Origin: Schoenoplectus triqueter | Lineage: Eukaryota; Streptophyta; Magnoliopsida; Poales; Cyperaceae | NCBI GenBank assembly: GCA_964058805.1 | Contig: CAXKVV010000022.1 | Coordinates: 372,001-436,000, forward strand | Direction of reading: 5' to 3' | Length of the DNA: 64,000 bases | In this document: piece by piece, positions 1-64,000 of the stretch | How the letters are laid out: the number at the start of each line of letters is the position of its first letter | Position numbering within the stretch: position 1 is the first letter of the stretch | The notes under the pieces: generated by a model | The model's database searches: none | Told to the model about the DNA's origin: nothing | The model's input: only the letters and a program-made list of their open reading frames with translations | Position numbers and translations under genes: made by a program

Positions 1-1140
1 AATTCCCTTATTTTTCATACTATTTTTCTATATGATAATATTCCAGTTTTGAAAATATAATCATGTTGAAACAATTTAAAAGCAAAAGACATTACATATA
101 TTGATATATTTGACTTAGCTTTGACTTGTCATTTTAAATACTATAAAAATCCCAAAAATTCAAATAAAATCATGAATAATAGTTAGATATATTTTACTGA
201 TTTTTCAAGTGATTTTTCATGAAATAATAATGACAATAGTAATATGCCATAATAAATAATGAGATTAGCTATATTCTTTGATAAATAAAAATAAATAATA
301 ATAGATATTATGTTGATATTTTCTGTAAAAAGAATAATAAAAATAAATAGCACAAAATATACAAAAATATATACTACCATGATAATAGATAGTAAATACA
401 TTTTCTTCTATAATAAAGAATGATAATATAGTTTTATAATAAAATGAATTGTATTTCTTTTGTTATTTCTATACAAATATACAATAAAAATATTTTTGAT
501 GAATAAAATGCAATAAAAATAATAGTTGTAATAAAAATATAATGAATTTCATCTCTTATGGCTATTTTCAACTAATAATAATAAAAAAAAAATCTTATAT
601 TTTTTTATAGATAATAAATAGAAATAATAAAAAAATATAATGAATAGTATAATAAATAAGATAGAATATTAATAATGATTTCTTTTTAGCTATTATAGAT
701 CCTAAGAATAAAAAATATAATATAGCTAATTGTCTTTTTGATTTGTAAATAAATTTTTTTTTAATGAATAGTGTGTCAACATAATGAAATATAATAATGA
801 AATTCTATTACTTTAGCTATAATAAATACTCTAAAAAAATATATAAATAAAAAATAGCCATTTTATTTTCTATTATTTTTGTAAGTGATTTTCTACAAAA
901 TAAATAGAGTTTAGAAATAATAAAAATAAAATTCTACTATTTTAGCTATTACAAAAATCCTAAGAATATAAATAAAATTCTAGTTAATAGCTAACCCTTT
1001 TTCTTATTTTTGTAAATAATTTTCTATAGAAATAAATAGAGTTTAAAAATAAAATAAAAAATAATAATAATAATAATGAATAAATTCATTTTTATAATAA
1101 AGATGATAATGGAAGATATTATGTAATAGGCTTTGTACAT
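1..1140. repeat. AT-rich intergenic DNA with degenerate ~132-bp tandem repeat
   Basis: This stretch is very AT-rich and full of TAATAA-type runs. From about 690 to 1060 similar blocks recur at roughly 120-132 bp: a TTTTAGCTATTA-like segment near 690, 820 and 942, and a GTAA(A/G)TGATTTTCTA-like segment followed by AAATAAATAGAG near 880 and 1012. The copies are diverged, so this looks like an old tandem repeat. The only long ORF (183-401, minus) is hydrophobic low-complexity translation of AT-rich sequence and is not accepted as a gene. Confidence 0.5.
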
Positions 1141-1154
1141 TTTGGAGATGAACA

Positions 1155-1745
1155 AAAAATGCTCACGCAAGGAGTGTAGAGCCACATGAGAATGTTTGCA
1201 CACATGATATAACCTCTAGAACGATTAGTCAGGACAAGAACATCTTGACGAAGGATAAATAAGGTTGCAACGGCAACATGAGAAGATATGTCGAGACAAG
1301 AACATCTTGATGTAGAATGACTAAGGCTTTGATAGCAACATGAGGGGATGTGTCAAGACAAGAACATCTTGACGTTTGATGAAGAATAACCAGAGCTGTG
1401 ACATTAACATGGAGATATATGTCGACTCTGAGGAAGAAGAACATTACGATGTCCTAGAGAAGTGACATCTTAATGACTCATCACCATGAGCAAACAACTC
1501 ATGACTAAATACGCTCACACAAGGGGTGTAGGGCAACATAGTAATTTTGCACAAGTAATGCAACATGTAGAATGATTAGTCGAGACAAGAACATCTTGAC
1601 GCTCGCTGAAGAATGACCAAAGCTACGACATCAGCATGGAGAGATATGTCGACTTTGAAGAAGAAGAACATTATGATGTCCGAGAGAAGTGACATCTTAA
1701 TGACTCGGTGTCATGAACAAGTAATTCATGACCATTTGAGCTAGC
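1155..1745. repeat. Imperfect ~353-bp tandem duplication with internal short repeats
   Basis: A segment beginning GCTCACGCAAGGAGTGTAG near 1159 recurs as GCTCACACAAGGGGTGTAG near 1512, a spacing of about 353 bp. Inside it, the phrase GACAAGAACATCTTGACG recurs at about 1233, 1296, 1357 and 1583, next to AACATGAG-type segments. A GAAGAAGAACATTA(C/T)GATGTCC block occurs near 1431 and again near 1662. This is a compound tandem repeat. No coding potential is convincing and no transposon termini were found. Confidence 0.6.
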
Positions 1746-1794
1746 AAGACTGAACTCATCCGTCGATAAGTTTGTCTTCTGGTTCATCTCCCGA

Positions 1795-2410
1795 GATTGT
1801 GAGATTGAATCGTTCTGTAGTAGATTCATCCACAAAACAGTGAATGTGAACCGTTCTGTAGGTAGGTTCCTTCACTAACACATGCCTCAATGTTAAGCTA
1901 GCTCAGCGCTTCAGGTTTAACATTGTGTGTAATTGTGTTTCCTAGGTTTATGAATCGGCTTAGTGCTTCGAATTCATGATCTAGAAGATCGGTGAGAAGA
2001 AACACGTGGGCCATATCCACCCTTCTCCTGATTCACCAACCTCAAGATCAACCGGCTCAGTGCTTCGAGTTGTATTTTGTGTGATTGGTTGTTGACTAGT
2101 TAAGATTGAACCGTTCTGTAGTAGGTTCATCTTCTAGATCAACGGAGGTCGAGTCGTTCTGTAGTAGACTCACCTCAAGCCCCTCTAAAAAGATTAACCT
2201 GGTTTGTAGTAAGGTTATATCTCGAGGTGGCATAGACTGAACCGATCTGTTTGTAGGTTCGTCTTCCATAGGATAAAGTAGGTCGAGTCGTTCTGTAGTA
2301 GACTCACCTCGAACCCCTTCGATGAGATTAATCTGACCTGTAAGTAAGGTTACCTCTTGAAGCGGTAAAGACTTAACCGATCTGTTTGTAGGTTCGTCTT
2401 CCATGGACCC
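1795..2410. repeat. ~135-bp tandem repeat carrying CCGTTCTGTAGTAGGTTC-type motifs
   Basis: Variants of GAACCGTTCTGTAG followed by TAGGTTC occur at about 1810, 1850, 2108 and 2150. From 2096 to 2404 the repeat becomes regular with a 135-bp period. The minus-strand translation restarts MEDEPTNRSV every 45 residues (residues 1, 46 and a diverged copy at 91). A period divisible by three keeps a 102-codon frame open across about 2.3 copies, but there is no recognisable domain and no start or splice context, so I treat it as a minisatellite rather than a gene. Confidence 0.6.
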
Positions 2411-2720
2411 CTTTTGTGAACCCAGACGACCACTTGACCATCTTTTAACTATACTATTTGCTTCTCTCTTTCAAAGATCCAGAGGTGCCTCGAGGTTAGT
2501 AGCCCAGGGTAATTAACGGTGGGGGCTTGCGCCCACCGGAATCTACAAGAACTCACAATCACTAAAAAACCCCCTGAATGTGCATCCAAATCTCTCTAAA
2601 CGGCAGAATCTGGCCGACACCCAGCAGATGCACGCTCGGGAGGGATCTCCGTGTCCTTCTTCCGCAAACCCATCGCCCAGCGGCGGTGCGGCGGCGCGCG
2701 AAAAAGGGTCGCACAATATG
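2411..2720. other. GC-rich island with a CGGTGGG/CCCACCG hairpin, unassigned
   Basis: This block is clearly more GC-rich than its surroundings. At about 2516-2540 CGGTGGG and CCCACCG flank a short loop and could form a hairpin. From 2600 to 2710 the DNA is GC-rich (GGCGGTGCGGCGGCGCGCG near 2682). It may be a fragment of a transposon or a captured exon. A 97-codon plus-strand ORF starts at 2580, but its second half is hydrophobic translation of AT-rich DNA and matches nothing I recognise. Confidence 0.35.
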
Positions 2721-3240
2721 ATACCACTTTTAGTATTGGCTCATGTACTATGCATTATTTTGAGTTCACTTTGTTATTTTGACATTGACAAATTTTGCTT
2801 AGATATTTCTTATATGATTGTTGTGGGTTGTTTTTGTTGTGAGATGATATTGCTATGTGGATTGTTTGTGTAGCTGAGATGCTAGAATTAAGATACTTGT
2901 ATGTGATGGATGATTGGTTGTTGCTATCAGTTTTTTTGGTTGGTTGTTGGAGGTTGTGTTTACATTATTTTTGTCCATGATGATATAGGAGGCTAAGAGG
3001 CCACCGAGATAATATTATTCTTCAAAGATACTAAACTGATCAACAATGTACATGAAGGGATAATATTAACTCTGACGGTATCTGTGAAGCTTAGAAATTT
3101 TGAGAAAAAAGGTTTTTGAGCTAGGTAGAGGGATGATAATTGAATAAGATGTTTATTTCTATTTTTGAGTAGTCGTGTAAAGTTAATAATTTTATTTTAC
3201 AATGAAATGGGCTATATAGCCTTTTATCAAAAAAAAAACT
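2721..3240 (+). other. Possible 3' end of a retroposed sequence ending in an A-run
   Basis: The segment is T/G-rich and ends in a run of nine A residues at about 3230-3238, after an AATGAAATGGGC segment. This resembles the 3' tail of a LINE, SINE or processed transcript. I found no target-site duplication and no reverse transcriptase, so the assignment is weak. Confidence 0.25.
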
Positions 3241-4287
3241 ATACTTACAAGGTTTAATGTAAACAAAAGTCAATTAGATTGTTTTAAAACCAACTCAACA
3301 AATATTATCATTTTATTCTTTTTTTTAAAACGAGACTATGAGGGCGGGAGCACTTCTAAAGGCTATAATTTATCTGACATTATGTTTTCAATATGTTTTT
3401 CAATAATTTATTTATTGTTTGTCCGTATTCTCCAGATTAGTTTGATCAGAAAAGTTTATTGATAACAGGTTGAGTTTTCCAGTCCTTGGATCATTTGAAT
3501 CGAGTTCAGGTTAGTTTTATTTTTTTCACAAAAATTGAGTCGATCGGATTCGCTCTGAATAGGTTGGACGAGTTCATCGGGTCAGGTCAAAATTTTATCA
3601 CTTCTATGTATCAACAAGATTATATATCTTTATTTCTTATTAAACTTGTAAGTGTCTTGATTCTGCAACAATTATAATTAACTGAAACTTATTGATTAAT
3701 TTTTTTGAGAGAACATAAATCGTTAAATATATTAGACATTTTTTGTGGCATGATAGATTGTAACAAAAATATTATTTTTTTTTTGTTAAATTCATAATGT
3801 ATCTGCTACATTATAAGATACAATTAATGATATCTCTTTACTAAAAGATATTATTTTGCTGATAATTTACTAAATTTGAAATTTAATTATGTATTTTTTA
3901 GAAAAGATATGATTACTGCATAAAAATAATTTTATTTGTTATCATATTTTGAATTGAAATAGGATGACGTCTTTAAATTTTTATGTAAAAAACCATATGG
4001 AAACCATCCATAGCAAAACACAAATAATATACTAATAGATAAATTATATCCATACTTGCATTAACTTATATGTTTATGCAGAACATCATGGATTTATTGA
4101 CTTTGACAACATTCAAATTAATTATATTTTAATGAAATAAGATCAAAATTTAAACTAATATTATCAATCACTAAAATATTAGCTTTCCATCAGATTTAGA
4201 ACATTTTAGAAGATGTGATCTTCCACACCTACATCAATTTCCAGACATTTAGATAAAGGGATAATTAGTTATATGCCACATCAAAAT
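3241..4287. other. AT-rich intergenic DNA, no gene seen
   Basis: There is no supported gene here. A segment at 3470-3620 contains GGGTCAGGTC and GAATCGAGTTCAGGTTAG phrases reminiscent of the G-rich MITE at 62595-62886, but it has no clear termini. The rest is plain AT-rich DNA up to the satellite edge near 4288. Confidence 0.4.
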
Positions 4288-4680
4288 TCATAAGATTCTT
4301 CAATTAACACTTTCATATGAATATTTTACGATGATAATTTTTCCCAAAACATAAGTAAGATGCATTAGATACTGCTATTTAAAAAACTTGTTTGAGTTTT
4401 CAACATTTTTGCCCTCATAACTACACATAATTTCGTGAAAATTAATATAACTACTCCTAATTACGCCTATTATAAAGTTTTCCAGCTAAAACATCGATTT
4501 GAATGTTCTATAACGCTAATTTTGCACAAAGCATAAGCAAGATGTGTTAAAAACTGCTGTTTAAACAAGTTGTTTAGTTTTATGAAATTTTTTGGCCGCA
4601 CAACTACACATAATTTCTTATAAATTAATATAATTACTCCTAAATATGCCTATTGTAAGATTTTCCAATTAAAACTTCGA
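4288..4680 (+). repeat. Left edge of satellite: partial HOR (ranks 6-7 and a chimeric rank 8/1 monomer)
   Basis: Number monomers by rank, with rank 1 at the marker at 4681. The edge contains rank 6 (marker 4316), rank 7 (4498), then directly rank 1 (4681). The monomer carrying the 4681 marker has rank-8 sequence on its left (CTATTGTAAGATTTTCCAAT at about 4650-4670) and rank-1 sequence on its right (CTGCAGCACT from 4691). Similarity to the satellite begins near 4288 with CATAAGATTCTTCAATT. Confidence 0.85.
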
Positions 4681-7600
4681 TATGAATATTCTGCAGCACT
4701 AATTTTGCACAAAACATAAGTACTGCTGTTTAGACAAAGTTGTTTGATCTTTCTAAATTTTTTGACCGCATAACTACACATAATTTCATATATATTAATA
4801 TAATTACTCCTAATTACATCTATTATAAGATTTTTCAATTAACACTCTGATATGAATATTCTACGATGCTAATTTTTCACAAAACATAAGTAAGACGCAT
4901 TAGAAACTGCTATTTTAAAAAGTTGTTTGAGTTTTCAACATTTTTGCCCTCATAACTGCACATAACTTCGTGAAAATTAATATAACTACTCCTACGTACG
5001 CCTATTATAAAGTTGTCTAACTAGAACTTTGATATGAATATTCTATAATGTTAATTTTGCACAAAACATAAGTCAGATGCGTTAAGAACGGCTGTTTAAA
5101 CAAGTTGTTTGGCTTTCTGAAATTTTTTGGCCGCACAACTACACATAATTTCTCATAAATTTTTTGCCTATTATAAGATTTTCCAATTCAAACTTGGATA
5201 TGAATATTCTAAAACACTAATTTTGCACGAAAAACATAAGTAAGATGCATTAAAAACAGCTGTTTAAACAAGTTATTTGAGTTTTTAAAAATCCTTTAGC
5301 TTCGTAACTACACATAATTTCTTACAAATTAATATAATTGCTCCTAAATATGCCTATTGTAAGATTTTCAAATTAAAACTTCGATATGAATATTCTACAA
5401 TACTAATTTTGCACAAAACATAAGTACTGTTGTTTAAACAAGTTGTTTGTTCTTTCCAAATTTCTTGGCCGCATAACTGCACATAATTTCGTATAAATTA
5501 CTATAATTACCCCTAACTACATCTTTCATAAGATTCTTCAATTAACACTTTCATATGAATATTTTACGATGATAATTTTTCCCAAAACATAAGTAAGATG
5601 CATTAGATACTGCTATTTAAAAAACTTGTTTGAGTTTTCAACATTTTTGCCCTCATAACTACACATAATTTCGTGGAAATTAATATAACTACTCCTAATT
5701 TCGCCTATTATAAAGTTTTCCAGCTAAAACATCGATTTGAATGTTCTATAACGCTAATTTTGCACAAAGCATAAGCAAGATGTGTTAAAAACTGCTGTTT
5801 AAACAAGTTGTTTAGCTTTATGAAATTTTTTGGCCGCACAACTACACATAATTTCTTATAAATTAATATAATTACTCCTAAATATGCCTATTGTAAGATT
5901 TTCCAATTAAAACTTCGATATGAATATTCTACAACACTAATTTTTCACAAAACATAAGTAAGATGCATTAATTAAACTGCTGTTTAAATAAGTTGTTTGA
6001 GTTTATGAAAAAAATTTGGCCGCATAACTACATATAATTTCGTGAAAATTAATACAATTACTCCTAATTATGCCTTTAGAAAAATGTTTAGTTTAAACTT
6101 TGATATGAATATTCTATAACGCTAATATTGCACAAAACATAAGTAAGATGCGTTAAAAAATGCTGCATAAATAAGTTTTTTGGCTTTGTGGACATTTTTG
6201 GACGCATAACTACACATCATTTGGTGCAAATTAATATAATTACTCCTAATTATGCCTATTATAAGGTTGTTCATTTAACACTTCAAAATGAATATTTTAG
6301 GGCACTATTTTTCATCAAAACATAAGTAAGATGCATTAGATACTGCTATTTAAAAAAGTTATTTTTTTCAACATTTTTGGCCTCATAACTTTTCATAAAA
6401 ATTAATACAATCACTCCAAATTGTTCCTATTAGTATATTAGCCAAATTAACACTTTGATATGAATATTCTTCGACACTAATTTTGCTCAAGTAGGATGCA
6501 TTACAAAACAGCTGTTTAAACAAGTTGTTTTTATTTTTCAAAAAATTTGGCCGCTTAAGTACACATAATTTCATGAAAATTAATATAATTACTCCTAATT
6601 ATGCCTATTATAAGATTGTCCAATTAACACTCCGATATGAATATCTTACGACACTAATTTTTCATAAAACATAAGTAAGATATATTAGAAACTGCAGTTC
6701 AAACAAGTTGTTTAAGATCTTTAACATTTTTTGACTCATAACTCCATCTAATTTCATGAAAATGAATATAATTACTCTTAATTGTACCTATTAGAAGATT
6801 ATCCAATTAACACTTCGATATGGACATTGTACGACACAAATTTTACACAAAACACAAATAAGATGCATTAAAAACAGTTGTTTGAGTTTTTGAAACTTTT
6901 TGACCGCATAACTACATATAATTTCATGAAAATTAATATAATTAATTCTAATTATGCCTATTATATGATTGTCCAATTAAAACTTAGGCATGAATATTCT
7001 ATGACACTAATTTTGCACAAAATATAAGTAAGATGCATTAGAAACTGTTGTTTAAACAAGTTGTTTATGATTTTAACATTTTTTGCATCAAACCAACACA
7101 TAATTTCGGGCGAATTAATATAATTACTCCTAACTATGTCTATTATAAGATTGTCAAATTAACACTTCGATATGAGTATCATAGGACACTAATTTTTCAT
7201 ATGGCATAAGTAAGATACCTTAGAAATTGCTGTTTAAACAACTTGTTTAACATTTTTAACATTTATTGCCTCACAACGGCACATAATTTCGTTAAAATTA
7301 ATATAATTACTCCTAATTATGCCTATTAGAAAATTATCCAATTAACAATTCGATATGAACATTCTACGACACAAATTTTGCATAAAAATTAAGTAAGATG
7401 CATTAAAACACAGCAGTTTAAACTAGTTGATTGAGTTTTACAATTATTTTGCCTCATAACTACACATAATTTCGTACAAATTAATATAATTACTCCTAAT
7501 TATGCCTATTATATGATTATCAAATTAAAACTTTGATATGAATATTCTATGACGCTAATTTGGCACAAAACATAAGTAAGATGTATTAAAAACTGCTGTT

Positions 7601-8267
7601 CAAACAAGTTATTTGACTTATTTAAAATTTTGGCCCCATAAATACACATAATTTCGTGCAAATTAATATAATTACTGCTAATTATGCCTATTATAAGTTT
7701 CTTCAATTAACACTTTGATATGAATATTCTACGACACTATTTCTTCCCAAAACATAAGTAAGATGCATTAGAAACAGCTATTTAAGAAAGTTTTTTGAGT
7801 ATTTCAATATTTTTGGCCCCATAACTACATATAATTTAGTGAAAATTAATTTGATAAATTCTAATTATGCCTATAAAAAGATTATCTAACTAATACTTCA
7901 ATATGAATATTCTACAACACTAATTCTGCACAAAACATAAGTATGAGGCTTTAAAAACAGCTGTTTTAACAAGTTGTTTGTGTTTTATAAAATTTTTGGA
8001 CGCATAATTACTCATAATTTCTTATAAATTAATATAATTAGTCCTAAGCATGCCTATTATATGATCTTCTAATTAAAACTTTGATATGAATATTCGACGG
8101 CACTAATTTTGCACAAAACATAAGTAAGATGCATTAAAAACAACTGTTCAAACAAGTTATTTGAGTTTTTCAAAAAATTTAGCTGCGTAACTACACATAA
8201 TTTCTTATAAATTAATATAATTACTCCTAAATATGCCTATTATAAGATTTTCAAATTAAAACTTCGA
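4681..8267 (+). repeat. HOR unit 1 (3,587 bp)
   Basis: First complete 20-monomer unit. Private variants include AATTTTTCAC in place of AATTTTGCAC near 5939. Shared only with unit 2 are TGTTCTTTCC near 5449 and GCTGTTCAAACAAG near 7597. Confidence 0.93.
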
Positions 8268-11200
8268 TATGAATATTCTGCAGCACTAATTTTGCACAAA
8301 ACATAAGTACTGCTGTTTAGACAAAGTTGTTTGATCTTTCTAAATTTTTTGACCGCATAACTGCACATAATTTCATATATATTAATATAATTACTCCTAA
8401 TTACATCTATTATAAGATTTTTCAATTAACACTCTGATATGAATATTCTACGATGCTAATTTTTCACAAAACATAAGTAAGACGCATTAGAAACTGCTAT
8501 TTTAAAAAGTTGTTTGAGTTTTCAACATTTTTGCCCTCATAACTGCACATAACTTCGTGAAAATTAATATAACTACTCCTACGTACGCCTATTATAAAGT
8601 TGTCTAACTAGAACTTTGATATGAATATTCTATAATGTTAATTTTGCACAAAACATAAGTCAGATGCGTTAAGAACGGCTGTTTAAACAAGTTGTTTGGC
8701 TTTCTGAAATTTTTTGGCCGCACAACTACACATAATTTCTCATAAATTTTTTGCCTATTATAAGATTTTCCAATTCAAACTTGGATATGAATATTCTAAA
8801 ACACTAATTTTGCACGAAAAACATAAGTAAGATGCATTAAAAACAGCTGTTTAAACAAGTTATTTGAGTTTTTAAAAATCCTTTAGCTTCGTAACTACAC
8901 ATAATTTCTTACAAATTAATATAATTGCTCCTAAATATGCCTATTGTAAGATTTTCAAATTAAAACTTCGATATGAATATTCTACAATACTAATTTTGCA
9001 CAAAACATAAGTACTGTTGTTTAAACAAGTTGTTTGTTCTTTCCAAATTTCTTGGCCGCATAACTGCACATAATTTCGTATAAATTACTATAATTACCCC
9101 TAACTACATCTTTCATAAGATTCTTCAATTAACACTTTCATATGAATATTTTACGATGATAATTTTTCCCAAAACATAAGTAAGATGCATTAGATACTGC
9201 TATTTAAAAAACTTGTTTGAGTTTTCAACATTTTTGCCCTCATAACTACACATAATTTCGTGGAAATTAATATAACTACTCCTAATTTCGCCTATTATAA
9301 AGTTTTCCAGCTAAAACATCGATTTGAATGTTCTATAACGCTAATTTTGCACAAAGCATAAGCAAGATGTGTTAAAAACTGCTGTTTAAACAAGTTGTTT
9401 AGCTTTATGAAATTTTTTGGCCGCACAACTACACATAATTTCTTATAAATTAATATAATTACTCCTAAATATGCCTATTGTAAGATTTTCCAATTAAAAC
9501 TTCGATATGAATATTCTACAACACTAATTTTGCACAAAACATAAGTAAGATGCATTAATTAAACTGCTGTTTAAATAAGTTGTTTGAGTTTATGAAAAAA
9601 ATTTGGCCGCATAACTACATATAATTTCGTGAAAATTAATACAATTACTCCTAATTATGCCTTTAGAAAAATGTTTAGTTTAAACTTTGATATGAATATT
9701 CTATAACGCTAATATTGCACAAAACATAAGTAAGATGCGTTAAAAAATGCTGCATAAATAAGTTTTTTGGCTTTGTGGACATTTTTGGACGCATAACTAC
9801 ACATCATTTGGTGCAAATTAATATAATTACTCCTAATTATGCCTATTATAAGGTTGTTCATTTAACACTTCAAAATGAATATTTTAGGGCACTATTTTTC
9901 ATCAAAACATAAGTAAGATGCATTAGATACTGCTATTTAAAAAAGTTATTTTTTTCAACATTTTTGGCCTCATAACTTTTCATAAAAATTAATACAATCA
10001 CTCCAAATTGTTCCTATTAGTATATTAGCCAAATTAACACTTTGATATGAATATTCTTCGACACTAATTTTGCTCAAGTAGGATGCATTACAAAACAGCT
10101 GTTTAAACAAGTTGTTTTTATTTTTCAAAAAATTTGGCCGCTTAAGTACACATAATTTCATGAAAATTAATATAATTACTCCTAATTATGCCTATTATAA
10201 GATTGTCCAATTAACACTCCGATATGAATATCTTACGACACTAATTTTTCATAAAACATAAGTAAGATATATTAGAAACTGCAGTTCAAACAAGTTGTTT
10301 AAGATCTTTAACATTTTTTGACTCATAACTCCATCTAATTTCATGAAAATGAATATAATTACTCTTAATTGTACCTATTAGAAGATTATCCAATTAACAC
10401 TTCGATATGGACATTGTACGACACAAATTTTGCACAAAACACAAATAAGATGCATTAAAAACAGTTGTTTGAGTTTTTGAAACTTTTTGACCGCATAACT
10501 ACATATAATTTCATGAAAATTAATATAATTAATTCTAATTATGCCTATTATATGATTGTCCAATTAAAACTTAGGCATGAATATTCTATGACACTAATTT
10601 TGCACAAAATATAAGTAAGATGCATTAGAAACTGTTGTTTAAACAAGTTGTTTATGATTTTAACATTTTTTGCATCAAACCAACACATAATTTCGGGCGA
10701 ATTAATATAATTACTCCTAACTATGTCTATTATAAGATTGTCAAATTAACACTTCGATATGAGTATCATAGGACACTAATTTTTCATATGGCATAAGTAA
10801 GATACCTTAGAAATTGCTGTTTAAACAACTTGTTTAACATTTTTAACATTTATTGCCTCACAACGGCACATAATTTCGTTAAAATTAATATAATTACTCC
10901 TAATTATGCCTATTAGAAAATTATCCAATTAACAATTCGATATGAACATTCTACGACACAAATTTTGCATAAAAATTAAGTAAGATGCATTAAAACACAG
11001 CAGTTTAAACTAGTTGATTGAGTTTTACAATTATTTTGCCTCATAACTACACATAATTTCGTACAAATTAATATAATTACTCCTAATTATGCCTATTATA
11101 TGATTATCAAATTAAAACTTTGATATGAATATTCTATGACGCTAATTTGGCACAAAACATAAGTAAGATGTATTAAAAACTGCTGTTCAAACAAGTTATT

Positions 11201-11854
11201 TGACTTATTTAAAATTTTGGCCCCATAAATACACATAATTTCGTGCAAATTAATATAATTACTGCTAATTATGCCTATTATAAGTTTCTTCAATTAACAC
11301 TTTGATATGAATATTCTACGACACTATTTCTTCCCAAAACATAAGTAAGATGCATTAGAAACAGCTATTTAAGAAAGTTTTTTGAGTATTTCAATATTTT
11401 TGGCCCCATAACTACATATAATTTAGTGAAAATTAATTTGATAAATTCTAATTATGCCTATAAAAAGATTATCTAACTAATACTTCAATATGAATATTCT
11501 ACAACACTAATTCTGCACAAAACATAAGTATGAGGCTTTAAAAACAGCTGTTTTAACAAGTTGTTTGTGTTTTATAAAATTTTTGGACGCATAATTACTC
11601 ATAATTTCTTATAAATTAATATAATTAGTCCTAAGCATGCCTATTATATGATCTTCTAATTAAAACTTTGATATGAATATTCGACGGCACTAATTTTGCA
11701 CAAAACATAAGTAAGATGCATTAAAAACAACTGTTCAAACAAGTTATTTGAGTTTTTCAAAAAATTTAGCTGCGTAACTACACATAATTTCTTATAAATT
11801 AATATAATTACTCCTAAATATGCCTATTATAAGATTTTCAAATTAAAACTTCGA
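8268..11854 (+). repeat. HOR unit 2 (3,587 bp)
   Basis: Complete unit with the same length and monomer order as unit 1. It shares TGTTCTTTCC (near 9037) and GCTGTTCAAACAAG (near 11184) with unit 1 but not with units 3-5. Confidence 0.93.
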
Positions 11855-14800
11855 TATGAATATTCTGCAGCACTAATTTTGCACAAAACATAAGTACTGC
11901 TGTTTAGACAAAGTTGTTTGATCTTTCTAAATTTTTTGACCGCATAACTGCACATAATTTCATATATATTAATATAATTACTCCTAATTACATCTATTAT
12001 AAGATTTTTCAATTAACACTCTGATATGAATATTCTACGATGCTAATTTTTCACAAAACATAAGTAAGACGCATTAGAAACTGCTATTTTAAAAAGTTGT
12101 TTGAGTTTTCAACATTTTTGCCCTCATAACTGCACATAACTTCGTGAAAATTAATATAACTACTCCTACGTACGCCTATTATAAAGTTGTCTAACTAGAA
12201 CTTTGATATGAATATTCTATAATGTTAATTTTGCACAAAACATAAGTCAGATGCGTTAAGAACGGCTGTTTAAACAAGTTGTTTGGCTTTCTGAAATTTT
12301 TTGGCCGCACAACTACACATAATTTCTCATAAATTTTTTGCCTATTATAAGATTTTCCAATTCAAACTTGGATATGAATATTCTAAAACACTAATTTTGC
12401 ACGAAAAACATAAGTAAGATGCATTAAAAACAGCTGTTTAAACAAGTTATTTGAGTTTTTAAAAATCCTTTAGCTTCGTAACTACACATAATTTCTTACA
12501 AATTAATATAATTGCTCCTAAATATGCCTATTGTAAGATTTTCAAATTAAAACTTCGATATGAATATTCTACAATACTAATTTTACACAAAACATAAGTA
12601 CTGTTGTTTAAACAAGTTGTTTGCTCTTTCCAAATTTCTTGGCCGCATAACTGCACATAATTTCGTATAAATTACTATAATTACCCCTAACTACATCTTT
12701 CATAAGATTCTTCAATTAACACTTTCATATGAATATTTTACGATGATAATTTTTCCCAAAACATAAGTAAGATGCATTAGATACTGCTATTTAAAAAACT
12801 TGTTTGAGTTTTCAACATTTTTGCCCTCATAACTACACATAATTTCGTGGAAATTAATATAACTACTCCTAATTTCGCCTATTATAAAGTTTTCCAGCTA
12901 AAACATCGATTTGAATGTTCTATAACGCTAATTTTGCACAAAGCATAAGCAAGATGTGTTAAAAACTGCTGTTTAAACAAGTTGTTTAGCTTTATGAAAT
13001 TTTTTGGCCGCACAACTACACATAATTTCTTATAAATTAATATAATTACTCCTAAATATGCCTATTGTAAGATTTTCCAATTAAAACTTCGATATGAATA
13101 TTCTACAACACTAATTTTGCACAAAACATAAGTAAGATGCATTAATTAAACTGCTGTTTAAATAAGTTGTTTGAGTTTATGAAAAAAATTTGGCCGCATA
13201 ACTACATATAATTTCGTGAAAATTAATACAATTACTCCTAATTATGCCTTTAGAAAAATGTTTAGTTTAAACTTTGATATGAATATTCTATAACGCTAAT
13301 ATTGCACAAAACATAAGTAAGATGCGTTAAAAAATGCTGCATAAATAAGTTTTTTGGCTTTGTGGACATTTTTGGACGCATAACTACACATCATTTGGTG
13401 CAAATTAATATAATTACTCCTAATTATGCCTATTATAAGGTTGTTCATTTAACACTTCAAAATGAATATTTTAGGGCACTATTTTTCATCAAAACATAAG
13501 TAAGATGCATTAGATACTGCTATTTAAAAAAGTTATTTTTTTCAACATTTTTGGCCTCATAACTTTTCATAAAAATTAATACAATCACTCCAAATTGTTC
13601 CTATTAGTATATTAGCCAAATTAACACTTTGATATGAATATTCTTCGACACTAATTTTGCTCAAGTAGGATGCATTACAAAACAGCTGTTTAAACAAGTT
13701 GTTTTTATTTTTCAAAAAATTTGGCCGCTTAAGTACACATAATTTCATGAAAATTAATATAATTACTCCTAATTATGCCTATTATAAGATTGTCCAATTA
13801 ACACTCCGATATGAATATCTTACGACACTAATTTTTCATAAAACATAAGTAAGATATATTAGAAACTGCAGTTCAAACAAGTTGTTTAAGATCTTTAACA
13901 TTTTTTGACTCATAACTCCATCTAATTTCATGAAAATGAATATAATTACTCTTAATTGTACCTATTAGAAGATTATCCAATTAACACTTCGATATGGACA
14001 TTGTACGACACAAATTTTGCACAAAACACAAATAAGATGCATTAAAAACAGTTGTTTGAGTTTTTGAAACTTTTTGACCGCATAACTACATATAATTTCA
14101 TGAAAATTAATATAATTAATTCTAATTATGCCTATTATATGATTGTCCAATTAAAACTTAGGCATGAATATTCTATGACACTAATTTTGCACAAAATATA
14201 AGTAAGATGCATTAGAAACTGTTGTTTAAACAAGTTGTTTATGATTTTAACATTTTTTGCATCAAACCAACACATAATTTCGGGCGAATTAATATAATTA
14301 CTCCTAACTATGTCTATTATAAGATTGTCAAATTAACACTTCGATATGAGTATCATAGGACACTAATTTTTCATATGGCATAAGTAAGATACCTTAGAAA
14401 TTGCTGTTTAAACAACTTGTTTAACATTTTTAACATTTATTGCCTCACAACGGCACATAATTTCGTTAAAATTAATATAATTACTCCTAATTATGCCTAT
14501 TAGAAAATTATCCAATTAACAATTCGATATGAACATTCTACGACACAAATTTTGCATAAAAATTAAGTAAGATGCATTAAAACACAGCAGTTTAAACTAG
14601 TTGATTGAGTTTTACAATTATTTTGCCTCATAACTACACATAATTTCGTACAAATTAATATAATTACTCCTAATTATGCCTATTATATGATTATCAAATT
14701 AAAACTTTGATATGAATATTCTATGACGCTAATTTGGCACAAAACATAAGTAAGATGTATTAAAAACTGCTGTTTAAACAAGTTATTTGACTTATTTAAA

Positions 14801-15441
14801 ATTTTGGCCCCATAAATACACATAATTTCGTGCAAATTAATATAATTACTGCTAATTATGCCTATTATAAGTTTCTTCAATTAACACTTTGATATGAATA
14901 TTCTACGACACTATTTCTTCCCAAAACATAAGTAAGATGCATTAGAAACAGCTATTTAAGAAAGTTTTTTGAGTATTTCAATATTTTTGGCCCCATAACT
15001 ACATATAATTTAGTGAAAATTAATTTGATAAATTCTAATTATGCCTATAAAAAGATTATCTAACTAATACTTCAATATGAATATTCTACAACACTAATTC
15101 TGCACAAAACATAAGTATGAGGCTTTAAAAACAGCTGTTTTAACAAGTTGTTTGTGTTTTATAAAATTTTTGGACGCATAATTACTCATAATTTCTTATA
15201 AATTAATATAATTAGTCCTAAGCATGCCTATTATATGATCTTCTAATTAAAACTTTGATATGAATATTCGACGGCACTAATTTTGCACAAAACATAAGTA
15301 AGATGCATTAAAAACAACTGTTCAAACAAGTTATTTGAGTTTTTCAAAAAATTTAGCTGCGTAACTACACATAATTTCTTATAAATTAATATAATTACTC
15401 CTAAATATGCCTATTATAAGATTTTCAAATTAAAACTTCGA
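11855..15441 (+). repeat. HOR unit 3 (3,587 bp)
   Basis: Complete unit. It is intermediate: like units 4-6 it has TGCTCTTTCC (near 12622), and like units 4-5 it has GCTGTTTAAACAAG (near 14770). Like units 1-2 it keeps AAAAAATGCTGC (near 13330) and GATAAATTCTAATTA (near 15027). Confidence 0.93.
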
Positions 15442-18400
15442 TATGAATATTCTGCAGCACTAATTTTGCACAAAACATAAGTACTGCTGTTTAGACAAAG
15501 TTGTTTGATCTTTCTAAATTTTTTGACCGCATAACTGCACATAATTTCATATATATTAATATAATTACTCCTAATTACATCTATTATAAGATTTTTCAAT
15601 TAACACTCTGATATGAATATTCTACGATGCTAATTTTTCACAAAACATAAGTAAGACGCATTAGAAACTGCTATTTTAAAAAGTTGTTTGAGTTTTCAAC
15701 ATTTTTGCCCTCATAACTGCACATAACTTCGTGAAAATTAATATAACTACTCCTACGTACGCCTATTATAAAGTTGTCTAACTAGAACTTTGATATGAAT
15801 ATTCTATAATGTTAATTTTGCACAAAACATAAGTCAGATGCGTTAAGAACGGCTGTTTAAACAAGTTGTTTGGCTTTCTGAAATTTTTTGGCCGCACAAC
15901 TACACATAATTTCTCATAAATTTTTTGCCTATTATAAGATTTTCCAATTCAAACTTGGATATGAATATTCTAAAACACTAATTTTGCACGAAAAACATAA
16001 GTAAGATGCATTAAAAACAGCTGTTTAAACAAGTTATTTGAGTTTTTAAAAATCCTTTAGCTTCGTAACTACACATAATTTCTTACAAATTAATATAATT
16101 GCTCCTAAATATGCCTATTGTAAGATTTTCAAATTAAAACTTCGATATGAATATTCTACAATACTAATTTTGCACAAAACATAAGTACTGTTGTTTAAAC
16201 AAGTTGTTTGCTCTTTCCAAATTTCTTGGCCGCATAACTGCACATAATTTCGTATAAATTACTATAATTACCCCTAACTACATCTTTCATAAGATTCTTC
16301 AATTAACACTTTCATATGAATATTTTACGATGATAATTTTTCCCAAAACATAAGTAAGATGCATTAGATACTGCTATTTAAAAAACTTGTTTGAGTTTTC
16401 AACATTTTTGCCCTCATAACTACACATAATTTCGTGGAAATTAATATAACTACTCCTAATTTCGCCTATTATAAAGTTTTCCAGCTAAAACATCGATTTG
16501 AATGTTCTATAACGCTAATTTTGCACAAAGCATAAGCAAGATGTGTTAAAAACTGCTGTTTAAACAAGTTGTTTAGCTTTATGAAATTTTTTGGCCGCAC
16601 AACTACACATAATTTCTTATAAATTAATATAATTACTCCTAAATATGCCTATTGTAAGATTTTCCAATTAAAACTTCGATATGAATATTCTACAACACTA
16701 ATTTTGCACAAAACATAAGTAAGATGCATTAATTAAACTGCTGTTTAAATAAGTTGTTTGAGTTTATGAAAAAAATTTGGCCGCATAACTACATATAATT
16801 TCGTGAAAATTAATACAATTACTCCTAATTATGCCTTTAGAAAAATGTTTAGTTTAAACTTTGATATGAATATTCTATAACGCTAATATTGCACAAAACA
16901 TAAGTAAGATGCGTTAAAAATTGCTGCATAAATAAGTTTTTTGGCTTTGTGGACATTTTTGGACGCATAACTACACATCATTTGGTGCAAATTAATATAA
17001 TTACTCCTAATTATGCCTATTATAAGGTTGTTCATTTAACACTTCAAAATGAATATTTTAGGGCACTATTTTTCATCAAAACATAAGTAAGATGCATTAG
17101 ATACTGCTATTTAAAAAAGTTATTTTTTTCAACATTTTTGGCCTCATAACTTTTCATAAAAATTAATACAATCACTCCAAATTGTTCCTATTAGTATATT
17201 AGCCAAATTAACACTTTGATATGAATATTCTTCGACACTAATTTTGCTCAAGTAGGATGCATTACAAAACAGCTGTTTAAACAAGTTGTTTTTATTTTTC
17301 AAAAAATTTGGCCGCTTAAGTACACATAATTTCATGAAAATTAATATAATTACTCCTAATTATGCCTATTATAAGATTGTCCAATTAACACTCCGATATG
17401 AATATCTTACGACACTAATTTTTCATAAAACATAAGTAAGATATATTAGAAACTGCAGTTCAAACAAGTTGTTTAAGATCTTTAACATTTTTTGACTCAT
17501 AACTCCATCTAATTTCATGAAAATGAATATAATTACTCTTAATTGTACCTATTAGAAGATTATCCAATTAACACTTCGATATGGACATTGTACGACACAA
17601 ATTTTGCACAAAACACAAATAAGATGCATTAAAAACAGTTGTTTGAGTTTTTGAAACTTTTTGACCGCATAACTACATATAATTTCATGAAAATTAATAT
17701 AATTAATTCTAATTATGCCTATTATATGATTGTCCAATTAAAACTTAGGCATGAATATTCTATGACACTAATTTTGCACAAAATATAAGTAAGATGCATT
17801 AGAAACTGTTGTTTAAACAAGTTGTTTATGATTTTAACATTTTTTGCATCAAACCAACACATAATTTCGGGCGAATTAATATAATTACTCCTAACTATGT
17901 CTATTATAAGATTGTCAAATTAACACTTCGATATGAGTATCATAGGACACTAATTTTTCATATGGCATAAGTAAGATACCTTAGAAATTGCTGTTTAAAC
18001 AACTTGTTTAACATTTTTAACATTTATTGCCTCACAACGGCACATAATTTCGTTAAAATTAATATAATTACTCCTAATTATGCCTATTAGAAAATTATCC
18101 AATTAACAATTCGATATGAACATTCTACGACACAAATTTTGCATAAAAATTAAGTAAGATGCATTAAAACACAGCAGTTTAAACTAGTTGATTGAGTTTT
18201 ACAATTATTTTGCCTCATAACTACACATAATTTCGTACAAATTAATATAATTACTCCTAATTATGCCTATTATATGATTATCAAATTAAAACTTTGATAT
18301 GAATATTCTATGACGCTAATTTGGCACAAAACATAAGTAAGATGTATTCTATGACGCTAACTGCTGTTTAAACAAGTTATTTGACTTATTTAAAATTTTG

Positions 18401-19036
18401 GCCCCATAAATACACATAATTTCGTGCAAATTAATATAATTACTGTTAATTATGCCTATTATAAGTTTCTTCAATTAACACTTTGATATGAATATTCTAC
18501 GACACTATTTCTTCCCAAAACATAAGTAAGATGCATTAGAAACAGCTATTTAAGAAAGTTTTTTGAGTATTTCAATATTTTTGGCCCCATAACTACATAT
18601 AATTTAGTGAAAATTAATTTGATAAATCCTAATTATGCCTATAAAAAGATTATCTAACTAATACTTCAATATGAATATTCTACAACACTAATTCTGCACA
18701 AAACATAAGTATGAGGCTTTAAAAACAGCTGTTTTAACAAGTTGTTTTGTGTTTTATAAAATTTTTGGACGCATAATTACTCATAATTTCTTATAAATTA
18801 ATATAATTAGTCCTAAGCATGCCTATTATATGATCTTCTAATTAAAACTTTGATATGAATATTCGACGGCACTAATTTTGCACAAAACATAAGTAAGATG
18901 CATTAAAAACAACTGTTCAAACAAGTTATTTGAGTTTTTCAAAAAATTTAGCTGCGTAACTACACATAATTTCTTATAAATTAATATAATTACTCCTAAA
19001 TATGCCTATTATAAGATTTTCAAATTAAAACTTCGA
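15442..19036 (+). repeat. HOR unit 4 (3,595 bp) with an 8-bp net insertion
   Basis: This unit is 8 bp longer than units 1-3. In its rank-17 monomer (about 18346-18361) the usual ATTAAAAACTGCTG is replaced by ATTCTATGACGCTAACTGCTG, where ATTCTATGACGCTAA is a copy of sequence about 40 bp upstream in the same monomer (18305-18319). That adds 7 bp. A T-run near 18746 adds one more. The change removes the short ORF that appears at the same place in the other units. Confidence 0.92.
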
Positions 19037-22000
19037 TATGAATATTCTGCAGCACTAATTTTGCACAAAACATAAGTACTGCTGTTTAGACAAAGTTGTT
19101 TGATCTTTCTAAATTTTTTGACCGCATAACTGCACATAATTTCATATATATTAATATAATTACTCCTAATTACATCTATTATAAGATTTTTCAATTAACA
19201 CTCTGATATGAATATTCTACGATGCTAATTTTTCACAAAACATAAGTAAGACGCATTAGAAACTGCTATTTTAAAAAGTTGTTTGAGTTTTCAACATTTT
19301 TGCCCTCATAACTGCACATAACTTCGTGAAAATTAATATAACTACTCCTACGTACGCCTATTATAAAGTTGTCTAACTAGAACTTTGATATGAATATTCT
19401 ATAATGTTAATTTTGCACAAAACATAAGTCAGATGCGTTAAGAACGGCTGTTTAAACAAGTTGTTTGGCTTTCTGAAATTTTTTGGCCGCACAACTACAC
19501 ATAATTTCTCATAAATTTTTTGCCTATTATAAGATTTTCCAATTCAAACTTGGATATGAATATTCTAAAACACTAATTTTGCACGAAAAACATAAGTAAG
19601 ATGCATTAAAAACAGCTGTTTAAACAAGTTATTTGAGTTTTTAAAAATCCTTTAGCTTCGTAACTACACATAATTTCTTACAAATTAATATAATTGCTCC
19701 TAAATATGCCTATTGTAAGATTTTCAAATTAAAACTTCGATATGAATATTCTACAATACTAATTTTGCACAAAACATAAGTACTGTTGTTTAAACAAGTT
19801 GTTTGCTCTTTCCAAATTTCTTGGCCGCATAACTGCACATAATTTCGTATAAATTACTATAATTACCCCTAACTACATCTTTCATAAGATTCTTCAATTA
19901 ACACTTTCATATGAATATTTTACGATGATAATTTTTCCCAAAACATAAGTAAGATGCATTAGATACTGCTATTTAAAAAACTTGTTTGAGTTTTCAACAT
20001 TTTTGCCCTCATAACTACACATAATTTCGTGGAAATTAATATAACTACTCCTAATTTCGCCTATTATAAAGTTTTCCAGCTAAAACATCGATTTGAATGT
20101 TCTATAACGCTAATTTTGCACAAAGCATAAGCAAGATGTGTTAAAAACTGCTGTTTAAACAAGTTGTTTAGCTTTATGAAATTTTTTGGCCGCACAACTA
20201 CACATAATTTCTTATAAATTAATATAATTACTCCTAAATATGCCTATTGTAAGATTTTCCAATTAAAACTTCGATATGAATATTCTACAACACTAATTTT
20301 GCACAAAACATAAGTAAGATGCATTAATTAAACTGCTGTTTAAATAAGTTGTTTGAGTTTATGAAAAAAATTTGGCCGCATAACTACATATAATTTCGTG
20401 AAAATTAATACAATTACTCCTAATTATGCCTTTAGAAAAATGTTTAGTTTAAACTTTGATATGAATATTCTATAACGCTAATATTGCACAAAACATAAGT
20501 AAGATGCGTTAAAAATTGCTGCATAAATAAGTTTTTTGGCTTTGTGGACATTTTTGGACGCATAACTACACATCATTTGGTGCAAATTAATATAATTACT
20601 CCTAATTATGCCTATTATAAGGTTGTTCATTTAACACTTCAAAATGAATATTTTAGGGCACTATTTTTCATCAAAACATAAGTAAGATGCATTAGATACT
20701 GCTATTTAAAAAAGTTATTTTTTTCAACATTTTTGGCCTCATAACTTTTCATAAAAATTAATACAATCACTCCAAATTGTTCCTATTAGTATATTAGCCA
20801 AATTAACACTTTGATATGAATATTCTTCGACACTAATTTTGCTCAAGTAGGATGCATTACAAAACAGCTGTTTAAACAAGTTGTTTTTATTTTTCAAAAA
20901 ATTTGGCCGCTTAAGTACACATAATTTCATGAAAATTAATATAATTACTCCTAATTATGCCTATTATAAGATTGTCCAATTAACACTCCGATATGAATAT
21001 CTTACGACACTAATTTTTCATAAAACATAAGTAAGATATATTAGAAACTGCAGTTCAAACAAGTTGTTTAAGATCTTTAACATTTTTTGACTCATAACTC
21101 CATCTAATTTCATGAAAATGAATATAATTACTCTTAATTGTACCTATTAGAAGATTATCCAATTAACACTTCGATATGGACATTGTACGACACAAATTTT
21201 GCACAAAACACAAATAAGATGCATTAAAAACAGTTGTTTGAGTTTTTGAAACTTTTTGACCGCATAACTACATATAATTTCATGAAAATTAATATAATTA
21301 ATTCTAATTATGCCTATTATATGATTGTCCAATTAAAACTTAGGCATGAATATTCTATGACACTAATTTTGCACAAAATATAAGTAAGATGCATTAGAAA
21401 CTGTTGTTTAAACAAGTTGTTTATGATTTTAACATTTTTTGCATCAAACCAACACATAATTTCGGGCGAATTAATATAATTACTCCTAACTATGTCTATT
21501 ATAAGATTGTCAAATTAACACTTCGATATGAGTATCATAGGACACTAATTTTTCATATGGCATAAGTAAGATACCTTAGAAATTGCTGTTTAAACAACTT
21601 GTTTAACATTTTTAACATTTATTGCCTCACAACGGCACATAATTTCGTTAAAATTAATATAATTACTCCTAATTATGCCTATTAGAAAATTATCCAATTA
21701 ACAATTCGATATGAACATTCTACGACACAAATTTTGCATAAAAATTAAGTAAGATGCATTAAAACACAGCAGTTTAAACTAGTTGATTGAGTTTTACAAT
21801 TATTTTGCCTCATAACTACACATAATTTCGTACAAATTAATATAATTACTCCTAATTATGCCTATTATATGATTATCAAATTAAAACTTTGATATGAATA
21901 TTCTATGACGCTAATTTGGCACAAAACATAAGTAAGATGTATTAAAAACTGCTGTTTAAACAAGTTATTTGACTTATTTAAAATTTTGGCCCCATAAATA

Positions 22001-22624
22001 CACATAATTTCGTGCAAATTAATATAATTACTGTTAATTATGCCTATTATAAGTTTCTTCAATTAACACTTTGATATGAATATTCTACGACACTATTTCT
22101 TCCCAAAACATAAGTAAGATGCATTAGAAACAGCTATTTAAGAAAGTTTTTTGAGTATTTCAATATTTTTGGCCCCATAACTACATATAATTTAGTGAAA
22201 ATTAATTTGATAAATCCTAATTATGCCTATAAAAAGATTATCTAACTAATACTTCAATATGAATATTCTACAACACTAATTCTGCACAAAACATAAGTAT
22301 GAGGCTTTAAAAACAGCTGTTTTAACAAGTTGTTTTGTGTTTTATAAAATTTTTGGACGCATAATTACTCATAATTTCTTATAAATTAATATAATTAGTC
22401 CTAAGCATGCCTATTATATGATCTTCTAATTAAAACTTTGATATGAATATTCGACGGCACTAATTTTGCACAAAACATAAGTAAGATGCATTAAAAATAA
22501 CTGTTCAAACAAGTTATTTGAGTTTTTCAAAAAATTTAGCTGCGTAACTACACATAATTTCTTATAAATTAATATAATTACTCCTAAATATGCCTATTAT
22601 AAGATTTTCAAATTAAAACTTCGA
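19037..22624 (+). repeat. HOR unit 5 (3,588 bp)
   Basis: Complete unit. It shares the extra T near 22335, ATTACTGTTAATTATG (near 22029) and GATAAATCCTAATTA (near 22207) with unit 4, but it lacks unit 4's templated insertion. Confidence 0.93.
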
Positions 22625-24226
22625 TATGAATATTCTGCAGCACTAATTTTGCACAAAACATAAGTACTGCTGTTTAGACAAAGTTGTTTGATCTTTCTAA
22701 ATTTTTTGACCGCATAACTGCACATAATTTCATATATATTAATATAATTACTCCTAATTACATCTATTATAAGATTTTTCAATTAACACTCTGATATGAA
22801 TATTCTACGATGCTAATTTTTCACAAAACATAAGTAAGACGCATTAGAAACTGCTATTTTAAAAAGTTGTTTGAGTTTTCAACATTTTTGCCCTCATAAC
22901 TGCACATAACTTCGTGAAAATTAATATAACTACTCCTACGTACGCCTATTATAAAGTTGTCTAACTAGAACTTTGATATGAATATTCTATAATGTTAATT
23001 TTGCACAAAACATAAGTCAGATGCGTTAAGAACGGCTGTTTAAACAAGTTGTTTGGCTTTCTGAAATTTTTTGGCCGCACAACTACACATAATTTCTCAT
23101 AAATTGATATAACTACTCCTCAATATGCTTATTATAAGATTTTCCAATTCAAACTTGGATATGAATATTCTAAAACACTAATTTTGCACGAAAAACATAA
23201 GTAAGATGCATTAAAAACAGCTGTTTAAACAAGTTATTTGAGTTTTTAAAAATCCTTTAGCTTCGTAACTACACATAATTTCTTACAAATTAATATAATT
23301 GCTCCTAAATATGCCTATTGTAAGATTTTCAAATTAAAACTTCGATATGAATATTCTACAATACTAATTTTGCACAAAACATAAGTACTGTTGTTTAAAC
23401 AAGTTGTTTGCTCTTTCCAAATTTCTTGGCCGCATAACTGCACATAATTTCGTATAAATTACTATAATTACCCCTAACTACATCTTTCATAAGATTCTTC
23501 AATTAACACTTTCATATGAATATTTTACGATGATAATTTTTCCCAAAACATAAGTAAGATGCATTAGATACTGCTATTTAAAAAACTTGTTTGAGTTTTC
23601 AACATTTTTGCCCTCATAACTACACATAATTTCGTGGAAATTAATATAACTACTCCTAATTTCGCCTATTATAAAGTTTTCCAGCTAAAACATCGATTTG
23701 AATGTTCTATAACGCTAATTTTGCACAAAGCATAAGCAAGATGTGTTAAAAACTGCTGTTTAAACAAGTTGTTTAGCTTTATGAAATTTTTTGGCCGCAC
23801 AACTACACATAATTTCTTATAAATTAATATAATTACTCCTAAATATGCCTATTGTAAGATTTTCCAATTAAAACTTCGATATGAATATTCTACAACACTA
23901 ATTTTGCACAAAACATAAGTAAGATGCATTAATTAAACTGCTGTTTAAATAAGTTGTTTAAGTTTATGAAAAAAATTTGGCCGCATAACTACATATAATT
24001 TCATGAAAATTAATACAATTACTCCTAATTATGCCTTTAGAAAAATGTTTAGTTTAAACTTTGATATGAATATTCTATAACGCTAATATTGCACAAAACA
24101 TAAGTAAGATGCGTTAAAAATTGCTGCATAAATAAGTTTTTTGGCTTTGTGGACATTTTTGGACGCATAACTACACATCATTTGGTGCAAATTAATATAA
24201 TTACTCCTAATTATGCCTATTATAAG
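22625..24226 (+). repeat. Right edge of satellite: partial HOR unit 6 (ranks 1-10)
   Basis: The sixth unit stops inside rank 10 at TATAAG (24221-24226), where the sequence switches to gypsy integrase. Its rank-4 monomer (about 23090-23135) is full length (AAATTGATATAACTACTCCT). All five complete units carry a deletion of about 17 bp there (AAATTTTTTGCC), so this edge copy seems to keep the ancestral form. Confidence 0.9.
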
Positions 24227-26320
24227 ATTATTCCATCAAATGAAATTATGGATGGTTTTTGATAAGATAGAGGCCAACGCTTCGGTCTCTACCCATTTGG
24301 TGAAATATTTAGTCTCAACGAATATGTATTTCCTCTGTCAAGCAGCTACTAGAAAAGGTCCGAGCAAGTCGATGCTCCATAATTCGAAGGGTCATGCTTC
24401 GAAAATGAAGACCATCTCATATGGGGGTATACGAAAGATCTTGCTATTATGTTGGCACTTTTTGCACATTTGAACTAATGTCGTTACATCCATCTTCAAG
24501 GCTGGCTACTAAAACTCTGCCATGAGGATTCTTTTGCCCAATATTTTGCTCCTTGTTGGTTGCCGCAGATACCTCTGTGGACTTCCACTAATATTTCTCG
24601 GATCTTGATTTTCACCACACATTTCAACCAAGACTACAAAGAATCATCGCTTTTATATCTTGTATCCCAAATATAATACATCAGAGCCAACCTTTAAATT
24701 TTTCTCGCTTTAAGTTTGTCAACCGGTAGTTCTCTAGAAATTAAAAAATCGCCACATGAGAGTGTACAATTCTTCCTCAACTGATATGTCAGTGATGACA
24801 AAAAATGACTAAGCATGTCTACGCTTGGATGAGGGACATCCATGATAATAATGGGTTTTTTCTCGTCAAGTCTTTCTAAAGCTGCCAGCTTCGAGAGTGC
24901 ATCTGCAAGGGTATTCCTTCTTCAAGGTACATATTGGATTTGTACTTTTCCGAAATCTAATGTTAGGGCCATCAAATTCTCTTTGTATCTTGCTAGCATG
25001 TCATCTAGCACTCTAGTCTTGTCATTCACCTGCATGATTGCTAACTGAGAGTCACTGAACATGTTGACTTCTCGAGCTCTGACCTCCTTAGCTATTCGGA
25101 GACCTGCAATCATAGCCTCATATTTGACTATATTGTTAATAGCGAAGAACAAGAGATGAAGTGCGTAATTCAATACTTCTCATTTTGAATCCCTCAATGT
25201 AATACCTACTTCGGCTCCTGCTACGGAAGATGCACCATGATGTAGAGCTCCCAATTCTCATCCCACTTATCTATAGGGTTTGAATACTCAGCAATGAAGT
25301 CGGTCAGAATCTCTAGCTTTATGGTTATCCTTGGGTGGAAATGAGATGTCAAATTTTGAGAGCTCGAGGCCCACCCCAAGAGTCTTCCAGATGCATTGTA
25401 ATTGAAAGGCACCTTTCTCAGCAGGAGTCCCGTGAGGATCTGAATGGGCCTAGAAATAGGGCCTCAACTTCCATACTGCAATGATCAAGACATAGACGGT
25501 CTTCTTGATAGGCGGGTATATGGTTTTGACGTCCTTAAGGATGTGAGAAATAAAGTATATAGGGCGTTATTGTTTGTCCTCTTCTCGAACTAAGGCGGCG
25601 CTGATAGCATGGTCCACAACTGCCAAATACAAGAGTGATGAATCATCGATGGCTAGTCATGTTAGGAAAGGTGGATTTGATAAGTACTGCTTGATTTTTT
25701 TTCAAACGCCTTTGCGCACTGAACAGTCCATTCAAATTGTACATACTTGCGCATTGCCTTAAAGAAGGGAAGACATACTTCATTGGAATAAGTAATAAAT
25801 TGGTTAAGACCTATCAATTTCCCTATGAGTGGCTGAAGTTCCTTCAGATTTTTTGGTGGTGTCATGTTGAAAATGGTTTTGTAACGTGATGGATATCTTT
25901 TATAAAACTCAGATTTAAGGTACTGTATAAGGTCTCCTTATCGAAAGATCTTTTCGAGAATATCTCAAAGTTACATGCAATCCTCTATGGAGTGTCCCTT
26001 AGAGCGATGATACTAGCAATAACTGTTCTCATCCCAGATTTTAAACACACATATGTCTATTGGTCTCGGTAATTCGAACCTATAGCTGATGAGTTTAAGG
26101 AGATCTTGAGTTGGTTGATCAAACTAGGCAAAAAGATAAAATACAGCTTGCATCTGAGATCATCATTGTACCCTCATTTCTTGTGGTTGTCACCGCGCTC
26201 ATCATTATGGGAGTCACCTAGTTGATTTTCTCTCCTGGATAAATTATAATTTATCTTATCTTTTGGAGATTGAGACCTCCAACTCCTTCGAATTGGTTCA
26301 GTGTTCTCCTCTCCTCTCAT
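24226..26320 (-). pseudogene. Ty3/gypsy pol remnant (RT, RNase H, second RNase H, truncated integrase), Tat-like
   Basis: Read on the minus strand, this is a decayed gypsy polyprotein with stops and frameshifts. From the RT/RNase H side: a segment matching the RT-connection region (PPKNLKELQPLIGKLIGLN, then CLPFFKAMRK, 25662-25865); RNase H-like blocks (KLRPYF, ADFIAEYS-like, 25220-25480); a second RNase H-type block (KYEAMIAGLRIAKEVRA, then FSDSQLAIMQVN, 24922-25130); and an integrase start (CKKCQHNS zinc-finger half, FELWSIDLLGPFLVA, YFTKWVETEALA, 24240-24480) containing at least two in-frame stops. The extra RNase H before integrase is characteristic of the plant Tat group. The integrase is cut off at the satellite junction, so the rest of integrase and the 3' LTR are missing. 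The plus-strand ORFs over this stretch are shadows. Confidence 0.85.
26313..26320. repeat. Left 8-bp target-site duplication of the hAT element
   Basis: CCTCTCAT immediately precedes the hAT terminus at 26321 and is repeated exactly at 30612-30619. An 8-bp duplication is the hAT hallmark. Confidence 0.95.
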
Positions 26321-26340
26321 CAGGGCTGCTAATGGACGGA

Positions 26341-27302
26341 TACCAGCTCGTGTCCAGTTTAGCCCGTTGATTAAGAATTGAAGTCCATGTTCAAGCTCAG
26401 ACCATCTTTATAAAATTTTGTCCAGTTCAAGTCTAATTCAGTTTGAAATCAAAAAAGTCCATATTCTGCCCACAATTTGTCTATGGTTTAACCATATGGA
26501 CTTTGCTTTTGAGCTTTGCCATATGGACTTTAACCAAAGACGATCCATATTATGGAATTAAATCTCAAGTTGGAACTTTAATTTAATATACCTTCAACTC
26601 TGCAACTAATGGTCCAACTAACGCTAAACATGGCCTCACCTTAACCCCAATCGCGCATTAAAATATTTCAAAAGCAAGAACCTATAATCATGAAACTTTT
26701 ACAATTAAGATTCAGTAAAAACATACATCAGTTTGAACAACATGATGATCACTTAAATCCAATATATGTACGTGCAGCGCACCAATCTGCAAAAAGTAAA
26801 CAAACCCATTATGTAAACTATAAAGTATTATAGGATCAACAGTTTTTTAATATTATAGAAGTTTGAGATGTGGGTGGAGACCTATATAATAGTTCTGATA
26901 TTCCAAAGTTTTTTTGAATGTAATATACATTTTCAATTTTCTTCCCTAGGCGGCCATGCAGGTACCAATTAAGAGATGCAGTGTCTGCATGTACCAGTTG
27001 CTTTCAGCTCATTTGTTTCTTTCTTCGTGGTGGTTGCTCCAATCATACAACCTTTGTTGGTACCACACCATCATCCCACCCGATATTTTTTAAACATTAA
27101 ATCTCCACTGCAAATTTGCAAGATGGCCCACTGATTGTTTTGCTCTCCTTCCGGAGTTCTTCTGAAATCCATGATATCTTTTGTATTGCTGTGCATCCCA
27201 ACCACAAAATGGTTTCCGACACCTCTTTTGGACAGTTTACAGATGGATTAAAAATTACATTCAAAACAGAGAACCAGATAAAATGTATATTAAAAATTAC
27301 CA
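26341..27302 (-). other. hAT 3' untranslated/sub-terminal region
   Basis: This is non-coding DNA between the transposase stop and the left inverted repeat. Short TCCA/GTCCA motifs cluster at 26360-26540, next to the terminus. No second ORF is credible here. Confidence 0.6.
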
Positions 27303-29273
27303 TTAAATTGCTTTAGAATTTCGCATGAATGGACGGAATTGATTCAAGTCAAATGAACCGTCATTGGGACCAAACCAATCCTTTGTGCAAATGAGAGACT
27401 CAAGAGTTTCAGCACCCATAGAATTGCGCAAGTTGTCAGTCAATCGACCTGCCGCACTAAACGCAGATTCGGATGCAACAGTAGAGACAGGGACAGTAGA
27501 GACAGGGACAGCCAAGAAGTCCCGAACCATGTTTGCAAGTGTAGGATACAACTCTGAATTCTTCTTCCACCATTGCAAGATATTAAAATTTTCATCTTCT
27601 TCTAACTCTAGCACATCTTCTTCCAAGTAACTATCTAATTCAGACCTCTTAGGACGTGAAAAACGATTTTGGATCTTAAATTCAGCAAATCGCTTCTCGA
27701 GTTTCCTTTTTCCAAGCGCTCTACTTTCTTCTTGAGAGGTATTGCTGCTTGTTTCTTGCTCTTGCTCTCTATTTTGCGTCAAACTCTCATATGTCTTGTA
27801 GAACTCCCTAAGCCAAAACTGAACATCTTCAAGCTTTAATTTAGCCTCTTCTTCTCCGTAAGCACATTTAAAGCAAAATTCTAGAAATACCATTTTGGAT
27901 CGAGGATCTAGAACGCTTGCTAAAGTTAGGATCATATTCGGGTCTTCCCAGTACTTGTAAAACTTTTTTTGCATCTCTTGAGATATACCCCATAAAATTC
28001 CATTGTTCCTCACATCTTCATCAAACAATTGTTGGCGAATAGTCCAAACCTCCTTTATGTATCTATGCGACGTGGGACGCCTAACAGTCGAGAAAATTTC
28101 TGTTGCAACTAGAAAGCTCTCTAAGAATCTTGCAACCAATTCAGCATTCTTCCACTCATCCAAATCAGGAACCTGCATTCTTGTATCATTTGCATACCTC
28201 GATAATGCATTTTTATACTCCAAAGCTTGATTGATCATCTCAAAAGTTGAATTCCACCTTGTTGGACAATCTAGAATCAATCCTTTCCGAGGTTTTAATC
28301 TCAATTCCGTCGTAATGGCATTAAACACCTGTAGTTTTGTTGGAGATGAATCGATAGTTCGCATGAGCTCTCTAATTTTTTTCACTGTCGGCTGTATAAT
28401 ACTCATACCATCTTGTACCAAGATATTCAAAATGTGCGCTGTGCACCTCATGTGCATAAATCTCCCACAAAAATTAGTTCTCTCCCAAAGTTTGTTCTCT
28501 AGTAAGGACACTGCATTATCGTTTGCGGAGCAATTATCTAGAGTCAAGGTGAATATCTTCTAATCTAGCTTCCAATGCACCAAGATTTGTTCGATCACAT
28601 CCGAAATTGCTTGACACTTGTGAGGATAAGGCATTTTTTTAAAAGCAATGATCTTCTTTTGGAGATTGAAACCATGATCAATGTAATGTGCCGTCAAGCA
28701 CAAGTATCCTAATTTTGTACTTGAGGTCCAGATGTCACTCGTGAAACACACTCGTGAATCTAATGCAGCAAATTCATTCAACGCTACATCACTGCCAGCC
28801 TTGAATACCTCTACGCAATCATTTCTTAGAGTTTGACGCTTTACAGCTCTATATTCAGGCCTAAGAGATCTCATAGCTGGTTCCCAAAATCGGCTATTAA
28901 TTATCGAAAAAGGTATCTCAGCATCAATAAAGAGCAAGGTTAGGAGGCTACGAGTCAAATCCGGATCAAACCTAAAAGTGGAAGTCTCAAATAGATCTTT
29001 TCCTAGATTAGCAACTATCATTGCTCTTTCTTCTTTAGGGATGTTCGGACAGCCTTCTAGGATATGACGACGCAAGTGTGTTGTTCCTGATCTTGGCTTG
29101 AAAGTAAACTTGGCTTCACACTTTTTGCAAACCACTATATTTTCTTCTGCATCATCAAAATGGTTCCACACAAATGATCTTTTTCGCGAACCACTCTGTC
29201 TAATTTCAATTGCTCTACTCCCACTCTCAGATTCATTACCAATGATATCACCATGGGAACCTGATTGTGTCAT
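27303..29273 (-). pseudogene. hAT transposase with one in-frame stop codon
   Basis: The reading frame spans 657 codons on the minus strand. Domains in order: a BED-type zinc finger (SFVWNHF at residues 33-39, C49-x2-C52, H66 and H70); an RNase H-like catalytic core with the SDIWTSS motif (Asp180) and LTLDNCSAND (Asp246 of the continuous frame); RWNSTFEMI and LASVLDPRSKM blocks; and the C-terminal hAT dimerisation region (WWKKNSELYPTLANMVRDFL, then ASESAFSAAGR). A TAG stop at codon 238 (28560-28562), between LVHWKLD and KIFTLTLDN, splits it into 237 and about 418 codons without a frameshift. A 15-bp tandem duplication near 27478-27507 repeats PVSTV inside the normally conserved PVSTVASES segment. 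It would bind the element's ends and excise it if intact. Stop suppression or splicing around the TAG cannot be excluded, but no good intron is visible. Confidence 0.92.
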
Positions 29274-30594
29274 TACCTATAAGATACAAGAATTAAAATA
29301 ATTTAGTTACTATTTAGCACTTAATGTGTTCATTGAAATAAAGCAGAAAATAATTCTAACACTCTTTCAGTAATTGTAGATAGACCAACCAAACCTACAT
29401 ACATTGATTGCTATGCTAAAATATACACCACAATAAACAACTAACATGACAGATACTAAAATTTAACAAATTGATGCAGATACTAAATTTTATCTGCACC
29501 GGCAATTACAACCTACAAAAGAAATGGCTCTTGGGTAGATATGGACTTGTTACAACAGAAAGGTAAAGGGAAAAGCTTCAGCTCCAACTTCCAAGTTGCC
29601 AGGTAGATGTAGACTTGTTACTATCACATAAAAAAAATCAAAAACTAATGTAAAAGATATGTATCCCATTGCTGAACTATGATTTCAACGGACCTAAGAA
29701 TTTAGTATTAAATCAGTCTAATATATAGTTGTGTCAATACTTAAAAATTATTTGGGTACCGACAGGCGACAACTAGAATTTTTAATTTCATAAAAAGGGA
29801 CGAATTAAGTCTACCAAAGAAGAACCACGCCAGCCAGGTGCCTACTTAATCAAACCTAAAGCTTAGAATATTTAGAAAAGAAAAAGAAGTTGAGAAATCA
29901 GAGCTAAACAATTTATAAGTGCAATTTTTATCAAATTTTGAAATGTATATTTTTAAAAAATATTTATATTTAGTAGTGTGTGTACTGTGTATAAATATAG
30001 TATGCAAAGCCTTTCTTCTAGGATTTGTCGAATCTGCTCCTGGGTGCTAATCGATAAGCAAGTAAGAAAGAGAGAAAGGTGCTTACCTCTTGAATCTGGA
30101 GGCAAAGGCGGACAACTAAGTGAAGGTGGACACTGGACAACAAGCTCGTGAGGATAAGGTTAGAGATCGTGTGGAGGTAGGAGGCTTCACTATCGACACT
30201 CACACACAATGTGAAACTCACACACAATGTGAAGGAAAAATAATTTCGAAGGTGGACTGAGAGAGAGAGGTGAGTTCGCTGGGTTTCACGGAATAGAAAA
30301 TAAAAGGAAGTAATTGAAACGTATGGATCGCCATTTTGCTAGTCGACGAGAGACGAGAGTGCGTCGTTTGAACGAGAAAGAATGAGTAGGGTTTTTCGAA
30401 CGAGTAGGATTGTCGAACCAACATCAGTCCAACATCAATCCACTGTGTAGTCCATTTTTAGCCCACAATTCTCCATATTTCGTCCATTTAATATTTATAT
30501 TTGAGTTCAAATTGGGCTTTATGTCCATGTTCAAATGAAGTCCAGTCCAATAAAATTCACTATTGTCCAGTCCATTTTGTCCATAGACTCATAT
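29274..30594 (-). promoter_or_regulatory. hAT 5' region: leader, putative promoter and sub-terminal repeats
   Basis: This is the upstream side of the transposase. Clustered GTCCA/TCCA motifs at 30420-30600 mirror those at the other end. Short minus-strand ORFs at 30018-30424 have no domain and look incidental. The promoter position is inferred; no single TATA box could be chosen. Confidence 0.4.
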
Positions 30595-30611
30595 GTCCAT
30601 TAGCAGCCCTA

Positions 30612-30619
30612 CCTCTCAT
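30612..30619. repeat. Right 8-bp target-site duplication of the hAT element
   Basis: CCTCTCAT directly follows the terminus CAGCCCTA and is identical to 26313-26320. Confidence 0.95.
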
Positions 30620-30919
30620 ATAGCCTTCAGCAAATGTTACAAACTTGTTGAAAGTTCTACAGTTTTTCCTATATGAGTCATACTTCAATGTGCCTGGGCC
30701 CCCATTTCACAGACCTCGCTGGAGGGCACTCAGAGCGAACTCATCGGAGTAGTTCTCAATCTTCCTCATAATCCTCATAAATATGTGAACATAGGTTTTG
30801 GTCTTCTCGATAGGACCATGCTTAATATCTAAGTGAGAATCCACTGTAACTCAATGTATCTTTATGTGATTGTACCTCTCCAGAATATGTAAAATCATCA
30901 AAGGATCTAATAGTGCATG
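30620..30919 (-). pseudogene. Gypsy gag fragment between the hAT and copia insertions
   Basis: The minus-strand translation gives a typical retrotransposon Gag segment (EKTKTYVHIFMRIMRKIENY, FALSALQRGL, stop, GTLKYDSYRKN, FNKFVTFAEGYMR). It continues the gypsy element interrupted at 26320. At 30920-30924 it is interrupted again by the copia element and resumes at 40765. Confidence 0.7.
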
Positions 30920-30924
30920 GTAAG
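30920..30924. repeat. Left 5-bp target-site duplication of the large copia element
   Basis: GTAAG precedes the LTR terminus TGTTAG at 30925 and recurs at 40765-40769 after the last CAACA of the 3' LTR. Confidence 0.95.
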
Positions 30925-32975
30925 TGTTAGTTTATAATAATCTTGAAGTCAATAATACGATAAATTTGTTATATAAAGCTTTGTTCATGAATTGGATATT
31001 TAAACGATATTTTGTTTCCTTGAGTATTATTGAATTTATGAATCATTCCGAGTTCATGACTGGAATTGTGAAACTTCATAATATAGAATATACTCTTAAA
31101 AGTCACTAACCAAGGTAATTAGTAGGAACACTTATTAACCGTTATCAGGTTAGTATGTGGATTAAATGATGGTCAAGTTTTACAGACCATAGACAAAGAG
31201 TTATCATTTTAATCACATAGATAGATGTTCACGGAACATCATATTTGATAGACCCCGAATGAAACATTAAATGAAATTGTGTTCGTGTCATTAATGTTTT
31301 CGTTCAGTATTAAATTCTAAAGTATGAGATATTCATCTTTCCTACATAAGATATGTATGTGTGTGATTTCTACCAAACGTTATCCGTAAAAGGTAGCTAT
31401 AAAGGTAGCTCTTCGGTATACATAACTTATGCGGAGGAAGAGATGGTTTGCCAAAAGTACTATTGTCCATCGTATTTCTATACGAGTTATAGCATCACTG
31501 GGCCCCTTGATAGAGTAAGATTATCTGCTAGCAGCATAATTACAAGAGTAATTATATTTGATAATTTACTCAGGATCAAGAAAAGATTAAGTTTGCAAGG
31601 ATGACACATACCTACCTTGAAACTGATCTGATAGCTATGAGACAAAAGAATTAAACACAAGTAAATAGTTTACTGGATCATGATATTGTACAGTACATCA
31701 TCATCTCTGTAATTGGATGGTCATAGTGCATTCTGCCAGATGTCTCCTATGATTATAGAAGTTAAAACGGTTTTAACTCTATTTACTAATATAACACGGA
31801 TCCTGTCGGGTCACACCGTATAGGAGTTAATCGGAGAATCTTATTGATTAATTATGAATTATTTATAATTAATAATAAGATGGTTATAATTAATTATATA
31901 TGATACAATTATATTTGTCATAAAGATGACAAGAAGTAAAAATCAGATTGAATTTATAACGTGTTGGACACGTCGTATAAATTCGCCGAAACAACAACCG
32001 AGAAAAATATAATTGTAGATGATAATTATATATATTTGATTTGGATTTTAAATGTTAATTATGGATTTGAATTATGGGTCAAAGCCCATTTATAATTAAA
32101 GTCTTAATTAATAATTAAAAGCCCAAAATCAGAAAAGCCCCAAAAAAGCCCAAAAAGGCCCATGAAAAACCCATGGGTATTTCGGTAATTTGGCCAAAAA
32201 GCCCAATGGCGTTTTGGTAAATTGGATGAACTTTAAGGGTATTTTGGTCTTTTCACTTTGAAACCTCCCTACTATTTATGAGGGCATTTTGGTAATTTGT
32301 CAATTCCACTTTTTCTATAAATAGAGGGGTAGGGTGAGAGAAAAAGTTCCACCAAATCAGTTCTGCTTTCTCTCTCTCGGTATACGGTTGTTTCAGAATT
32401 CACGGGATTGGTGAATAGTGTTTTTACGAAAGTTGCGGTATTTCTGCACATTTGTGAAACAGAATTACTGCGAGTCATGAATAGTACTATTTCGTCTTTT
32501 CTCGGGTGAATAGTGTTTTTGCGAGAAACCGCGGTTTACGGTATTTCTGGCAAAAGAAATAAACCGCTCTCTGGTCAGTCCTGGTGGATAACCTACAGAG
32601 GCATCAGACGTTTGGTGCTCCGAGATAAGCCGATTTTCATTCCAATTGAAATTTGGAAGCGAGGTATAACATCTTATATTAATCTATTTAATTGTTAAGT
32701 AGATTAATATTTTAGAAATCAATCATGGAGTAGATCAATAAAGGTTTAAAGAGGTGTGTATCTCTCGGTAATAATCCGACACATCACTTTAACCCTAAGC
32801 TTAAGTTAGAAGTAAAATAATATTTTACTGTCTTTTGTAAAGGATTAAATGTCTGTAACTCTCGGTTATTATCCGACATACTTTAATCCCTAACTTAAAT
32901 AGAAGTAAAATTTTTGTTCTACGTTCTTTCCGCAGCTTGAGCATTAATGGGATTTGGACATTCTGAATCCCAACA
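30925..32975 (+). repeat. 5' LTR of the copia element (2,051 bp)
   Basis: It begins TGTTAGTTTATAATAATC and ends GAATCCCAACA, giving TG...CA termini. A likely TATA box (CTATAAATAGAGG) lies at about 32315-32327, followed by a pyrimidine-rich CTTTCTCTCTCTCGG segment that would be the leader start. The short ORFs inside the LTR (for example 31353-31604) recur in the 3' LTR and are not genes. Confidence 0.95.
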
Positions 32976-32976
32976 G

Positions 32977-32988
32977 TGGTATCAGAGC
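32977..32988 (+). other. Primer binding site (initiator tRNA-Met type)
   Basis: TGGTATCAGAGC lies one base after the 5' LTR. This is the standard plant copia primer site, complementary to the 3' end of initiator tRNA-Met. It primes minus-strand cDNA synthesis. Confidence 0.93.
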
Positions 32989-33204
32989 AAAGGCTCTCCC
33001 GCTGATTGATTTTCTATAAGGTTATATCTTATGCAAATAAGATGCATATACCCCGTATCGGTTTAATTCTTAGATTTACAGCTTAAAGTCCAAACCAAAT
33101 AAAATTGGATTTTCTTGGTTCGGCTCTGTCGACTAATAAAGTTAAATTAAATTTAAGCTTTCTTTATACTTTCTTTACGCTTTTTTTTTGAAAACTTTCG
33201 ATTG

Positions 33205-33670
33205 TGTTAAAGTATATCTAAGAATGTGATGAAGCAATAAAGTACCTGAGTAAGAGCTGTTGATCTCCACACATAAAAGATAAGGTGATGTCAAAGAAAG
33301 ATGAGAAGTGGATATCTTCGGTATTCTTTTTGACAAGCCCTTTTATGTGTCCTGATAACTGACCCAAAAGGAACTTTGTCACGTTACCAAATTACTTTTG
33401 CGCTTTCGAAGCATGGCAAATGTAACTCTTTTGCTTTTTCAGAAATATTTGGTTATGAAAAGTATATCTATGAATGTGATGAAGCAATAAAGTACCTGAG
33501 TAAGAGCTGTTGATTTCCACACCTGAAAGAGATGGTTCTGTCTAAGAAAGATTGAATTTAAAGTGGTCCTCATGACCCCAATCTTTTCTGGGAGCCCCTT
33601 TTACGTGTCCTGATAACTGGCCCAAAAGGAACTTTATCACGTTATCAAATTGTTTTCTCGTACCAAAAAG
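33205..33670 (+). repeat. Direct duplication (~255 bp spacing) in the copia leader
   Basis: The phrase GAATGTGATGAAGCAATAAA with following CTGAGTAAGAGCTGTTGAT occurs near 33221 and again near 33473. A TTTTACGTGTCCTGATAACT-like phrase with CCCAAAAGGAACTTT follows each copy. It lies in the untranslated leader between the primer site and gag. Confidence 0.8.
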
Positions 33671-33780
33671 AATTAACTGTTTTGAAACCACATAAAATGT
33701 TTATATGCTTTTTACGGTATAAGTAAAGAAGAAAGATATAGCTGCAAAATAAAGAATTGAGAACTGATAGAAATATACGT

Positions 33781-34270
33781 GACTGATTCATGTATAAATA
33801 TATACAAAATGTTTGTATGAACTGATAAATTAGATTTACTGCTTTGATTTAAAATGTATCTTATCATAAACACAAAGCTACTCCTATTGGATAGATAGTA
33901 GCTATATACATGACTGATTCATGTATAAAAATATACAAAATGTTTGTATGAACTGGTAAATTATATTTACTGCTTTGATTTGAAATGTATCTTATCATAA
34001 ACGCAAAGCTACTCCTATTGGATATATAGTAGCTATATACGTGACTGATTCATGTATAAATATATATAAAATGTTTGTATGAGCAGGTAAATTAGATTTA
34101 CTGTTTTGATATGAAATGTATCTTATCATAGATGCAAAGCTACTTCTATTGGATAGATAGTAGTTATATACGTGACTGATTCATGTATATATACATAATG
34201 TTTGTATGAGCTGGTAAATTGGATTTACCGCTTTGATAATAAATGAGTAAATTAGATTTATCATTTTAAG
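33781..34270 (+). repeat. 131-bp tandem repeat, about four copies, in the copia leader
   Basis: GACTGATTCATGTATA recurs at 33781, 33912, 34043 and 34174, exactly 131 bp apart each time. Each copy also contains TGTTTGTATGA, ATTTACTG(C/T)TTTGAT and AAAGCTACT(C/T)CTATTGGATA. The last copy is truncated. After it, a second duplication (AACCGTGAA(A/G)GAA, GTCAAAGAAAGACTGGAAAA) occurs at about 34271 and 34428. Confidence 0.9.
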
Positions 34271-34986
34271 GAACCGTGAAAGAATGTTATGTCAAAGAAA
34301 GACTGGAAAAAGAACTTTCAATGATCTTTCTGGCAGACGTCTTTTCATGTATTCATAAGTCTGTTTAAAGTCAGCTTAATAAACTGACTAATTATAAATG
34401 TATAAATTAGATTTATCATTTTTAAGAAACCGTGAAGGAAGATTGTGTCAAAGAAAGACTGGAAAAGGAACTTTTAGTGGTCTTTCTGGCAGACATCTTT
34501 TACGTGTTCGTAAGTCTGTTTAAAGTCAGTTTAACAAACTGACTGCTTACGATGTTAAACCTAAAAAATTAAGTAATATTACCTACTCTGTCCTTGCATA
34601 TCATTGTTCATTGGCAGACGTGACCTACTCAGTAGGCGTCACCTTTTACCTTTGGTTTTCGAGGGTTATGTCCGACATAACGAACCAAATAGAGTGAGGT
34701 TACTTACCAATGATTTCCAAAACAGTTTTGGATTTGGGGCAAAGTTTCGTTAAAACATATGATATTTAGCGAAACCAAAAATCACATAGAGATGTGATTA
34801 GCAAAGAGTTGCTTACCTAAGATAATTAATAAATGAGTTATTCAACGATAACTTGATTATAAGTGAAAATAGGGATCTTGGTCCTAACTATAAACGGGAA
34901 TAGAATAAATTTGTAGTGGGAGTTTTATTTGGAATAAAACATTACATGAACAAAGCTAAAAATTTTTACATTTTACGTTGTAGCAC

Positions 34987-35640
34987 ATGGCTAAAGAAAC
35001 TCTTACTAATACGTTCCGTGCGCTCACAATCATACTAAGACATGAGAAACTCGAGTACGTCATTAACACATCAATCCCTACACAACAAATGAAGTCACCA
35101 TATATAACAAGCACAAAGAAGATGAGCTCGATGTACAAAGTTTCTTGGTCAAGAAATTTAAGGTGACTAAATCTCCGCTGAGTCATAAGATGACTGAGGG
35201 CAGCTCTCTTGACACTCACATACTCCGTATGACGAGCGATGTTGAACAGTTGGAGAAGCTTAACAGTCCGTTGAGCAAAGAGTTTGCTACGGATGTTATC
35301 CTAAACTCTTTCCCTCCTAGCTATTCTAATTTCATCAGGAATTATTATATGCTGGGAATGGACAAGAGTTTGCAGGAGCTCCAAGGGATGTTGAGGATCA
35401 CTGATGGGGAGATGAAGAAGAGTTCTTCTATCCTCGTGATCCAAGAAGGTACGAGGAAGATTAAAAAAGATGAAACGCAAAATGACTCCTAAAGTGGCAC
35501 CTAAGTACAAGGATAAAGGGAAGATGGTTCCTAATCAGAACACTCTCAAAGCAAAAGTCTCTTCTACCTCTGACTGCTTTTACTATCAAAGTAAAGATCA
35601 TTGGAAGAGGAACTGCCCTAAGTATCTGGAGATGTAAGGA
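34987..35640 (+). pseudogene. Copia gag remnant
   Basis: The frame appears to start at ATG 34987 (MAKETLTNTFRALTIILRHE, then KLEYVINTSIP). The usual middle of copia Gag then seems to be missing, and sequence resumes with VQSFLVKKFKVTKSPLSHKM, EGSSLDTHILRM and PPSYSNFIRNYYM (35145-35492). The nucleocapsid zinc knuckle is at about 35567-35625 (CFYYQSKDHWKRNC). The second Cys of the expected CxxC is Tyr and the usual GH is DH, so the knuckle is probably non-functional. At least one frameshift separates the blocks. Confidence 0.85.
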
Positions 35641-35689
35641 TGGGAAAGGTTCCCAAGACTTCAACTTAAGATATTTTTATTGTTGAAGT

Positions 35690-36206
35690 TAACGTTGTTA
35701 CCTCTATTCATGATTGAGTATTAGATACTGGATCATGTGCTCATATTTGTTTAAATATGTAGGCACTAAAGAATAGGAGAAAACTACGCAACAAGGAAAT
35801 ACAACTCTGAGTTAGAAACGGAGCACAAGTTACAGCCGTAACAGTCGGAAGTATAGAGTTGTATTTGCCTGGCGGGTTTATAATGGAACTTGAAAATGTA
35901 TATTTTATTCCAAGTATTTTCAGAAACATCATTTCAATCTCATGTTTAGAAATGAATAGTTTCTCTTTTGTTATAAAGGACAATGATTGTTCTATATACA
36001 AAGATGAGTTATATTATGGATCTTCTTTTATGATGAATGACCTTTATATACTGGAAATAGACCAACCTATATTTAACATCAATAAACGACTCAAAATATC
36101 TCATGAAAATATGACTTTCATATGGCATTATCGTCTTGGTCATATAAACGAGAAACACATCAAAAGTTACATGAAGTTGGACTTCTTGGTAATTTTAATA
36201 TTGTGA
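35690..36206 (+). pseudogene. Copia protease and pre-integrase remnant
   Basis: The aspartic protease active site reads VLDTGSCAHIC at about 35718-35750, interrupted by stops just before and after. The downstream block LYLPGGFIMELENVYFIPSI, ISISCLEMN and then the pre-integrase motif WHYRLGHINEKHI (about 36124-36162) continue to 36206. These domains would process the polyprotein and precede integrase. Confidence 0.85.
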
Positions 36207-36224
36207 ATCTTGTTTACGTGAAAA

Positions 36225-36758
36225 ATGACCAAATTGCCTTTCTCCAAGAAGAGTGAAAGGATAAGTGACTTATTAGCCCTTATACACACAGATGTATGCG
36301 GACCAATGAGTACTTGTACAAGAAACGGTGATCGCTACTTTATCACATTTATTGATGATTACAATAGATATGGTTATGTCTACTTGATGAGACATAAGTC
36401 TGAATCTTTTAAAAAGTTCAAGGAATTCAAGACTGAAGTAGAAAATCAACTGAATAAAAGTATTAAGGCCTTACGGTCAGACCGTGGAGGCGAATACTTA
36501 AGTTATGAGTTTATAATGTACTTAAAAGAATGTGAGATAGTGTCACAACTCACACCTCCGGGAACGCTACAATGGAATGGTATTTCTGAGAGGAGGAATC
36601 GAACTCTGTTAGACATGGTTCGTTCCATGATGAGTAATACTACACTCCTAAAAATGTTTTGGGAGCACGCACTAGAAACTGCTGCACTAACAATAAATAG
36701 GGTTTCATCCAAGTTAGTAGAAAGACTCCATATGAGTTATGGTTTGGTAATGTACTAA
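36225..36758 (+). pseudogene. Copia integrase core
   Basis: This is the best-preserved frame of the element (177 codons). It starts MTKLPFSKKSERISDLL and carries the catalytic DDE triad: Asp in LIHTDVCGP, Asp in LRSDRGGEY, Glu in ISERRNRTLLDMV. The family name for this core is rve. The frame ends early in the region that would lead to the variable linker; 36759-37242 holds the broken linker. Integrase would insert the cDNA and generate the 5-bp target duplication. Confidence 0.93.
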
Positions 36759-37242
36759 ATATGTCTTATTTTAAAATTTGGGGTCGCAAGGTATTTGTCA
36801 AACGTTCGACTTTTGACAAACTTGGACCAAAGCTGACAAATGCTTTTTCGTAGAGTATCCTAAGGAAACGAAAGGATATTACTTCTATTATCAGTCCGAG
36901 AACAAGATAATTGTTGCTCGTCATGGTATATTTTTGGAGAAAGAGTTTCTCACAAAAGGAAGTAGTGGGAGTAATGTAATACTTGAAGAAATTCAAGATA
37001 CATCACACAATACAATATCTGATACTGATCAGATAAACTCATCACTTGATTCTTCGGCTAATGAGCATTTGGAAGAACCAAATCTACAAATAGTTGTGGC
37101 AGAAGTTCTAGTCTCGAGCTCATCTACTTCAACGCAAGTTGAAATAGAACTTAATCCGCATACTGATGTGGATGAAGTTCGACAGCCTGAAGAACAAGTG
37201 CTATGAAGGTCACATAGGACAGTCCGTGCACCTGAAAGGTAC

Positions 37243-38540
37243 ATGAGACTGCATGAAGTCTCAGTATTTGATGCTGAAGATCCTTTGACCTATGCGGAAG
37301 CAGTGGATGAACCTGACTCTAATAAATGGCTGGAGGCCATGAGATCCGAAATACAATCCATGTATGACAACACGGTTTGGAACCTGGTTGCACCACTTGT
37401 TGAGGTAAAACCCATAGCTAACAAGTGGGTTTTTTTAAAAGAAAAACAGGCATGGATGATAATATGACTGTTTACAAAGTACGGCTAGTAGCGAAAGGTT
37501 TCAAGCAAATTCTCGACGTAGATTATGATGAAACTTTTTCGTCTGTAGCTATGTTTAAGTCAATTTGGATGCTCCTAGCAATTATCGTATTTCATGATTA
37601 TGAAATATGGCAGATGGATGTCAAAACCGCCTTCCTAAATGAAAATTTGGAAGAGGAACTTGTATATGATACAGCCCATAAGTTTTGAGGATCCAAAGAA
37701 TGCTGAGAAGTTATGCAAGCTTCTCAGATCCATTATGGATTGAAGCAAGCATCACGGAGTTAGAATCTTTAATTTGACGAAGAAGTCAAACAGTTTGACT
37801 TCGTCAGATGCGAAGAAGAACATTGTGTATACAGGAAAACTAGTGGGAGTGTCATCGCTATTTTAATCCTCTATGTGGACGATATACTCTTAATGGGAAA
37901 TAATATTCCCCTATTGCAATCAGCCAAATCTTCATTAAAGAAAGTGTTCTCAATGAAAGATTTGGGTGAGACTGTCTATATACTAGGCATAAAGATCTAT
38001 AGAGATAAATCTAAGAGACTTATTGGATTAAGTCAAAGTACATACATTGATAAAGTGCTGAATCGGTTCAGCACGCAGAATTCTAAGAAAAGATTTATGC
38101 CAATGAATCATGGTGCACAGCTTAGTAAGACTCAGTGTCCTTTGACAACTGATGAGCAAAGCATAATGAGTAGAGTACCATATGCTTCGATTATTGGCTC
38201 TATCATGTATGTCATGTTCTGCACTCGCCCTGATGTCTCGTACGCTTGGAGTGTGACGAGTAGATATCAGGCTAATCCATGCTAGGAGCACTGGAATGCT
38301 GCAAAAAATATCTTTAAGTACTTAAGAAGAACTAAGGATATGTTTCTCATCTACGGTATTGACTCGGAGCTCGTGGTAAGTGGTTACACACACGTTATCA
38401 CCTCATATGAGAAATTATAAATAGAGGCGATGTAAAGATTTATAAAATTGACACAGTTGGCAACACAGCTGATCCACTTACGAAACCTCTACCTCAAACC
38501 AAGCACCGATTGCACACATCTTCTATGGGTTTGAGACACA
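37243..38540 (+). pseudogene. Copia reverse transcriptase with truncated RNase H
   Basis: RT blocks in order: YAEAVDEPDSNKWLEAMRSE (37297-37356), YKVRLVAKGFKQ and DYDETFSSVA (37450-37550), WQMDVKTAFLN (about 37607-37640), a frameshifted YGLKQA (37730-37750), the catalytic LYVDDILLMGN (37869-37901), and MKDLGETVYILGIKIYRD through CTRPDVSYAWSVTSRYQ (37950-38285). After NAAKNIFKYLRRTKDMFLIYG (about 38295-38360) most of RNase H is missing, including the ADH(I) region. The sequence jumps to GNTADPLTKPLPQTKH (38459-38506), which normally follows it. Several stops and frameshifts show that the frame is dead. Confidence 0.92.
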
Positions 38541-38630
38541 TAGGAGATTGGCTGTGAGATTATCTTTTAAATCTGAGAGATTTATAGATTTGTATAAGCC
38601 ATGGCTCAATATGATTGATTCCAAGCTTAA

Positions 38631-38639
38631 GTGGGAGAT
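38631..38639 (+). other. Polypurine tract of the copia element
   Basis: GTGGGAGAT directly precedes the 3' LTR (preceded by CAAGCTTAA). It is the usual site for priming of plus-strand cDNA. Confidence 0.85.
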
Positions 38640-40764
38640 TGTTAGTTTATAATAATCTTGAAGTCAATAATACGATAAATTTGTTATATAAAGCTTTGTT
38701 CATGAATTGGATATTTAAACGATATTTTTTTCCTTGAGTATTATTGAATTTATGAATCATTCCGAGTTCATGACTGAAATTGTGAAACTTCATAATATAA
38801 AATATACTCTTAAAAGTCACTAACCAAGATAATTAGCAGGAACACTAATTAACCGTTATCAGGTTAGTATGTGGATTAAATGATGGTCAAGTTTTACAGA
38901 CCATAGACAAAGAGTTGTCATTTTAATCACATAGATAGATGTTTACGGAACATCGTATTTGATAGACCCCAAATGAAACATTAAATGGAATTGTGTTCGT
39001 GTCATTAATGTTTTCGTTCAGTATTAAATTCTAAAGTATGAGGTATTCATCTTTCCTACATAAGATATGTATGTGTGTGATTTTTACCAAACGTTATCCG
39101 TAAAAGGTGGCTATAAAGGTAGCTCTTCGGTATACATAACTTATGCGGAGGAAGAGATGGTTTGCCAAAAGTACTATTGTCCCTCATATTTCTATACGAG
39201 TTATAGCATCACTGGGCCCCTTGATAGAGTAAGATTATCTACTAGCAGTATAATTACAAGAGTAATTATATTTGATAATTTACTCAGGATCAAGAAAAGA
39301 TTAAGTTTGCAAGAATGAAACATACCTAACTTGAAACTGATCTGATAGCTATGAGACAAAAGAATTAAACACAAGTAAATAGTTTACTGGATCATGATAT
39401 TGTACAGTACATCATCATCTGTGTAATTGGATAGTTATAGTGCATTCTGCCAGATGCCTCCTATGATTATAGAAGTTAAAACGGTTTTAACTCTATTTAC
39501 CAACATAACACGGATCATGTCGGGTCACACCGTATAGGAGTTAATCGGAGAATCTTATTGATTAATTATGAATTATTTATAATTAATAATAAGATGGTTA
39601 TAATTAATTATATATGATATAATTATATTTGTTATAGAGATGACAAGAAATAAAAATCAGATTGAATTTATAACGTGTTGGACACGTCGTATAAATTCGC
39701 CGAAACAACAACCGAGAAAAATATAATTGTAGATGACAATTATATATATTTGATTTGGATTTTAAATGTTAATTATGGATTTGAATTATGCGCCAAAGCC
39801 CATTTATAATTAAAGTCTTAATTAATAATTAAAAGCCCAAAATCAGAAAAGCCCCAAAAAAGCCTAAAATTGAAAAAACCCAAAATCTGAAAAGCCCAAA
39901 AAGGCCCATGAAAAGCCCATGACGACCTCCAAGGGTATTTTGGTAATTTGTCCAAAAGCCCAAGGGTATTTCAGTAATTTGGCCAAAAAGCCCAATGGCG
40001 TTTTGGTAAATTGGATGATCTTTAAGTGTATTTTGGTCATTTCACTTTGAAACCTCCCTACTATTCATGAGGGCATTTTGGTAATTTGTCAATTCTACTT
40101 TTTCTATAAATAGAGGGGTAGGGTGAGAGAAAAAGTTCCACCAAATTAGTTCTACTTTCTCTCTCTCGGTATACGGTTGTTTCAGAATTCACGGGATCGG
40201 TGAATAGTGTTTTTACGAAAGTTGCGATATTTCTGCACATTTGTGAAACAGAATTATTGCGAGTCATGAATAGTACTATTTCGTCTTTTCTCGGGTGAAT
40301 AGTGTTTTTGCGAGAAACCGCGGTTTACGGTATTTCTGACAAAAGAAATAAACCGCTCTCTGGTCAGTCCTGGTGGATATCCTACAGAGGCATCAGACGT
40401 TTGGTGCTCCGAGACAAGCCGATTTTCATTCTAATTGAAATTTGGAAGCGAGGTATAACATCTTATATTAATCTATTTAATTGTTAAGTAGATTAATATT
40501 TTAGAAATCAATCATGGAGTAGATCAATAAAGGTTTAAAGAGGTGTGTATCTCTCGGTAATCATCCGACACATCAATTTAACCCTAAGCTTAAGTTAGAA
40601 ATAAAATAATATTTTACCGTCTTTTGTAAAGGATTAAATGTCTGTAACTCTCGGTTATTATCCGACATACTTTAATCCCTAACTTAAGTAGAAGTAAAAT
40701 TTTTATTCTACGGTCTTTCCGCAGCTTGAGCATTAATGGGATTTGGGCATTCCGAATCCCAACA
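38640..40764 (+). repeat. 3' LTR of the copia element (2,125 bp)
   Basis: It begins TGTTAGTTTATAATAATC and ends GAATCCCAACA, matching the 5' LTR along its length with scattered substitutions. It is 74 bp longer. The extra length lies near 39865-39975, where AAAAGCCCA/AAGGCCCA-type and GGGTATTT(T/C)(G/A)GTAATTTG-type phrases are present in additional copies. Confidence 0.95.
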
Positions 40765-40769
40765 GTAAG
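40765..40769. repeat. Right 5-bp target-site duplication of the copia element
   Basis: GTAAG follows the 3' LTR and matches 30920-30924. Confidence 0.95.
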
Positions 40770-41841
40770 AATGTCTTATAACACACCCAGGCTTCATCCA
40801 TCAGGCATGTTGAGAATATTCTGCAGATGACGCCATCTCTTGCCCCCGAACAAATTTAACCTTTTACAAAAATCATGGATGAATGACTCAACACCTTTTG
40901 ATCCTCATCCCCTTGAACATATCAAGTGAGGAAGAGATTTTAAAGTCATGCATAGTCAATTGATACATCTCGGGTGAGGAAGAGATTTTGAAGTCATGTA
41001 TAGTCAATTGATACATCTCGGGTGATAAAGGTCCCAAGATGGATGTAAACCATTTGGGATTTGATGATTTCTCATATTTGGCCATTTGGTGCTAAATTTT
41101 TTATTGGTGTTTTGTTGTGAGTTATATAACCTGATCCCAGTCATGGGAATGGGTGTAGGCAGGTGAACAATTCCAAGTTTGAGAATACTTCGGTGCTTGA
41201 GAATGCTAGTTCTCTGAGTGGTGAATATGGCTTAGCGGTGGTCTGTCCTTGCGCACATCCCGAGGGCCATATACAAGAGGGGCGTGGTTGGTTGGAGGTA
41301 TCAGCGGTTGCAGCTATTCTCACACTAGAGGGGCGCGGTTGGTTTCAGGGATCGATTTTTGTATGATTGGAGCAATTTGTTGCTGTAAAATAAGTAAAAT
41401 TGGTAGATACATTGGGAAGGTTTGGGTTGGATGCCCAGTAAAATGTGTCATTAGGATATTGGTACCGTACTCCGAATACTGAGGGTAGTACGGTGTATGA
41501 AACTATGTGTAATAATTATTAGGGTATGTAGTTACTGGTTGCAAGGTTTATGTAGGGGGTAGCCCAATCGTAGGTTGCAAAGAGGCAGAGGCTTCAACCT
41601 ATTGTGTTTGAAGAAGTGTCTCCCCACACTGCTAGGTAGTGTCTGCAATACCAGTACCGACTACTGGTGTAGAAATGGTTGTTGTTGTTGCCGGTGCAGT
41701 CAAATTGATGGTAGCTATATCAGGGAAGAGGCTCCTCACAATCAGGTCTCGTGTGGATCCTTTTTTGTTAGGAGGTCCCTCATTGCTAGCTGGATCTTCA
41801 TGATGCACTAACACGTGCTCTTCTTCAAGTTTATTGGTCAT
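40770..41841 (-). pseudogene. Gypsy gag, N-terminal part (decayed)
   Basis: This is the continuation of the gypsy element beyond the copia insertion, read on the minus strand. A possible Gag start lies at 41841 (MTNKLEEEHVLVHHEDPASN). The region 41141-41323 is proline/glutamine-rich, as is usual for the N-terminal part of plant gypsy Gag. A direct repeat of about 58 bp (AGTCAATTGATACATCTCGG near 40960 and 41006) occurs at 40921-41030. Frames are broken throughout. The assignment rests on position between a gypsy gag fragment and a gypsy-type primer site more than on conserved motifs. Confidence 0.5.
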
Positions 41842-41895
41842 GTCTATTTCAGAGACCGAGAACTAACTTATAAAGCTTTAACTCTTGCTCGCAAA

Positions 41896-41918
41896 CTAGC
41901 CCCATGGTGGTTGTTACG
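41896..41918 (-). other. Degraded gypsy primer-binding region
   Basis: On the minus strand the sequence ACAACCACCATGGGGCTAG resembles the common plant Tat-type post-LTR phrase (TGGCGCCCACCGTGGGGC) with several substitutions. It lies 55-75 bp upstream of the possible gag start at 41841, as expected. Recognition is from memory of the family. Confidence 0.45.
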
Positions 41919-42530
41919 TCTTAGTTAGGAGGTCAGGATGTGTCAAAGAGGATGATGATGTGCTAGTGTTTGAGGGTGAAATTGTGTATAAAAGGGAGCA
42001 CGAGAGCTACTCTGATCTATAAGATCTATGCGTGTAAAATGAGAATAGATCCCCTTCTCTATCCCAAGCAATGTCTTATATAGGGGAAGACTATCAAGGA
42101 TATCATGGCCAATTCGTGACATGATCTAAGAAAAATCAATCATAAAAGTAGAAACTACACATAATGGTAAGTCGGTGCGCTTCACCATGCGTTATTGTTG
42201 CGTATAACTATGCTATATTGGATTGTGATCAATTATAACCGTTATTCATGATAATGGACATTTACAAAGACAGTTATACTCGAGATGAGTATCGAAATGA
42301 CCTCGACCTCGACCTCGGGAATGCCCATCTCGAAATATGCTTATTCGAGATAATTAATGAGTGAAGGAAGCCTTATATAGTCTATTGAATTAGTGTATTA
42401 GAACTAAGTGTTCGGACTTATGATAAATGAGCTTTCGAAAACCCTATCACGTAGGATTGCTCAACACCATGAAGAGAATAACCATGTAATATTTTATTAT
42501 TTTAGTGTTATTTGTGTTCTCTAGCTACGG
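41919..42530 (-). repeat. Probable 5' LTR of the Tat-like gypsy element
   Basis: The position upstream of the primer region suggests an LTR. On the minus strand there are two TATA-like sites, CCTATATAAGACATTGCTTG (about 42064-42083) and CTATATAAGG (about 42370-42382), and a GACCTCGACCTCGACCTCGG repeat at 42301-42320. The outer boundary is uncertain, because no partner LTR exists in the window. Confidence 0.45.
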
Positions 42531-44578
42531 CCACGTCACACCATTCCAGTTGTAAAAGCAATACTCTTGCTACAAATTTGATTGAGCAGTAGTTATTAAG
42601 ATTTTATTAAAGAACAACAATTTTTATCATGCTAAACAGAAATGGTAAATCACAAAAAATCGGTTGTTTCTTGATATTGGAGGAAGAAAAATGAAGAAGA
42701 AATCTTTCGGTAATGTTTGTATTTTGACAAATGATTCCAGAGTAGCAAAACACTATTTTTTAATTTTTTTTTTGTGATTTTACTAGTGTAGTTTATAGCT
42801 GAGGAGAAAAATGAATAATCAGAAAATCTGGCCTTTGCAGACATGCTACCGGGTTCACTCACAAGTGGGATCCGCACCCACATCGCAAAATAAAGTATGA
42901 ATGTACTGTGAATTTTTAAAATAATAATATCATTAATCATATTTTTCATAATAAGTTTATTAAATTATAATTTTAATATTAAAAATTACAATATGTCAAT
43001 GATAGTGACATTTTGTGTCAATGATAGCAACATTTTATGTCACTGATAGTGACGTCTTTTTTTAAAAAACTTAACATCACATTCAATTGTTATACCAACA
43101 CAAACTTTGCTTTTATCTGCTGGTGGGAGACATCAATGGGAGTGACGTCTTTGCACAAAGCTCTAGTCCTAGTGACGTGTTTGCAAAATACCATAATTAT
43201 TGGTGCACTATCATTTTTAATTATATGATTAATTATATTATTACTAGTATGGAGCCTGCTTATTGTGCGGACCCTCTTAAATTTTTAAAAGAATTTATAT
43301 CTAACATTAATTTTATTATGAATAAAATGATATATTTTATTTAAATATAATTTACATCTAAATTAATGAATTTATGTCTTAATTTTTAAATAAAATTAAT
43401 TAATTATTTAATAAAATTATGAAATATAATATTTTTTTAGTATGATTGTATAATGTGTAGTTTTTTTATGATAAAACTTTATAATAGTTGATGTTTAATT
43501 TATTTGATATATAATTTGTTTAAACTTCCAATAAATGCACGGTAAATGAAATGGAATAACAGAAAGAGCCCTTATTATTTAATAAAATATAATTTACAAA
43601 ATATAATATTTAAAAAAAATAAAGTTGTATGGTAGATGATTTTTTTTAAAAACATAAAAATAGTTGATGAATAATTTACTTAATGGATAGCTTCTTTTTA
43701 GATATTCCATTAACATATGGTAAAAAAATAGAAAATAAAATAAAGATAAAAAAACATTGATAAAAATCTGAACTATTAATTTTTTAAAATATTAATCCAT
43801 ATCATTCGAATTGAGACATTTGTTATTAAAAAATATTAAAATTTTGAATATTAATAAATAAATTTAATATATATGTTTTATAATATGTTATTTATTATAT
43901 AATAGAAATAGATAAAAAAAAAACATGACTAATGAATGTATGAATGTATGATACCATCCTTGCAGAAGTATGCGACGCCGTACCTAGTCTGAAGAGGCAC
44001 CGACAGTGTGGCGCACGCGGGCCTCTAATAAGACACGTGGTCCAATGGTGAGCCGTCTATCTATCATGATCGCTACGTGATTCGACAAGGACGGGATAAC
44101 CTACGACTACGATTTCCTTGTAAGAAAGACTCGGTGTGGGACCCTGGCTCCTGACTCAGCACCCACCTCAACCCACGGCTCAATATTTCTGCTCTTTCTA
44201 CTCTCGACCCTGTTGGCCCCTGTTTTGAAGAAAAAAAATTAAGATCTACAATAGTGGAGAAATTAATTATTTATTAAGAAAGTTATGACGTAAGAGATAT
44301 TCTACGTACGTAGTTAACGATTATTTTTAATATTTCACGTAATATGTTTTTAATTTTTTTTTATGAAAATCATCATTGAATAAATTGGGTTTTCTTATCA
44401 GTTGGTTTGTAGATCATCATGATCATGTTTTGTAATATATATTGGTAATTAGTCTATAAAAAAAGCATATGATTTGAAAGAAGACGGTGACATCTAATAT
44501 TTTTAAAACTAAATAAATGTATTATTGTAGAATTAAAATTGGTGTCACGCTTTTTAAAATAATGCAGAATTTTGGGCC
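42531..44578. other. Intergenic DNA; TCACTGATAGTGACG motifs and a GC-rich block
   Basis: No gene is supported. At 42990-43190 motifs such as GTCACTGATAGTGACGTC and GTGACGTCTTTGCACAAAG recur, flanked by AT-rich DNA. They resemble the palindromic array at 48358-48665 and may be a decayed relative. From 43960 to 44220 there is a GC-richer stretch with a G-box (GACACGTGGTCC, 44032-44043). It looks like a promoter or exon remnant, but no ORF with recognisable domains follows. The rest is AT-rich. Confidence 0.4.
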
Positions 44579-44583
44579 ATAGA
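44579..44583. repeat. Left target-site duplication (ATAGA) of the small copia element
   Basis: ATAGA precedes the LTR at 44584 and recurs at 46963-46967. Confidence 0.85.
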
Positions 44584-44785
44584 TGTTGAGAATTTGAGAG
44601 ATGATAAAAATAAATCTTTATTGAAAGCTTTTCTGTTGTATTTATTTCTTAACTGGTACATTCTTATATACTTCTTATTCTTAACGGTAACTAACGGTTA
44701 TTTCTCTGTAAAGGTACAGTCTAAATAAATAAAATATGAAGCTAACTTTCCTAAATAACCTTATATTTTATTATATTTCTCAACA
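44584..44785 (-). repeat. 3' LTR of the small copia element (202 bp)
   Basis: Ends are TGTTGAGAA and TCTCAACA. Internal matches to 46774-46962 include GAGAGATGATAAAAA, TTATTGAAAGCTTTTCTGTT and CTTAACGGTAACTAACGG. Confidence 0.9.
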
Positions 44786-44797
44786 CTCCCCCTCAAA

Positions 44798-45128
44798 TTA
44801 TAGTTATAAATATCGATTAATCTTAATTTGCTTATGTTTTCTTCAAATGGCTTTGCCTCCAATAATTTTGTGAAAATATCTGCTAATTGATTTTTACTTC
44901 TTACAAAAGAGGTTTGGATCTCTTTTGCTTGTATCTTCTCCCAAACGAAGTGACAATCAAGTTCAATATATTTAGTTCTTTCGTGAAATATCGGATTCGA
45001 AATGATGTGTCTTGCGGCTTGATTATCGTAAAATATTTGTATTGGTTTGTCAACTTTGAGTCTAAATCCCTCAAGAGTTGTTTAATCCACATTAGTTCAT
45101 TAACGATTGATGTCATGGCTCAATAGTC
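44798..45128 (-). pseudogene. Copia RNase H, C-terminal part
   Basis: Minus-strand frames give ATSIVNELMWIKQLL-like sequence, then diverged DNQAA and FHERTKHIE-type blocks, and finally VRSKNQLADIFTKLLEAKPF near 44835-44890. These are the conserved end of copia Pol. Frameshifts and substitutions mark it as dead. It continues at 46321 beyond the inserted LTR. Confidence 0.85.
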
Positions 45129-45133
45129 CGTTT
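45129..45133. repeat. Left target-site duplication (CGTTT) of the solo LTR
   Basis: CGTTT lies before TGTTACAC and recurs at 46316-46320. Confidence 0.9.
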
Positions 45134-46315
45134 TGTTACACTTAGCATTTTCTTTGATTTGTCGATTTACAAAATAATCTTGAATTTTATAATTTGTCTT
45201 ATTTGAGTTTTTGTGCAGGGATTAACATGCAAATGAACTAGTGCACAAGAACCAAGACTAGTACTGGGATACAAGAACTTAATCAAAACTGCATTAGGCT
45301 TAGGTTTAATAAAACTCAAACTGGGTTGAATTGGTCAAGAGAAATTGAGCTTAAACAACAAGAAAAGTATTTTTGCCCAGTGAATCGTTATAATGGTTCA
45401 GTAATCGTTATAATGGTTCATCTCGATACTTAAAAATATTCTAAGGCAGAAACATTCTCAAAGAAACCAGAGTGAATCGTTATGTAACGATTCAGTAATC
45501 GTTACAACGATTTGTGAAACATATAACGATTTTATAATCGTTACAACGATTCATGAAACGAATAATGATTTGATAAATCGTTATAACGTTTCAGCTCAGT
45601 TGATCCAACGGCTATACGGCAGAACAACGGGCAAATTTCTCTGACAATTCTACCGTTTGAATCTTAATTCGTTGTAACGATTTTGTAAACCATTATAATG
45701 ATTTGTAAAGCGTTATAACGGTTCAGGCCGAAAAAGTGAGTTATGCTTGGTTTTCAGCTCTTTATAAAAGGGGGATCATCTCCCTTCTCCTCCAGTTGTT
45801 GTTGAATACACTTGTAAAATATATTTTTACAGTCACCATTAAAGAGTTTTGAGAAAACCTTGCTATACCTAGCTAAAACTCAAGATCTTTGATCTAAACT
45901 TGTTCTAAATACTTGTGAGATTTGAGTGATTTGCTCCATTACTAAATCTACTCCTAGCTTTTGCTACTTCATTAACTTTAGGTTTTGTCTCTCATCCTTT
46001 GTGTGTAAGAGAGAAAAAGTTCGACCTTGTACAAGACTCGTATTTGGTTGAATAGATCAGATCGGCTTTGTTACCGTTAGACGGAAAGTCGGGAACCCGA
46101 GGAGTAGGCGCATAACGCCGAACCTCGTTACATTGCGTGTCAACTTGATCCTTTGATTGAGCATTTCTGAACTCTTTCTCTTTACTTTATTTCATATCTT
46201 TGGTTTAGAAATTGCTTGTGCTTGATTGTTGTAGAACTTGTTAAAATTGTAATTTAACCCTTGTACTTTTTACTAATTGACCAAATTAGTATTATTAGTG
46301 GTAATCAAGGTTACA
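45134..46315 (+). mobile_element. Solo LTR (1,182 bp) inserted in the copia RNase H
   Basis: It begins TGTTACACTTAGC and ends CAAGGTTACA (TG...CA) with 5-bp CGTTT duplications on both sides. It has no internal region, so it is a solo LTR left by LTR-LTR recombination. A TATA box (CTCTTTATAAAAGGGGG, 45758-45774) and a pyrimidine-rich start follow. From 45376 to 45725 the motif CGTTATAACGATTC and its variants recur many times in both orientations. A diverged second copy lies at about 51683-52906. The family (copia or gypsy) cannot be decided without an internal region. Confidence 0.9.
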
Positions 46316-46320
46316 CGTTT
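46316..46320. repeat. Right target-site duplication (CGTTT) of the solo LTR
   Basis: Identical to 45129-45133. Confidence 0.9.
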
Positions 46321-46773
46321 TGGTACTTGATTGTGCCATAATATTTTATTTCTTGCTCTTCCATGTGATTAAATGTCTGCCTACAAATGTACAAAAACCG
46401 ACTGTTGATTTTTCGATCAAATCTCTCGGCCCAGTCTGCATTGGAATAGCCACATATCTAGTTAGATACATTATTTTTTATCAAAATAACTTTACCCGGA
46501 GTTCCTTTTAAATACCTTAGTAATCTATGTATAGCTTCCAAATGAGAAATCCTATGGTATGCATTAATTTACTAATTTGACTTGCTGAATAGGAAATGTC
46601 GAGTCTAGTTACAGTAAGATAAATTAATTTTTCTATAAGTATTTAAAATTGATTTATATCATCTAATGATTCATCATATTCGATATTTAATTTTACTTTA
46701 CTATCAATTGAGGTAGTGGCCGGCTTATAATCTAGCTTACCGGTCTCTTTTAACAAATCTAATGTGTATTTTT
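46321..46773 (-). pseudogene. Copia RT C-terminus and RNase H N-terminus
   Basis: Minus-strand translation gives KYTLDLLKETGKLDYKPATT near 46700-46765, then LIYLTVTRLDISYSASQIS-like, RYLKGTPGK and CGYSNADWAERFDRK blocks down to 46330. These are the conserved copia segments between RT and the part of RNase H at 44798-45128. Several stops and frameshifts are present. Confidence 0.85.
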
Positions 46774-46962
46774 TTGAGAGATGATAAAAAAAATCTTTAT
46801 TGAAAGCTTTTCTGTTGTATCTATTTCGTAACTGTTACATTCTTATTCTTAACGGTAACTAACGGTTATTTGTCTCTAACGGTACAGTGTAAATAAATAA
46901 AATGCTAAATTATTGAAGCTAACTTTTCTAAATAACCCTATATTTTATTCTATTTCTCAACA
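46774..46962 (-). repeat. 5' LTR of the small copia element (truncated)
   Basis: It matches 44584-44785 but lacks the inner terminus. RT sequence joins directly to TTGAGAGATGATAAA at 46774, so the deletion removed the LTR end, primer site and gag through most of RT. The outer end TTTCTCAACA is intact and followed by ATAGA. Confidence 0.85.
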
Positions 46963-46967
46963 ATAGA

Positions 46968-47286
46968 CAAACAAACCCCTTTTTAACGAACAGTCCTTCA
47001 AAAATAACCCAACAAAGATATTTCCCCCGTTCATTCCCAGTTGTGCCCATCATTCCGAACAGATCACCCTTGGTTGTAAATTTACTAAATTATATATATA
47101 TAATGGTTGTTAGTTGCTGACTTGCTATGATGACATTACGTTCAGTCCGATTGCAACACACGACCAATAACGATTGCCAACTTTATAATTACGTTTGGCC
47201 AGAATTAAATTTATCATTATTTATTAGGTTCTATTTAATTATTTCCGAGAACTAACAAAATGATTGGTGTAACTAGAGCATCTCTT

Positions 47287-47289
<3 letters not shown>
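46968..47289. other. Intergenic DNA, nothing recognised
   Basis: This is a short AT-rich stretch with a C-rich patch (TTTCCCCCGTTCATTCCCAG near 47021-47040). No gene or repeat was identified. Confidence 0.4.

Positions 47290-47327
<38 letters not shown>
47290..47327. repeat. (TA)n microsatellite
   Basis: A run of about 19 AT dinucleotides abutting the foldback segment that follows. Confidence 0.95.
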
Positions 47328-47331
<4 letters not shown>

Positions 47332-47910
47332 ATCAGTCTTTAGTTCTACAGAGAACGGTCCAGTAATAAAAGATAATGTCGAGAATGGTCCAGTAACAAA
47401 TGATAATATCATTTGTATAAGAGGTCGTAGGTTTAAAATCTCAATAAATGATTTTTTGTATATATTTAAAAGTTGACTAGTTTAGTCTCTTATCTTTACT
47501 CAATATACACACATATAAGTTATGCAATTATTAATCACAAAGTACAAAATACTTTTATACTTTCCGTCATATCTCTAATTTTCAAATTCAAAATATCTAT
47601 TCAATCATTCAAATTATTTTGCATATTAAAATATACATGGAGATCACATTTTATATTTTTTTAGGGGTTGAAAATATACTTAGTTTATAATTTCTAATAA
47701 TAATGATTTTCTAAGACTAAAAAGGAAAAAAATAAAAAATAAATAAAAATATGGTCTCTAAATATATTATACTATTTCAGTATGGAGAGTACTTTGAATG
47801 GTTAGATCGGCATTTTGAAATCGAAAATGATACCGGCGCGAAGTGCAAAATATATTTTGTACTTTGTGACTAACAGTAACATAATTCTCTCTCTATGTTT
47901 AAATCAAGTA
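47328..47910. mobile_element. Probable foldback MITE, (TA)n-associated
   Basis: An arm containing CACAAAGTACAAAATACTTT and TTTCAAATTCAAAATATCTA (47537-47605) matches, inverted, the segment 47800-47872 (AAATATATTTTGTACTTTGT and the part around ATCGGCATTTTGAAATCG). The outer ends TATAGAGAATCAG and AATTCTCTCTCTATG are also roughly inverted. The copy is diverged, the limits are approximate, and there is no coding capacity. Confidence 0.55.
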
Positions 47911-48274
47911 ATTTTTTAGTTATCTAAAAAATAATAAAAAAATGGCCTCAACCAAATTTTTATGTGACAATCATTTTGAGTAGTTCGAATCAATTATTTA
48001 GACATTAAAAATAAAAAAATAATTTATAGTACAAAATTAATCCATTCTATGCATTTCACCATACCTCGACTCTTAGAGTTAATATCAGCTTGAATGATAT
48101 TTCCAAAATTATGTGTCATCAGAGAAATTCAGAAATGAAGGATGCGCTATATCTTTTCTAAAGCTATTAAGAATAGGAATTTTCATTCTCTCATTATTAC
48201 ATTTTTTTCCTGCTTCTATATATATTGAAGATGCTTATGGAGCAGGTTATTCCTTTATTTTTCAGGACTTGAGC

Positions 48275-48743
48275 ATTTTTTTGTATATAATAATTATAAT
48301 AATTATATTATTAATAATAAGAGTGATAAAAATAAAATTTAAAATCTACAAATGACAGCGCGCCACTGGTAGTGGCGTGGAGCAAACGTGCCACTGCCAG
48401 TGGCGTCTTTATATAAAATAATGTAAACGCGCCACTGGCAGTGACACATTTGCTCTTGCTCATCTGATCACGATTTCATTATCGTTGGATCAATATCACT
48501 ACTACCATCAAAGACATCACTGTCAGTGGCGCGTTAACAAAGATGCCACTGCCAGTGGCGTGTTAACAAAGACGCCACTGCTAGTGGCGCGTTTACACTA
48601 TTTTACACAAAGACGTCACTAGCAGTGACGCGTTTGCCCCACACCACTATCAGTGACGCGTTGCCATTCGTAAATTTTAAATTTTACTTTTATTAATCTT
48701 ATTATTAATAATATAATTATTATAATTATTATATACAAAAAAA
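48275..48743. mobile_element. Foldback element with a core of CGCCACTGCCAGTGGCG palindromes
   Basis: The left arm (48275-48353, TTTTTTTGTATATAATAATT onward) is the inverted complement of the right arm (48663-48743, ending ATTATATACAAAAAAAT). The 310-bp core holds about eight palindromic units of the type GCCACTGSYAGTGGCG joined by GTTAACAAAGA or GTTTACA linkers, for example at about 48360, 48400, 48451, 48530, 48552, 48583, 48613 and 48645. There is no ORF. It is a non-autonomous foldback/MITE-like element. Confidence 0.7.
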
Positions 48744-48869
48744 TCTGCCTCCTTTTTTTTCCACAAAATTACAGTTCTTTGGTGAAACGTGATGACGGAG
48801 ACCACCAGCAGAATCGAGGTTTTCAAAAGTGCAGATTTTAATATATATAATTTGTATAGTGCATATGCC

Positions 48870-48875
<6 letters not shown>

Positions 48876-48904
<29 letters not shown>
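48876..48904. repeat. (TA)n microsatellite at MITE A1 left end
   Basis: Alternating TA directly abuts AGAGTGAGGC of the MITE. Confidence 0.9.
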
Positions 48905-49301
48905 GAGTGAGGCTATGGTGCTTCGCGAAGCACAAAACCTCCCGTGCTTCGCGTCCGTATCTCGAATTTGAAAGTTCATACGCCCGATCCAAACCGTTGA
49001 ACATGATCTTCATATTGAACTATCTTTGGAGATCAAAATTTATATTTTTTTGATTTTTTTTGCTATTTTTTAGATGGGTACAAAATCGCTAGTTTTGGAT
49101 GGTGCAGAAATCGTTAGATCAGCAAATTTTATACTCATTTAAAAAATAGCAAAAAAATTCAAAAAAATATAAAATTTGATCTCCAAATATATTTCAATAT
49201 GAAGATCATGTTCAACGGTTTGGATCGAGCGTATGAACTTTCAAATTCGAGATACGGATGCGAAGCACGGGAGGTTTTGTGCTTCGCGAAGCACCATAGC
49301 C

Positions 49302-49307
<6 letters not shown>
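48905..49307. mobile_element. Foldback MITE family A, copy 1
   Basis: The two halves are near-perfect inverted complements (about 190-bp arms). The left end reads GAGTGAGGCTATGGTGCTTC and the right end GAAGCACCATAGCCTCAC. Each end holds the 16-bp palindrome GTGCTTCGCGAAGCAC followed by a further GTGCTTCGCG. The centre is a short T-rich/A-rich spacer around the GCTAGTTTTGGATGGTGCAG region. It is flanked on both sides by (TA)n. No coding capacity. Confidence 0.92.

Positions 49308-49340
<33 letters not shown>
49305..49340. repeat. (TA)n microsatellite at MITE A1 right end
   Basis: Continuous alternating TA immediately after the MITE. Confidence 0.9.
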
Positions 49341-49342
<2 letters not shown>

Positions 49343-49945
49343 TTTAATATATAAATTATATATAAGGATATGTATTTTTTAAAAAATAATTATAAAATAA
49401 AATAAAATATTAATATAATTTTAATTTTAATTTTTTGTATGGAATATATAATATGATTAATTTTATAGACTTAACATGATAAAATTTTAAAAAAATATTA
49501 TGCACTATTAGATATATAAATACATATTTTTATACATACGGTATTTCACTATATAAATATAAGTGAAACACATAAGCTGCAATGTGACCTAATTTCAAAA
49601 TAACGAGCAGAACGATGGTATCAATGTGCAAAACTTTTATGCATATGATAAATAATTAATAATACTATAATTAAACTGTTATCCAAGCCAGTCCAAGATC
49701 TGAGAAGAGAACAAAATGAAAGGTATAACCTGATAAACTATTCTCTTGTGATGTGGACGGGAGGCCAGGAACAAGCATAATTTTAGAAAAGTTGATAGGA
49801 TAGCATTATGAAGTATGGAGAAAAAATATATATTTTGGAAGTACAATTTTTCATTCTGAGAATATAATTTTTTATCTGAGTGATTATGTAATGAGAGGGT
49901 TTCAATGACTTTAACTGAAAATTCATCTATATCAAGGATATATAT
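49341..49945. other. AT-rich spacer between MITEs, no gene
   Basis: AT-rich DNA with no supported ORF or RNA gene. The last few bases are a short TA run leading into the next MITE. Confidence 0.5.
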
Positions 49946-50355
49946 AGAGAGAATATGGTGCTTTGCGAATCACAAAATCTTCCTTATTTTATGTATGTAT
50001 CTCGAATTTAAAAATCCAAACGTCTGATCCAAACCGTTGAATATGATTTTCATATTGAATAACTTTGAAGATTAAATTATATATATATTTTTTAAATTTT
50101 TTGCTTTTTTGAGATGGATACAAAGTTTGCTGATTTAACAATTTCTGCATCATCCAATACTAGTGATTTTTCATCCATTTAAAAAATAGCAAAAAAATTA
50201 AAAATATATATATAAAGTTTGATCTACAAAGATATTTCAATATGAAGATTATGTTCAATAGTTTGGATCGACCGTTTGGACTTTCAAATTCAAGATACGA
50301 ACGCGAAATACATAAGATTTTGTATTTCGTGAAGCACCATAACCCCCCTCTCTCT
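49946..50355. mobile_element. Foldback MITE family A, diverged copy 2
   Basis: Same architecture as copy 1 (GAATATGGTGCTTTGCGAAT ... GTGAAGCACCATAACCCCCC), with arms that still pair around ATGATTTTCATATTGAATAA and AATATGAAGATTATGTTCAA. It is more diverged from copy 1 than copies 3 and 4 are, suggesting an older insertion. Flanked by short TATATA runs. Confidence 0.85.
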
Positions 50356-50370
50356 ATATATATAGAGAGA

Positions 50371-50775
50371 GAGATGCCTTATGGTGCTTTGCAAAATAAA
50401 AAACCATTATTATTTCGGGGTGAGATTTCATATCTCGAGATCTCAAATGGTTCAATCTAAGTTGCTCATTAATTTCTTTATGTCAAAATCTTGTATGATA
50501 TTAAATTTCATGTTTTATTGAGTTTTATAACTATTTTTTAAATTATTTTTAAAAATAACCCTGAAATAGGCTATTTTCTTATGTTAAACAGGGCTATTTT
50601 TAAAAATAATTTAAAAAATAGTTAGAAACCTCAAAAAATTATGAAATTTAATATCCTACAAGATTTTGACATGAATAGATTATTGAGAAATTTAAATTGA
50701 CCATTTGAGACCTCGGGATATGAAATCTCACCTTGAAGCAATAACGATTTTTTCTTTGCAGAGCACCATAAGCTA
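50371..50775. mobile_element. Foldback MITE family C
   Basis: The ends are GCCTTATGGTGCTTTGCA and TGCAGAGCACCATAAGC, an inverted pair. The arms contain GAGATTTCATATCTCGAG and GATATGAAATCTCACC, and AAATTATTTTTAAAAATAA facing its complement near 50596. The interior differs from family A, but the terminal TATGGTGCTTTGC is shared. Flanked by TA/GA microsatellite. Confidence 0.85.
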
Positions 50776-50779
50776 TATC

Positions 50780-50832
<53 letters not shown>

Positions 50833-50834
<2 letters not shown>

Positions 50835-51244
50835 TTTGTCTATTGTGTTTCCAATAGCAATTCGGCCGAAACGCTATCAGTCCAAATTTTAATTTTTCAT
50901 GTTCGAAATTTTAATTTAAATAGCTCAATAAAATCTTTATATCATAATTTTGTAGGATACTAATTTTTATCAAGTTTGGAGTTAGCTTATTACACTTAAT
51001 GATTTTTAGAAAGTAATCATTTTTGACATATAAATTTTATTATATTTCTATTATTTTAGGGCTATCTTTCAAAAATCATTAAGCATAGTAAATTAATTCC
51101 AAACACGATAAAATTAGTATTATATAAGATTATAATATAAAGATATTATTGAGCTATTTAAATTAAAATTTTGAGTATAAAAATAAAATTTAGACTGGTA
51201 GTGTTTCGACTGAAATGCTACTCGAAGCACAATAGATAAATTTT
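50833..51244. mobile_element. Foldback MITE family D
   Basis: The ends are TTTGTCTATTGTGTTTCCAA and CTCGAAGCACAATAGATAAA, an inverted pair. The arms pair through AATTTAAATAGCTCAATAA and ATTGAGCTATTTAAATT. The interior is unrelated to A and C, yet the terminus again carries a TATTGTGCTTC-like motif. Flanked by (GA)n/(TA)n on the left and (TA)n on the right. Confidence 0.82.
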
Positions 51245-51260
51245 ATATATATATATATAT

Positions 51261-51665
51261 AGAGTGAGGCTATGGTGCTTCGCGAAGCACAAAACCTCCC
51301 GTGCTTCGCGTCCGTATCTCGAATTTGAAAGTTCATACGCTCGATCCAAACCGTTGAACATGATCTTCATATTGAAATATCTTTGGAGATCAAATTTTAT
51401 ATTTTTTTGAATTTTTTTGCTATTTTTTAAATGAGTATAAAATTTGCTGATCTAACGATTTCTGCACCATCCAAAACTAGCGATTTTGTACCCATCTAAA
51501 AAATAGCAAAAAAATTCAAAAAAATATAAATTTTGATCTCCAAAGATAGTTCAATATGAAGATCATGTTCAACGGTTTGGATCGGGCATATGAACTTTCA
51601 AATTTGAGATACGGACGCGAAGCACGGGAGGTTTTGTGCTTCGCAAAGCACCATAGCCTCACTCT
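51261..51665. mobile_element. Foldback MITE family A, copy 3
   Basis: Nearly identical to copy 1 at both ends (AGAGTGAGGCTATGGTGCTT, CACCATAGCCTCACTCT) and over both arms. Flanked by (TA)n at 51245-51260 and 51666-51678. The central spacer is in the opposite sense to copy 1 (TTTGCTGATCTAACGATTTC precedes GATTTTGTACCCATC), consistent with a foldback inserted in the other orientation. Confidence 0.92.
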
Positions 51666-51682
51666 ATATATATATATAGACC

Positions 51683-52906
51683 TAGGATGGTGATATTAAA
51701 GGTCAAAATAGTGTAAGAATGTAAAGAATCTAAGGTAGAAATGTATAAATCGATTTGGGGCTTAGTGTTCAAGTGTAATGGCAGCAGAAGATAATTCAAT
51801 TCTCACAAGAATATAGCAATCAAATAAATGAGAGAAAAGAAAAGAAAAGATCAAACAAGAACACAAGATGTAACGGAGATCGACTTAAAAATGCATACGT
51901 CTCCGGGACTCTCAACCTCCAACAATTAAGGTTGAACCGAAATACTAAAAACTAGTTTTACACTTGTAGAACTTGGTCCCTTACACAAAAATGAGTAGTC
52001 AAACCTATCGGTAACAAGAGTGACAACACACTCAAAAAGGTGAGTGATAACACACTCAAGAAAAAAGTGAGCACTACAGCTCAAGAAAAAGATTACAAGA
52101 AGATCACGAAAAATCAAGTTGGGAGAATAGAGAGAAGCTAGATTGAGCTTAAATAATGATTTAACTAATTGAGTGTTTCTATCTCTGGGCTTATCTCTCT
52201 CACTTTGTATTTGACTAATAAGGTCTCTGAAAGAAATAATTTAGCTAGCTAGATTAGATTAATTTTAAAGTGAGAGAGTAACCCCTTTATATAAACCTCC
52301 TGAAGCTGATCAGAATCAATTTTCGGCCTGAATCGTTATAATAATTCACGAATCATTATAACCGTTTAGCCTTGAATATTGAAATATTGAATGAAAGTAT
52401 TCTGAGCCTTTATAACTCTTCATGAATCGTTAAAACTCTTGAGGAACCGTTATAACTCTTCATGAACCGTTATAACTATTCATGAACCGTTATAACTCTT
52501 CATGAATCGTTACACAACGTTACACTTTGGAATTTTACAGATAAAAAGAACTTCTAAATTTATGGCTAAACAATATGAATCGTTATAACTTTTTGAATCA
52601 AATAATTCTTCATGAATTGTTATAACTCTTCACGATTCATTATAACTGTTCATGAACTGTTATAACTGTTTAGTCTATTTTTCTTATTTTCTTGCAGTTT
52701 AAGCTCAATTTAACCAAGTTTGAGTCTAACTACACTTAAATCTAATACAATCTTGATTAAACTCTTGCATCTCATCATTAGTCTTGGTTCTTGTGCACTA
52801 ATCTATTTTATATTTCAATCCCTGCACAAAAATCAAACAAGGCAAATTGTAAAATTCAAGATTATTTTGCAAATCAACAAAATCAAAGAAGGTGTTTAGT
52901 GTAACA
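51683..52906 (-). mobile_element. Second LTR of the 45134-46315 family (about 1.2 kb)
   Basis: Read on the minus strand it begins TGTTACACTAAACACC at 52906 and follows the solo LTR closely (TTTTGTGCAGGGATT, GTGCACAAGAACCAAGACTA). A TATA box (GTTTATATAAAGGGG) lies near 52278-52298, and CGTTATAACTCTTCATGAAC arrays lie at 52328-52680. The far end near 51683-51700 diverges from the expected TTACA terminus, and no clear target duplication was found, so this end may be truncated. Confidence 0.8.
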
Positions 52907-52916
52907 TATATATATA

Positions 52917-53282
52917 GTGATCTATGGTGCTTCGCGAAGCACAAAATATTTTATGCTTCGCGTCCGTATCTCGTATTTAAAAGTTCAAATGGCCGATCCA
53001 AACCGTTGAACACCATCTTCATATTGAAATATCCTTGGAGATCAAATTTTATATTTTTTTGAAATTTTTTGCTTTTTTTAAATGGGTACAAAATTTGCTG
53101 ATCTAACGATTACTGCACCATCCAAAACTAGCGATTTTGTACCCATCTAAAAAATAGCAAAAAATTTAAAAAATATAAAATTTGATATCCAAAGATATTT
53201 TAATATGAAAATGATGTTCAACGGTTTGGATCAGTCGTTTGAACTTTTAAATTCGAGATACGGATGCGAAGCACCATAGCAT

Positions 53283-53284
<2 letters not shown>
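52917..53284. mobile_element. Foldback MITE family A, copy 4 with terminal deletion
   Basis: The left end GTGATCTATGGTGCTTCGCG and both arms match family A. The right end reads ATACGGATGCGAAGCACCAT, lacking the 27 bases between two GCGAAGCAC repeats that are present in copies 1 and 3. Flanked on the right by a long (TA)n tract. Confidence 0.88.

Positions 53285-53337
<53 letters not shown>
53285..53337. repeat. (TA)n microsatellite, about 26 repeats
   Basis: Uninterrupted alternating TA directly after MITE A4. Confidence 0.95.
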
Positions 53338-53339
<2 letters not shown>

Positions 53340-53990
53340 AGTAAACATACCGTGAGCTTAAACTGGCTAGTTAATAACTTGATCCATTAACTAACGAGCT
53401 GGCTCATTAACTTAAAGAACTACGAACTTTTTTGCCAGAAAATACTGAATCTAAGGAGATATTTGCAACTATTGGAAAGTGTGTGTTTGTGTGTGGGGGG
53501 CTATATTTGTTCAATTTAAAAATGTAGAGGGATCTTTGACACTTGAATACAAATATAAGGGGATGTTTGTATTTACCCTCTTTTTATATTTGTAGAACAC
53601 ATTTTAGGATTTTTTGTACTGTAGAATCTAATTTTTACCATTCGAATAATAAAATTAGAGTGTTATTATTTTTTTAAAAATTTGCTATTCGTCTGGTTAA
53701 ATCAGAACACAATGTCCAATGAACAAAAGAGAACACATGCAATTTGGTCTCATCGATGTATTTAAGTGGACCAAGTGGGTTTCCTGGCTCCGCCAATTGA
53801 CTCAAGGGGATATCATTCCAAAAGACGAGAGAAAAAGACAACAATAAAGAGAGCATGGAGAGTAAAACCGGAACTTGAACCAGCTCCTACTTAGCTTCCA
53901 TGCATCCAAAAAAAATCTTGCTTCAACTTTCTTCAAAAAGATAAATATTGAAATTAATAAAAAGAAAGGTCCTGATTTTTTTTTTAATTT
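53338..53990. other. Intergenic DNA upstream of RRP36, no gene
   Basis: Mostly AT-rich. A segment with CTAGTTAATAACTTG and GAGCTGGCTCATTAAC phrases (53360-53420) looks repeat-derived. No ORF is credible. Confidence 0.4.
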
Positions 53991-53999
53991 GAACTGTTA

Positions 54000-54245
54000 A
54001 CTCATGTCATTGCCATTGGGTCCGTTGAGATTATCTCATCCTCGTTTCCCTTACATATTGGGCCTGAGGCCCAGAATGAATATATTTTTCCATTTCTACG
54101 GCCCCATCGTGTGTTCTCCCGCTGGAAGTTTTGGCGACAATCTAAGCCCAATGTTCCAGACCATTTATCTTTTTTGTTTTAAGACCTAAAACTAAAACCT
54201 CTATCGCTTCTTTGTTGAACATCGCCGCTTGGAATCACAGAAGAC
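54000..54245 (+). promoter_or_regulatory. RRP36 promoter/5' leader with three site II (TGGGCY) elements
   Basis: TGGGCC lies at 54059-54064, GGCCCA at 54068-54073 and AGCCCA (TGGGCT reversed) at 54145-54150, all within 190 bp of the start codon. Site II elements are characteristic of plant ribosome-biogenesis and other growth-linked genes and are bound by TCP factors. Leader AAACCTCTATCGC to GAATCACAGAAGAC leads into ATG 54246. No TATA box is obvious, which is usual for this promoter class. The exact transcription start is not visible. Confidence 0.65.
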
Positions 54246-57244
54246 ATGGGAAAACACAAACGGTTCAACGCAGCAGCAGGAGAAGAAAAAGAGAGCGAAT
54301 CCATCTCTTCAGAGAATGATCAAGGGTTGGAATCTGAATCTGAATCGGAATCGGGGGAGGAGTTGGAGATAGAGAGAGAGCTCGCAGATGTACCTTTCGA
54401 GGAACTCCAGAGAGCTCGCGCCGACGGGTCCCACTTAGCAGTTCCTCTTAAACATAAGCAGTCAGCAATCCAGAACAAGACCAGCAGAGCTAACAAGAAC
54501 AGGTCCAACTCTTTTAGCTTTCTCTTTTGTGTAATTTGTTATAATGGCGCTTGTTGTTGATTTTCGAAACTTTGTGGGTTTGACAAACATAGGCCAATGG
54601 AGGTGAGCAGTAAGATTCGCCCTAAGAAATTCAGGGAAGTCATTCAGGTTCCCAAAAAGGTTAGTGCTTGCATCTTGTCTCTCAAGTATTGACCAAGTTT
54701 GTTATGGTACCAGTCACTAATTTTAAGTGCTAATTACCCCTGCATCTTCATGCTTTCATATAAAAAAACAAGAACAACTAAATTCAGTAAGCTATAATAC
54801 AGGAACTTACAAATCACGTCACATCCTCGAGCATTTCATTGGTCCCCTGACAAAATATGAAGTTGCACACATACATAACACTGTGGAACTGCACATAACA
54901 TAAGAATATCTTATGAATCTATTACTTTCCCAATTTATGATAGATGTACTAACAGCATCTATATCTCTCGATTCATCCCTAGATATTGAAAAAAAAAATA
55001 AGAACGGTTATTATTTTTTAGCAAACAGGAAATTCGTTTGGAGTATTGGTATACTGTATACGTGTGACATTTTTGAAATACTACACGAGGGATATGTGTC
55101 ATATTTTGTTACTTAGCAAATTACATGTAACAAAATATTAACGTAGAAACAATTCTCATACTAAAAAAGCCTGATCATTATGAGTTCATGACATTAGAAA
55201 TGGGGTACAGTAGCCCTTGATTCGTTCATCTCAGATTTATTATCAAGCAAAAAACCTTTTCTATAATGTACTCATTGTAAACATTGGACCTGATTTGGTA
55301 GGTGGTGCGAGATCCTCGATTTGAATCTTTGTGTGGAACTTTTGATACAGAAGGGTAAGCTGTCTGAAGCTTGGTATTAGTTTATGAATGCATGACCATT
55401 TTTTTTGTTTGCCAATGTCATCTATTGTCTTAGCAGTTGTATCGCAACTGAAGAAATGGTAGTGTAATAGTTTATGCCTAGAAGAATAGTAAAATGGTTG
55501 TCGAAGAGCGATCAGCCAAGAATGGTGTCAGAAGAGTTCTCTTCTCTGTTCTTTAATTGTTGTTTAGCAAATCAGTAGTTGGAATAGTGTCCCAATTTGA
55601 TATGGTTTACTGTTATTGATATAATATGCCACCACTGTTCTGCATTCTTTTTTAATATGCTTGTTGTTTCTTATAATTTTTTGCAGGTTCAGGAAAAGAT
55701 ACAACTTTTTGTATGAGGCCCAACTTCCTTCTGAAAGACAGGTTATTTCTAAATGTTACGCTTTCTTATAGGAGACAGTCCTTGATATTGTTTGTAAATT
55801 GTATTCTAGATGTTTCTGGGTTTCCTTGCAACTTTCTTGTTTTAGTAATACTAATTTCTCAAAACTATTGTAGAGACTCGAAAAATTGATTGCAAAATCA
55901 AAGAATCCTGATGTCATTTCTGAATTGAAGAGCCATGTCTCTTGGATTGTGAGTATATGATTTAACAGATCCCTTTTATTTCCCTGGCTTTTGTTTAATT
56001 TTTTTTTTGTTTAAGAGAACAATAAACTCTTCTTCTTTATCAGGACAAACAACTGAAGTCAGACCGGAACAAAACAACCGAGGCCAAAATTTTGTCCAAG
56101 CACATAAAGAAGGAAAAAGAAGCTGCTAAGCATGGGAAAACACCTTATTATCTCAAAAAATGTACAGTATCTCTCCCTCTCACTCTGCATGTTTGTGAGT
56201 GTGTGTATTAGAAAGTTGGCATCCTAATCCAACCGAACCACCCAATCTCGAAACGTAATTTCTTAAACGGAGCTCAACCTTTAACTTCAGTTTGGTATCC
56301 ATCCAAGTTGGCAAGCTGCATTTCAGGTGCTCAATAGCTTGTTGGGTTTGATGCTGAAGCCAATAAGATCCAAGTCCGGTTATTGTTTGTGTACATGGTC
56401 ATAACATTATATTACAAGAAAGGGCCATGTTAATTTTCTGTTATCCCGAAAGAATCCTTCGCATTCTTATAACATTTTATTTTACTTGAACTGATGCTTT
56501 TATTCTCTACTTATTGGGTCAATTATTTATTAGGTTTTATGCATGCATGTAAATATTCAGTAAGTTTATAACAAGATCTGAATCTGATTCAAAGGAAATA
56601 GGTGTAGATTTGCATGTGTACCTTGTTACTTCCATTGAATTATGATCAGTTGTTCTTTCAATAGATTATGGGTTGCATCTTACTGGATCTGATTTGAATC
56701 TGATCTTCGATATGTTGACAATCTTTATCTTACTAGAATGTCAGTGTTAATTCAGGTTTAGGGTATGTTGCGTCTGGGTTCTGATTTGTTGACAATCCAT
56801 AATCTTACAAGACCAACTTAATGACCATTCAAAATTGACTTCAATCTGATCCAGTATGATATGTGAGACCTGAATAGACCTGAAATCTGCATTGGTACAT
56901 CGCGTCTGGAGCAGTTGCAATCCAGTACCTGATATATTTGTGTAAAATTGTGAGCTCTTACATTATTCTTCTTTGGCAGCTGAAATCCAAAATAGAAAGC
57001 TGGTACAGAAGTACAATGAGTTGAAGGTAAATGCATAATTGCTCTTTTCTTGTTTCATTTTTGCCTAGAAGTTGTTGTTCCTTCTTTAAGAAGAATTCTC
57101 ATCTGCAATTCTGTTAATTTTACATTACAGGACACTGGCAAGCTTGATGCTTTCATTGAAAAGAGGCGAAAAAGGAATGCGTCCAAGGATCATAGGTACA
57201 TGCCATATCGGCGAGCCGGAGAGAGTAGTGGTGCCAAGCAGTGA
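54246..57244 (+). CDS. rRNA biogenesis protein RRP36 homologue (8 exons, 261 aa)
   Basis: RRP36 belongs to the nucleolar small-subunit processome and is needed for early pre-rRNA cleavages that release 18S rRNA. Exons read from splice sites: 54246-54502, 54593-54659, 55302-55354, 55687-55741, 55874-55948, 56044-56161, 56980-57026, 57131-57244. All introns are GT-AG, the phases agree, and the total is 786 bp. The start MGKHKRF is followed by an acidic Ser/Glu tract (residues 12-50) and the ELADVPFEELQRARADG segment. Then come RPMEVSSKIRPKKFREVI (residues 86-103), DPRFESLCGTFD (from residue 112), FRKRYNFLYEAQLPSERQ, RLEKLIAKSKNP, GKTPYYLKKSEIQNRKLVQK and a basic C-terminus (FIEKRRKRNASKDHRYMPYR). 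These blocks are diagnostic of the family, and the length is near the human protein (259 aa). The frame is intact, so it is presumably functional. The neighbour PP2-A13-like gene is convergent. Confidence 0.95.
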
Positions 57245-57764
57245 AAACTAAATTTATCAGTAAATCATGCAGTATTTAATTTTCAAGGTCTTGTCACCAT
57301 ATTTTGTTTTCATTAACAGTGTAATGGAGAAGTAGATTAGTTTTGGAGTGCAGACTTTTAATCAAGAAATATGGATTCTTATTATGCTGCTTTGTCTGTA
57401 TTGTATGTCTGTACATAATCTGATATTCTGATGGTATGTTGTTTTGAGCAGCATATTGTCGGTACGGTCTCTTCCTGTTACATATTGCATAGTGCCATGT
57501 CACACAATTGCAAATGATAATGGATCCTTGATTATGTACCCCCACAGACTAAATTTACATCAAAAAGGATGTACACCTAAATGTAAAACACGCGACAAAT
57601 TAATACTCCGTTGTTCAAGCCTAGCAAATTCGAAATATAAGAAGCCTACCAAATAAATAAATGGAGCAAAAATGACGAATCCTAGCGACGCTTCAAGAAC
57701 AAGTCTAAAAATATTATCCTGAGCATTTGAACAAGTCTATAAATATTGTCCCTGAGCAGTTGAG
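57245..57764. other. Convergent intergenic/3' UTR region
   Basis: About 520 bp separate the two stop codons. A short direct repeat (GAACAAGTCTAAAAATATTATCCTGAGCA-like, broken into two copies at about 57700 and 57728) lies near the PP2-A13-like stop. Both 3' UTRs must fall here, so the transcripts may overlap tail to tail. No canonical AATAAA was picked out for either gene. Small ORFs on both strands are not credible genes. Confidence 0.5.
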
Positions 57765-59459
57765 CTAAGCACAGTAGATATTATCTTGTCTGAGGCCCTT
57801 GGGTTCAATAAAAACCGAGTCAATGCAAAGACCGCCTTTGGTATGTGTACAATCAATCTGGACCAATGAGAACTTGACATGTGTCATTTCATCTGATGCC
57901 TTCACTACAAAGTCCCCCACATGGTGGTAGGACCACACCCCAGGCTCTGCTAAGTATGCCTTGGATTGCATTTGTTGGCCGTTTGAAGTTGACAGCTGGA
58001 ACCGAACAGGCTTTAGATCCCAGCCGTGTATGTTGTCAGTGATGCAACCCCGACGGCCCAGTCGTCTTGACGGTTTTCCGAGATGAAGACGAAAAAACAG
58101 GCTGTAGGTTCCCTCAGGGAAGGGAAATTCAATTTGACCCTTCACCTCAAGCCACCAGATTTGTACTAGATATGCTGCCACTCCAAATCTGCAAAGAGAG
58201 ATTATTGCCAAAATTCTTAGTATTTTGGAAAGGATTTTCACTAACAGAAAAAAGAAAAAAAGAAGAAGGTACAAACAAAAATACTAGATGCTTTTTTATT
58301 TTGTTTCTTTTTTGGAGAATATGGCAAATGTTAAAGATTTCAAGAAGATCACTACAGCTGAAGATTATACTAGAGATGTATATTACCTGGATTCTTCCGT
58401 GGGAATATAATTCCAGTATCTTCTGTCATCAATCCCTGTAATTGATAATGTCTTAGAAGAAATTTGCATGCAAAAAGCACCGCTGATCTTCTCCAGCCAA
58501 AATTCCTTCATTACATGTTAATCCATGTGAGATCATAAATCATAATTGCTTTTTTTTTTTTCAAATAAATATCATATGCTCGCTCCTATGAGAAATGTTA
58601 ACCTCTGAGCTGAATCAAGATATAAAGATAATGGGTTCTTTGAGAATGACTATTTTGATAAATGAATTTTTAAATAAATTCGAAAAAATATTAAAAATTA
58701 AAAAAATACTTACAATATTTCAAATTTCATAGTGAAATTTTAATTTAAAAGCCCATAAAAAAATCATTAAATTGAAATCGTTACAAATTATATAGAATTT
58801 TGTTAGTCTTTGATGATTTAGTAAATGATAATATAGTTACAGAAAATTTGAAACGCTATCAATTTAAATAAAAAATATATCTATAAATTATTTTTCTATT
58901 TTTAGGATTGTTACTATTTATTTAAAATCCATTATTAAGAGTGTCAAAAGCCATCATAATAATATTGCCTTCTATGTTTACAATTAAGATTTTAAGGCCA
59001 TAAAACAATTAATGAAGGCCGAAATTGCATTCAACTACCGGTACTTTTGCCATGGCTTAACATATAAGTAATTCTCAGACAAGGAAAAAAAACAACAAAG
59101 CCACATAAGCTCACTTTATTTCCTCCGCCAATTGAGTTCCGACGACATAGCAGTGCATAAACCTCCTTTCTCAGAAAAGCCCCCAACTTTTCTTTATTTG
59201 TATCTGAATCCTCCACCTTCCCTTCAGCCTCCGATGACTTTTTCATCAAACATCCATAATTCTTCGGTAATTTCTCTTCCCATATAAAATTGCTTGATCC
59301 CGCATTTAGAAATGTTTTATTGACCCGAACCAGCCGGCATATGTCCAGTGGGTCTAGGCGCCTCAGCACCTCTGCTATGCACCCCTCTGGCAAATCCCCT
59401 AGACCGGGACCCACTCCACCTCCTTCTGATCCCACTGAACCAGAAAACACCGCACCCAT
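57765..59459 (-). CDS. F-box protein PP2-A13-like (3 exons, 295 aa)
   Basis: The product is a predicted SCF E3 ubiquitin-ligase adaptor: the F-box binds SKP1, and the phloem-protein-2 (lectin-like) domain would recognise the substrate, possibly a glycan. Exons on the minus strand: 59459-59115, 58505-58387 and 58188-57765 (345+119+424 bp). Junctions are AAA/GTGAGC, AG/GTAA and GCAG/A, in phase. The start is ATG 59459 ([10 protein letters not shown]); the upstream in-frame codon at 59474 is GTG. The F-box is at residues about 22-64 ([20 protein letters not shown] ... NFIWEEKLP). Exon 2 gives [38 protein letters not shown], and exon 3 the PP2 domain ([72 protein letters not shown]). Order and length match Arabidopsis PP2-A13 (about 291 aa). 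The frame is intact. Confidence 0.95.
58625..58960. mobile_element. Diverged foldback element in intron 1 of the PP2-A13-like gene
   Basis: The ends GACTATTTTGATAAATGAAT and the inverted AAATCCATTATTAAGAGTGTCA are roughly complementary. The centre ATCATTAAATTGAAATCGTT, then GTTAGTCTTTGATGATT, matches the centre of the foldback at 61303-61667 (GATCGTTAAATTGAAACCGT, GGTCTTTGATGGACTATC). This is probably an older copy of the same family, located inside the 609-bp intron 59114-58506. Confidence 0.6.
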
Positions 59460-59700
59460 TAAGAAGAGAGACACGGATGGAGAAGAAATGGAAAAAAAAG
59501 AAGAAGAGGGCCTTCAGAGAAAAAGTATGAGAGATTTGGAGGAAAGGAGAAGAAAGGAGACAAGGGAACGGCTGGAGAAGAGAGGAAGGTTAAGGAAGAG
59601 AAGGAAAGAGGCCATGACCACGGCGAAGGGAGAAATTGGATGCCGTTGGAAATGGGAAGGATGACCTTGGCCTCTTGCCTGGTAAGAGTTGGGAGGGGAG
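59460..59700 (-). promoter_or_regulatory. Pyrimidine-rich leader/promoter of the PP2-A13-like gene
   Basis: On the minus strand the 200 bp upstream of ATG 59459 are strongly CT-rich (seen on the plus strand as GAAGAAATGGAAAAAAAAGA and similar). CT-rich tracts are common in plant core promoters and 5' leaders. The purine-rich complement produces long spurious plus-strand ORFs (59290-59664). Confidence 0.5.
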
Positions 59701-61302
59701 GTCGATGAAAGGAACGAAAGGGGAGATTTTATTGTGTGATCTCAGGTTGTGGATGGATAATGCAATAAAAAATGTTATTTTTTCGTCTCCAGTAAAATTC
59801 CTCCATATGTCCTACAGGGAAATTCATAGTTCCTTCACCATTGGAGATATAGACTTTTGATATTTTGTTCAGAGAATTTTCACAAACGAACTTAAACTCT
59901 TATTTATATGACAAGCAAGAGAGTCAAAAGTATAGCGATTATCATATTTGAATGAATCGCTGTTGATTTTAACATGACCTATTTGTCTATAATACGAAGT
60001 ATTAATCCATAATATTATTGGCTTTATATAACATAATCATTAAATAAAGTATCAAAAGCATTATTTTTTAATTCTTAAATTTTTTCATGTCATACCAAGT
60101 TTCAAATTTAAAAATACACTATTTTTTTCTCAAAATTATTTTAGCATTTTAAATTATGTTGATGGTGTCCCACAAGCTCTGTAAATCACATGGATACATA
60201 CATGCTATATCATTATCAAAGCATCAATATTAGTTTTATCTATACTAGTACTTACAGAAGTGATATATGTCACCATGTTCATAAATATTAAAATATAGTT
60301 TACTTTATTATCATGTTACAAATTGTAATGTGAATTTTCTTATTTCTTTCACTGACAATATCAGTGGAGCCGATTTGAACCAATAAAAAAAACATATATT
60401 TTAACTTTAATGGCTAATATAAAATATAAATATATTGAGAATCATGAATACAATTTCTTCATTTTTTTATTATTGTTATTATTTTTTCTTTGTTCAAGTT
60501 TAGCCCCTCCAAGCATAGTAACAAATCAATTGTTCGGAAAACTATGAGATCAAAAATTTTGGATTCGGGTATAATTCGGAAAAAAACTCATTTTTGTTTT
60601 ATATATCTAATATAATGAAATGGTGAAATATCTAGGAAAATAAACCTAAAATTATAAATAAATTAAGTATCATATTATTTTAAATAATATTTTTAATGAA
60701 TCTATTCAAAATTAATAATGAAAATATAGAAAAATTATTCACGTTGTGTTGCGGTTAATTATTTTTTATTAGAGTTAATTTCAAATTTTAACTTCAAAAT
60801 TGAGGCCATTGAAGATCGAAATACATACAAATTGGGTAAAAAAAAATTCTGCACCTAGGCTACAACCTACTTTTCTATTTTTGTATTTTTTTAGAAATGA
60901 CATAAACAACCTTGAATGTAGAGATACCTTATTTTATTATTTTTTCTCCGATGCGTGCTCCCAAGGAAAGAATTTGAAAGCACAATCCACAGGTATAATT
61001 TCAAATAAATCTGAATAAAATGCGTCTTATTCATATTATTTGTATTATGTGCATGTAATTCACGAATTAAGTGAATAATTCATGAATGTTCATAATATTC
61101 ATTGTTCTATTTGCCAAAGACTGAAATGCAAATAATTCTCGAATTACTTGCGAACTTTGTTATTATGCTTCCAAGCACAAGTGGGAATGCAGATATTTAA
61201 TTGTTCTTTTGCCTTTTTCCTTGGTTCTCCTTTTTTTCCTACGTACCCTTTGTTTACAAATATTACTAGGAATAGAGGCAAAATTAGAAGAGAAGAGATC
61301 GG
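59701..61302. other. AT-rich intergenic DNA, no gene seen
   Basis: Upstream region of the PP2-A13-like gene and beyond. No ORF with recognisable domains, no RNA gene and no transposon termini were found. Confidence 0.45.
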
Positions 61303-61667
61303 TTGACAATTATTTATTTTGACAACCTTGACAATGGACCTCTAAATAAATATAAAAAAAAATTAAAAATAATTTTTTTATAAATGTATTATTCTACTTT
61401 TAGATTGATGGTCATTCAAATTTCATGCAATTTCATTATCATTTGATAGTCCATCAAAGATCGTTAAATTGAAACCGTTACAAATTACATGAAAATTTGA
61501 TGGTCTTTGATGGACTATCAAACAATAATGAAATTGCATGAAATTTAAATGACCATCAATCTAAAGGTAGAAAAACACATCTATAATTTTTTTTTCATTT
61601 TTAAGATTTTATTTGTAATTATTTAGAGGTTCATTGTCAAGGTTATCAAAATAACTCATTGTCAATG
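61303..61667. mobile_element. Foldback MITE with ~165-bp arms
   Basis: The left arm (TTGACAAT ... TTATTTTGACAACCTTGACA, CTTTTAGATTGATGGTCATT, CATGCAATTTCATTAT) is the inverted complement of the right arm (AATGAAATTGCATGAAATTT, GACCATCAATCTAAAGGTAG, CATTGTCAAGGTTATCAAAA, ATTGTCAA). The centre is GATCGTTAAATTGAAACCGT. Non-coding. A related, older copy lies at 58625-58960. Confidence 0.85.
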
Positions 61668-62586
61668 GATCCCAATTCAAATTAGAATTTGAATTTGAAG
61701 ATGCCGAAAATTTAATTAAATAGTCTATATATTTAAAATAAAATTATAAAATATTTAATACCTAAATATTCTACTAATATAAATAAAAAATAATAACTTT
61801 CACTAATTTATAATTTATATAATTATGAAGATTGTTAGACCCCAGCACCACTATCTCGGCCCGTTTCCAGCAATTATCTTCAATTATGCTGTGGAAATCT
61901 CCTAATTAAGAATACTCAAGCAATTTTTCCGAAAAGCGAGGCCAGATGCGAATATTTTTCTTGTCATGGTAGGTGGTGAGGGTCTGGTGGTGGTCAAAAG
62001 CAACATGGAAATGGATAGGTGGGGTCCGAGGAGAAAGAAAAGGTGCTTGACGGTGAATTAGAAAAGATACATAAAAAATAATATATTATTTTGACAACTG
62101 AATACATTTATATTAGAAAAAATAAAAATTATTCGTCTCTATGTTCTAATATATCTTGATGGAAGACGTGATTAATACTTCTAAGAGAAAACTATTAAAA
62201 TATATATTTTAATTCTCTTCTCTTTTTTTATACAATTATATAGTCAATTTATCATGTTTTTTTTCTTTTCCATAATTTCAATTATACTAATAATGTACGT
62301 CGTATCATTAATGAAAAACACTTACCAATGAACAAACTATTCTTTCCGTTAAAAATACGTAACATGATTATCATCTTCATATTTAATATTTACAGATACT
62401 TTTAAATCTAAAATTGTGAGATATACCATCATGGAGAACTTCTATAAAAATAAAACAAAAAAAAGAATAATTAAAAAGAAATAATTATTATAGAAGATCA
62501 CCCAATAAAAATAAAATCAATTTAAGAAATAATTACTATAAAACTAAAATCATCAGAAAATCTTTATCAATTATCAGAAAAGATAC
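61668..62586. other. Intergenic DNA, no gene seen
   Basis: AT-rich with a moderately GC-rich patch at 61840-62050 (CCCAGCACCACTATCTCGGC, GGTGGTCAAAAGCAACATGG). That patch might be a promoter remnant or conserved non-coding DNA, but no ORF follows. Confidence 0.4.
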
Positions 62587-62594
62587 AATATCAT
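62587..62594. repeat. Left 8-bp target-site duplication of the G-rich MITE
   Basis: AATATCAT, repeated exactly at 62887-62894. Confidence 0.9.
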
Positions 62595-62886
62595 TGGAGG
62601 TGGCAATCGGGCGGGTCGGGTCGGGTTCGGGTTCGGGTCGGACGGGTCGGGTCAGTTTGACTTTCTGGAAGAAATCGGGTCGGGTCGGGTCGGGTCAATT
62701 TACATGTTGTGTTTTTTCAGATCGTTGATAGATTTCGATTCGATTGAAGGCCATTTGATCTCGGGTCGGGTCGGGTTCGGGTCGGGTCGGATCAGTTTGA
62801 CTTTCTTAAAAAATTGGGTCGGGTCGGGTTCGGGTCCGGGCGGGTCGGGCGGGTTTGTCGGGTCGGGTCGGGTTCTGCCACCTCTA
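62595..62886. mobile_element. hAT-type MITE made of GGGTCGGGTC(GGGTTC) minisatellite
   Basis: It begins TGGAGGTGGCA and ends TGCCACCTCTA, 11-bp terminal inverted repeats with one mismatch at the second base. It is flanked by 8-bp duplications AATATCAT, which identifies a non-autonomous hAT element of 292 bp. The inside is a tandem array of GGGTC/GGGTTC units in about four blocks, separated by two copies of a CAGTTTGACTTTCT segment (62652 and 62791). The strand is extremely G-rich and could form G-quadruplexes. The ORFs through it (both strands) are repeat translation. Confidence 0.88.
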
Positions 62887-62894
62887 AATATCAT
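62887..62894. repeat. Right 8-bp target-site duplication of the G-rich MITE
   Basis: AATATCAT, identical to 62587-62594. Confidence 0.9.
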
Positions 62895-64000
62895 ATTGTT
62901 TCGGTTGACTGACATTAAATTTTTAAGAAAATATTTATCGTTCCAAAAAAAATATCATTTCCAAATAGAGAGGAAATTGAAAAACTAGAAACGATATCTA
63001 CCGCCGAAGTTAATCAAATTAAATCTCAGCTGTTATGAAAAATAAAATGAATATTATGAAAGCTCAATTAGCATGAAAAAAGAATAGACGCCTCAATTAC
63101 TTAATTGATTTATATAATAATATAGATTAATAGCGACCTTCTGCTTGCTTGTCACTACCTCACTGGTCCACGACGGCACCAGGTGTGCCATTATGCAAGT
63201 ATATCCGTTATCCAGTTATCGTATTATCTCAACAAATAATCAAGTAATGGTAGACAGCCGCTAATTACGCAAATAAATGAATAAATCACAAAAATGTTTC
63301 GTATGGTATTGCCATTTACCAACTATCCAATCATTGCAGGATCTAGAAACGTGTATACTAGATACAGTGTTATACGTGTCAGAATGGCCATGCTTTGTCC
63401 AAAATCAAATGACGTTCGGTTTAAATTAAAATAAATATATATTTAAAATTTTATTTGATTTGTTAAATTAAGAAACTAATTAAAATTTGAAAACATCAAT
63501 CTAATCAACTGGAAATCGAATAAATTAAAGTTTTATTTGATTTATTATTCGGTTAAATTAAAATTATATTAATTAAAGAGGAATAAAAAATATCAATAGT
63601 TAAATAAATTGATAGAAAAAATAATTATTTTAAAAATAAGTAAATAAAATCTATAGAAAATAAATATATTCAGATAATTTTGATATAATTCTTATTTATA
63701 ACAAGTGAAATGAATTTTTTTGACTATTCGGTTTATTCAATTTAGAAAAACATAAACCAAAATAAAAACAAAAATTGAATTAACTAAAATTTTTATCCAA
63801 ACCAAATAATACAAAATTTAACGATTCAGTTTAAAACAATTAAATTGATATGTTTGCACCTCTAAATAGATGTGATGTTCAGGTTCGGGTCTCTCCCTCT
63901 GATGCTTTCTCAGTTTCTTGGCCGCTTGAAAATTATTCACTAAGGAAAATTTACAGAATAATAAAATAATAATTATATATTATTTAATAGGAGTTATAAA
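62895..64000. other. AT-rich intergenic DNA, no gene seen
   Basis: No supported gene. A moderately GC-rich patch lies at 63135-63215. The stretch 63415-63865 has CGGTTTAAATTAAA and ATTCGGTTAAATTAAAA phrases and ends TTTGCACCTCTA, which could be the right end of a decayed MITE, but no left terminus or target duplication was found. Confidence 0.4.

Follow-up and report, generated by a model that had tools for sequence, protein, structure and literature searches.

The window analysed here is a 64,000-nucleotide stretch, free of N, of a sedge contig of 1,009,016 bp (C22), and the satellite array within it is internal to that contig. With nhmmer, the array forms one block in which 112 monomers of about 180 bp follow one another head to tail, all on the plus strand and never separated by as much as 100 bp, and the monomer consensus is 74% A+T. 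The dispersed element to its left, which starts TGTGCGACCC, also adjoins satellite arrays on contigs C328 and C1994, and the fragments at its right edge look like Ty3/gypsy by reading of the ORFs alone. Two intact genes had been noted nearby, of which one was verified: the F-box and PP2 exons belong to a single PP2-A13-type gene about 33 kb from the array, which groups with Rhynchospora and then Juncus when 14 of the 120 listed proteins are used and so places the plant, at family level, among the sedges. A search for RNA genes gave no Rfam match at the gathering threshold in the window.

Table 1. Positions of features in the 64,000-nucleotide window
Feature	Position	Strand	Basis
Satellite array, 112 monomers	4288..24236	+	nhmmer, consensus
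Irregular left edge	4288..4720	+	rank best matches, unit comparison
HOR unit 1, 3585 bp	4368..7952	+	landmark
HOR unit 2, 3587 bp; reference for ranks 0-19	7953..11539	+	landmark
HOR unit 3, 3587 bp	11540..15126	+	landmark
HOR unit 4, 3594 bp; rank 17 longer than in unit 3 (186 against 179 bp)	15127..18720	+	landmark
HOR unit 5, 3588 bp	18721..22308	+	landmark
Partial unit 6; rank 4 as 186-bp form at 23027-23212	22309..24236	+	landmark, nhmmer
Unit 2, ranks 1-4 against ranks 5-8: internal four-monomer duplication, 83-90% identity	8138..9557	+	
Unit 2, rank 4 (169 bp), source of locus-specific 40-mer	8670..8838	+	
Dispersed-element copy, starts TGTGCGACCC	1942..2715	-	
Decayed retroelement-like ORF fragments, right edge of array	24237..25937	-	
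PP2-A13-type F-box gene; exons 57768-58283 (PP2) and 59034-59513 (F-box)	57768..59513	-	

How are the monomers arranged? Landmark spacing gives monomer lengths of 164-187 bp and a higher-order repeat (HOR) of 20 monomers and 3,587 bp, with the unit starts and successive periods listed in Table 1. The 3.59-kb periodicity is also present in the exact 24-mer distances of the window, where 3,587, 3,588 and 3,595 bp are all frequent. Monomers 20 positions apart share a mean identity of 0.992 (90 pairs), while the remaining lags from 1 to 22 give 0.726-0.769, with neighbours at 73%; at lags of 40, 60 and 80 monomers, identity is 0.98-0.99. Judged by its size, the contrast between lag 20 and the other lags is too large for chance. 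Monomers of the same rank have mean identities of 0.91-1.00 within the array and cluster by rank across arrays as well, in the tree clades described below, and units 2-5 are separated by 2-7 substitutions. Copies of the unit are therefore far closer to one another than are the diverged monomers inside it, as in a HOR satellite. The 20-monomer HOR is confirmed as the repeat unit, and the array is best read as nuclear satellite DNA of a sedge. The landmark periods and the lag-20 identity thus bear out the original prediction of a 20-monomer, 3,587-bp HOR in a plant, with monomers that differ within a unit and are near-identical at the same rank. Its details shift slightly: the start at 4288 holds while the end moves from 24226 to 24236, the monomer range of 166-186 bp was nearly right, and the periods of 3,587 and 3,588 bp recur, with the 3,595 bp given for unit 4 becoming 3,594 with the present landmark.

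Inside the unit lies an older structure, a four-monomer duplication in which ranks 1-4 are pairwise 90, 88, 87 and 83% identical to ranks 5-8, and the array has irregular edges. Units 1 and 2 differ by 64 substitutions, 61 of them in the first two monomers (4368-4666); the leftmost monomers match ranks 6, 7 and 8 best and the next one jumps to rank 2, and in the last, partial unit the 186-bp form of rank 4 replaces the 169-bp form. Could the array be an assembly artefact, a collapse or a false expansion? Units of 3.6 kb that are almost identical pose difficulties for assembly, and the copy number may be wrong, but the units carry private substitutions and lengths, the edges are irregular, the contig continues through the array, and other contigs hold HORs of other types that keep the same order of monomers; we consider this explanation extremely improbable.

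Satellite matches occur in at least 41 contigs, and arrays of about 5-60 kb lie on many of them. HOR types vary by array, from 4-mers (732 bp) up to 18-mers (about 3.2 kb), and the 20-mer of the window is the longest resolved. A 40-mer taken from rank 4 has five matches in 82 Mb of the genome at up to three mismatches, all five in the window array. An exception to such array-specific HORs is a 13-mer common to C2047, C1337 and C328 (96-100% identity), whose arrays may be alleles or copies. Contig C22 itself carries one array at 376-396 kb and another, with no clear HOR, that begins at 994.5 kb; the satellite had no match in any of 20 tiles of 1 kb sampled from 10 to 315 kb, and sampling of 436-990 kb was confined to 660.8-664.1 kb. 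A GC-rich 58-bp satellite adjoins arrays of the present, 183-bp satellite on C1070 and C95 and lies within about 2 kb of them on C2062 and C44. It seems to be some three times commoner than the 183-bp satellite, a rough estimate calibrated on 983 monomers per 129 pattern hits in 20 stretches picked for matching and, for the 58-bp repeat, on 110 hits in three arrays. Among sequences printed in the text of 5.39 million open papers, none of six 20-23-letter monomer stretches (three and their complements) and none of six 17-19-letter stretches of the 58-bp satellite was found. A query aimed at the CENH3 gene gave three genome matches, one of which (L038) looks like canonical H3; given this small number of H3 genes, the assembly may be partial or an alternate haplotype.

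Transposable elements might carry or spread the arrays, as has been proposed for Tyba and for TCR helitrons, which gives a precedent (passage of PMC11579429). Five of the 13 compared array edges adjoin one of two dispersed elements, which start TGTGCGACCC or TGTTTAC/TGGTTAC. By our reading, however, the element ends resemble LTR starts placed at differing monomer positions, as expected from insertion into satellite; the other eight edges have no common element at the junction, and the short flanks compared contained no element enclosing an array. We regard carriage or spread by elements as very improbable.

Where does the 20-mer come from? One order of monomer types is common to several HORs: two 18-mers, one HOR of 14 monomers, a 13-mer, an 11-mer and the 20-mer of the window. 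The 18-mer of C1849 and the HOR of C2062b are linked by reciprocal best hits for 12 of 18 monomers, all 12 at the same position; against C1849, the 13-mer of C1337 gives 13 of 13 reciprocal best hits in order and the 11-mer of C383 eight of eight. Compared with C1849, C2062b and C134 in turn, the window has reciprocal best hits for 10 of its 20 monomers, nine of the 10 in order, a number reached in none of 1000 shuffles; the rank consensuses used here comprise at most three copies each. A second order test, on the best hits of 16 of the 20 window ranks (ranks 4-7 left out), places 11 in order in each of two comparisons, with C1849 and with C2062b, unequalled in 2000 permutations each. Order was not significant between the window and C383 (five of six, p 0.17), nor against a second superfamily (window-C655, p 0.48; window-C315, p 0.17; C1849-C315, p 0.47). 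The HORs examined from the first superfamily, A, agree in their monomer order. This agreement, the presence of many other HORs of the satellite beside the 20-mer, and the reading of the 20-mer as derived from an 18-mer go beyond the original prediction.

A tree of 108 rank consensuses took in eight of the 11 HORs (all save C315, C1070 and C2084); its supports are SH-aLRT values, and 60 of its 105 inner branches fall below 80. Window ranks 0-3, 5-7 and 9-19 join their 18-mer counterparts with supports of 80-99, the fork of rank 18 also containing rank 10, while ranks 4 and 8 lie outside the clade of the 18-mers' fourth monomer. The sixth monomer of C383 goes to that fourth monomer in the tree and to 17 by best hit. 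Two further clades, X (support 99) and Y (97), contain C1849, C2062b, C1337, C383 and C134 and lack the window. Taking structure and origin together, the window array is very probably a 20-mer HOR whose unit derives from an 18-monomer HOR. Reciprocal best hits and the tree point to an 18-mer as the source of one whole superfamily, its ancestral status resting on parsimony, and the 13- and 11-mers elsewhere read as its deletion derivatives. At the window locus, the 18-mer would have lost two neighbouring monomers (X and Y), monomers 1-4 would have been duplicated in tandem to give 5-8, and the resulting 20-mer would have been amplified and homogenised. Out-of-register recombination between copies probably produced these changes, whether as unequal exchange, as gene conversion or through break-induced replication, and variants presumably survived at the array edges.

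Do these arrays act as centromeres? Cyperaceae are largely holocentric. By analogy with Tyba of Rhynchospora, the window array may be, or may recently have been, a CENH3-loading site and hence one unit of a dispersed holocentromere, to which we give slightly less than an even chance. The analogy draws on size: the array spans 19.9 kb, and Tyba arrays of R. breviuscula have a median size of 17.4 kb at a median spacing of 355 kb (passages of PMC10954556). A non-centromeric heterochromatic satellite (knob, interstitial or subtelomeric), with HORs since locally recombining arrays tend to form them, is a serious possibility whose probability falls just below one half. Non-centromeric tandem arrays of Salicaceae are likewise HOR-organised (passages of PMC12046899), and the 183-bp arrays have the 58-bp repeat beside or near them. 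The apparently greater abundance of that repeat also weakens a centromere role, as do the lack of a CENP-B box (no exact match to NTTCGNNNNANNCGGGN on either strand of the array), of an excess of DNA hairpins in the array, and of a clear HOR at 994.5 kb on C22. Arrays of the centromeric satellite of Luzula sylvatica argue in the same direction, averaging 20 kb without CENH3 and 94-189 kb with it (passages of PMC11538461). Yet the A+T-rich monomer of about 180 bp, the elements at array edges and the proximity of a 20-kb array to a gene fit holocentromere units about equally well and are not decisive. Caution over a centromere role, already voiced in the original prediction, is warranted: the present evidence neither proves nor refutes it. 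More tentatively, with a probability somewhat under one half, there could be a holocentromere of dozens of small HOR sites (about 5-60 kb). Homogenisation would be local at most of them, each keeping its own HOR, and the HORs of one superfamily would all stem from a single 18-mer. If so, the array-specific HOR evolution of megabase human centromeres would run in parallel at many small sedge sites.

Is the satellite a diverged Tyba, the 172-bp holocentromeric satellite of Rhynchospora? Host and size resemble those of Tyba, at plant-family level: a sedge, a monomer of about 180 bp and a window array within some 15-25 kb. Two Tyba pieces also align in the same order by eye. The Tyba forward primer, though, has no match at up to three mismatches in 82 Mb, two primers and two provisional probe pieces align to the monomer no better than shuffles (p 0.22-0.88), and a composite gives p 0.63 and 0.47, with about 140 Tyba letters compared in all, 93 of them provisional. 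Identity with Tyba thus yields no signal in the pieces compared, and we judge it unlikely; the literature passages covered describe no Tyba HOR.

Long HORs are mostly discussed for large primate centromeres. Among plants, satellites of Sorghum and switchgrass are also HOR-organised, with units of three or more monomers rarely identified, read length being limiting, against 20 in the sedge window; the longest switchgrass units, of 792, 886 and 1,131 bp, hold six full monomers at most, with or without a further truncated one (passages of PMC4053949). Carex CR1-CR3, compared by description, are sedge tandem repeats on all chromosomes, some with higher-order periods, but have monomers of 29-31 bp and, for CR1, periods of at most 248 bp (passages of PMC9526063). 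Like the window array, primate alpha satellite has HORs of many diverged monomers in near-identical unit copies, up to 34 monomers in human, and like the sedge arrays it has chromosome-specific units, short HORs from a longer one and disordered edge monomers (passages of PMC8997354). Unlike it, the sedge array lacks the CENP-B box, and instead of one megabase array per chromosome there are many contigs with arrays of about 5-60 kb; no sequence kinship is claimed. Array-specific HORs derived from a common HOR were found, and by analogy, not membership, their evolution by duplication and deletion resembles that of alpha satellite. If the arrays bind CENH3, long HORs would form in holocentric chromosomes and homogenisation would act within single 20-kb units. 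The many small arrays of this single plant genome preserve a readable history of duplication and deletion of the alpha-satellite kind and offer replicate natural experiments on the birth, spread and replacement of HORs.

The original prediction of a 20-monomer, 3,587-bp higher-order repeat (HOR) in the window is borne out by three kinds of evidence. Within the window's first 25 kb, exact 24-mers repeat at 3,587 bp and its multiples; among 111 monomer starts placed by a single landmark, identity is maximal at a lag of 20 and its multiples (0.992 at lag 20, 90 pairs; 0.733 between neighbours, 109 pairs); and units 2-5 are nearly identical, with 2 to 7 substitutions per pair over ~3,587 bp. The array proposed at 4288..24226 is likewise real, with its end now moved to 24236. 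Tandem Repeats Finder reports periods of 183 and 365 bp for it. Units 1 and 2 are separated by 64 substitutions, 61 of which fall in the two leading monomers of unit 1. The partial sixth unit at the right edge, which differs from units 2-5 by 10-12 substitutions over ~1,910 bp, carries rank 4 (ranks 0-19 give monomer position, unit 2 being the reference) in a longer form. A rank-4 40-mer has five matches in the 82-Mb assembly, every one inside the window array. How might such an array arise? One unit would have been amplified locally, leaving variant or shuffled forms at the array edges. Unequal exchange or break-induced replication, both modelled for HOR arrays in excerpts of PMC8997354, would yield this pattern, and the sequence fits either.

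Pooling the places listed by several searches, the 183-bp satellite was matched on at least 41 of the 2,086 contigs, and monomers were read on 16 contigs, in the window array and 19 further pieces no longer than 10 kb (20 stretches altogether). A rank-15 marker was found at 464 places across the assembly, against none for a control pattern; the 100 matches listed fall on 19 contigs, 15 of which have several places, with spacing that is mostly regular and contig-specific. On contig C22 (1,009,016 bp), where the window occupies 372001-436000, the satellite was absent outside the array from one-kb tiles at 10-315 kb (0/20 matching) and gave no match at 362-372 kb or 660.8-664.1 kb. At 994.5-1000 kb the same contig carries what is apparently an old or decayed array, in which comparing the 183-bp monomers by lag reveals no clear HOR (best 0.728) and some 20-mer words repeat at 2,245-2,256 bp.

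The window's 3,587 bp is the longest unit among the resolved HORs. An array of the larger superfamily on C360 has rank-15 marker steps of 1,238, 1,274, 3,750 and 3,787 bp, a possible sign of a composite HOR; 1,238 bp is a frequent distance in the window too. On C1994, monomer lags bring out no clear HOR (best 0.767), although its 20-mer words repeat at ~730 and 3,237 bp. The C95 piece holds just 8 monomers.

Features, repeat types and shared monomer order (C, contig; L, stretch; G000, whole assembly)
Feature	Location	Detail
20-mer HOR	window array	
18-mer HORs	C1849, C2062	
14 called monomers + remainder	C134	2,597 bp
13-mer HOR	C2047, C1337, C328	
11-mer HOR	C383	
14-mer HOR	C315	
7-mer HORs	C655, C1070, C1635, C2065	
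4-mer HOR	C2084	
Rank-15 marker spacing	C430, C598, C1147	2,707-2,713 bp
Rank-15 marker spacing	C532	2,744-2,747 bp
Rank-15 marker spacing	C759	3,093 bp
Rank-15 marker spacing	C461, C1411	3,217 bp
Rank-15 marker spacing	C1613	3,247 bp
Rank-15 marker spacing	C993, C930	3,267 bp
Superfamily-A array	G000:C360:19715-32275	
Array without clear HOR	L018:4476-9999 (C22:994.5-1000 kb)	
Reciprocal best hits in order	C1849/C2062	12/12
Reciprocal best hits in order	C1337/C1849	13/13
Reciprocal best hits in order	C383/C1849	8/8
Reciprocal best hits in order	window/C1849	9/10
Reciprocal best hits in order	window/C2062	9/10
Reciprocal best hits in order	window/C134	9/10
Reciprocal best hits in order	window/C1337	8/9, p 0.001
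Reciprocal best hits in order	C134/C1849	7/8, p 0.01
58-bp satellite next to 183-bp arrays	L032:1-4977, L029:1-4901, L027:2-1432	
Dispersed element	window 1942-2715, L023 from 9242, L026 from 9282	same element, pieces 92-98% identical
135-bp tandem repeat	window 2102-2404	overlapped by dispersed element
hAT-type transposase	window 27306-29276	two open pieces, one stop between
131-bp tandem repeat	window 33773-34237	3.6 copies
Paired tandem repeat	window 31847-31898, 39561-39612	7,714 bp apart
Retrotransposon integrase piece	window 36222-36755	between the paired repeats
PP2 exon	window 57768-58283	Pfam PF14299

Within the larger superfamily, best matches between arrays fall by rank. Reciprocal best hits of order-sharing pairs average 0.87-0.90 in identity, compared with a median of 0.75-0.78 over all pairs; the window/C383 order (5/6, p 0.17) is not significant. 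Monomers also cluster by rank in a quick IQ-TREE tree of 108 rank consensuses, in which 23 of 105 inner branches reach 95 or more and 60 are drawn open. On this tree, the window unit reads as monomers 0-3, a fourth monomer and 9-19, minus X and Y (two neighbouring 18-mer monomers) and plus a second copy of 1-4. Among the HORs compared there, C134 appears most closely related to the window unit, since six of the unit's ranks or rank pairs cluster with a monomer from it (supports 87-96). C134 retains X and Y; the window's loss of them would therefore be later. C1337 is without five 18-mer monomers (3, 4, 9, 10 and 11) and C383 without seven, and C328 passes from 13-mer units to a stretch in 18-mer order near 26-28 kb (20-mer word distances, 3,247-3,261 bp).

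The 7-mers form a second superfamily, in which C655 and C2065 share order at 7/7 (p 0.002). C655 and C315 also match at 7/7, C315 looking like a doubled form. Reciprocal best hits gave no significant common order between the two superfamilies.

What adjoins these arrays? Five of the 13 compared edges directly adjoin one of two dispersed elements (C328, C1994; C655, C95, C2062), whose ends look like LTR starts. Copies of a dispersed element sit near or at three array edges (window, L023 and L026). Elsewhere in the window, the paired tandem repeat flanking an integrase piece may represent the LTR pair of a single element. A GC-rich 58-bp satellite was found in 4 of 60 loci, representing three places (C1070, C95, C2062), where it adjoins the 183-bp array or is within ~1 kb; on C44 it begins at 24.4 kb, by coordinates ~1.5 kb or less from such an array. 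None lies beside the window array. With 52,154 pattern matches in the assembly, it amounts very roughly to 5.4 Mb versus ~1.8 Mb for the 183-bp satellite, both calibrated on few arrays, and may be the predominant satellite, competing with the 183-bp repeat as a centromere candidate.

The plant is most likely a sedge (Cyperaceae), judging from the identities and tree position of the PP2 exon. Among the matches listed, Rhynchospora pubera is the closest named relative and Juncus effusus the next named species (88.7% and 72% identity; 65-72% for nine other monocots; 133-142 aligned residues). In a tree of 15 sequences, including 14 relatives chosen from 120 listed, the exon groups with R. pubera and three other proteins, Juncus next (support 97 for the six). 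Sedges are largely holocentric, according to excerpts of PMC10959549, PMC11583847 and PMC10879424, two of which mention exceptions.

Excerpts of PMC4053949 describe plant satellite HORs as common, units of at least three monomers as rarely identified in Sanger data, and switchgrass HORs as reaching six monomers; Carex CR1 satellite periods reach 248 bp in excerpts of PMC9526063. Excerpts of PMC10264360, PMC12046899, PMC12371157, PMC12722358, PMC11538461 and PMC5049389 were also drawn on. Among the open-access papers listed, judged by title and abstract start, none dealt with long HORs in a sedge; HORs in Tyba, the 172-bp holocentromeric satellite of Rhynchospora, may already be published. Comparison of Tyba pieces with the monomer and the genome gave no sequence support for identity with the 183-bp satellite. 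By analogy, a centromere role for the window array is a tentative reading, to which we give slightly less than an even chance: according to excerpts of PMC10954556 and PMC11579429, the array resembles a Tyba-type holocentromere unit in array size (19.9 kb here), monomer length, base composition and family.
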